Part shown: positions 1 through 36,448 of the stretch, in pieces | How positions within the stretch are numbered: the stretch's first letter is position 1 | How the letters are laid out: the number at the start of each line of letters is the position of its first letter | Source of the DNA: Sheuella sp. | Lineage (GTDB): Bacteria > Pseudomonadota > Gammaproteobacteria > Burkholderiales > Burkholderiaceae_B | DNA: 36,448 nt | Reading direction: 5' to 3' | NCBI GenBank assembly: GCA_030650995.1 | Contig: JAUSCY010000064.1 | Coordinates: 1-36,448, forward strand | Made by a program: the position numbers and the translations under genes | The notes under the pieces: model-generated | The model's input: only the letters and a program-made list of their open reading frames with translations | Told to the model about the DNA's origin: nothing | Database searches by the model: none

Positions 1-229
1 TCCCACGCACACACGTTTGCCGCACTATTGTCGCGACAAGCAAGGTGTGATTACGGCGATTCATGGCGCACATGTATACCCTGACGCCAATGCACTGAGG
101 CAGGGCGAGCAACCCAAGTGGTTGTATACCGTGAGTTTTGACGCCCAGGAATTATGGGGACCTGATACCACTGCATCCTCTGTACGCGTTGATTGTTGGG
201 AACCTTATCTCATGGCGGCAGAGCAATGA
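1..229 (+). CDS. nthB: Nitrile hydratase beta subunit, C-terminal part (5' truncated by window edge)
   Basis: The reading frame is open from base 2, so only about the last 76 residues of the protein are present. They match the C-terminal SH3-like barrel of nitrile hydratase beta subunits: a RLPHY start, then GVITAIHGAHVYPD, then GEQPKWLYTVSF, ELWGPD and a closing VDCWEPYL. In this family the beta subunit pairs with the metal-binding alpha subunit to hydrate nitriles to amides in the cytoplasm. The TGA stop overlaps the ATG of the next gene by four bases (ATGA), so the two are translationally coupled. The alpha subunit and the rest of beta should lie upstream of the window. A thiocyanate hydrolase subunit is a related alternative, but the accessory gene that follows favours nitrile hydratase. 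Confidence 0.88.
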   Translation, partial: PTHTRLPHYCRDKQGVITAIHGAHVYPDANALRQGEQPKWLYTVSFDAQELWGPDTTASSVRVDCWEPYLMAAEQ

Positions 230-612
230 AGTGCCCCGAGAATATGATCGCCTCCATGCCGCTGGCCGAAATCAGATTGGCATTGCCAGGTATTCCTCTG
301 GACGAGGAGGGGCCGGTATTTCAAGCTCCCTGGGAAGCCCAGGCTTTTGCAATGACGTTAGCTTTATATGAGAAAGGCTTGTTTACCTGGTCTGAGTGGG
401 CGCATTCGCTGTCGCTGACAATACGCGATGCGCAGTCAGCAGGCGATCCCGATACAGGTGAGAATTATTATGAGCATTGGTTGTCGGCACTTGAGCGTAT
501 CGTGACTGAAAAAAAACTTGTAGATACAGCAGCACTCAGTGAGCGAAAACATGCGTGGGAGCACGCTGCGATGCACACGCCACATGGTCAGCCAATTTTT
601 TTAAAAAAATGA
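226..612 (+). CDS. Nitrile hydratase accessory protein
   Basis: This 128-residue protein starts at the ATG that overlaps the nthB stop codon. An in-frame start 33 bases earlier exists but lies inside nthB and is less likely. Recognisable family features are the N-terminal PLDEEGPVFQAPWEAQAFAM segment, the FTWSEWAH segment, and YYEHWLSALERIV followed by a second helical stretch ending near HTPHGQPI. Proteins of this family are small activators, coded directly after the structural genes, that help load the iron or cobalt centre of nitrile hydratase. The sequence alone does not tell which metal is used here. It appears to be the last gene of its operon, with a hairpin 40 bases downstream. Confidence 0.85.
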   Translation: MKCPENMIASMPLAEIRLALPGIPLDEEGPVFQAPWEAQAFAMTLALYEKGLFTWSEWAHSLSLTIRDAQSAGDPDTGENYYEHWLSALERIVTEKKLVDTAALSERKHAWEHAAMHTPHGQPIFLKK

Positions 613-652
613 ATGGATCGCTCAATCGCCTCGGGGTGAAAGAATTGCATAA

Positions 653-679
653 CGCTGGATTGATTGTTTCAATCCAGCG
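653..679. terminator. Hairpin between convergent genes, probable bidirectional terminator
   Basis: A perfect 11-bp stem (CGCTGGATTGA paired with TCAATCCAGCG) closes a 5-base TTGTT loop. It lies between the nitrile hydratase operon and the convergent autotransporter gene, where a shared terminator is expected. The following tract is AT-rich but not a clean T-run on either strand, so terminator efficiency is uncertain. Confidence 0.6.
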
Positions 680-711
680 ATAATTATTTAGATTGTCATG
701 GACCACTGGTA

Positions 712-2361
712 TCAAAATAAAATATTTAATCCTATCCGGCCTTGAATCGACTGACCGCGGTCCGACATATCTGCTCCGAGCATCAAGTAGCCAGAAATGT
801 TGTTGCCATCTGATGCAGTCAAACCGGCAATAGCTTGCGCCGTATTGCCTGGTGCGCTCGCACCGTAAATAGTAAATGTCTGGCCGGGGATTAGATTCAG
901 GGCTGCGGTTATATTTCTTTCGGGTTGAAATTCATGGATCCAGGAGACGCGAAGGGTCGGATTGAGCGTCCAGCCATTGTCTAAAGTGGTTTTGCGATCA
1001 AGCTGTAAGCCTATCGAGCCAGGTAAGGAAGTAACTGTCTGACTTTGATAGTTCAGCCCCATGTTAACGAGACTATTACCCGATCCGTACGCAGACTCAT
1101 CAAATGTATTTTGTCTCAACCACGCGGGTTGAAATGCGATAAAAGGTGTGAGGTTCAGCGCCGGTAGTTTTGTACGATAGCCCAGTTCGAGACGCGCACT
1201 GTAGACCTCTGTATTAAAGCTACTTTTTTGTTGGTTAAATAATTCGTTGATACGGATGCTGCGATGCATGGTGGTATCACCGCGTGAATACGTCAGCGCA
1301 CCCGAAGCATAAGCGTCATCTTTTTTAGCGATGCCATACAGTCCCAGGTTCAAGCTCAAAAGAGATGCCTGTGTCGCAAGATCTGACACAGAGTATCTGG
1401 CATCAGAAACTCCCAGCGCGGCACCGATCATTACATCAGGCGTGAGTTGACGTCCAATGCCCGCTTGCAGGCCGGCGGCGTTAGCATTGAGCGAGGCTGC
1501 GCCATTATTCCCTTTCAAATAAGAAGTACTGCCTGTTGCGTTGGCCCATGCACCGTTTGCAAATGAGGACTGCTGTCTGATGACCTCCATAAAAGATGTT
1601 GTATTGGCAAACGATACTGACTGGGAGCCCGTCGCACCCTCTCCGGAAAGTGCACTGAGTGCTTCACGAAATTGCGTGGCGGTTTGACCAAAGTACAGTA
1701 AATCGAGGTTGGTGTAGATGGATTCAAGTGGTGAGTAAGCTCTGGGTATGTGTCTGTCGAGCGCCGCACCGACCCGATTCTCATTCCCTTCAGAGGCAAG
1801 TACGCGATAGCAAAGGAAACAATTTCCAATATCCTGCCGATTGAAATAATTTTCTTTTGGAACGTATGGTGGGCCAATCAGCTTTTCTTGTGTGGCGCCG
1901 CCATCACCCCAGCCAGCTATAGGGCCTGCAATACCCGTATACATCGTGATGCCAGCAGGAACCAGCACCATGGTAAACATGGTCGGCAGGGCAGGGAGAG
2001 CTTGCCGGTTACGGATTTGCTCCGGGCTCAGCCCGCGTGCCTCTGAACTACGCATGATCCAGCTACCTACGGGACCAGAGCCAGATGCAGGGTTGTACGT
2101 TCTTACAAAATACTGAGCCTGGGTGGTTGTGATTTTTGTGACTTGAGTGCCTGGATCAAAAGGTAATGTAGCCTGTGTGATATTGGGATCAAGACTCATC
2201 AGATACTGATTGACTTGCATCCCTGACTCAGGCGGACTGATCTGAAGATGACCGATAGGCTGTACGATATTTTGCCAGGACTCGCCTGATGCAGAGGCGC
2301 AATTCATCTGGAACAGACATAGCAGACCCGCAACGCCCGCCCATTTTATCTGGGTGTGCAT
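712..2361 (-). CDS. Autotransporter beta-barrel domain outer-membrane protein
   Basis: This is a probable outer-membrane protein of about 549 residues. The chosen start gives a typical signal peptide: MHTQIK, a hydrophobic VAGLLCLF core, then a likely cut after CASAS. An upstream in-frame ATG at 2400 would add 13 residues; neither start has a strong Shine-Dalgarno. From about residue 270 the sequence alternates polar and apolar residues (LQAGIGRQLTPDVMIGAALG, SARLELGYR, PTLRVSWIHEF) and ends GRIGLNILF. That pattern is typical of a 12-strand autotransporter barrel with a terminal Phe as assembly signal. The N-terminal 240 residues are not a repetitive beta-helix passenger. They include a CFLC motif and a GGATQEKLIGPP region that I do not recognise. 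The gene stands alone. Confidence 0.75.
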   Translation of the reverse strand: MHTQIKWAGVAGLLCLFQMNCASASGESWQNIVQPIGHLQISPPESGMQVNQYLMSLDPNITQATLPFDPGTQVTKITTTQAQYFVRTYNPASGSGPVGSWIMRSSEARGLSPEQIRNRQALPALPTMFTMVLVPAGITMYTGIAGPIAGWGDGGATQEKLIGPPYVPKENYFNRQDIGNCFLCYRVLASEGNENRVGAALDRHIPRAYSPLESIYTNLDLLYFGQTATQFREALSALSGEGATGSQSVSFANTTSFMEVIRQQSSFANGAWANATGSTSYLKGNNGAASLNANAAGLQAGIGRQLTPDVMIGAALGVSDARYSVSDLATQASLLSLNLGLYGIAKKDDAYASGALTYSRGDTTMHRSIRINELFNQQKSSFNTEVYSARLELGYRTKLPALNLTPFIAFQPAWLRQNTFDESAYGSGNSLVNMGLNYQSQTVTSLPGSIGLQLDRKTTLDNGWTLNPTLRVSWIHEFQPERNITAALNLIPGQTFTIYGASAPGNTAQAIAGLTASDGNNISGYLMLGADMSDRGQSIQGRIGLNILF

Positions 2362-2488
2362 GGCTTCATAGCCTGCTCTAAATTGAAGTAATGTATTCAT
2401 ATTCAGTACAAATTTATGTTTAATCCTGACGAGAGGACCTCCGTTTTGGTGATTCTAAACTGAGTGAGTCATTACACCTGAATTGTGT

Positions 2489-2515
2489 AGTGCCTAGTGT
2501 GCAGTGCCAATTGGC
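2489..2515. promoter_or_regulatory. Repeat and palindrome upstream of the cytosine deaminase, possible operator
   Basis: AGTGCC occurs at 2489-2494 and again at 2503-2508, and the second copy runs into the perfect 10-bp palindrome GCCAATTGGC at 2506-2515, 27 bases before the deaminase ATG. The region is the divergent promoter space between the autotransporter and the deaminase. An operator role is inference. Confidence 0.25.
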
Positions 2516-2542
2516 TAATTACTTTTTGAATAAGGCAAAACT

Positions 2543-2986
2543 ATGCATTCTGATCCATATATGCAGGCTGCAATCGAGCAAGCACAGGCTGGTCTTGCCG
2601 AAGGAGGCATACCCATTGGTTCAGTGATCGTCCATCATGGGGTCATTCTTGGAAAAGGACATAACCGAAGGATTCAAAAAGCAAGCGCTATTCTTCATGG
2701 CGAGATGGATGCTTTTGAGAATGCCGGGCGACAACCGGCTCATGTATATCGCGAAAGTGTTCTTTACACGACGCTTTCACCGTGCGATATGTGCTCAGGG
2801 GCCATCCTTTTGTATGGAATCCCCAAGGTGGTCATCGGTGAGAATAAGACCTTCATGGGCAATGAGGAATTGCTTAGATCGCGAGGTGTGGACGTACAGG
2901 TTCTGCAAGATCAGGTTTGTATCGATCTGATGCAGGACTTTATTGCAAAACGGCCAGAGCTTTGGAATGAGGATATCGGCAAATAA
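2543..2986 (+). CDS. Cytosine deaminase of the yeast Fcy1 type (nucleoside/cytidine deaminase fold)
   Basis: This 147-residue zinc deaminase probably converts cytosine to uracil in pyrimidine salvage. Zinc and catalytic residues are visible as HGE (His52, Glu54) and SPCDMC (Cys81, Cys84). Several stretches resemble the fungal cytosine deaminase Fcy1 rather than TadA or CDA: ILHGEMDAFENAGR, LYTTLSPCDMCSGAI, LYGIPKVVIGEN, and a C-terminus ending RPELWNEDIGK, which corresponds to the Fcy1 DWFEDIGE end. Most bacteria use the unrelated amidohydrolase CodA for this reaction. Substrate choice is inferred from similarity remembered, not tested; related creatinine, guanine or pterin deaminases cannot be excluded. 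The gene is a single unit with a divergent promoter region upstream. Confidence 0.8.
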   Translation: MHSDPYMQAAIEQAQAGLAEGGIPIGSVIVHHGVILGKGHNRRIQKASAILHGEMDAFENAGRQPAHVYRESVLYTTLSPCDMCSGAILLYGIPKVVIGENKTFMGNEELLRSRGVDVQVLQDQVCIDLMQDFIAKRPELWNEDIGK

Positions 2987-3038
2987 CCACAGATTCAGGA
3001 TTTATACTGCATATAACCGTAATTTTTGGATATAAACC

Positions 3039-3617
3039 GTGCCTTTACCCGAAAGCATCGAACGCGAAGAGCTTCATACGCGTCAGATCATCATGCGTTC
3101 ATATCGCCGTAAAGACGGCCTCTACGACATTGAAGCGCGCGTACTGGATACCAAAGCCCAACCTTTTTCTCCACCACTGATTGAGACGCCTATCGCGCCA
3201 GGGGCATTCATTCATGACTTGTCCATCCGGCTGGTCATCGATGAATGGCTGGTCATTCACGACGCGATTGCGTCCTCAGACTCAACACCCTTTGCTGTGT
3301 GTAAACAAGCTCCTCCTACCCTCGCCGTGTTGAAGGGAGAAAAAATTGGCGGTGGCTGGAACAAACTGATCAGGGAAAAGTTTAAGGGTGCAAAAGGCTG
3401 TACGCACTTAATGGAGATGCTCAGTCCGATGGCGACTACGGCCATGCAGACGCTTTATCCCTATATTCAACATCGCCCCGTGCGTACTGACGAGAACGGA
3501 AGACCGCTCAAGATCGACAGTTGCTATGCATATGCGAGTAATCGCGATGTTGTGCAACGAATATGGCCGATGCATTACGATGGACCTAAAGTGACTGAGG
3601 ACAGTGGTCAGAGTTAG
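3039..3617 (+). CDS. DUF2889 domain protein
   Basis: This 192-residue protein begins at a GTG with a GGA-type ribosome-binding site 9 bases upstream. It matches the DUF2889 family: an N-terminal RQIIMRSYRRKDGLYDIEARVLDTK segment and a central KFKGAKGCTHLMEMLSPMATTAMQT segment with a conserved Gly-Cys-Thr-His. The biochemical role of this family is unknown. Members often occur near hydrolase or aromatic-degradation genes. The TAG stop overlaps the TAA stop of the convergent pfkB-type gene by a few bases, leaving no room for a separate terminator. Confidence 0.75.
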   Translation: MPLPESIEREELHTRQIIMRSYRRKDGLYDIEARVLDTKAQPFSPPLIETPIAPGAFIHDLSIRLVIDEWLVIHDAIASSDSTPFAVCKQAPPTLAVLKGEKIGGGWNKLIREKFKGAKGCTHLMEMLSPMATTAMQTLYPYIQHRPVRTDENGRPLKIDSCYAYASNRDVVQRIWPMHYDGPKVTEDSGQS

Positions 3618-4555
3618 ATTTTACTGATTCGTACCTGAGCAATTAATGCATGGATATCAGATGCTCTTCCCATTTCGCCGTGTGGATTAGTAATGGTCGC
3701 CGCGGCGCTGGCAATGCCATACCTTAGCGCCTGCTCGGTATTCATCCCGTTATCTAATGCCCACACCATGCCTCCCACAACACTGTCTCCGGCTCCTACC
3801 GTACTCACAGGTGTGACAGGAATACTCTGCGCTTTGAGCACGCCTTCAGCGCTCACAAGCATCGCGCCATCCGACCCAAGTGATAGAACCACTATTTTTA
3901 CCTGACCCGTCTGGATGAGTGCGTGGGCAGCTTGAATCTGAGCAGATTCAGTCGCGAGTATTTGACCTGTGAACTCTTCGAGTTCCTGAAGACTAGGCTT
4001 GAAAAGATAAATGCCTCCTGTGCTTAATGCGTGATTAAGAGGTGTGCCTGAGGTGTCGAGCACAAACAGACAGTTTATCGATTGCGCAATTTTTGAAACA
4101 CGCGCATAAAAATCTTCAGAGATTCCTGGAGGTAAGCTGCCGCTGGCAACGAGATAGCGTGGTGTTGGATGAAGCGTGCTTATGTAGGACAGGCAAGACT
4201 GGGCAGTGTTTTCGTCAAGCGTATGGCCAGGTAAGAGAAAACGATAGTCTTTGCCTGATGAGGTTTCATGCACGGAGAAGGATTGGCGTGTGTCACTCTT
4301 AATCGCAAGCGCATGCGAAGTCAGTCCTTCCTCCTGGAGAAGCAACTGGAGTTGATTTCCTGTGTAGCCTCCACAGGGAAATAGCGCGCAGCTATTTCCA
4401 CCAAGATTATGAATAATGCGGGAGACGTTGATCCCACCTCCGCCAGGATGAACTTGCTCCTGTGTACATCTGAGTTTGATTGTGTCTGTGACATGCCCAA
4501 TCGATGTCGCGATATCAAGCGAAGGATTCATCGTGAGCGTCAGAATGGTTGTCAT
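3614..4555 (-). CDS. pfkB: PfkB-family sugar kinase (6-phosphofructokinase II / 1-phosphofructokinase type)
   Basis: This 313-residue kinase phosphorylates a sugar phosphate with ATP in glycolysis or a neighbouring pathway. The chosen ATG follows an AAGGTGAAGG ribosome-binding site and gives MTTILTLTMNPSLDIAT, the usual family start; a longer frame reaches into the upstream gene. Visible motifs are HPGGGGINVSRIIHNLGG (substrate site, about residues 36-53) and the C-terminal STVGAGDSVVGG motif with the catalytic Asp. Length agrees with E. coli PfkB (309). Fructose-6-phosphate, fructose-1-phosphate and tagatose-6-phosphate kinases are hard to separate by eye. It lies 35 bases downstream of the LOG-family gene on the same strand, probably in one transcript. 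Confidence 0.82.
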   Translation of the reverse strand: MTTILTLTMNPSLDIATSIGHVTDTIKLRCTQEQVHPGGGGINVSRIIHNLGGNSCALFPCGGYTGNQLQLLLQEEGLTSHALAIKSDTRQSFSVHETSSGKDYRFLLPGHTLDENTAQSCLSYISTLHPTPRYLVASGSLPPGISEDFYARVSKIAQSINCLFVLDTSGTPLNHALSTGGIYLFKPSLQELEEFTGQILATESAQIQAAHALIQTGQVKIVVLSLGSDGAMLVSAEGVLKAQSIPVTPVSTVGAGDSVVGGMVWALDNGMNTEQALRYGIASAAATITNPHGEMGRASDIHALIAQVRISKI

Positions 4556-4590
4556 GCCTTCACCTTGTTTTTTGTTCCACTTACTAAAAA

Positions 4591-5454
4591 TTAATCTGTA
4601 AATTCGTACCATCGCTGGATGACTGCCCACGCCTCTTGAGCTGTTTCGACAAAAGCAATGGCGTCCAGGTCTGCCTGATCAATCAGACCCTCATCTAGCA
4701 GCAAGTCAAAGCGAATAATTTTTTGCCAATGTTCACGACCAACTAGTATCACAGGGAGTGCGACGATTTTTTTAGTTTGAATCAATGTGAGTACTTCAAA
4801 TATTTCATCGAAGGATCCAAAGCCACCTGGATAAACCACAATCGCGCGTGCCCGTAGCAAAAAGTGCATTTTGCGCAGTGCAAAATAATGAAAACGAAAG
4901 CAGAGCGCCGGAGTGATGTATCTATTTGGTGCTTGCTCTCGTGGCAAACTGATATTCAAACCAATTGAAAAGTCGCCGGCTTCGGATGCGCCGCGGTTGG
5001 CCGCCTCCATAATGCCTGGACCGCCTCCCGTACAAATATGTAAACGCTTTTTGGGACTCGACTGCATCAGATTATGCGTCGCGACAGTGTGGCCGAATTG
5101 ACGAGCTGACTCATAATAAGCACTATTTTTTAATGCGTGTTCTGCCTGGTTTCGCGAGAGTTCATCTGAGGCGTTTGCAAGCATATTTTCTGCAGTTTCC
5201 TTACAGACAAATCGTGCAGATCCAAAAACAACAATGGTGTGGTCGATATGATTTTCACGAAGGATCAGGTCTGCTTTTTGCAGTTCAAGCTGGAATCGAA
5301 TCCCGCGTATTTCTGAGCGACTTAAAAACTCCTGATCAGCAAAGGCGAATTTATACGAGTCACTCGCTTCTTGTAGTGATTGCGGATGAATGGTTTTTGC
5401 GACAGATTCAGCAGCAGTTTCTGAAAGATCCTCAGGAATTTTATTGATCATCAT
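4591..5454 (-). CDS. LOG-family (TIGR00730) nucleotide phosphoribohydrolase
   Basis: This 287-residue protein has the Rossmann-fold signatures of the LOG family: a TIVVFGSAR strand near residue 73, the TGGGPGIMEAANRGA phosphate-binding motif in the middle, and PGGFGSFDEIFEVLT, which is the family PGGxGTxxE motif with Ser in place of Thr. Characterised members cleave nucleoside 5'-monophosphates to base and ribose phosphate, including cytokinin riboside phosphates. An N-terminal extension of about 70 residues precedes the core and is longer than in the small 180-200-residue LOG proteins. It is probably the first gene of a two-gene unit with the PfkB kinase. Two adjacent ATGs (5454 and 5451) follow an AAGG motif. 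Confidence 0.8.
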   Translation of the reverse strand: MMINKIPEDLSETAAESVAKTIHPQSLQEASDSYKFAFADQEFLSRSEIRGIRFQLELQKADLILRENHIDHTIVVFGSARFVCKETAENMLANASDELSRNQAEHALKNSAYYESARQFGHTVATHNLMQSSPKKRLHICTGGGPGIMEAANRGASEAGDFSIGLNISLPREQAPNRYITPALCFRFHYFALRKMHFLLRARAIVVYPGGFGSFDEIFEVLTLIQTKKIVALPVILVGREHWQKIIRFDLLLDEGLIDQADLDAIAFVETAQEAWAVIQRWYEFTD

Positions 5455-5592
5455 TACACCTTTATCAGCCTAAAAGAGCTTCAGACCTTATTGATACTGA
5501 CTATACCGTGTCATTCTGTCCTAATATTCTAAAAAAATATATTGTTCGTGAGAATCTCCGTCTATTTCGTCGACAACAAACAGGATAGGTGT

Positions 5593-6438
5593 ATGAAATT
5601 TGCTAGCTATTTGGTTAAAGGACAGCCTTCTTATGGAGTAATCCGTGAGGATGGCAGCGTGGTGGATTTACGCTCGCGTATCGGTCAGGACTTTCCTAGT
5701 CTTTTGGTTTTGCTGCAGTGCGAGGCAATAAGCGTCGCGCGCGAGGCGGCCGAGGCGGCAGATATAGGTGACTATAAAGAAACTGAGCTTGAATACTTGC
5801 CTTTGTTTGCTGAGCCCGTCACGATTCATTGTATTGGCCTGAACTATGCAGCCCATGCGGCGGAAGCTGGTCATAAACTTCCAGAATTTCCGCGGACGTT
5901 TGTAAAAATACCTGCTGCGCTCGTGGCGCATCGTGAAAAATTTGAAAAGCCTACGCTGTCAGCAGAATATGATTTTGAAGGTGAGCTTGCTGTGATCATC
6001 GGCAAGGGAGGCAGAAACATATCTGCTGCGAATGCGATGAACCATGTCGTAGGCTACACCTGTTTTATGGATGGATCCGTACGTGATTATCAGTTTCAAC
6101 GCACCACAGATCAGGGTAAAAACTTTTATCGTTCCAGTTCGATCGGCCCCGCACTGGTTACCGTCGATGAGGTGGGTGACCTCGATCCGCTGACGCTTAC
6201 GACAATTGTCAGTGGTGAGACGATGCAACATACCAAATTCGACAATTTGATTTTCACTGTACCTAAGCTGATTGAATACCTTTCTGGTATTACAGAGCTA
6301 CGTATAGGCGATGTGATTGCAACAGGCACACCAGAGGGTGTTGGTTTCAGTCGTCAGCCGCCACGCTTTTTACAACACGGTGACGTGGTGGAAGTCGTGA
6401 TTGAAAAAGTAGGCGCACTCAGAAATACAGTTGCCTGA
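5593..6438 (+). CDS. Fumarylacetoacetate hydrolase family protein
   Basis: This 281-residue protein belongs to the FAH family, metal-dependent enzymes that cleave or isomerise carbon-carbon bonds of acylpyruvates and related keto acids from aromatic catabolism. The start MKFASYLVKG follows an ATAGGT site. The core begins at CIGLNYAAHAAEAG (about residue 79). Metal-binding acidic residues are visible in YDFEGELAVIIGKGG and the later CFMDGSVRDYQFQ. The C-terminal IGDVIATGTPEGVGF motif is diagnostic. The exact substrate (acylpyruvate, oxalocrotonate, ureidoglycolate or others) cannot be read from sequence. It is a single gene, divergent from the LOG-family gene and convergent with the ABC ATPase gene. 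Confidence 0.85.
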   Translation: MKFASYLVKGQPSYGVIREDGSVVDLRSRIGQDFPSLLVLLQCEAISVAREAAEAADIGDYKETELEYLPLFAEPVTIHCIGLNYAAHAAEAGHKLPEFPRTFVKIPAALVAHREKFEKPTLSAEYDFEGELAVIIGKGGRNISAANAMNHVVGYTCFMDGSVRDYQFQRTTDQGKNFYRSSSIGPALVTVDEVGDLDPLTLTTIVSGETMQHTKFDNLIFTVPKLIEYLSGITELRIGDVIATGTPEGVGFSRQPPRFLQHGDVVEVVIEKVGALRNTVA

Positions 6439-6466
6439 CAATTTTACGAAGATGACTAATTAATTT

Positions 6467-7093
6467 TTAAATATCCAGTATTGAAGCAAACGGCACCCGA
6501 TCCAGGGTGTCGTAGTGCGAGATGACTATGTGACGCTTGGTGTCTAGGGCGAGGGTAATCAGTTGCTCGATGATGAATTCGATGGATCCTCGATCAAGTG
6601 CCGCGGTTAAATCATCAATCAAGGTGATCTTTGCACCCGAGGCGAGCGCTGCGGCGATCCAGACCTTGCGCTTGGATCCCGCTGACAGCATGTACAGAGG
6701 CTTGTCCTGATGCGGCGTAAGTCCGAGGCCTGCGATCAGAGCAGGAATCATTGCTCTGTCAAAGTCAGGATAGTTTTTTTCTACCTCAGCAAAATATTGA
6801 AGTGAGGATATTTTGTCAAATATTTCGCTTCGCACATCGAAATAGTAAACCTGTCCCTGATATTGGTCGTGATCTGTCCTGGAGTTCAATCCATCCAGAC
6901 TGATACTCCCCTTTTGGGGTAAAACCATCCCCGCAAGCAACTGTATCAAGGTCGACTTACCTCGACTCTCATCGCAGCGGATCAGTGATACACCTGTCGG
7001 AATATCAACTGAAAGATTATTAAAAATTGATTGTCCTGGATAGGAGAACGTAACTTTGCTCAGATTCAGTGTATTTGCGGTACGTTGGTTCAT
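6467..7093 (-). CDS. Orphan small ABC ATPase with altered nucleotide-site motifs
   Basis: This 208-residue single ABC nucleotide-binding domain has no permease gene beside it. The fold order is intact: the Walker A region is CDESRGKST (residues 40-48), where the first Gly is Cys; the Q-loop position reads YYFDV with no Gln; the signature is LSAGS instead of LSGGQ; Walker B is ITLIDDLTAAL with Asp in the position of the catalytic Glu; the switch His is present in VISHYD. GKST is intact, so ATP binding remains plausible, while hydrolysis may be weak. It may pair with a distant membrane protein or act as a regulator. CcmA-like small exporter ATPases are the closest resemblance I see. Single gene, divergent from the flavin reductase. 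Confidence 0.75.
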   Translation of the reverse strand: MNQRTANTLNLSKVTFSYPGQSIFNNLSVDIPTGVSLIRCDESRGKSTLIQLLAGMVLPQKGSISLDGLNSRTDHDQYQGQVYYFDVRSEIFDKISSLQYFAEVEKNYPDFDRAMIPALIAGLGLTPHQDKPLYMLSAGSKRKVWIAAALASGAKITLIDDLTAALDRGSIEFIIEQLITLALDTKRHIVISHYDTLDRVPFASILDI

Positions 7094-7202
7094 GCTTTGC
7101 TTGTCATATTGCTTTTAAAGGGCTGTTCGTTGTGAATTCAAACGCATCGCCTTGTATAGTTACACGTAAATTATTGTAAATTGAACGATTCAGGAAGAGA
7201 TC

Positions 7203-7823
7203 ATGTCAACTAATTATCATTATTACGAGCCACGCACTGGCCATGGTTTACCGCATGACCCCTTCAACGCGATTGTAGGTCCTCGCCCAATCGGATGGAT
7301 ATCGACACAAAGTAAAGACGGTATCGTCAATCTGGCGCCTTATAGTTTTTTTAATGCTTTTAACTATGTACCGCCGATCGTTGCTTTTTCCAGTATTAAC
7401 TATAAAGACACAGTACGCAATGCAGAGGAAACAGGAGAGTTTGCCTGGAATCTCGTGACGATGCCTTTAGCCGAAGCGATGAATCAAACCTGTGCAGCTG
7501 TGCCACCCGATGTGAATGAATTTGAGTTGGCAGGTCTGACACAGGCGCCTTCTCGATTGATTAAAGCGCCTCGTGTAGGTGAGAGCCCGGTGTCTTTTGA
7601 GTGCAAAGTCACCAAAGTCATGCAGCTTGAAACCGCCTCGGGAGTGATCGTTCCGACCTGGATGGTCCTTGGCGAGGTTGTCGCTGTGCATATTGATCAG
7701 TCATTACTGAAAAACGGTATCTACGACACCGCAGCAGCGGGTCATGTGATGCGTGGTGGTGGTCCTGCGGACTACTTTACTGTTGGACCCGAACAGTTAT
7801 TTAAAATGCGTCGTCCTGGTTAA
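7203..7823 (+). CDS. Flavin reductase family protein (DIM6/NTAB type)
   Basis: This 206-residue protein has an FMN-binding split barrel. The key pattern is DPFNAIVGPRPIGWISTQS near the N-terminus, followed by NLAPYSFFNAFNYVPPIVAFS and the EFAWNLVTMPLAEAMN segment. Family members use NAD(P)H to reduce FMN for two-component oxygenases or act as FMN-binding proteins of uncertain role. AGGAAGAG lies just before the ATG. No oxygenase partner is adjacent, so the client is unknown. The TAA stop overlaps the TAA of the convergent methyltransferase gene. Confidence 0.85.
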   Translation: MSTNYHYYEPRTGHGLPHDPFNAIVGPRPIGWISTQSKDGIVNLAPYSFFNAFNYVPPIVAFSSINYKDTVRNAEETGEFAWNLVTMPLAEAMNQTCAAVPPDVNEFELAGLTQAPSRLIKAPRVGESPVSFECKVTKVMQLETASGVIVPTWMVLGEVVAVHIDQSLLKNGIYDTAAAGHVMRGGGPADYFTVGPEQLFKMRRPG

Positions 7824-8695
7824 TGGGGACAGGCAAATAAATCCCAGTGACCAATTTCACAACTTAGCGATTGCATCCGTGCGGTTAGCCAAGAGGTGAG
7901 TTCGGTTGCTGAGACCATGTTTGTTTGCGCAACAGCATTGGCCGAACCTGTCGCCAGTGCCTGCATCAAGAGTTGATCTTCTGAGCCCAGCAACCACGGA
8001 CTTCTTTGCATTCGAACATCAAAGCCGCGCGCCGTGAGTTGGGTACGCATAATTTCGATTGCACCCGGACCTGCAGATAACCCAAACCCCTTGTCTGTTA
8101 TCTGATGGCTATGGAAAGCGCGTAATACTGATTCGTCTGCCGGGTGTGCGGGTAACCATTTTTCTACGCCATCGTAGGTCAGTACGGTATAGAGAGGTAC
8201 GCTTAAGGAAAGGCAGAATCTTACAAGCCAGTCCGCAGAGACCAGATCAAAGAATGCGGCAGCTGTAACCAGATCAGTTTTCTCAGATAGAACGCGTTCA
8301 ATATTTTTCGCTAAATCTTCTTGTACAAAACTGACGGTGATATGTTTGCCGGATTTGTTTATTTGTATTGTTGTGTTTGAGGCGCCAGCAGCATTTTCAG
8401 GCTCTGCACGATCTGCCCATTGCATTAATGTCGTGCGGGCAGCACTCAGAAGCTCCGGGTCATAATCAATCAGTGTCCAGTGCTGATAGTCAGGAAAACT
8501 CTCAGCCAGCGCGCGTAAGTTAGATCCCGAGCCACAACCCAGATCCATGATTCTGAATGGAGTATTTGTTGACTTACCTAATCCAGGCTGTGTGCGTTCA
8601 AAGTATTGAAGCATTTCCTGGCGCAGTTTGATGTTGCGCGCGCGGTGATCGGCGGGTTCGCGTAAAGATAGCCATTGCGCAGAAAATCCAGTCAT
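7820..8695 (-). CDS. Class I SAM-dependent methyltransferase of the glucan operon
   Basis: This 291-residue protein carries the SAM-binding motif RIMDLGCGSGSNLRALAE (about residues 48-65) followed by the acidic TLIDYDPELL motif. The middle contains DLVTAAAFFDLVSADWL, the usual post-motif region. Its ATG overlaps the stop codon of the NdvA-like exporter gene (ATGA), so it is the third gene of a coupled operon with the glucan synthase and exporter. The substrate is unknown. Its position suggests that it could methylate the glucan, a precursor or a substituent, but small-molecule methylation unrelated to glucan is equally possible on sequence alone. Confidence 0.78.
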   Translation of the reverse strand: MTGFSAQWLSLREPADHRARNIKLRQEMLQYFERTQPGLGKSTNTPFRIMDLGCGSGSNLRALAESFPDYQHWTLIDYDPELLSAARTTLMQWADRAEPENAAGASNTTIQINKSGKHITVSFVQEDLAKNIERVLSEKTDLVTAAAFFDLVSADWLVRFCLSLSVPLYTVLTYDGVEKWLPAHPADESVLRAFHSHQITDKGFGLSAGPGAIEIMRTQLTARGFDVRMQRSPWLLGSEDQLLMQALATGSANAVAQTNMVSATELTSWLTARMQSLSCEIGHWDLFACPH

Positions 8696-10461
8696 GATGC
8701 CATCCTGTCAGGTAACTCGGTAAATTGCTCTTGTACGAGCTGCGTGAAACGGCCACCTCGCGCATAAAGCTCGTTAAAGGTGCCGACATCCACAACGCAT
8801 CCCCTCTCCATGACCAGAATTTTATCTGCCCGGCGAATGGTTGCGAGTCGGTGAGCAATAATAAGTGTGCTGCGGTTTTGCGTAACGGTTTCGAGTGCTT
8901 TGGTTAGCTTAGACTCGGTTGCGCTGTCCAGAGCACTAGTTGCTTCATCCAAAATTAATATTGGTGGATTTTTCAAGAGTACTCGCGCGATAGAAATGCG
9001 CTGACGTTCGCCGCCAGAAAGAGTGCGTCCGCGCTCTCCGATTTTTGTATCAAAACCATTTTCTTGTTTTTCAATGAAGTCTAATGCTTGAGCGCTTGCT
9101 GCGGCAGTTTTCAATTGTTCTTCGGTTGCTTCTGGATTGCCCACCAGCAGGTTTTCCGCGATAGACCGATTAAATAGAAGCGGTTCTTGAAAAACTACGC
9201 CAATGTTATGGCGTAAAGAACTGAGTGAAATATTTTTAATATCTATGCCATCTATCTCGATGGAGCCTGAGTGAGGATCAAAGGCGCGATAGAGCAGGGA
9301 AAGTGCAGTGGATTTTCCTGCGCCAGATGAGCCCACGAGTGCGACTGTTTGTCCTGGTTGTACAGTAAAGCTTAAATTTTGAATCGCAGGATACTTTGTA
9401 TCATAGGAAAAATTGACATTTTTAAACTCAATCATTCCTTTTGTCTGACTCAGTGTCACCGCATCCGCATGGTCATGGATTTCAGGAGAGGTATCCATCA
9501 TCTGGAAAAAATCCTCTAGCCGTGGTGCGTCCATCGCCAGTCTGTGAATGAAGTTTACCGTCTGCTCTAGTTTTGTGATGATCATTGCCGCAAAGGCGAT
9601 AAACGTCACAATAGCTCCGATCGAAATCAGGTCTCGTGTGAACAACCACGTGCCGAGAATCACAATGGATAAGATAGAAATTGTCGTTGCGGAACGATTC
9701 AGCACAGTTGCCAGTGCCCACCAAGACAAAACAGGTAACTGCGCACTTAACAAACGTTTGCTGATGTTCTTCAATGCAGAGACTTCATCCTGAATGCGCG
9801 TAAAGCTTTGTACTAGCTGGATATTGCCAAGCGTATCTGAAACTTGTGCTGCCATATCGGAATGATGACTTTCGACTTGTTGTTGTAGTGTCTGTGTTTT
9901 ACGAATAATGAAATGTGTCAACAGTGCGAATGCCAGACAAAGTACGATGAGTACGATCGCGAGCCGCCAGTTCAGATAAAGTGCCAAAGGCATCAACACT
10001 AGCAGCGAAACAATCGCTGCCAAATGATCGCGAAAAAAACTGAGCCATAACCACCAGAGTGCATCTGTTCCTTGCAGCATGATTTTCATCAGGCGCCCTG
10101 AATGCGTTGTATTTTGTTGTTTCAGTGGCAGTTGAATCACATGCTCAAAATAATCGCTGACGGCCATATGACGGCGACGGTGCGATAAGCGATCGGCATA
10201 TAAAGAGATCAGCGTGCTGCAGAAGATTGTGAATAAACCAAAACCTGTCCATGCGGCCAGCAAAGGCCATACCTCAGTCCATATGGACTTACTTTCACTG
10301 TTCGCAGCCTTGCTCAGCTTGTCGATGACCTGACCAAACAGGACAGGCTCTGCAAACAGCGCGCATGCTAATGCAACGTTTGCGATCGCAAGACACCAGC
10401 CCTGTCTTTTATCGGACCCGAGCAAATTCAGTACACGTATGTAAAGATTTAAAAATTTCAT
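8692..10461 (-). CDS. ndvA: Glucan exporter, ABC transporter permease/ATPase fusion (NdvA/ChvA type)
   Basis: This half-transporter exports beta-glucan across the inner membrane. The start MKFLNLYIRVLNLLG is used; the frame extends upstream into the glucosyltransferase gene. From this start it is 589 residues, equal to Agrobacterium ChvA and rhizobial NdvA. The N-terminus IANVALACALFAEPVLFGQVIDKL is typical of the family. About six membrane segments come first, then the ATPase domain with GSSGAGKS (Walker A), LSGGE (signature) and ILILDEATSALD (Walker B). The gene begins one base after the stop codon of the OpgH-like gene and overlaps the methyltransferase, giving a synthesis-export-modification order. 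Confidence 0.85.
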   Translation of the reverse strand: MKFLNLYIRVLNLLGSDKRQGWCLAIANVALACALFAEPVLFGQVIDKLSKAANSESKSIWTEVWPLLAAWTGFGLFTIFCSTLISLYADRLSHRRRHMAVSDYFEHVIQLPLKQQNTTHSGRLMKIMLQGTDALWWLWLSFFRDHLAAIVSLLVLMPLALYLNWRLAIVLIVLCLAFALLTHFIIRKTQTLQQQVESHHSDMAAQVSDTLGNIQLVQSFTRIQDEVSALKNISKRLLSAQLPVLSWWALATVLNRSATTISILSIVILGTWLFTRDLISIGAIVTFIAFAAMIITKLEQTVNFIHRLAMDAPRLEDFFQMMDTSPEIHDHADAVTLSQTKGMIEFKNVNFSYDTKYPAIQNLSFTVQPGQTVALVGSSGAGKSTALSLLYRAFDPHSGSIEIDGIDIKNISLSSLRHNIGVVFQEPLLFNRSIAENLLVGNPEATEEQLKTAAASAQALDFIEKQENGFDTKIGERGRTLSGGERQRISIARVLLKNPPILILDEATSALDSATESKLTKALETVTQNRSTLIIAHRLATIRRADKILVMERGCVVDVGTFNELYARGGRFTQLVQEQFTELPDRMAS

Positions 10462-10462
10462 C

Positions 10463-12223
10463 TTAAGGGTGGCGAGATTGATATGCCGCAAGATCGAGCT
10501 GAACGAGTGCTTCAGGTCGAATATTTTCTTCGGGAATATTGAACAGACCCCAGCGCAATAGCAATCTGCCAAAACCTGGTCTTGAGGTCATCACGGCAAG
10601 TGGGATCGAGAGCACGAGTCCTCCAAATAAAATGCTCGCCAGAAAAACGCACTGCGGATGTGTCAAGGCAAGCACACCGATAAGAAAAATCCCAAGCAAT
10701 GTATGGGGCCAGAATTGCCGAATGGCTGCAACGATCGGGACAGAATGATCTTCTCTGGTTTGCCCCGTCCAGCCTGATTTTTTACCAAATACTAAACCAG
10801 TCATAAAAATGCTGTGATTGAGCCAGGTGATAGGCGTCATCAGGATTGAGAACAGCATTTCAAGGGTAAAGCCTGAAAGGAATCTGAGCGTGCCACCAAA
10901 AGCTTTACGCTGATCCTGGCGAATCAGGACATCGAGCCCTCCAGCGAATTTGGGCCAGTACCACATGAAAATTGTCAGCCAGAGTAGCGTCATCCCTGCG
11001 GTCTGATGCATAAATTCGCCTGGAGTCGGGGAGCTTGCCAGCATGATCGTGCCCAGTACCAGCATCGCAATCCAGGCAGGTGATCCAAAAAACATGAATA
11101 CAGCATTGAGCAGTTGCTGGCGACTGATCAATTTAATCCCAGGTAAGTTGAGCAGTTGAAGGTACTGCAAGTTACCTTCGCACCAGCGCAGGTCACGACG
11201 TATGTATTCGATCAGCGTTGGTGGATTTTCTTCCCAGCTTTCATCTTCTTGTGGAAACACTCTCACATCAAAACCCGCGCGGCGCATTAGCACAGCTTCG
11301 ACTTGATCGTGACTCAGAATGTGCTGTGGTGTTCCGTCCTTGTCATGCAGCACAGGCAGATCGCATTCGGCGATGAAAGGGGCGAGTCTGAAGACTGCAT
11401 TATGTCCCCAGTATGGCCCGCAATCACCTTGCCACCATGCCGTTCCCATTGTGTAGGAGCGCATGCCTAGCCGCATGCCAAACTGAAACATCCGCGTAAA
11501 GCCGCTGGTTGTGGGCATGCCCACGACCAGACCCTGCAGTAAACCCAGATTAGGGTTGGCTTGCATAATGCGTATCAGCCTCATGATCGCAGCACCAGTC
11601 ATAAAACTATCTGCATCAAGTGTGATGGCAAAGTCGTGCTGATGTCCCCACCGGTTACAGAAGTCAGCAATATTTCCTGCCTTGTAACCCGCGTTATTCG
11701 TACGGCGACGATAGGTAATGCTGATGCGGTCTTTCCAGTTTTGTGTCATTGCGTCAAAGCATGCTTGTTCGCTCTGCGCGCAGTTTTCATCGTTGGTATC
11801 GCTCAACACATATACGTGGATGTTCTCTGCGATACCAGGTGTCGCAAGATCTTTTAGCGTTGCGGTTAGATTGCGCTCAAGTCGTTCAGGGCTTTCGTTA
11901 CGAATGCAAAGAAGGATAGCCGTTGAGGTTGTGATCGGTGCATGCGGATCAATATTGCTTGCCATCGGTATGACCGTCGACAAGGGATCATCTGCAAAAC
12001 GCCAGATAAGAAAACCAATCGTGGAGTTCCAGAATCCCGTTGCCATCCAGGGCAAGGTGAAGAAAAATAAAACGAGTAACGCAATATCCGTCACATTCAG
12101 GCCATTGATTGCGAGAGCACTGGCCATCAGCCAAAGCATGCCAATCATTGTGACGATGACCAGAGTTCCAAATAAAATGCGTCTGCCAGACATGGATGGG
12201 TTGGTTTTAAGTTTTTGGTTCAT
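10463..12223 (-). CDS. opgH: Glucan biosynthesis glucosyltransferase, OpgH/MdoH-like
   Basis: This 586-residue inner-membrane GT2 enzyme should polymerise glucose from UDP-glucose into osmoregulated periplasmic glucan. Two membrane segments near residues 15-60 precede a cytosolic domain with the TLDADS motif (Asp203 and Asp205), a second acidic region at LSHDQVEAVLMRRAG, and the LRWCEGN equivalent of Q/RxxRW. A set of C-terminal membrane helices follows. It is much shorter than E. coli OpgH (847) but similar to alphaproteobacterial forms. No opgG or opgD gene is adjacent. It heads the operon opgH-ndvA-methyltransferase and is divergent from the MDR gene. Confidence 0.88.
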   Translation of the reverse strand: MNQKLKTNPSMSGRRILFGTLVIVTMIGMLWLMASALAINGLNVTDIALLVLFFFTLPWMATGFWNSTIGFLIWRFADDPLSTVIPMASNIDPHAPITTSTAILLCIRNESPERLERNLTATLKDLATPGIAENIHVYVLSDTNDENCAQSEQACFDAMTQNWKDRISITYRRRTNNAGYKAGNIADFCNRWGHQHDFAITLDADSFMTGAAIMRLIRIMQANPNLGLLQGLVVGMPTTSGFTRMFQFGMRLGMRSYTMGTAWWQGDCGPYWGHNAVFRLAPFIAECDLPVLHDKDGTPQHILSHDQVEAVLMRRAGFDVRVFPQEDESWEENPPTLIEYIRRDLRWCEGNLQYLQLLNLPGIKLISRQQLLNAVFMFFGSPAWIAMLVLGTIMLASSPTPGEFMHQTAGMTLLWLTIFMWYWPKFAGGLDVLIRQDQRKAFGGTLRFLSGFTLEMLFSILMTPITWLNHSIFMTGLVFGKKSGWTGQTREDHSVPIVAAIRQFWPHTLLGIFLIGVLALTHPQCVFLASILFGGLVLSIPLAVMTSRPGFGRLLLRWGLFNIPEENIRPEALVQLDLAAYQSRHP

Positions 12224-12322
12224 GTTCAGGCGATCAAGGAGAGGTTCGGTCTTATACTCAGCACAATGTCAGCGCAGTATAGGTCAGACAAGTAATTTTC
12301 GATAAATTTCCAGAAAAATCAG

Positions 12323-13330
12323 ATGGTTACTATGCCGGAAAATAATCCCTCGGCCATTCAAGCCGAAGCACGTGCACTTTGGTACGTCTCGCCAGGCCAG
12401 GCTGAAATCCGTAACGAGCGTGTTCCTGAATTGCAGCCAGATCAGATTCGGGTGCATACACTTTTCAGTGCAATCAGCCGTGGTACGGAATCTCTGGTTT
12501 GGGCGGGGCGGGTACCTGCTGCTGAGTATCAGCGCATGCGCGCACCCTTTATGGGCGGCGAGTTCCCTTTTCCAGTCAAGTACGGTTATTCATCTGTTGG
12601 ACAAATCCAACAGGGCCCCGCAGAATTATTAGGTAAATTTGTCTTTAGTTTGTCACCCCACCAAACTGTACTGACTCTGGACGCGAGCGCTGCCGCAGTG
12701 CTTCCGGCGGGACTACCTCCGGCAAGAGCAGTACTCGCAGCAAACATGGAGACGGCACTCAATGCAGTCTGGGATGCGGCTCCAGGACCTGCGGATCGTA
12801 TTGCCATTGTGGGGGGAGGGGTTGTCGGTCAGCTCGTGGCGTAGTTGTGTGGACACTTGCCTGCTGCGGACGTCACCCTGATAGATATCAATCCTGCGCG
12901 CGCTGCAGTCGCAAATGCATTGGGAGTAAAGTTTGCAACTCCCGAGTGCGCACCAAAAGAGTGCGATCTGGTCATTCATTGCAGCGGTTCGCCAACGGGT
13001 TTAACGACGGCATTGTCACTCGCGGGAGCAGAAGCCACGGTCCTTGAAATGAGCTGGTATGGAGATCAGCCTGTGGCTGTTCCCTTAGGAAGTGCTTTTC
13101 ACAGCCGCCAGCTCAGACTTCAATCCAGCCAGGTCGGACACATATCTGCATCCAGAAGACCTCGCTGGAGTTATGCGCGCAGACTGGCTGCTGCGCTGAG
13201 GCTACTCAACGATCCGAGGCTGGATGTGTTGCTTGCGCCGAGTGTTTCATTTAATGATCTCCCTGCACAATTAACAAATATTTTAGGGCCAGGAAATAGT
13301 ATTCTTTGCCAACTGATTCAGTACGATTAA
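12323..13330 (+). pseudogene. MDR (zinc-binding alcohol dehydrogenase-like) gene interrupted by an in-frame TAG
   Basis: The two halves lie in the same frame and together encode about 335 residues. The first half has the GroES-like fold (LWYVSPGQAEI, SAISRGTESLVWAG, VKYGYSSVGQI) and ends in the Rossmann motif AIVGGGVVGQLVA. After the TAG at 12842-12844 the frame continues with LCGHLPAADVTLIDINPARA, the expected next strand of the same domain. A Trp codon TGG changed to TAG by one base is the simplest explanation. The Rossmann fold is cut in two, so the product should be inactive unless the stop is suppressed or is a sequence error. The catalytic zinc GHE motif is not seen. The gene heads the plus-strand group with the PTPS-like and glycosyltransferase genes. 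Confidence 0.8.
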
Positions 13331-13346
13331 TTTGTACGATTAATTT
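13321..13346 (+). repeat. Perfect 13-bp tandem duplication at the MDR stop codon
   Basis: GTACGATTAATTT occurs twice head to tail (13321-13333 and 13334-13346). The first copy contains the last codons and TAA of the MDR gene; the second lies in the short spacer before the PTPS-like gene and ends 13 bases before its ATG. It looks like a recent slippage duplication. Confidence 0.85.
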
Positions 13347-13359
13347 CTAAGGAACCAAA

Positions 13360-13761
13360 ATGTTTACAGTCGAAGTTCGTGATCACATCATGATTGCACA
13401 CTCATTCCGTGGCGATGTATTTGGCCCGGCACAAGCCCTTCACGGAGCAACCTTTGTTGTGGATGCCGCCTTTATCTCAAAAACTCTGGATGAAAACGGT
13501 ATTGTGATTGATATCGGTCGTGCGCTGGATGTGTTGAAGTCTGTGCTGAAACCTTTGAATTATTCAAATCTGGATGATAAAGAGGAGTTCAAAGGAAAAA
13601 ATACGACAACAGAATTTTTGACCAAACATATTTTTGACGTATTGGCCGATGCGGCACGCACGAATGGTTTAGGTCGCGATGGTAAGGAATTACACGCGAT
13701 TCGTGTCACGATTTCTGAGTCACATGTCGCACGCGCCTGGTACGAGTCGACGATCTGGTGA
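13360..13761 (+). CDS. 6-pyruvoyl-tetrahydropterin synthase/QueD-fold protein with non-canonical active site
   Basis: This 133-residue protein has the T-fold of PTPS/QueD: MFTVEVRDHIMIAHSF at the start, an IVIDIGRALDVLK strand-helix, NTTTEFLTKHIFDVL, and the closing SESHVARAWYE with Glu120. Canonical residues are missing. The zinc HxH pair reads His28-Gly-Ala30, leaving His14 and His28 of the usual three. The catalytic Cys before it is absent (FGPAQALHG). The catalytic Asp-His pair reads Asn67-Tyr68. QueD or PTPS activity is therefore doubtful, although pterin or purine-like ligand binding remains plausible. AAGGAA lies upstream of the ATG. The stop overlaps the glycosyltransferase start region. 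Confidence 0.8.
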   Translation: MFTVEVRDHIMIAHSFRGDVFGPAQALHGATFVVDAAFISKTLDENGIVIDIGRALDVLKSVLKPLNYSNLDDKEEFKGKNTTTEFLTKHIFDVLADAARTNGLGRDGKELHAIRVTISESHVARAWYESTIW

Positions 13762-13763
13762 GC

Positions 13764-14834
13764 ATGAAACATATCGCTTTCGCTATTCCTGGCGATATCG
13801 ATACGCCGACGGGTGGTTATATTTACGATCGCCGCATGATTCAAGGCCTCAAGGATCTGGGCTGGCAAGTCGATATTGTTGCACTGGGTGAGGGGTTTCC
13901 TTATCCTGATGCAGCGACGTTGGCCTTTGCACAACAAGCTTTGTCTGCTGTTCCAGTCCACTGTCCAATTTTGATTGACGGTCTTGCTTTTGGTGTAATG
14001 ACTGAGATTGTCGGGCAGCTTGCTCAGACGCATCAATTGATTGCTCTGGTGCATCATCCCCTGGCGCTTGAGTCTGGACTGAGTGATGCGCAGGCCAAAG
14101 CCTTTAAGTCTAGTGAAATGAAGGCGTTAGCGTATGCCTCGCATATCATCGTGACCAGTCCAGCGACTGCCCGAAACCTGATTGCAGAATTTGAAATACC
14201 TCCCCACTGCGTGAGCGTAGTGCTGCCTGGTACTGACAAAGCGCAAGCTTCGCCTGACTCTGCGCATGAGCGTGGGCATACTGATGGCGTTTTGCGCTTG
14301 TTGTCAGTTGGCTCGATCGTGCCGCGTAAAGGATTTGATGTGTTGCTCAGAGCACTGGCAACATTAAAAGACTTGCCCTGGTCGCTGACAATAGCCGGTG
14401 ATCGTTCGCGTGATGTGCAGGCATCTGCTCAGCTCGACGAGGATCTTGATCGTTTTGCGCTCCACGATCGTGTGCAGCTGCTGGGTGCAGTGTCCTCGGC
14501 CGTTCTGGAGTCCTTGTATCAGAACGCAGATCTGTTTGTTCTCGCTTCACGATATGAGGGCTACGGTATGGCGTTTGCCGAAGCGCTTGCGCACGGATTA
14601 CCTGTGGTTGCGACAACCGGTGGGGCAATACCGGAGACCGTGCCATCGACAGCGGGAATCCTGGTCGAGCCGGGTGATGCAGAGCAGTTTGCTCAGGCAT
14701 TGCATCGGCTCATGACGGATAGGCAATTGCTTGAGAAGTTGTCCAGCGGCGCGCGTCAGGCGGCTAATCATCAGCCTGACTGGCAGCAGAGTGCCCATCT
14801 GTTCTCAGAGGTGCTTCAGTCTTTTCGAGTTTGA
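13764..14834 (+). CDS. Family 4 glycosyltransferase
   Basis: This 356-residue GT-B enzyme transfers a sugar from a nucleotide-sugar donor. The N-terminus MKHIAFAIPGDIDTPTGGY contains the acceptor-domain glycine loop. The donor domain begins near LLSVGSIVPRKGFDVLLRAL and carries the E-x7-E type motif SRYEGYGMAFAEALAHGLPV. A GTG six bases upstream overlaps the preceding stop and is an alternative start. The acceptor is unknown. Position between a PTPS-fold gene and RibD/RibA-type genes suggests a pterin or pyrimidine acceptor. Its 3' end overlaps the convergent RibD-type gene by 19 bases. Confidence 0.82.
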   Translation: MKHIAFAIPGDIDTPTGGYIYDRRMIQGLKDLGWQVDIVALGEGFPYPDAATLAFAQQALSAVPVHCPILIDGLAFGVMTEIVGQLAQTHQLIALVHHPLALESGLSDAQAKAFKSSEMKALAYASHIIVTSPATARNLIAEFEIPPHCVSVVLPGTDKAQASPDSAHERGHTDGVLRLLSVGSIVPRKGFDVLLRALATLKDLPWSLTIAGDRSRDVQASAQLDEDLDRFALHDRVQLLGAVSSAVLESLYQNADLFVLASRYEGYGMAFAEALAHGLPVVATTGGAIPETVPSTAGILVEPGDAEQFAQALHRLMTDRQLLEKLSSGARQAANHQPDWQQSAHLFSEVLQSFRV

Positions 14835-15589
14835 CGCAGTGCAGACAGGTCACAGTCAAAAAGTACTTCATCATCCAGTTTATGCGCGTGAACGGTGAGG
14901 CGTTGTGCCTGATCCATAGTTTCAATCGCGGGTAAACAAAAGCCAGCACGGCCTGAACCCATAATGATCGGGGCAACAATGACATGTAGTCTGTCCAGAC
15001 AGCCTGCATGCATAAAGCGGGAAACCGTATCTGCGCCACCTTCGATCAGGATACGGTTCAGACCAATGTCGCTTAAACTCTGCAGAATCGCAGAGGGTGA
15101 AATATTCCCGCCTACGTCAGGTAAATAAAGTACCTCCACGCCCTGTGGTGCAGGATACTCTGTACCCTTTCTGGTAATGACGACCCTGCGCGTGCCGTCA
15201 TCGTTAAAAATTTGAGGCTGTTCTTGAAGCCGGCGATTTGGGTCAATCACCACGCGCGCAGGGTGAGCGGCTTTTTCCAGCCTGACAGTCAAAAGTGGAT
15301 TGTCTGCGATGACTGTGCCAACACCGACTACAACGGCATCCACAACCGCCCGCAAGCGATGTAAGTGCCTGAGTCCCGATGGCCCGTTGATATATTTAGA
15401 ATGGCCTGTCACGGTGGCGATGCGCCCGTCTATTGTTTGCCCGATTTGACCGATTACCATCATGCGGTCACTGCTCAGTTGGCGCAAAGGCTCAAAAATT
15501 GTTGCCGGCCACAGTGAGTCATGCGCAGCACTGAGCGCAGAATTCCGTTGTTCAGATGTGGCTGAATTTGATGGTTCGACTATTGTCAT
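14816..15589 (-). CDS. Stand-alone RibD C-terminal-type (DHFR-fold) reductase
   Basis: This 257-residue protein matches the reductase half of RibD, which reduces the ribosyl side chain of a GTP-derived diaminopyrimidine with NADPH. The core starts near residue 45 with VIGQIGQTIDGRIAT and continues with KYINGPSGLRHLHRLRA, VDAVVVGVGTVIADNPLLTVR, and NRILIEGGADTVSRFMHAG. No deaminase domain precedes it, so it is not the bifunctional riboflavin enzyme. An N-terminal extension of about 40 residues is present. The GTG just before the ATG is an alternative start. It is divergent from the GTP cyclohydrolase II gene across a 211-base region with a palindrome. Confidence 0.83.
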   Translation of the reverse strand: MTIVEPSNSATSEQRNSALSAAHDSLWPATIFEPLRQLSSDRMMVIGQIGQTIDGRIATVTGHSKYINGPSGLRHLHRLRAVVDAVVVGVGTVIADNPLLTVRLEKAAHPARVVIDPNRRLQEQPQIFNDDGTRRVVITRKGTEYPAPQGVEVLYLPDVGGNISPSAILQSLSDIGLNRILIEGGADTVSRFMHAGCLDRLHVIVAPIIMGSGRAGFCLPAIETMDQAQRLTVHAHKLDDEVLFDCDLSALRQTRKD

Positions 15590-15656
15590 CACAAAAACCG
15601 TTTTAAATTTGGGTGTATTCAGTCAACACTTTACAGCAGGGTGGCATAATGTCTTG

Positions 15657-15673
15657 TTGCATAATATATGCAA
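15657..15673. promoter_or_regulatory. Inverted repeat in the RibD-type/ribA divergent promoter, possible operator
   Basis: TTGCATA-ATA-TATGCAA is a perfect 7-bp inverted repeat with a 3-base spacer, placed 67 bases upstream of the RibD-type start and 127 bases upstream of the ribA-type start. It fits a dimeric regulator site. No riboswitch fold typical of FMN control was seen in this region. Function is inferred. Confidence 0.4.
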
Positions 15674-15800
15674 TAGAATCAATGTGATATTGAGCCAGTT
15701 TTACTTTGCCAGACTTGTTCAATTTTTATCATTTTTACTATTTTCCTCATCTCCGTTTAATCGTAATTAAACATTGTTTAGATAACTGGTTTCTCATTTC

Positions 15801-16874
15801 ATGTCAGATCCCCTTATTCAAGTTGACCGCGCTATTTCCGAGCTGCGTCGTGGTGCAAGTGTGCTCGTTTGTGCGGGTGAAACAACGCTGCTGATGATGG
15901 CTGTTGAAGGTGCGACTGAAGAAAAACTGACTCAAATACGTGATGAATCTGGTCGGGGGCCCAAGTTGGTCATGACTGGAACACGCGCGAAGATTCTCGG
16001 ATTGAAAGGCAGCGGTGCTGCGACTTGTGTAGTGAGCTCTCAGGAGCCACTCGACAAAGCATCTATTGATTTTTTAACCGATCCTTTGTCTGCCAGAGTT
16101 CCAGCCCCAGATTTATTTGCTTTCAGCGCGAATGTTGCCGGACGTGTTGAGCAAGCCTGTGTCACGCTTTCCAAGCTTTCCCGGCTTTTACCTGCGGCAG
16201 TTATTGCAGATATCACTTCCAAGCATGATATCGATGCTGTCAAGGTTCAGGTAAGCGATATTGAGACGTATATGAATACCGCGGCTGACACATTAAATAT
16301 TGTGAGTCAGGCGCGTGTACCACTTGAAAATGCCGAAAATGCGCGCGTAGTCGCTTTCCGACCACGTGATGGTGGCATTGAGCACCTCGCCATCGTAGTG
16401 GGTGAGCCAGATCTGAATCTGCCTGTTTTAGTGCGGCTGCATTCTGAGTGTTTCACAGGTGATTTGGTCGGCTCACTACGTTGTGATTGCGGCAACCAGT
16501 TAAGAGGCGCGATTACTGCGATGGATCAGGCGGGTAGCGGCGTGCTGCTGTATCTTGCACAAGAAGGACGCGGGATTGGACTCGTGAATAAATTACGTGC
16601 TTATCAACTGCAGGATGCAGGTTTTGATACGGTAGATGCGAACTTGCAATTAGGATTTGATTCTGATGAACGAAATTATTTGCCTGCTGCGCAGATGTTA
16701 CGTTTGTTGGGAATTTCAAAAGTACGCCTGCTGACAAATAATCCGATCAAGGTCGATGCGTTAGCCAGACACGGTATCGAGGTTGTTGAGCGTGTGCCGC
16801 ATATTTTTCCCTCAAATGAGCACAACCAGGGCTACTTGAATACGAAGGCCACAAAAAGCGGTCATATGTTTTAA
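15801..16874 (+). CDS. ribA: GTP cyclohydrolase II with degenerate RibB-like N-terminal domain
   Basis: This 357-residue protein opens GTP to a diaminopyrimidine, formate and pyrophosphate. The C-terminal half (from about residue 170) is a good cyclohydrolase II: VRLHSECFTGDLVGSLRCDCGNQL supplies the three zinc Cys, then LAQEGRGIGLVNKLRAYQLQ and LLTNNPIKVDAL. The first 150 residues align in layout with the DHBP synthase domain of RibBA (AISELRRGASVLV) but lack the acidic DDEDRENEGD active-site run, reading CAGETTLLMMAVEG instead. The enzyme is therefore likely to be cyclohydrolase only. Context beside a lone RibD reductase, a PTPS-fold protein and a glycosyltransferase suggests a secondary pathway rather than bulk riboflavin synthesis. 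Confidence 0.85.
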   Translation: MSDPLIQVDRAISELRRGASVLVCAGETTLLMMAVEGATEEKLTQIRDESGRGPKLVMTGTRAKILGLKGSGAATCVVSSQEPLDKASIDFLTDPLSARVPAPDLFAFSANVAGRVEQACVTLSKLSRLLPAAVIADITSKHDIDAVKVQVSDIETYMNTAADTLNIVSQARVPLENAENARVVAFRPRDGGIEHLAIVVGEPDLNLPVLVRLHSECFTGDLVGSLRCDCGNQLRGAITAMDQAGSGVLLYLAQEGRGIGLVNKLRAYQLQDAGFDTVDANLQLGFDSDERNYLPAAQMLRLLGISKVRLLTNNPIKVDALARHGIEVVERVPHIFPSNEHNQGYLNTKATKSGHMF

Positions 16875-16875
16875 G

Positions 16876-16917
16876 TTTATGCGGTTGGTCCAGCCAAGCC
16901 ATGACCAACCGCATAAA
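16876..16917. terminator. 15-bp hairpin across the narL 3' end, possible bidirectional terminator
   Basis: Bases 16876-16890 pair perfectly with 16903-16917 around a 12-base loop. The stem includes the narL stop codon and its last codons, and lies 2 bases after the ribA-type stop. The two genes converge with only 2 bases between them, so a shared terminator must sit inside coding sequence. No T-run follows on either strand. Confidence 0.5.
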
Positions 16918-17542
16918 TAGCAGCTTGCACCCGGTTTGAAACGCCAAGTTTTTTCAAAATACTTTGCAGGTGAATTTTGACAGTGCTTTCTGCTACGTCG
17001 AGATTGCGAGCAATTTCTTTGTTACTCAGACCGATGGCTAGCTCACTCAGTATCTCTCGCTCACGCGGCGTCAGTTTTTCTGTGTCGGATACTGCGGGCA
17101 CTGGGGTGGGGCTTTTCCGGAATTGAGCAAATAGTTTTTTTGTCATATCGGCAGAAATAACCGAGTCACCATCCATCACTTTTTTCAGTGACTCCAGTAA
17201 ATACTCCGCATCAATATTTTTTAAGAGATATCCTGCCGCGCCGGCCTGAAGACCAGCAGCCAGATCTTCTGCATCTTCGGAAACCGTCAGTAAAACGACA
17301 TGACTGGATGGCGTTTCTTTTCGAATGAAATGCGTCGCTTCAATTCCGCTCAGTCCAGGCATATGCAGATCGAGTAATACGATATCGGGAATCAGTTCTT
17401 TAGCGCGCTTGACTCCCTCCAGGCCGTCGCCCGCTTCTCCAACGACTTCAAACTCCGGGTTCCGTTGCAACAGCAAGCGAACACCGCTGCGAAACAAATT
17501 ATGGTCGTCGACCAGGAGAATTCGTATTGGTTTGTTCGTCAT
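16877..17542 (-). CDS. narL: Nitrate/nitrite response regulator NarL
   Basis: This 221-residue response regulator has a receiver domain (IRILLVDDHNLFRSG, phospho-acceptor Asp58 in VLLDLHMPGLSG, then LLTVSED and the conserved YLLKN Lys) and a C-terminal LuxR-type helix-turn-helix (LTPREREILSELAIGLSNKEIARNL, about residues 155-180, then ESTVKIHLQSILKKLGV). The family controls nitrate respiration genes by binding TACYYMT heptamers. Its ATG directly follows the narX stop with no gap, so sensor and regulator are co-expressed. NarP is a close relative, but the partner narX and the narGHJI context favour NarL. Confidence 0.92.
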   Translation of the reverse strand: MTNKPIRILLVDDHNLFRSGVRLLLQRNPEFEVVGEAGDGLEGVKRAKELIPDIVLLDLHMPGLSGIEATHFIRKETPSSHVVLLTVSEDAEDLAAGLQAGAAGYLLKNIDAEYLLESLKKVMDGDSVISADMTKKLFAQFRKSPTPVPAVSDTEKLTPREREILSELAIGLSNKEIARNLDVAESTVKIHLQSILKKLGVSNRVQAAIYAVGHGLAGPTA

Positions 17543-19474
17543 TTAGGCTGCCATGCGCGCTGAATGTGGGAGAATCAAGCGGATTGTTGTTCCCTGACCT
17601 GATTTGGAAATGACTTCCAGTCTTGCTCCAAGTTGCGCTGCACGTTCTCGCATAATCTTGAGACCTATATGGCTTTCAGACTGTATCTTTGCAGCGTTGA
17701 TATTAAATCCATCGCCATCATCCTGAATACTCAGAATAAAGTCGTCGCTGTTGTTCAGGCTAATCTGAACATTTCTCGCATTCGCATGTTTTCGGATGTT
17801 TGAAAGCGCTTCCTGAAGAATAAACAATATCTGGAGCTGGTGTTCGGAGGGCAAGAGTGCGCCATTGTCACGGATTGCAAGCGTAACAGGCAGTCCAGAC
17901 TGTTGTTTAAATCTAGTTGCTGCGATTTCAAGTGAATCGGATAAATCACCCTCACCGAGTTTTATGCGAAAGCTAGTCAATAACTCTCGGACATCCTCGT
18001 AACTTTCGCGCACCCCCAGATCAATTAGTCCGATTACTTCTTGCACTTCTTCTTTCGCATCGCGTTTGATCGAATCCTGCAACATTTGAATTTGTAATTT
18101 CAGAAAATTCAGACCTTGTGCAATGGAGTCATGTAAACCCTGAGCGACAAGATTTCGTTCTTCCGCAACGGCAAGTTGTCGGGTACGTGTGAGTAGACGT
18201 TGATTTTCAATTGCAACGGCCAGATGTTGACCAACCGCCTCGAATAGTTTTCGATCTTCTGCCGTGAACTCTCTCGGTTTTTCAAAATGAAGCGTGTAGC
18301 TACCCAGATGTTGTCCATCCCCAAGCTTAATTTGTGCGATCGCAATGGAATTGAAACCTTCTTCCTGGCAACGGTAATGAAAATCTTTCGCCATATGTCG
18401 AAAGTCATGGAGTTGCATCACTCCCTTTTGTGCAGCTTCTCCGCACAGGCAGTCTCCAGCGTGCAGGCAGAGTTCATCTTTTGCAAATTGTTCAGAAATT
18501 CCCTGATGCACAGTGAGGTGTAAATTGTGCTGCCTTGAATCTAATATCCGGACAGTCCCGCCTTTAGCGCCAAAGTGTTCAATGAGTCTGGTGAGAAACC
18601 CGTTGCAACGTTGTTCAAGTTCACCAGATTGGCTCAGGTATGCAGAAAATTCATAAAGTATGGCGAGCTCTTTGTTCTGTAAGCCGAGCTGGCGGGTTTT
18701 TTCCTCAACCCGGGATTCCAGATCGCTGTAGAGGGCCTTTAACTGCGCAGCCATGTCATTAAACCCAGTGGCAAGTTCACCAAATTCGTCGTGCCCTTCA
18801 ACAGGGACTCTCGTATCAAAATCACCAGTGGTCATTTGTGTGATGCCGTGCTGAAGTGCCTGCACAGGACGAATCACCCAGCCGTAGAGAAGATAAATCA
18901 GAGCAACGCTACCTGCCAGCATCAGTACGATCAGGGCTAATTGGGATCCGCGCAGAATAGAGGTGTCGTAGGCGTTTTCAGCTTCAATTTGCCAGACAAG
19001 GCGGTCTGCATCTGTGACAAAGTTTGATAATTCCGCGAGGTAGTTTTTTGTGGCGTAGCTGCGTAATTCTGGATTGCGTTCGTAGGTTTGCAGAATAGGG
19101 ACTAATTTTTTTTGCCAAGTGTCGGTCAGTTTAGCGAACTGCTCTTGCACTGAAGTGCTGGCAGGCATTCTAAGCGGACGCTGTGGGTCTCCTCGTTTGA
19201 GATTCTCAAGAGTCTGTTCCAGTGCTTGCATTTGCATGCGTAGTTGCGAGATATCAATTTTAGGTTGACTAAGATTGAGCCCAATTCTCACAGACTGCAT
19301 GCGCAGACTGCCTGTGTCATTGACTGCAGCCGCCGCACCCTCAAGAGCCCAGGAAAGCCATAACGTACCCAACACCATACTCAGGCCAAATATCAATCCA
19401 GCCAAGGATACTGATACGAGGCGAACACCCAGCTTGTAATTACGTCCGATGGGTAACCGCCATTTAACTGCCAT
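17543..19474 (-). CDS. narX: Nitrate/nitrite sensor histidine kinase NarX
   Basis: This 643-residue membrane sensor phosphorylates NarL in response to nitrate. The chosen ATG has an AGGGA site; an ATG 30 bases earlier lacks one. Layout: first membrane helix about residues 16-40; nitrate-binding P-box VNDTGSLRMQS (about 51-61, Arg58); periplasmic four-helix region to about 160; second helix IALIVLMLAGSVALIYLLYGW; HAMP domain ending near FNDMAAQL; a GAF-like central domain with a Cys cluster (CLHAGDCLCGEA); HisKA_3 dimerisation region LVAQGLHDSIAQGLNFLKLQ with the phospho-acceptor His; and an ATPase domain ending in IQDDGDGFN and GLKIMRERAAQLGA. It matches NarX rather than NarQ by its Cys cluster and pairing with narL. 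Confidence 0.9.
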   Translation of the reverse strand: MAVKWRLPIGRNYKLGVRLVSVSLAGLIFGLSMVLGTLWLSWALEGAAAAVNDTGSLRMQSVRIGLNLSQPKIDISQLRMQMQALEQTLENLKRGDPQRPLRMPASTSVQEQFAKLTDTWQKKLVPILQTYERNPELRSYATKNYLAELSNFVTDADRLVWQIEAENAYDTSILRGSQLALIVLMLAGSVALIYLLYGWVIRPVQALQHGITQMTTGDFDTRVPVEGHDEFGELATGFNDMAAQLKALYSDLESRVEEKTRQLGLQNKELAILYEFSAYLSQSGELEQRCNGFLTRLIEHFGAKGGTVRILDSRQHNLHLTVHQGISEQFAKDELCLHAGDCLCGEAAQKGVMQLHDFRHMAKDFHYRCQEEGFNSIAIAQIKLGDGQHLGSYTLHFEKPREFTAEDRKLFEAVGQHLAVAIENQRLLTRTRQLAVAEERNLVAQGLHDSIAQGLNFLKLQIQMLQDSIKRDAKEEVQEVIGLIDLGVRESYEDVRELLTSFRIKLGEGDLSDSLEIAATRFKQQSGLPVTLAIRDNGALLPSEHQLQILFILQEALSNIRKHANARNVQISLNNSDDFILSIQDDGDGFNINAAKIQSESHIGLKIMRERAAQLGARLEVISKSGQGTTIRLILPHSARMAA

Positions 19475-19579
19475 CTGCTTTCCCTGTTCCCGATACACAT
19501 CCATAAGATTCTAATTATCGCTTGTTATTGCTTGCTTGGTGGGTTATTCACGGTATTGGGAAAATGCCTCAGGAATGAA

Positions 19580-20287
19580 TCAAGGAGTCGTGGCGCGGGC
19601 AAGTCGTTTGTCAGGTCCCGATTGTTCTAATGCGCAAACCATCGGTAAAAAAACACCTGTTCGATCTGAATAGGCTAACAGTTCGCCTGCGGCAAGGTCG
19701 AAATACCATCCATGCACCGTTAATCTTTCTTCTTTGACCGCTTCTTTTACCCAGGGAAATGTCATCAGGTTGTTCAGAGAGTTCAAAATTGAGGATTGCT
19801 CGCAGGCGCGGCATTGCACTTCAATACTCGCATCATGAAATTTCGCTTGTGTGCTGCGTTTGGCGGGTTCGGCAATATTCATCCATCTTCTGACGAAATC
19901 CGGTTCATCGGAGTGTTGAGGTTCAGGACACATCAACGCACGAATTCCCCCACACTGGGCGTGCCCCAGGATGATGATGCGTTCAACTTTTATATTTTGT
20001 AATGCAAATTGAATGGCAGCACTCACCCCGTGAAACCCGCCGTCATCCGGTGAGCACGGGGGAACCAGATTGCCGACATTTCTTGAAACAAAAATATCAC
20101 CTGGCTCGGCACCAATCATATAGCCAGGATCCACGCGTGAGTCACAGCATCCGATCAGCAGCGTTCTTGGGTGTTGTCCCTGTCGAAGTTCATTGATGAG
20201 TGCAGGATCATCACCATAATGGTGTTGTTGAAAGCGCGCAAATCCTGAGATGAATTTTTCGAGATCATGTCTGTTCATAGCGGGCAT
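19580..20287 (-). CDS. Beta-class carbonic anhydrase
   Basis: This 235-residue enzyme interconverts CO2 and bicarbonate. Zinc ligands are visible: Cys47 in CCDSRVDP with its Asp-Arg dyad, and the His and Cys of LGHAQCGGIRAL. EPGDIFVSRNVGNLVPP is the usual family strand. The C-terminal VHGWYFDLAAGELLAY motif is typical of bacterial beta enzymes. An ATG 9 bases later is an alternative start; neither has a clear Shine-Dalgarno. It lies upstream of narX on the same strand (about 105 bases away from the chosen narX start) and divergent from narK1, so it may share control with the nitrate genes. A link with nitrate respiration is inference from position. Confidence 0.9.
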   Translation of the reverse strand: MPAMNRHDLEKFISGFARFQQHHYGDDPALINELRQGQHPRTLLIGCCDSRVDPGYMIGAEPGDIFVSRNVGNLVPPCSPDDGGFHGVSAAIQFALQNIKVERIIILGHAQCGGIRALMCPEPQHSDEPDFVRRWMNIAEPAKRSTQAKFHDASIEVQCRACEQSSILNSLNNLMTFPWVKEAVKEERLTVHGWYFDLAAGELLAYSDRTGVFLPMVCALEQSGPDKRLARATTP

Positions 20288-20300
20288 TTTGATTGATTTC

Positions 20301-20344
20301 TACTTCTCGTTCTATGCGACTGACGGCTAGGCCTGTCTACTCCT
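20301..20344. promoter_or_regulatory. Candidate NarL heptamers in the carbonic anhydrase/narK1 divergent region
   Basis: TACTTCT (20301-20307) and TACTCCT (20338-20344) both match the NarL heptamer TACYYMT. TTGAT at 20289, followed four bases later by TTCTA, is a weak 8-of-10 match to the FNR palindrome. Single heptamers occur often by chance, so support rests mainly on location before narK1 and near narXL. Confidence 0.35.
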
Positions 20345-20351
20345 TTAGTAG

Positions 20352-20385
20352 GGGGGTACTTAGAGCGAATGACGCTCAGACCCCC
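20352..20385 (+). promoter_or_regulatory. Hairpin in the narK1 upstream region
   Basis: GGGGGT (20352-20357) pairs with ACCCCC (20380-20385), and GAGCG (20363-20367) pairs with CGCTC (20373-20377) around an AATGA loop, giving 11 base pairs with an unequal internal loop. If the narK1 transcript starts upstream, this would be a leader structure about 75 bases before the ATG. No T-run follows. Confidence 0.35.
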
Positions 20386-20460
20386 TGCGTCTGGTGAATA
20401 TTCCTGCAAGCAGTCCTTGCGTAACCTGACAGTAGTCAGAGAAAAGAGGAGGGGGCGGGA

Positions 20461-21723
20461 ATGGAATCGCAAACACGTCAGGCAAATATGGTGCTTGGAT
20501 CAAGCACTTTCGCATTCACAATATGCTTCGCTGTTTGGATGATGTTTGCCGTGATTGGCATACCGATCAAGAAACAATTAGGCTTGAATGAGACAGAGTT
20601 TGGTTTGTTAGCTGCGATGCCTGTGCTCAGTGGTTCGTTGATTCGTGTTCCTTTGGGAATATGGACTGACCGGTTTGGTGGCCGAATCGTTTTTTTTCTG
20701 TTGATGATCGCTAGTGTCGTACCAATATGGCTGATGTCTTATGCGACACAGTACTGGCATTTTCTTGTACTTGGACTGTTTGTGGGACTTGCAGGAGGCT
20801 CTTTTTCTGTAGGCACCCCATACGTTGCACGCTGGTTTCCAAAAAATCGCCAGGGGCTGGCGATGGGAATTTTCGGTGCAGGCAACTCAGGTTCGGCACT
20901 GACTAAGTTCGTCGCGCCAGTCTTGATTGTGGTGGCGGGCGGGTCCTGGACCATTGTGCCCCAGGTTTATTCGATCGCGATGCTTGTGACTGCCGTGCTG
21001 TTCTGGCTTTTTTCTGCAACGAATCCTGCACACAATATATCTACTACCGCAAGCTTTAGCCAACAGCTAAAAATGCTCAAAGACCCGCGCGTCTGGCGGT
21101 ATTGCCAGTATTACTCAGTGGTATTCGGTGGCTATGTCGCGTTGGCGTTATGGATGACTAAATATTATGTGGGTGAGTATGGATTCAATATTCAGACTGC
21201 AGCGTTATTAGCTGCTTGTTTCTCTTTGCCTGGTGGCGTGTTGCGTGCGCTCGGCGGCTGGATATCAGATCGTTACGGTGCCTACCAGACGACCTGGTGG
21301 GTGATGTGGGTCTGCTGGGTCGCATTTTTTCTCCTTAGCTATCCACAGACTAATTTCACTGTCCTGACCGTGAACGGTCCACGTGATTTTCATATTGGCC
21401 TGACTCCAACGCTCTTCACGATTCTTCTTTTTGTCGTTGGTATCGCCATGGCGGTTGGCAAAGCCTCTGTTTTCAAATTCATCTCCGACGACTTCGGTGA
21501 AAACATTGGTGCCGTTTCTGGCGTTGTAGGCCTAGCTGGCGGCCTGGGAGGCTTTGTCCTTCCGATCATGTTTGGTGCGCTGGTGGACATCACTGGCGTG
21601 CGCTCATCGAGTTTCATGCTGCTCTACGGAAGTGTCTGTGTATCGCTCGTCTGGATGCACTTTAGTTTCAGGGCTGAAAGTGTGGCCAAAGGCCGTTTGT
21701 CACTGGCTACAAACGCTCAATAG
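20461..21723 (+). CDS. narK1: Nitrate transporter NarK1 (MFS, nitrate/proton symporter type)
   Basis: This 420-residue major facilitator protein has about 12 membrane segments. It has the type-1 NarK layout: a short N-terminus, LIRVPLGIWTDRFGGRIVF (loop 2 with the substrate Arg and the GxxxDRxGGR motif), GLAGGSFSVGTPYVARWFP and GNSGSALTKFVAP (nitrate signature), and LRALGGWISDRYGAY in the second half. The type is thought to import nitrate with protons for the cytoplasmic reductase. A strong AGGAGGGGG site precedes the ATG. It is the first gene of the nar operon and lies 9 bases before narK2. Confidence 0.9.
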   Translation: MESQTRQANMVLGSSTFAFTICFAVWMMFAVIGIPIKKQLGLNETEFGLLAAMPVLSGSLIRVPLGIWTDRFGGRIVFFLLMIASVVPIWLMSYATQYWHFLVLGLFVGLAGGSFSVGTPYVARWFPKNRQGLAMGIFGAGNSGSALTKFVAPVLIVVAGGSWTIVPQVYSIAMLVTAVLFWLFSATNPAHNISTTASFSQQLKMLKDPRVWRYCQYYSVVFGGYVALALWMTKYYVGEYGFNIQTAALLAACFSLPGGVLRALGGWISDRYGAYQTTWWVMWVCWVAFFLLSYPQTNFTVLTVNGPRDFHIGLTPTLFTILLFVVGIAMAVGKASVFKFISDDFGENIGAVSGVVGLAGGLGGFVLPIMFGALVDITGVRSSSFMLLYGSVCVSLVWMHFSFRAESVAKGRLSLATNAQ

Positions 21724-21732
21724 GAGTCGATT

Positions 21733-23121
21733 ATGTCATCAAGTTACGTCATTAAACGTTGGGAACCAGAGGTGAAAACATTCTGGGAGGAGCAAGGTAG
21801 CCGGATAGCCAATAGAAATCTCTGGATTTCAATTTTCGCGTTGATGCTGGCTTTTATTGTCTGGATGCTCTGGTCTGTCGTGGTGGTCAATCTGGGTAAA
21901 GCTGGATTTAATTTTAGTAAGAACCAGATGTTTTGGCTGACAGCCTTGCCAGCCTTATCTGGAGCGACGTTGCGGATTTTTTATTCCTTTCTCGTGCCGA
22001 TATTTGGTGGGCGCCGGTGGACAGCAATTTCAACCGCGAGCTTGCTCATCCCAGCCTTGGGCATGGGCTTTGCCTTGCGAGATCCAACCACTAGTTATCC
22101 AACTCTTCTTGTGCTGGCTTTGCTCTGCGGATTTGGAGGCGGCAACTTCAGTTCCTCTATGTCAAATATCAGTTTCTTTTTTCCAAAGGCAAAAAAAGGA
22201 TTGGCGACAGGTTTAAACGCGGGCATTGGTAACTTAGGCGTTTCGGTGGTGCAGTTTGTTGTACCGATGGTGATCTCGATCGCGGTGTTCGGTGTGGTGG
22301 GTGGTGAGGGACATCAATTTAACGGACCCGATGGTGTTCAGAAAACAATCTGGTTGCAAAACGCTGGATTTGTCTGGGTGCCTTTGATTGTTATTTCGGC
22401 GCTTGCCGCATGGTTTGGTATGAATGATCTCGCCGAAGCAAAGGCCTCTTTTGCGGATCAGGCAGTGATATTCAAGCGTAGTCATAACTGGCTGATGTGC
22501 TGGCTTTATCTGGGAACTTTCGGTTCATTTATCGGATTTTCAGCAGGATTGGCTCTGTTGACACAGTCTCAGTTTCCTAACGTCAACCCTACTAAGTATG
22601 CGTTCCTGGGTCCTTTGGTCGGCGCTGCGGTCCGCCCTGTCGGTGGATGGATTTCTGACAAGATTGGTGGAGCGTGCGTCACGCTCTGGACCTTTGTGGG
22701 AATGATGATTGCAGTCTTAGGTGTCCTGTATTTCCTGCCCACAGGTTCAAATCCAGGAAGTTTTGAAGGGTTTCTTGGAATGTTCATTGTGCTGTTTGCA
22801 TTGACAGGTCTGGGTAATGGATCGACGTTCCGGATGATCCCGGTCATTTTTTTGCACGAACGTCAGCAAGTGGCAGCAAAAGATGCTGCCTCGCAACGAC
22901 AGGCCACGCTTGATGGTGGCAAAGAGGCCGCAGCAGTCCTGGGCTTTTCAGGAGCGATTGGCGCATACGGCGGGTTCTTTATCCCTAAAAGTTTCGGTAC
23001 GGCGATTGATATGACGGGCTCACCGCATGCCGCCTTGTATTGCTTCATCGTCTTCTATGCCACCTGTGTGTTTGTCACGTGGTGGTGGTATGCCCGTCGC
23101 AATGCCCCGATGCCCTGCTGA
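21733..23121 (+). CDS. narK2: Nitrate/nitrite antiporter NarK2 (MFS)
   Basis: This 462-residue transporter is of the longer NarK/NarU type, thought to exchange nitrate for nitrite. It begins with a soluble WEPEVKTFWEEQGSRIANRNLWISIFAL segment typical of this type. Nitrate-signature glycines appear as GFGGGNFSSSMSNISFFFP and GLNAGIGNLGVS; a second-half signature reads GAVRPVGG-like (VGAAVRPVGGWISDKIGG) and DGGKEAAAVLGFSGAIGAYGGFFIP. In Paracoccus the two NarK types are fused; here they are separate genes 9 bases apart. The spacer to narG (46 bases) has a small GTCGC/GCGAC hairpin. Confidence 0.9.
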   Translation: MSSSYVIKRWEPEVKTFWEEQGSRIANRNLWISIFALMLAFIVWMLWSVVVVNLGKAGFNFSKNQMFWLTALPALSGATLRIFYSFLVPIFGGRRWTAISTASLLIPALGMGFALRDPTTSYPTLLVLALLCGFGGGNFSSSMSNISFFFPKAKKGLATGLNAGIGNLGVSVVQFVVPMVISIAVFGVVGGEGHQFNGPDGVQKTIWLQNAGFVWVPLIVISALAAWFGMNDLAEAKASFADQAVIFKRSHNWLMCWLYLGTFGSFIGFSAGLALLTQSQFPNVNPTKYAFLGPLVGAAVRPVGGWISDKIGGACVTLWTFVGMMIAVLGVLYFLPTGSNPGSFEGFLGMFIVLFALTGLGNGSTFRMIPVIFLHERQQVAAKDAASQRQATLDGGKEAAAVLGFSGAIGAYGGFFIPKSFGTAIDMTGSPHAALYCFIVFYATCVFVTWWWYARRNAPMPC

Positions 23122-23167
23122 ACTGAATGCTTAATGGTCGCGGTATGCGACAAGTTGGAGAAAATGA

Positions 23168-26100
23168 ATGAGTCACTTTTTAGATCGCTTACAGTTTTTT
23201 TCGAAAACCAAAGAGACCTTTTCAAACGGTCATGGTGCTGTCGTGGCAGAAGACCGTCAATGGGAGGATGCTTATCGTCAGCGCTGGCAGCATGACAAAA
23301 TTGTTCGCTCAACGCATGGTGTGAATTGCACGGGATCATGTTCGTGGAAGGTCTACGTCAAAAGCGGTTTAATTACCTGGGAAACTCAGCAAACTGATTA
23401 CCCGAGGACACGACCAGACCTCCCAAATCATGAGCCACGTGGATGTCCGCGTGGAGCATCCTACAGTTGGTATGTGTATTCGGCGCAGCGTGTCAAACAC
23501 CCGATGGTGCGCGGCCGTTTAATGGAAATGTGGCGTGACGCGCGTAAAACGATGGATCCGATCGATGCGTGGGAATACATCAGCCAGAATCCCGAGCGTG
23601 CCAAGCGATACAAAAGTGTGCGTGGTCTGGGTGGCTTTGTCCGGGCAGACTGGGATACCGTGACCGAGATCATCGCAGCAGCGAATGCGATGACGATCAA
23701 AAAATACGGTCCGGACCGTATTGTCGGATTCTCTCCGATTCCTGCAATGTCTATGGTGTCCTACGCAGCGGGCGCACGTTATCTGAGTCTGATTGGCGGT
23801 GCCTGTCTGAGTTTTTATGACTGGTATTGCGATTTGCCACCTGCCAGTCCACAGGTATGGGGAGAGCAAACTGATGTGCCTGAGTCGGCTGACTGGTACA
23901 ACTCGACATACCTGATGGTTTGGGGATCGAACGTTCCGCAGACACGAACGCCTGATGCGCACTTCTATACGGAAGTCCGCTACAAAGGTACAAAAACTGT
24001 CGCCGTCTCAAGTGATTTTGGCGAGATGGTCAAATTTGGCGATATATGGCTTGCGCCCAAGCAAGGTACGGACGCAGCGCTCGCGATGGCGATGGGCCAT
24101 GTCGTAATGAAAGAGTTTCATTTAAGCGGGAAGTCTGAGTACTTCCGGGATTATTCGAAGCAATACACCGATATGCCGATGCTGGTGATGTTGCGCGAGC
24201 TTAATGGTGGATTAGTTCCAGACCATTTCTTGCGTGCATCGCACCTCGCAGATAATCACGGTGAGACGAACAATCCGGATTGGAAAACTTTGTTGATAGA
24301 TGCCGTCACAGGTGAGTTAGTTGTACCCAATGGTGCAATCGGCTTGCGTTGGGGAGAGGGCGCCGTCAACGAAGGTAAACAGCTCGGACGCTGGAATCTT
24401 GAGAAAAAGGATGCCGCTTCAGGCCGTGAAGTCGATCCGGTACTGAGTATGGTGGATGTGGAGCACGAGATCGCTGGTGTGAGCTTTCCATATTTCGGAG
24501 CTGAGCACGAGGAGTTGCTGGTTCGTAATGTTCCTGTCAAACGTATGGTGCTTGCTGATGGAACAAGCGTGCTTGTCACAACAGTTTATGACCTGCAGAT
24601 GGCCAACTATGGCGTGGATCGCGGACTGGGTGGCGGTAATGTCGCGACAAGCTTCGACGACGATGTGCCATACACACCTGCCTGGCAGGAAAAGCACACG
24701 ACTGTGCCGCGTCATCTCGTGATTCAGGTCGCGCGTGAGTTCGCACAAAACGCGCACGATACGCACGGCAAATCAATGGTTATTGTCGGCGCTGCGCTGA
24801 ATCACTGGTACCACATGGATATGACCTACCGTGGCATCATTAATTTATTAATGATGTGCGGTTGTGTCGGTCAGAGCGGTGGCGGTTGGGCGCACTATGT
24901 TGGTCAGGAAAAATTGCGACCGCAGTTCGGCTGGGCACCATTGGCATTTGGTCTGGATTGGTCGCGTCCTCCCCGTCAGATGAATGGAACCAGTTTCTTT
25001 TATGCGCACACCAGTCAGTGGCGCCATGAAAAACTGCACGTTGACGAAATACTTTCGCCGACGGCGGATGCAGCTAAATATAAAAACATGAGCATGCTCG
25101 ATTTGAATGCCAAGTCGGAGCGGATGGGCTGGTTACCATCAGCGCCTCAGCTAGAAACTAATCCACTTGATGTGGTGGCAGCGGCAGAGGCACAGGGTAA
25201 AGATCCGGTGTCTTATGTAACAGAAAACCTTAAGAATGGCAGCCTGAATATGAGCTGCGACGATCCGGATAATCCTGCGAACTTTCCGCGCAATATGTTC
25301 GTCTGGAGATCGAACATTCTGGGTTCAAGCGGCAAGGGTCATGAATATTTCCTGAAATATTTTCTTGGCACGCAGAATGCCCTGTTTGGTGATGAAGCTG
25401 ACGCGATTAAACCGAGCGAAGTCAAATTCCGCGAGGAGGCTGCGGAGGGTAAGCTTGATCTGATCACTGTGCTTGATTTCCGCATGAGTACGACTTGCCT
25501 GTATGGGGATATCGTTCTGCCTACCGCGACATGGTATGAAAAGGATGACCTCAATACCTCAGACATGCACCCTTTTATTCATCCGCTGAGTGAAGCCGTC
25601 CAGCCATTATGGGAAAGTAAGACAGACTGGGAAATCTACAAACTGATCGCTAAAAAGTTCAGTGAAATTGCAGGACCATATCTTGGCACCCGCAAGGATA
25701 TTGTTCTCACACCTCTCATGCACGATACCCCCGGTGAACTGGGCCAGGCCTTTGAACCAAAAGACTGGAAGCTTGGAGAGTGTGATTTGATTCCAGGTAA
25801 AACCGCGCCAAACATGACCGTGGTAGAGCGCAACTACAGTGATATTTACCGCAAATTCACCTCGGTCGGTCCATTGCTGGAAAAATTGGGTAATGGCGGC
25901 AAAGGGATTGGCTGGGATACCAAGCATGAGGTACATGAGCTCGCTGGAATTACCAAGACTGTCACTGAAGAGGGTGTCAGCAAAGGGCGACCAAGGCTAG
26001 ATACAGCGATAGATGCGGCCGAGATGATTCTGACCTTCGCACCAGAGACCAATGGTCATGTTTCTGTCAAAGCATGGCAAGCCTTGTCTAAAATAACTGG

Positions 26101-26896
26101 GCGTGACCATACGCACCTTGCTGCAGGCCGCGAACACGACAAGATTCGTTTTCGTGATGTGCAGGCACAGCCACGCAAGATTATCTCGGCACCGACATGG
26201 TCGGGCCTGGAGAGTGAAGAGGTCAGCTACAGCGCCGGCTACACCAATGTTCACGAGTTGATACCTTGGCGCACGCTGACAGGCCGGCAGCAGTTTTACC
26301 AGGACCATCGCTGGATGCTTGATTTTGGCGAAGGCTCTTGTGTGTACAAACCAGCGATTGACACCAAAACCATTAAGCCGATGCTGGGAGTCAAGCCGAA
26401 CGGTCAAAAGGAAATCGTGCTGAATTGGCTCACGCCGCACCAGAAATGGGGCATCCATTCAACCTACTCTGACAACTTGCGGATGTTGACACTCAGCCGG
26501 GGAGGGCCGCATGTCTGGATTTCAGAAATTGAAGCGAAACAGGCCGGCCTGGTAGACAACGATTGGGTTGAGGTGTTCAACGTGAACGGAACGCTGACAG
26601 CGCGGGTCGTTGTCAGTCAGCGCATCCCCAACGGTGTTTGTCTGATGTATCACGCACAGGAAAAAATCATCAATACACCTGGAGCTGAAATGAGTGGTCA
26701 GCGCGGTGGAATCCATAATTCGGTTACCCGTACGGTGCTCAAGCCCACCCATATGATTGGTGGATACGCTCAACAGGCCTGGGGGTTCAATTATTACGGA
26801 ACTGTCGGCAGTAACCGGGATGAGTTTGTGATTCTGCGCAAAATGAATAAGGTCGATTGGCTCGAAGACACGCTGGAAGAAGAGGTCGCAAAATGA
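23168..26896 (+). CDS. narG: Respiratory nitrate reductase alpha subunit NarG
   Basis: This 1242-residue molybdenum enzyme reduces nitrate to nitrite at the cytoplasmic face of the inner membrane. The FS0 iron-sulfur ligands are His50, Cys54, Cys58 and Cys93, at the same positions as in E. coli NarG. The molybdenum Asp is Asp218 in FYDWYCDLPP (E. coli Asp222). Length agrees with E. coli (1247). No twin-arginine signal is seen, consistent with a cytoplasm-facing enzyme. GGAG precedes the ATG. The stop overlaps the narH start (ATGA). Confidence 0.97.
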   Translation: MSHFLDRLQFFSKTKETFSNGHGAVVAEDRQWEDAYRQRWQHDKIVRSTHGVNCTGSCSWKVYVKSGLITWETQQTDYPRTRPDLPNHEPRGCPRGASYSWYVYSAQRVKHPMVRGRLMEMWRDARKTMDPIDAWEYISQNPERAKRYKSVRGLGGFVRADWDTVTEIIAAANAMTIKKYGPDRIVGFSPIPAMSMVSYAAGARYLSLIGGACLSFYDWYCDLPPASPQVWGEQTDVPESADWYNSTYLMVWGSNVPQTRTPDAHFYTEVRYKGTKTVAVSSDFGEMVKFGDIWLAPKQGTDAALAMAMGHVVMKEFHLSGKSEYFRDYSKQYTDMPMLVMLRELNGGLVPDHFLRASHLADNHGETNNPDWKTLLIDAVTGELVVPNGAIGLRWGEGAVNEGKQLGRWNLEKKDAASGREVDPVLSMVDVEHEIAGVSFPYFGAEHEELLVRNVPVKRMVLADGTSVLVTTVYDLQMANYGVDRGLGGGNVATSFDDDVPYTPAWQEKHTTVPRHLVIQVAREFAQNAHDTHGKSMVIVGAALNHWYHMDMTYRGIINLLMMCGCVGQSGGGWAHYVGQEKLRPQFGWAPLAFGLDWSRPPRQMNGTSFFYAHTSQWRHEKLHVDEILSPTADAAKYKNMSMLDLNAKSERMGWLPSAPQLETNPLDVVAAAEAQGKDPVSYVTENLKNGSLNMSCDDPDNPANFPRNMFVWRSNILGSSGKGHEYFLKYFLGTQNALFGDEADAIKPSEVKFREEAAEGKLDLITVLDFRMSTTCLYGDIVLPTATWYEKDDLNTSDMHPFIHPLSEAVQPLWESKTDWEIYKLIAKKFSEIAGPYLGTRKDIVLTPLMHDTPGELGQAFEPKDWKLGECDLIPGKTAPNMTVVERNYSDIYRKFTSVGPLLEKLGNGGKGIGWDTKHEVHELAGITKTVTEEGVSKGRPRLDTAIDAAEMILTFAPETNGHVSVKAWQALSKITGRDHTHLAAGREHDKIRFRDVQAQPRKIISAPTWSGLESEEVSYSAGYTNVHELIPWRTLTGRQQFYQDHRWMLDFGEGSCVYKPAIDTKTIKPMLGVKPNGQKEIVLNWLTPHQKWGIHSTYSDNLRMLTLSRGGPHVWISEIEAKQAGLVDNDWVEVFNVNGTLTARVVVSQRIPNGVCLMYHAQEKIINTPGAEMSGQRGGIHNSVTRTVLKPTHMIGGYAQQAWGFNYYGTVGSNRDEFVILRKMNKVDWLEDTLEEEVAK

Positions 26897-28446
26897 AAAT
26901 TCGCGCACAAGTAGGGATGGTGCTGAATCTGGACAAATGTATCGGTTGCCATACATGCTCGGTCACTTGCAAAAACGTCTGGACTAGCCGCGATGGGGTT
27001 GAGTACGCCTGGTTCAATAACGTTGAAACAAAACCTGGTATTGGTTACCCCAAGGAGTGGGAGAACCAGAAGAAATGGTTGGGAGGCTGGCAGCGAACGG
27101 CTTCGGGCAAGTTAGAACCCCGTCAGGGAAGCAAGTTGAGGATTTTGGCAAATATTTTTGCAAATCCTAACTTGCCAGCGATTGATGATTATTACGAACC
27201 CTTTACTTACGATTATGAGCATTTGCAAAATGCTCCGCTAAGCAAGACACCGCCAACAGCGCGGCCAATTTCTGTCATTACTGGCAAGAAAATGGAAAAA
27301 ATAGAATGGGGTCCGAACTGGGAGGATGATCTCGGCGGAGAGTTCCATTCGCGTAGTCGAGATGCATTATTTGAGGGTGTTCAAAAGGAGATGTATTCAA
27401 CTTTTGAAAATACCTTCATGATGTACTTGCCAAGATTATGTGAACACTGTCTGAATCCTACGTGCGTCGCAAGTTGTCCCTCTGGTTCGATTTACAAACG
27501 AGAGGACGATGGCATCGTTCTGGTTGATCAGGATAAATGCCGTGGATGGCGGATGTGTATTTCAGGCTGTCCTTACAAAAAGATTTACTACAACTGGCAA
27601 AGTGGTAAGGCTGAAAAATGCACATTCTGTTATCCGCGTATTGAGGCCGGTCAACCCACCGTTTGTTCAGAGACTTGCGTGGGTCGAATTCGTTATCTCG
27701 GTGTGATGTTGTATGACGCAGACAAAATCGAAGGGGCAGCATCCGTTGGCAACGAACAGGATCTGTATCAGAGTCAGCTTGATGTGTTCCTGGATCCTCA
27801 CTCTGACGAGGTGATCGCAGAGGCACGCGCACAGGGTATTCCTGAGAGCTGGCTGGAGGCCGCGCGCAAATCGCCGGTATACAAAATGGCTTGTGAATGG
27901 AAAGTCGCTTTTCCTCTGCATCCCGAATATCGGACTTTGCCAATGGTGTGGTACATCCCTCCGCTTTCGCCTATTCAGAATGCCGCAGAAGCCGGACACA
28001 TGGGAATGAATGGAATTATCCCTGATGTAAAGAGCTTGCGTATTCCCATCAAGTATCTGGCTAACCTCCTGACTGCAGGAAAAGAGGAGCCGGTGCTGCA
28101 CGCACTTGAGCGGATGCTTGCAATGCGGGCGTTCAAACGCTCAGAAACGGTACATGGCGAAAAAGATCTGGTGGTGCTTGAGCAAGTCGGATTATCTGAA
28201 GAGATGGTTGAAGATATGTATCAGATCATGGCGATTGCCAATTACGAGGATCGTTTCGTTGTGCCATCTAGTCATAAAGAAATGGTGGAGGATAGCTTTA
28301 ACGAAAAAGGCAGCTGCGGTTTCACCTTCGGTAACGGTTGTTCTGGCGGGACTTCGGACGGAACTTTGTTTGGTAAGAAAAAACAAGGTAGCGATATTTT
28401 TATTGAAATGCCTAAATCGCGTAAAGCACGCACAGAAACAATTTGA
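26893..28446 (+). CDS. narH: Respiratory nitrate reductase beta subunit NarH
   Basis: This 517-residue electron-transfer subunit begins at the ATG overlapping the narG stop. Four Cys groups for FS1-FS4 are visible: DKCIGCHTCSVTCKN near the N-terminus, CEHCLNPTCVASCPSG, CRGWRMCISGCPYKK (with the Trp that marks the 3Fe-4S cluster) and KCTFCYPRIEAGQPTVC. It passes electrons from the NarI hemes to NarG. The C-terminus has a Gly- and Cys-containing tail (GSCGFTFGNGCSGG). A hairpin lies between this gene and narJ. Confidence 0.97.
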   Translation: MKIRAQVGMVLNLDKCIGCHTCSVTCKNVWTSRDGVEYAWFNNVETKPGIGYPKEWENQKKWLGGWQRTASGKLEPRQGSKLRILANIFANPNLPAIDDYYEPFTYDYEHLQNAPLSKTPPTARPISVITGKKMEKIEWGPNWEDDLGGEFHSRSRDALFEGVQKEMYSTFENTFMMYLPRLCEHCLNPTCVASCPSGSIYKREDDGIVLVDQDKCRGWRMCISGCPYKKIYYNWQSGKAEKCTFCYPRIEAGQPTVCSETCVGRIRYLGVMLYDADKIEGAASVGNEQDLYQSQLDVFLDPHSDEVIAEARAQGIPESWLEAARKSPVYKMACEWKVAFPLHPEYRTLPMVWYIPPLSPIQNAAEAGHMGMNGIIPDVKSLRIPIKYLANLLTAGKEEPVLHALERMLAMRAFKRSETVHGEKDLVVLEQVGLSEEMVEDMYQIMAIANYEDRFVVPSSHKEMVEDSFNEKGSCGFTFGNGCSGGTSDGTLFGKKKQGSDIFIEMPKSRKARTETI

Positions 28447-28453
28447 ACTTAAG

Positions 28454-28480
28454 TCCTGACCATTTAAAAGATGGTCAGGA
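28454..28480 (+). promoter_or_regulatory. narH-narJ intergenic hairpin overlapping the narJ ribosome-binding site
   Basis: TCCTGACCAT (28454-28463) pairs perfectly with ATGGTCAGGA (28471-28480) around a 7-base TTAAAAG loop, giving 10 base pairs. The 3' arm includes the first bases of the AGGAGGGAG ribosome-binding site of narJ (28477-28485; ATG at 28493). The structure could limit narJ translation relative to narGH. That role is inference. Confidence 0.6.
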
Positions 28481-28492
28481 GGGAGAATCATC

Positions 28493-29161
28493 ATGCAGGA
28501 CTTTAAATTACTGTCAGCGCTGTTGTGTTATCCGGATCAGGCGCTAATGGATTCGTTACCTGAGATACGTGCGATGGTCTCTGACAGTGCCAGCTTGTCT
28601 GGACGGCTAGAGCCACTGCTGGATTATCTGGAGAGTGATTCAGTCATCGCTATTCAGGAAAACTACGTCGCAACTTTTGACCGTAATCAACGGCATAGTT
28701 TGCATTTATTTGAACATATCCATGGAGAAAGTCGCGACAGAGGCCAAGCCATGGTTGACTTATTGACCGAGTATCGAAAGAACGGTTTCGATATGGTGAC
28801 CAATGAGTTGCCAGACTATGTTCCGCTCTTCCTTGAGTTTCTTGCGCAGTTGTCAACAGATCAAGCCCAGCATTTCCTTGGCGATGCCATTCACGTACTG
28901 GCTATGATCGGCAATAAACTTACCGCAAATGCAAGTCCCTATGCAGTAATTTTTGATGTTCTTCGCGCGCAGTGTCTGACACAGCCACTTCCTTTCGAGG
29001 AACCGCCTGTGCGCGATATGGATGAGGCGATGGAAACTTTCGGGCCAGGAGCCGATGGTGTGGAGCCTTTACTGAAGCCTTCCGCAGCGCAAACAATCAA
29101 TTTCTATCCAAGAAAGCCCAACATTCCCGGTGGAGCTTCACAGTCCATCAAGCAATGCTGA
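28493..29161 (+). CDS. narJ: Nitrate reductase molybdenum cofactor assembly chaperone NarJ
   Basis: This 222-residue system-specific chaperone helps insert the molybdenum cofactor into NarG and dock NarGH on NarI. It is not part of the final enzyme. Typical features: LLSALLCYPDQALMDSLPEI at the start, then NYVATFDRNQRHSLHLFEHIHGESRDRGQAMVDL-type central helices and the ELPDYVPLFLEFLAQL motif shared by TorD/NarJ proteins. A strong AGGAGGGAG ribosome-binding site is present but partly folded in the preceding hairpin. narI follows after 19 bases. Confidence 0.95.
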   Translation: MQDFKLLSALLCYPDQALMDSLPEIRAMVSDSASLSGRLEPLLDYLESDSVIAIQENYVATFDRNQRHSLHLFEHIHGESRDRGQAMVDLLTEYRKNGFDMVTNELPDYVPLFLEFLAQLSTDQAQHFLGDAIHVLAMIGNKLTANASPYAVIFDVLRAQCLTQPLPFEEPPVRDMDEAMETFGPGADGVEPLLKPSAAQTINFYPRKPNIPGGASQSIKQC

Positions 29162-29180
29162 TTGCGATCAGGAGCACATT

Positions 29181-29864
29181 ATGAGTTATATGAACTTTTT
29201 CGTTTTTGGAATTTATCCTTATATTGCCTTGACGATCTTTTTACTCGGAAGCCTGGTCAGGTTTGAGCGTGAGCAATATACCTGGAAAAGTGACTCTTCC
29301 CAATTGTTATATCGCGGGCAGTTGCGCCTGGGCAATATCTTGTTCCATATCGGTATTCTGGGACTGTTTTTTGGTCACATGTTTGGGTTGCTCACGCCGC
29401 TTTGGGTCTGGCATGCGCTTGGCGTGTCGCATGGCCTCAAGCAGATGGTTGCAGTGGTTGCCGGAGGAGTGATGGGTGTTATTTGCCTTGCAGGTTTGTC
29501 AATATTGATTTATCGCAGATTTACCAATGCCCGTATTTCAGCAGTCACTACGACGGGTGACAAGATTTTGCTGTTATGGATTTTAGGGGCGTTATTGCTT
29601 GGTTTGGCAACCATTACACAATCAGTCAAACACAGCGATGGTTCTGTGATGGTGTTGCTGATGATGTGGGCACAACACCTGCTGACATTCCAGGGTGATG
29701 CATCGACATTCATGCTTGAGGCGCCGCTCTTGTTTAAATTGCATATGTTCATGGGTATGACACTGTTTGTGATTTTTCCTTTCACGCGCCTTGTGCATGT
29801 ATGGAGCGGTTTTGCATCTGTGACATATCTGGTTCGTCCGTGGCAACTAGTACGTCGTCGTTAA
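29181..29864 (+). CDS. narI: Respiratory nitrate reductase gamma subunit NarI (cytochrome b)
   Basis: This 227-residue membrane subunit oxidises quinol and carries two b-type hemes. The start MSYMNFFVFGIYPYIALT follows CAGGAG; the longer frame overlapping narJ is unlikely. Five membrane segments are visible. Heme ligands are His residues in LFHIGILGLFFGHMFG (second helix) and in LFKLHMFMGMTLFVIF and FTRLVHVWSG (fifth-helix region). It completes narGHJI. Downstream a strong hairpin separates it from the PpiC-type gene. Confidence 0.96.
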   Translation: MSYMNFFVFGIYPYIALTIFLLGSLVRFEREQYTWKSDSSQLLYRGQLRLGNILFHIGILGLFFGHMFGLLTPLWVWHALGVSHGLKQMVAVVAGGVMGVICLAGLSILIYRRFTNARISAVTTTGDKILLLWILGALLLGLATITQSVKHSDGSVMVLLMMWAQHLLTFQGDASTFMLEAPLLFKLHMFMGMTLFVIFPFTRLVHVWSGFASVTYLVRPWQLVRRR

Positions 29865-29893
29865 TCTATGCGCAGGTAGAGGCTGTAATTGAT

Positions 29894-29919
29894 TCCATCT
29901 GTTCAATTGAACGGATGGA
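29894..29919 (+). promoter_or_regulatory. Near-perfect hairpin between narI and the PpiC-type gene
   Basis: Bases 29894-29904 pair with 29909-29919 around an AATT loop. Ten of the 11 pairs are Watson-Crick, with one T-G wobble at 29900/29913. The structure sits 23 bases before the next ATG and is not followed by a T-run, so it may act as a partial terminator or protect the narGHJI transcript end. Function is inferred. Confidence 0.5.
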
Positions 29920-29942
29920 GCCTGTATCTTAAGGAGAGGGTT

Positions 29943-30689
29943 ATGAGTGTGCGGGTCAATGATGTTGAAATTACCGATGACGAAATAGATGCTGAAATTC
30001 GACATCATGAACGTGCGCAACGTCCTCTCGATGATGCGCTGCGTACGCTCGTTATTCAGCGCGTTTTAATTGACGAGGCCAAGCGGTTAGGTATCGATGC
30101 GACTGATCCCGAAACCGCCACTACCTTGTTGCTAGAGCGCGAGGTTCATTGCCCGGTCGCAAGTATCGAGGATTGTCAGCGTCATTATCACAGTCATCCA
30201 GAACATTTCACTGTCGGAGAGCTGGTCAGTGGCAGTCATATTCTTTTGCAAGTGACGCCGGATGTTGATCTGGAACTTCTGCGTAATAAAGCGACAGCTA
30301 TTCTGGCAGAGCTACTCGCAGATCCGGGCGAATTTTTTGAATATGCAAAACGCTATTCGAATTGTCCGTCATCAAGCATTGGAGGAAGTCTCGGACAGTT
30401 ATCACGCGGCGATACAGTGCCTGAATTTGATCGTGCAATTTTTTCGGCGATGGTGCCAGGATTGCTGGATTATGTCGTGCAAACCCGATTCGGTTTTCAC
30501 ATCATCAGAGTTGATCAGGTGATACCAGGCAGACTGCTACCATTCCACCAGGTTAGCAACCAGATTGCCAATGCTTTGCATGCCGCGAGTGTGGATCGCG
30601 CTACCCAGCAGTACTTAAAAGTGTTGGTCAGTCGCGCAAGTCTTGATGGCATCAGTCTTGATGCTGAAAGCGGATTGTTGGTCCAGTAG
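29943..30689 (+). CDS. PpiC/parvulin-type peptidyl-prolyl isomerase of the nar operon (NifM-like)
   Basis: This 248-residue protein starts at an ATG with a strong AAGGAGAGG site. An N-terminal helical part (residues 1-90, including IDAEIRHHERAQRPLDDALR) precedes a parvulin domain (about 95-195) with SGSHILLQV, FFEYAKRYSNCPSSSIGGSLGQLSRG, VPEFDRAIF and TRFGFHIIRV. No signal peptide is visible, so it is probably cytoplasmic. A similar gene follows narI in Pseudomonas aeruginosa and other bacteria, and a role in folding the nitrate reductase is commonly assumed. It is the last gene of the operon; a moaA-type gene does not follow. Confidence 0.88.
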   Translation: MSVRVNDVEITDDEIDAEIRHHERAQRPLDDALRTLVIQRVLIDEAKRLGIDATDPETATTLLLEREVHCPVASIEDCQRHYHSHPEHFTVGELVSGSHILLQVTPDVDLELLRNKATAILAELLADPGEFFEYAKRYSNCPSSSIGGSLGQLSRGDTVPEFDRAIFSAMVPGLLDYVVQTRFGFHIIRVDQVIPGRLLPFHQVSNQIANALHAASVDRATQQYLKVLVSRASLDGISLDAESGLLVQ

Positions 30690-30942
30690 CGTCAATCTCG
30701 CACACATTTGTCTGTAATCGTAAATACTTAAAATCGACGTAGCGTTTTTATTGTTTTATGACAGATGAAACTGTCTCCACAGCCTATTGCAAATAAGCTT
30801 GGTGATTCTCCAATCAGTGCGTTTAAGGCTATTATTGTCAAATCACAAAATATCTAACGTTGTGGTCTCACGACTGAGGGCCAGACTTAAATGGATGAGG
30901 TTAGCAATGCCATCATTACAGGTGCATACGGATCGTTCTTCA

Positions 30943-31479
30943 ATGCGTCTTTGCCATCGCAAACGATCGAGGGTTGTGACAGGATTAATTTTGGGGGGGG
31001 TGGGATTGCTTATTTCAGGCTGCGCCCAGGTATCTTCTGTCCAGCCAGGGACACCTATCGCAGATGTGATTCGTAAATTCGGCCGGCCAGTGGTGACATG
31101 CGCACAGTCTGATGGCTCGCGACGTATGGTCTGGACCGAACAACCTCAGGGGGAAACAGCATTTGCTTTAGTTGTTGGCCCTGATAAACGCGTAGGCGCG
31201 CCTGACCAGTTACTTGACGATAACCACTTTGCGATCCTCTCTAATGGTGAAACCTGGACTGCTGAAAAAATCCGATGTCAGTTCGGACCACCCGCGAACA
31301 TCACGACCGTAGGCTTTGGTCAGTCTAAACAGTGGGTGTGGGGCTATCGCTATATGCAACCCGCTGCTTTTGCTGCCATGATGTACATCTATATGGGGAA
31401 TGACGGCAATGCAATGACACGTTATGAATCTGTTCCAGATCCAGATCGTAATGAAGAGGTCATGGGCGGCCGGGGTTAA
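30943..31479 (+). CDS. Small lipoprotein of unknown function
   Basis: The chosen start gives a standard lipoprotein signal: MRLCHRKRSR, a hydrophobic VVTGLILGGVGLLI stretch and the lipobox ISGC. Upstream in-frame ATGs at 30907 (with a GAGG site) and 30895 would lengthen the basic region. The mature part, about 150 residues, has two SmpA/OmlA-like turns (PGTPIADVIRKFGRP and TAEKIRCQFGPPANI), suggesting a distant envelope-assembly lipoprotein fold, and ends in VPDPDRNEEVMGGRG. BenE starts 5 bases after its stop, so the two are probably cotranscribed. I do not recognise a specific function. Confidence 0.7.
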   Translation: MRLCHRKRSRVVTGLILGGVGLLISGCAQVSSVQPGTPIADVIRKFGRPVVTCAQSDGSRRMVWTEQPQGETAFALVVGPDKRVGAPDQLLDDNHFAILSNGETWTAEKIRCQFGPPANITTVGFGQSKQWVWGYRYMQPAAFAAMMYIYMGNDGNAMTRYESVPDPDRNEEVMGGRG

Positions 31480-31484
31480 TCCGC

Positions 31485-32651
31485 ATGCATCGCGGTTTGT
31501 CGCGCTGGCTATCAATTTCCCATATTTCGTCTGGATTTATTGCGGTCCTGGTGGGGTACACCAGTTCTGCTGCGATTGTTTTTCAGGCTGCACACACCGT
31601 TGGGGCTTCACCCGCTGAAATCTCATCCTGGCTGTGGGCGCTTGGGGTTGGCATGGGAGCGACATGTATTGGTTTATCCCTTTATTTTAAAAGCCCTATC
31701 CTGACTGCCTGGTCTACGCCCGGTGCTGCTTTGCTGATTACAGGACTTGCTGGCTTGTCTTTGTCAGAGGCGATCGGTATTTTCTTGTTTAATTCGCTGC
31801 TGATTACTATCGCTGGTTTTTCTGGCTGGTTTGAGCGACTGATGCGTCATGTACCTAAATCGCTCGCTGCAGCAATGCTTGCTGGTGTGTTGTTGCGTTT
31901 TGGTCTGGATGTATTTGTTGTGCTGCCGACCCAGGGAGTTCTGGTCGGTTTAATGCTGGTCTGCTATTTGCTGGGGAGACGTTTTTTTCCTTTGTACGCG
32001 GTGCCAACAACTTTTCTGATCGGATTGCTTGTCGCGAGTGTGCAGGGGTTGCTCGTATTTGAATCAATCCGGGTGGAATTTGCCCAACCGGTATTGATGC
32101 CCCCGACATTTGTATTGTCCAGCCTGATTGGCGTTGGATTGCCCCTTTTCGTTGTTTCGATGGCTTCACAAAATGTGCCAGGTCTGGCGGTCTTGCGAGC
32201 AAATGGATATAACACGCCCGCTTCGCCACTGGTCGGGTGGACTGGTTTCACGGGTTTGATACTGGCACCCTTCGGAGGATTTTCATTCAATCTTGCTGCG
32301 ATCACCGCAGCGATCTGTATAAGTAAAGATTCCGATCCAGACCCAAAGAGACGATATCTGGCCACAGTGTGGGCGGGTATATTTTATTTATTAACCGGTA
32401 TTTTTGGTGCGACGGTCGTCAATATTTTTGCCGCATTTCCAAGTGCCTTGATTATTGGTATTGCAGGTCTTGCCTTGCTCGGAACCATTGGCAATGGACT
32501 GGTTGTGGCGTTACAAGATGAGAAAGAACGCGATGCCGCTTTAATCACCTTTCTTGTAACGGCTTCAGGGTTAACGTTGTTTGGAATCGGTAGTGGGTTC
32601 TGGGGCTTACTCTTCGGTATGGCAACAGCGTGGATTAATCGCAGAAACTGA
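31485..32651 (+). CDS. benE: Benzoate/H+ symporter BenE family transporter
   Basis: This 388-residue inner-membrane protein has about 12 hydrophobic segments. It matches BenE: SISHISSGFIAVLVGYTSSAAIVFQAA at the start, SPILTAWSTPGAALL, VGLPLFVVSMASQNVPG, and the APFGGFSFNLAAITAAICI segment. The family imports benzoate with protons. No benzoate degradation genes are in the window, and the substrate may be another aromatic acid. The gene is closely coupled to the preceding lipoprotein and converges with the amidase gene. Confidence 0.9.
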   Translation: MHRGLSRWLSISHISSGFIAVLVGYTSSAAIVFQAAHTVGASPAEISSWLWALGVGMGATCIGLSLYFKSPILTAWSTPGAALLITGLAGLSLSEAIGIFLFNSLLITIAGFSGWFERLMRHVPKSLAAAMLAGVLLRFGLDVFVVLPTQGVLVGLMLVCYLLGRRFFPLYAVPTTFLIGLLVASVQGLLVFESIRVEFAQPVLMPPTFVLSSLIGVGLPLFVVSMASQNVPGLAVLRANGYNTPASPLVGWTGFTGLILAPFGGFSFNLAAITAAICISKDSDPDPKRRYLATVWAGIFYLLTGIFGATVVNIFAAFPSALIIGIAGLALLGTIGNGLVVALQDEKERDAALITFLVTASGLTLFGIGSGFWGLLFGMATAWINRRN

Positions 32652-32680
32652 CACCCTCTCAGGCAAAGAACGGGTGTCAG
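32648..32680. terminator. Hairpin between convergent benE and amidase genes
   Basis: CTGACACCC (32648-32656) pairs perfectly with GGGTGTCAG (32672-32680) around a 15-base loop. It begins in the benE stop codon and ends 13 bases before the amidase stop, so it may serve both genes. There is no clear T-run. Confidence 0.5.
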
Positions 32681-32692
32681 CATAGCCAAGGT

Positions 32693-34207
32693 TTAAACAG
32701 CGGTTTTCATCCCGGCGATTTTTTTATCTCCGTTGTAAATCGGGGGATGCGTGACGATTGATTTCAGTTCAGGATGCGCAGCCTTGAGTGCATTGAGATC
32801 TGGCTTAGGACGTGTCATTTCCGTATCCCCAGCAAAGGCCTGTTCAATCGCATATGCTGCGGCCAGCAAATTACCATCGCTGAACAAGCGACCTGAAATC
32901 TGCAAACCAAAAGGCATGCCATGCTCGTCAGTGCCGCAGGGCAGAGATATTGTCGGGTTTGTCGCTAATGTCACTACGTAGGTCAGTGCCAGCCACTGGT
33001 AGTAATTTTTCATAGCTTGTCCGTCCACGTGGGTAGCATATAGCTCGGTCCAGGGGAACGGTGTGACTGGCGTCACGGGCGAGAGAATCAGATCATAGTG
33101 ACCGAAGGCTTGTGCAAATTTTCTGGACACCCGCGTTTGTTCAAGATGTGCCCAGGCGCGATCAGCCAGTGTGATAGATGAAGAGATTTCCATATTGGCA
33201 CGAATATTCGGACCCAGATTTTCCGGGTTGAGACGCCAGGTGTCTGCAAAAGCAGCTACAAAACTTTCTGCACGTAAAATGTCAAAGGCGCGATCTGTAT
33301 CACCGAGCTGCAGATCGATCGGTTCGCAACTGCCTACCAAAGGCGCCAGCGCTGCTATTTTTTTACGGAAACTTCTGCGCATTTCCTGATCGACGATACA
33401 GACGCCGAAGTCCTCGGTGTAGCCCACACGCAATTTTGATAAATCCAGTTGTTTGATTGGCCATAAAGTCGAGGCATCAACTGGAAATGCGAGTGGGTCC
33501 AGCAGGTCTGTACCTGTGCTGGCGGCATATAACATGGCCGTATCGGCTACATTGCGTCCCATCGGGCCTAATACTGAAATCACAGACCAGCCCAACGGAC
33601 GTGCATCATTGGGTACCATGCCAGGCGAGGGTCGCATCCCGACCACACCACATAAAGCAGCGGGGATCCGCAGTGAACCACCTGTGTCAGAGCCTGTGCA
33701 GATGGGTAGCATATCGGTGGCAAGTGCGGCGGCAGAGCCTCCCGAGGATCCCCCCGCATTCAAGGTGGGATTGAATGGATTTCCAGTAGCTCCCCAAACC
33801 GGGTTGCGTGAATTGGCGCCTGCGCCCATATCCGGTACGTTAGTTTTAGCGGTCACAATTGCGCCAACAGCACGAAGTCTTTTAATGAGACTATTGTCGC
33901 TTTCAGGGATGTTGCCACGCAAACCAATATTGCCGTATGTGGTGAGCAGCCCTTTCGTATCCTGCAAGTCTTTTACACCTAATGGCAATCCATGTAGCAA
34001 GCCGAGCGTGTCGCCACGCATCACCGCTGCCTCAGCTTGTTTGGCACCTGCACGCGCGCCGTCAAAATCAGTAGCGCAAATTGCATTGATCGCAGGATTG
34101 ATTTTTTCAATCCGATCGATGCAGGCATCCATGAGCTCAACGGGGGAGATCTGACGGCTTCCGATCAGTCGACGTAATTCAACAGCGGATAGTTCTGGGA
34201 GGCTCAT
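32693..34207 (-). CDS. Amidase signature family protein
   Basis: This 504-residue enzyme has the Ser-cisSer-Lys triad of the amidase signature family: Lys79 in LPLGVKDLQ, Ser154 in AGGSSGGSAAALA, and nucleophile Ser178 in TGSDTGGSLRIPA. The start MSLPELSAVEL is chosen; an ATG 9 bases earlier is possible. The family hydrolyses carboxamides, and members include GatA, glutamyl-tRNA amidotransferase; absence of gatC/gatB neighbours argues for a catabolic amidase. It is divergent from the M81 peptidase gene. A nitrile hydratase system exists at the other end of the window, but there is no direct operon link. Confidence 0.87.
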   Translation of the reverse strand: MSLPELSAVELRRLIGSRQISPVELMDACIDRIEKINPAINAICATDFDGARAGAKQAEAAVMRGDTLGLLHGLPLGVKDLQDTKGLLTTYGNIGLRGNIPESDNSLIKRLRAVGAIVTAKTNVPDMGAGANSRNPVWGATGNPFNPTLNAGGSSGGSAAALATDMLPICTGSDTGGSLRIPAALCGVVGMRPSPGMVPNDARPLGWSVISVLGPMGRNVADTAMLYAASTGTDLLDPLAFPVDASTLWPIKQLDLSKLRVGYTEDFGVCIVDQEMRRSFRKKIAALAPLVGSCEPIDLQLGDTDRAFDILRAESFVAAFADTWRLNPENLGPNIRANMEISSSITLADRAWAHLEQTRVSRKFAQAFGHYDLILSPVTPVTPFPWTELYATHVDGQAMKNYYQWLALTYVVTLATNPTISLPCGTDEHGMPFGLQISGRLFSDGNLLAAAYAIEQAFAGDTEMTRPKPDLNALKAAHPELKSIVTHPPIYNGDKKIAGMKTAV

Positions 34208-34297
34208 GACAATCATCTCACTAAAAATTAATAGATTTCAGGAATTAAATCACGTTCAGTGCTTGACGCAAACGTTTATCCTTGCGAGTATCTTTCT

Positions 34298-35809
34298 ATG
34301 AAGATACTCCTAGCTAGAATGAATCACGAGACCAATACGTTCTCACCCGTAGCCACGCCCTTAAAGTCTTTTGGCGATGACGGTCCTGTATATGGTCAGC
34401 AGGCTTATGCGGCATCAAAGGGCACTCGTACCGGAATTGCTGCCTTTATTGATCTGGCTGAGCAGGCCGGGCACGAAGTAGTCATTGCAATCAGTGCGAC
34501 GGCTAACCCCAGCGGTCGTGTCTCGGCCGATGCCTATACACACATCACAGATACGATTGTGGAGGCTGCCAGGGGCTGTGATGCAGTCATGCTTGATCTG
34601 CATGGTGCCATGGTCGCAGAAAATGCAGATGATGGCGAAGGGGCGTTACTCACACGGTTACGTGCAGTACTTCCTGATGCGCCCATTGCGGTAGCGCTGG
34701 ATCTTCACGGGAAAATGACCCCGGAGATCGCCAATAATGCCGATGTAATTGTCAGTTTTAAAACTTACCCGCATATCGATATGTACGAGACGGGTGAACA
34801 TGCCGGACGTTTACTACTCGACATGATTGCGAACCGTGCAAAACCAGTTGTTGTCTGGCGCAGGTTACCGCTTATGGTGCATACCTTGCGTAGCAGGACT
34901 GATATTGGTGCAATGCACGATGCTGTTCAAATGGCGAAGCAAGCAGAGAAAGACGGCATGCTGGCAGTTTCAGTCTTAGCCGGATTTTCACTGGCGGATA
35001 TTGCGGCACCCTGTATTAGCGTTGTCGTTGTGGCTGATGGTAATAAGCAAGCGGCTGAACGTGTTGCCGATGATATTGCGAATTTCATCTGGGAACATCG
35101 CGATGGATTTGTATACGAAAGCGAACCATTGAGCGAATCGGTCGCACTTGCGAAATATGAAGCATCCAAATCTGGTTCTCAGCCGGTCTTGTTACTCGAT
35201 CATGGCGATAACTGTATGTCGGGGGGCACATGTGACGATATGAATGTTTTACATGAAGCCATTGCCCAAGGGCTGACAGATATTGTTGTTGGACCTGTTT
35301 GTGACCCTGAGGCTGTCGAGCAAATGATCACAGCGGGAGTTGGCGCCACGGTCACTGTCAAGATCGGTGACAAAGTGCCGCTTGCGCAACTAGGGATTAT
35401 TCCGCAGCCCCGGGCGTTAACGGGAACGGTCGCGCGCATTACGGATGGTGAATATGTGATCTCCGGACCGACCTATACAGGGCAGCGAATCAAGATGGGA
35501 CGGACGGTCAGACTCGATACTCCTCAGGCGCAGGTGATGATCACAGAGACGCCTCAGGAACACTGGGATCTCGGAATTTTCGAGCATATAGATATTGATC
35601 CAACCAAACATCAATATGTACTGTTGAAGTCCAGAATGTATTGCCGACCTGTTTTTGTTCCCTTGTCCAAAGCCGTCGTGGAGTGTGATGGGGGCGGTGT
35701 GACGAGCTCGGACTATTCACGATTTCCTTTCAGTAAGGTTTCACGACCTGTGTACCCACTGGATTCCGAGACTATCTATGCATTTAAAAGAAATGAAAAT
35801 CATGACTAA
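34298..35809 (+). CDS. mlrC: M81 family metallopeptidase (MlrC type)
   Basis: This 503-residue protein belongs to the MlrC/DUF1485 family, named for the last enzyme of microcystin breakdown but widespread in bacteria that do not degrade microcystin. The start MKILLARMNHETNTFSP contains likely metal ligands His10 and Glu11. Further candidates are in MLDLHGAM, VALDLHGKM and KTYPHIDMYETG. The C-terminal half (from about residue 300, LLLDHGDNCMSGGTCDD) is the MlrC_C domain. The longer frame upstream lacks support. Its stop overlaps the start of the following gene by 8 bases. Real substrate is unknown. Confidence 0.87.
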   Translation: MKILLARMNHETNTFSPVATPLKSFGDDGPVYGQQAYAASKGTRTGIAAFIDLAEQAGHEVVIAISATANPSGRVSADAYTHITDTIVEAARGCDAVMLDLHGAMVAENADDGEGALLTRLRAVLPDAPIAVALDLHGKMTPEIANNADVIVSFKTYPHIDMYETGEHAGRLLLDMIANRAKPVVVWRRLPLMVHTLRSRTDIGAMHDAVQMAKQAEKDGMLAVSVLAGFSLADIAAPCISVVVVADGNKQAAERVADDIANFIWEHRDGFVYESEPLSESVALAKYEASKSGSQPVLLLDHGDNCMSGGTCDDMNVLHEAIAQGLTDIVVGPVCDPEAVEQMITAGVGATVTVKIGDKVPLAQLGIIPQPRALTGTVARITDGEYVISGPTYTGQRIKMGRTVRLDTPQAQVMITETPQEHWDLGIFEHIDIDPTKHQYVLLKSRMYCRPVFVPLSKAVVECDGGGVTSSDYSRFPFSKVSRPVYPLDSETIYAFKRNENHD

Positions 35810-36448
35810 ATTTGAAGTGATTACTGGCAATATTAAAAAGAACAAGACACTACGAGCGGGGAAAACGTATGTCATTGAGGGAGAGGTGCATGTTGTCAAA
35901 GGCGTGACATTAACTGTCGATGATCGTGTCACGGTATTGCTCGTGAATGGCGTGTTTCCCAAAAGTCTGATCCGTCGTTCAGCCTTGATTTTTGATCAGG
36001 GATCTCGATTGTCTGCTAAACGCTTTTATATTAAAGCTGCTGATGTCAATCACAAGCCAGTCAAGCTCTCGGATAATGGTGGAGTTTGGTTTTTAGGGAA
36101 TTTCAACGATGCGAGCAAAGACGGCGTTTCAGTCAAAGTGAATCGTAAAAATCCACTTTCAGCATTTAAAGCGGAAATGGTTGCCGCCTATTACCTCGGT
36201 CGTAAAGACACCTATATCAGCGTAAAGTCCAGGAAAGAACTGGACATAGGTGACGATGTCGATGGGTTCTCGATTCTAGGCGTAGGTCCTGGCGAATGGA
36301 ATGTTTCGGAAGTTCGCAGCCATTTCTCCGGTGATGATGGCTTCGATGTCACTAACTCGCACATTAAGCTTGATCGTCTGGAGATCAAACATCCAACTGA
36401 AGATGGTATGAACATCAGCAGTAGTCGTGTAGAAATTCATAAAAGTTT
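35802..36448 (+). CDS. Probable parallel beta-helix protein, 3' truncated by the window edge
   Basis: The frame opens at an ATG inside the last codons of mlrC and stays open to the end of the window (215 codons). The sequence begins MTKFEVITGNIKKNKTLRAG and shows short strand-turn repeats rich in Val, Ile, Asp and Asn: GEVHVVKGVTLTVDDRVTV, GVWFLGNFNDAS, SHFSGDDGFDVTNSHIKLD, RLEIKHPTEDGMNISSS. This periodic pattern resembles right-handed parallel beta-helices such as pectate-lyase-like and surface proteins. No signal peptide is visible. Function is not recognised. The 8-base overlap suggests translational coupling with the M81 peptidase. Confidence 0.65.
   Translation, partial: MTKFEVITGNIKKNKTLRAGKTYVIEGEVHVVKGVTLTVDDRVTVLLVNGVFPKSLIRRSALIFDQGSRLSAKRFYIKAADVNHKPVKLSDNGGVWFLGNFNDASKDGVSVKVNRKNPLSAFKAEMVAAYYLGRKDTYISVKSRKELDIGDDVDGFSILGVGPGEWNVSEVRSHFSGDDGFDVTNSHIKLDRLEIKHPTEDGMNISSSRVEIHKS

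Follow-up and report, generated by a model that had tools for sequence, protein, structure and literature searches.

A conserved gene cluster encoding a PTPS-IV protein in Sheuella sp. and a candidate pathway branching from the first intermediate of riboflavin synthesis

Introduction

Part of the gene neighbourhood described here was published in 2017, in a mislabelled form. Genes of the PF00925 and PF01872 families were reported in the neighbourhood of AGeNNT cluster-node 62 (561 sequences), a PTPS subfamily with the FGPAQ motif, which is also present in the protein studied here (PMC5445326). The paper labels PF00925 as GTP cyclohydrolase I/FolE2, whereas the protein encoded here is a cyclohydrolase II, and the passages dealing with node 62 mention no MDR, GT4, methyltransferase, OpgH or CDP-alcohol phosphatidyltransferase, and no pathway (PMC5445326). 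A close relative of the protein studied here is SCO6650 of Streptomyces coelicolor (3d7j), and no product has been assigned to the PTPS-IV gene set in the open-access literature searched.

We analysed a stretch of 36,448 nucleotides from a Sheuella sp. contig (hereafter referred to as the window), which contains both PF00925 and PF01872 genes, as for the PTPS-IV subfamily of COG0720. An initial annotation of this DNA had proposed that five neighbouring genes form a pathway from GTP to a reduced, glycosylated pyrimidine or pterin.

Results

Pfam and NCBIfam profile matches confirmed the presence, side by side, of all five families claimed in the initial annotation (12323-16874). These genes encode an MDR dehydrogenase/reductase apparently devoid of zinc ligands (12323..13330, plus strand), a PTPS-IV subfamily protein (13360..13761, plus strand; Pfam PTPS, E 4e-22), a GT4 family glycosyltransferase (13758..14834, plus strand; Pfam Glycos_transf_1, E 7e-33), with a 4-base overlap between its start and the PTPS stop, a stand-alone RibD C-terminal type reductase with no deaminase domain (hereafter referred to as RibDc; 14816..15592, minus strand; PF01872, E 1.4e-39), and a GTP cyclohydrolase II (15801..16874, plus strand; PF00925, E 1.8e-61). 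The conserved unit is larger than these five genes and extends from 7820 to 16874. In relatives, the five genes are accompanied by three others, all on the minus strand in the window: a class I SAM-dependent methyltransferase with a predicted small-molecule type fold, assigned from homologues and a structural model (7820..8695), an ABC exporter of the NdvA/ChvA (glucan export) family (8692..10572; NF010178, 854 bits for a cut-off of 733) and an OpgH/MdoH-like membrane glucosyltransferase, divergent from the MDR gene (10463..12223; NF003958, 540 bits for a cut-off of 419). An Rfam scan of the window identified no FMN riboswitch and no other element at the gathering score. A defence system was considered and rejected: PADLOC, run on 10 proteins, matched just two of them, the methyltransferase and the ABC exporter, to methyltransferase and ATPase models.

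The distribution of the cluster was investigated in two collections of genomes. In an evenly drawn sample of 398 Pseudomonadota genomes, PTPS-IV was found in 27 (~7%), including the window's own genome; the PTPS-IV loci of the other 26 are referred to as the sampled loci. The first set comprised the loci of 86 relatives (87 counting the window). An MDR gene lay near PTPS-IV at all 26 sampled loci, GT4 at 25, the methyltransferase at 24, RibDc at 22 and the cyclohydrolase at 11; the corresponding values for first-set relatives were 81/86 for GT4, 74/86 for the methyltransferase, 55/86 for RibDc and 36/86 for the cyclohydrolase. Partner co-occurrence with PTPS-IV exceeds chance, because no partner family reached the thresholds applied at any of the 14 ordinary PTPS-family control loci; these thresholds were fixed after the scores had been seen (a GT4-like match of 48-57 bits occurs at four control loci, for a threshold of 300). 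Joint occurrence in other genomes, proposed as a check in the initial annotation, was observed in Alpha-, Beta- and Gammaproteobacteria and in Actinomycetota, and the cluster was also found on plasmids of Streptomyces, Arthrobacter and Microbacterium. A cytochrome b561 gene was present in 35/86 first-set and 7/26 sampled loci.

The membrane genes were more variable. The ABC exporter lies between the methyltransferase and the OpgH-like gene in seven relatives (L020-L024, L027 and L045), and scored >500 bits in 10/86. The slot divergent from the MDR gene contained an OpgH-like gene in 53/86 relatives and 7/26 sampled loci, or a CDP-alcohol phosphatidyltransferase gene in 4/86 and 12/26, respectively, but never both. 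Over entire first-set loci, the two families also showed no overlap (63 with OpgH, the window counted, versus 14 with the phosphatidyltransferase). Strict exclusivity was nevertheless rejected, both genes being present in 4/26 sampled loci; it is limited to the slot divergent from the MDR gene.

The MDR gene of the window is split by an in-frame TAG (12842-12844). The homologues in L020-L024 have a single open frame, so this stop reflects either a nonsense mutation or a mistake in the assembly. Five aligned MDR relatives contain S-R-G-T-E where zinc MDR enzymes have the catalytic Cys, which we take to be the zinc ligand position. Judging from these presumed ligand positions, the MDR protein probably lacks the catalytic zinc ligands, unlike zinc-dependent MDR alcohol dehydrogenases. 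Public records name these proteins zinc-binding alcohol dehydrogenase, at odds with the conserved residues. The GT4 and methyltransferase genes are fused in 6/26 sampled loci, all from two gammaproteobacterial families, but no fusion was seen among the first-set loci (0/86). The methyltransferase model (pLDDT 95) had a best PDB match with a TMq of 0.57, and a fold search for the likely acceptor yielded generic methyltransferase matches only.

The PTPS-IV protein matched 3d7j with a phmmer E value of 1.2e-41. Its FGPAQ signature was found in 86/87 first-set loci, including the window (the exception, L097, has FGPGQ), in 26/26 sampled loci, and in 0/8 control PTPS-family proteins. The window protein has PAQALHGA, versus DCARLHGH in the ordinary PTPS-family proteins of L206-L210, and does not match the QueD/PTPS-I motif CxxxHGH: HGH is replaced by HGA and the D-H pair by N-Y, and the Cys is lost. 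The Glu near the C-terminus is retained; in the PTPS fold, this residue anchors the 2-amino-4-oxo pyrimidine or pterin ring. In public records, PTPS-IV proteins are named 6-carboxytetrahydropterin synthase, a name that does not fit the conserved residues.

The cyclohydrolase has C, C, C, E, R, Y, D and R at the positions corresponding to residues 54, 65, 67, 92, 94, 105, 126 and 128 of E. coli RibA. The zinc Cys triad (C54, C65 and C67 equivalents) and the catalytic Arg/Tyr (R128 and Y105 equivalents) are therefore intact. The protein resembles NCBIfam PRK08815, with a score below the cut-off. The initial annotation described a cyclohydrolase II with a dead-looking RibB domain; the first part of this description holds, but Pfam shows no DHBP-synthase (RibB) domain in the protein. 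The RibB motif E-N/R-E/D-G/A-D, present in 16/16 RibBA proteins checked, was lacking from the N-terminal part of the window protein, from all 39 first-set cluster cyclohydrolases (the window counted; L020 and L036 are truncated at contig ends and L016 lacks an N-terminal part) and from all 11 sampled ones.

RibDc was absent genome-wide from 14 of the 31 cluster-bearing genomes searched, corresponding to 14/50 overall because the other 19 have RibDc in the locus (G304 and G342, with an in-frame stop within the RibDc match, were counted as RibDc-bearing). The genomes without RibDc keep the core (MDR, PTPS-IV, GT4 and methyltransferase), together with another RibD_C match the size of a bifunctional RibD. 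The cyclohydrolase was absent from 15/26 sampled loci. Neither RibDc nor the cyclohydrolase is therefore essential to what the core does. In G321 and G323, RibDc adjoins the cyclohydrolase, away from the core; G329 was left out of these split pairs due to its ambiguous contig position.

We considered the relationship of the cluster to riboflavin synthesis. As the initial annotation suggested checking, ribD and ribE were found elsewhere in the genome: a RibD comprising both a deaminase and a reductase part, and also a RibE, were read from the translation of another contig. The cluster is therefore not the riboflavin operon. Likewise, no match to RibE or RibB was obtained in the window, the 86 relatives' loci or the 26 sampled loci, and the riboflavin operon was rejected as a sole explanation on both counts. 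No RibB match was found in the window's own genome, which is 91% complete; the assembly has therefore probably missed its RibBA. The initial annotation had regarded the pathway as untenable if the cluster contained the genome's only ribA and RibD reductase and these served riboflavin synthesis; the cyclohydrolase is indeed the only GTP cyclohydrolase II (PF00925) match in this genome, but the bifunctional RibD lies on the other contig.

A rival explanation is that the cyclohydrolase, and perhaps RibDc, serves mainly riboflavin synthesis, the core and the OpgH-like protein performing an unrelated function, such as the production of a periplasmic glycan, as mere neighbours. We consider this unlikely, but it accommodates several observations. 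In addition to being the only match in its own genome, the cluster cyclohydrolase is the only zinc-complete one in G301-G304 and the only strong PF00925 match in 26/28 first-set and 6/11 sampled genomes having one; it could therefore have part or all of its role in riboflavin synthesis. Its presence at just 11 of the 26 sampled loci, and the Roseibium loci, in which the core is kept without both RibDc and cyclohydrolase, are also consistent with such a separation. Other observations argue against it. There was no strong PF00925 match in 14 of 49 cluster-bearing genomes (L025's being left out of the 50), in which riboflavin synthesis therefore seems not to need a strong-match cyclohydrolase, or in 7/9 same-family relatives without PTPS-IV. 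A second zinc-complete cyclohydrolase was found in seven residue-checked genomes, a count leaving out L234 (the cluster copy of G339, the other match of which scored 193 bits), L236 (G432; zinc-complete, but with an ambiguous cluster copy) and L235 (a relative without the cluster). Finally, RibDc adjoins PTPS-IV at 22 of the 26 sampled loci even though the window's own genome has a bifunctional RibD, and the loci contain neither RibE nor RibB.

Discussion

We favour, tentatively and at a little less than an even chance for all the proposed steps taken together, an interpretation of the cluster as a branch pathway leaving the first riboflavin intermediate. The route from GTP to a reduced, glycosylated pyrimidine or pterin put forward in the initial annotation gains from the co-occurrence of the genes and from the separate RibD and RibE of the genome; it is weakened by the frequent absence of RibDc and cyclohydrolase and by the many genomes in which the cluster cyclohydrolase is the sole strong PF00925 match, and we infer its product and order of steps, as we do each reaction. 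This route needs to be extended to include methylation and a membrane or export step. GTP cyclohydrolase II would convert GTP into 2,5-diamino-6-ribosylamino-4(3H)-pyrimidinone 5'-phosphate, and RibDc would then convert the ribosyl side chain into its reduced, ribityl form, most likely ahead of deamination; the archaeal and fungal relatives of RibDc reduce before deamination. PTPS-IV, having kept the ring-anchoring Glu but lost the zinc and acid-base residues of PTPS/QueD, may bind the reduced diaminopyrimidine, or a pterin derived from it, for a non-canonical step. The zinc-free MDR protein may oxidise or reduce the side chain or a sugar, and the methyltransferase and GT4, fused in some genomes, would act in succession on one molecule. 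The membrane module, consisting here of the OpgH-like glucosyltransferase and NdvA-type exporter and elsewhere of a CDP-alcohol phosphatidyltransferase and a flippase-like protein, would extend, anchor or export the product.

The plasmid cluster of Streptomyces fungicidicus (L016) may provide a variant of this branch pathway. It has MDR, PTPS, GT4 and methyltransferase genes, a creatininase-family protein and a cyclohydrolase with Met at the position of Tyr105, rather than the Tyr of the window protein; it has no RibDc, and a CDP-alcohol phosphatidyltransferase replaces the OpgH of the window. According to papers from the Bandarian laboratory, SCO6655 reportedly releases FAPy. Creatininase-family proteins include FAPy formamidases (PMC9478397), and the same intermediate is perhaps reached in two steps in L016. 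The L016 creatininase-family protein scored 141 bits for MftE, 100 for creatininase and 37 for ArfB, all below the cut-offs. A rule associating creatininase with Met for Tyr105 was rejected, as Tyr105 is kept in 8/9 clusters with both a creatininase-family protein and a cyclohydrolase; the FAPy argument is therefore confined to Streptomyces.

Alternatively, the product may be a 2-oxo compound: a glycosylated, exported lumazine or flavin made from 5-amino-6-ribitylaminouracil phosphate, to the formation of which the housekeeping RibD deaminase would contribute. We regard this as doubtful. The retention in PTPS-IV of the Glu, presumed to hold a 2-amino-4-oxo ring, and the absence of RibE from all cluster loci argue against it, whereas the genomes lacking RibDc keep the core and a RibD_C match of bifunctional-RibD size, a potential source of the deaminated compound, and the same route, relying on cyclohydrolase and RibD genes of its own, has been proposed for pseudoiodinine (PMC9911603). 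Involvement of PTPS-IV in coenzyme F420 synthesis, stated from unpublished work by Zallot et al. 2016 (PMC5041015), is very improbable because the F420 ligase CofE (PF01996) was found in just 6/50 cluster-bearing genomes, with no match in the window's own genome (91% complete), in a search positive for 3/14 named control genomes (two methanogens and a haloarchaeon).

Within the branch pathway, we can speculate, with little confidence, that the product is an as yet undescribed ribityl-pterin, reduced, methylated and glycosylated, envelope-anchored or exported, and functioning as a redox cofactor outside the cytoplasm, with cytochrome b561 serving it. Such a cofactor would undergo phosphatidyl transfer in one branch and glucan-type glycosylation in the other.

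The proposed pathway would link the first intermediate of riboflavin synthesis with a protein of the pterin fold, with the transfer of sugar and methyl groups, and with the envelope. It would also account for 3d7j, for which a structure was solved and deposited under the label uncharacterised. The cluster has consequences for annotation too, given the public names of the PTPS-IV and MDR proteins.

The pseudoiodinine (psd) and toxoflavin clusters resemble this locus in having a dedicated GTP cyclohydrolase, a RibD-type gene and methyltransferases, and in branching off riboflavin synthesis (PMC9911603). The psd cluster differs in having WD-40, sulphatase-modifying-factor and glyoxalase-type genes, its seven-gene list including no PTPS, MDR, GT4 or OpgH (PMC9911603); a Pfam scan of 10 protein stretches (9 genes) of the window detected no WD-40 or sulphatase-modifying-factor genes. 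The huimycin cluster resembles the locus described here in having 6-carboxytetrahydropterin synthase, methyltransferase and glycosyltransferase genes and a GTP-derived ring, but employs 7-deazaguanine enzymes together with GTP cyclohydrolase I (PMC7439116), whereas the window encodes a cyclohydrolase II, and its PTPS lacks the QueD motif.

Gene content of the cluster

Five neighbouring gene families had been proposed in the initial annotation, and all five are present at positions 12323-16874: an MDR dehydrogenase (12323-13330, + strand), a PTPS-like protein (13360-13761, +), a GT4 glycosyltransferase (13758-14834, +), a GTP cyclohydrolase II (15801-16874, +) and, between the last two, a stand-alone RibD C-terminal type reductase (RibDc; 14816-15592, − strand). 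Genes for an SAM methyltransferase (7820-8695), an NdvA-type ABC exporter (8692-10572) and an OpgH-like glucosyltransferase (10463-12223) are divergent from the MDR gene. The MDR gene is split by an in-frame TAG (12842-12844), whereas its homologues in relatives L020-L024 have a single open frame; the TAG may reflect genuine inactivation of the gene or a mistake in the assembly. Comparison of the MDR protein with the PDB yielded 44 weak matches, most of them to dehydrogenases acting on polyols, sugars or alcohols (lowest E-value 7.5e-13), and the methyltransferase, with a confident structure model, matched generic methyltransferases only. Elsewhere in the window (20461-29864), translations gave two nitrate/nitrite-transporter-like proteins, then narGHJI-like respiratory nitrate reductase genes.

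Conservation of the gene set

A first set of 86 relatives was obtained through the PTPS-like protein, which belongs to the PTPS-IV (FGPAQ) subfamily, and consisted of the best 80 of at least 582 genome-contig matches plus 6 of 20 plasmid records. In these best matches, profiles identified MDR (82/86), GT4 (81/86), methyltransferase (74/86), OpgH-like (60/86), RibDc (55/86) and cyclohydrolase (36/86) genes, with cytochrome b561 (35), FkbM-type methyltransferase (28), CDP-alcohol phosphatidyltransferase (14), flippase-like (10), sulfatase-like (10) and creatininase-family (5) proteins found less often; 27 of these loci span less than 18 kb, so that truncation accounts for some of the gene absences. 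As near relatives were to be avoided, genomes were also drawn evenly from the phylum. PTPS-IV was present in 27 of these 398 genomes, including that of the window, with scores of at least 189.6 bits (next match, 54.3). The 26 other loci carried MDR (26), GT4 (25), methyltransferase (24), RibDc (22), OpgH-like (12), CDP-alcohol type (12) and cyclohydrolase (11) genes, with score thresholds for the partner families set after the scores had been seen, and with at least two genomes apparently shared with the first set (L181/L084 and L200/L076, identical scores). None of these families was detected in 14 control loci, which the search had picked up through lower-scoring PTPS-family matches (6 without a PTPS match in a local search); these controls were unmatched for taxon, and therefore tie the set to PTPS-IV rather than establishing a functional need for each gene. 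The suggested co-occurrence of the five families holds for most partners at most sampled loci, the cyclohydrolase being found in only 11 of 26. In the window's order, the PTPS protein was matched in 10 of 300 genomes (G140 only at E 1.5e-4), and no PTPS-IV match was obtained in nine same-family relatives. The genes almost certainly constitute a conserved functional unit; the window's copy is one example, and its MDR gene is damaged. In searches of the open-access PMC literature, no recognised description of the gene set as a pathway was found.

The MDR and PTPS genes are adjacent on the same strand in 76 of the 82 loci with both in the first set (best 80 plus 6 plasmid records) and in 23/26 sampled loci. 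GT4 and methyltransferase form a single gene in six of the 26 sampled loci, all of which come from just two families of Gammaproteobacteria, but in no locus of the best-match set (0/86); this fusion suggests consecutive steps. The slot divergent from MDR is occupied by an OpgH-like gene (53/86 best-match, 7/26 sampled loci) or a CDP-alcohol gene (4/86 and 12/26), never by both, with an OpgH-like gene lying elsewhere within the CDP-alcohol cluster at four sampled loci. The pattern D-G-x2-A-R-x8-G-x3-D-x3-D, the motif of CDP-alcohol phosphatidyltransferases, is complete in four aligned members of the CDP-alcohol protein. In L020-L024, L027 and L045, all close relatives, the OpgH and ABC genes are followed by the methyltransferase gene, an arrangement linking the two halves of the cluster. 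An envelope-linked or exported product is slightly less than an even prospect. In eight loci (L054, L055, L059, L060, L061, L066, L069 and L081), a recurrent protein with an apparent signal peptide, as judged by eye, is encoded no more than 10 kb from PTPS-IV.

Relationship to riboflavin synthesis

The cluster may run its own branch from the first riboflavin intermediate, a diaminopyrimidine; alternatively, its cyclohydrolase may mainly serve riboflavin synthesis. The latter had been considered from the outset, for the case of a single ribA and RibD reductase in the genome: the cyclohydrolase is indeed the only PF00925 (GTP cyclohydrolase II) match in the window's genome, but the reductase is not alone, since a bifunctional RibD adjoining RibE was read from the translation of contig C134. 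RibD and RibE were thus located outside the cluster, but no RibB match was found anywhere in this genome; all 14 control genomes have one, and this assembly therefore probably lacks RibBA (RibB plus cyclohydrolase). Neither RibE nor RibB was matched at any cluster locus, whether in the window, among the 86 best-match relatives or in the sample of 26.

No other strong PF00925 match (at least 159 bits) was found in 26 of 28 first-set genomes with a cluster cyclohydrolase (best 80 of at least 582, plus 6; exceptions, G332 and G339) or in 6 of 11 such sampled genomes, the other five having a second. The cluster enzyme is therefore often the sole ordinary cyclohydrolase and may serve riboflavin, and this count slightly weakens the case for a separate branch and slightly strengthens its rival. 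Nevertheless, a strong match is lacking altogether from 14 of the 49 cluster-bearing genomes searched, seven genomes (G397, G642, G716, G637, G181, G665 and G332) have zinc-complete cyclohydrolases both inside and outside the cluster, and, of nine near-complete same-family relatives that lack PTPS-IV, seven carry as their sole cyclohydrolase II homologue a RibBA whose RibB motif is intact but whose cyclohydrolase domain has no zinc cysteines (L220-L226, L101-L104), a creatininase-family protein being found in only one of these seven. All 16 weaker second matches read, including those of close relatives G301-G304, were RibBA with a cyclohydrolase domain devoid of zinc cysteines; a third, more divergent group (about 49-72 bits) in several cluster-bearing genomes retained them in both copies read (L116, L117). 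In the genomes without a strong match and in the seven relatives with only a RibBA, riboflavin synthesis, if it occurs, seems to need no zinc-complete cyclohydrolase. We consider a mainly riboflavin-directed role fairly unlikely.

A separate branch is itself slightly less than an even prospect, and it would not be uniform. RibDc was absent genome-wide from 14 of 31 cluster-bearing genomes searched, and hence from 14 of 50 overall, as the other 19 carry it in the locus. Several RibDc-less genomes, such as Roseibium, also have no strong cyclohydrolase, so the core must draw on housekeeping enzymes for its substrate, or RibDc must be accessory. Where present, cyclohydrolase and RibDc probably feed the conserved unit, the product of which could be a 2-amino pyrimidine or pterin, an assignment we hold with some reserve.

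All eight E. coli RibA residues checked are conserved in the window's cyclohydrolase, in 11/11 sampled enzymes and in 35 of the 37 others with data in the first set (best 80 plus 6). The two that differ are L075, where Arg94 is replaced by Cys, and L016 from Streptomyces, where Tyr105 is replaced by Met; L016 adjoins a creatininase-family gene. Met-type cyclohydrolases reportedly release FAPy. As FAPy formamidases occur among the bacterial members of the creatininase family (PMC9478397), L016 may reach the same diaminopyrimidine in two steps. However, in NCBIfam the MftE and creatininase models fit the L016 creatininase-family protein better than the ArfB model does, with all scores below the cut-offs, and the tyrosine is retained in eight of nine clusters with both genes.

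Comparison with known PTPS-family proteins

Of the 87 first-set loci (the window, the best 80 of at least 582 contig matches and 6 plasmid loci), 86 carry FGPAQ (L097 has FGPGQ), as do 26/26 sampled loci, but none of eight control PTPS-family proteins does. Relative to the controls, the window's protein retains the first His and the Glu near the C-terminus, but HGH is replaced by HGA, N-Y stands in place of the D-H pair and the Cys is missing; in PTPS these positions hold the residues for zinc binding and acid-base catalysis. Its one match among solved structures in a single-sequence search is the Streptomyces coelicolor protein SCO6650 (3d7j; E 1.2e-41), which reportedly has neither zinc nor PTPS activity. 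PMC5041015 assigns PTPS-IV to F420 on the basis of unpublished work, a very unlikely destination for this cluster, as the F420 ligase CofE occurs in 6 of 50 cluster-bearing genomes. The subfamily was named PTPS-IV (FGPAQ) in PMC5445326, which places PF00925 and PF01872 (RibD_C) in the neighbourhood of a 561-sequence cluster; PF00925 is labelled FolE2 there, whereas it corresponds to GTP cyclohydrolase II.
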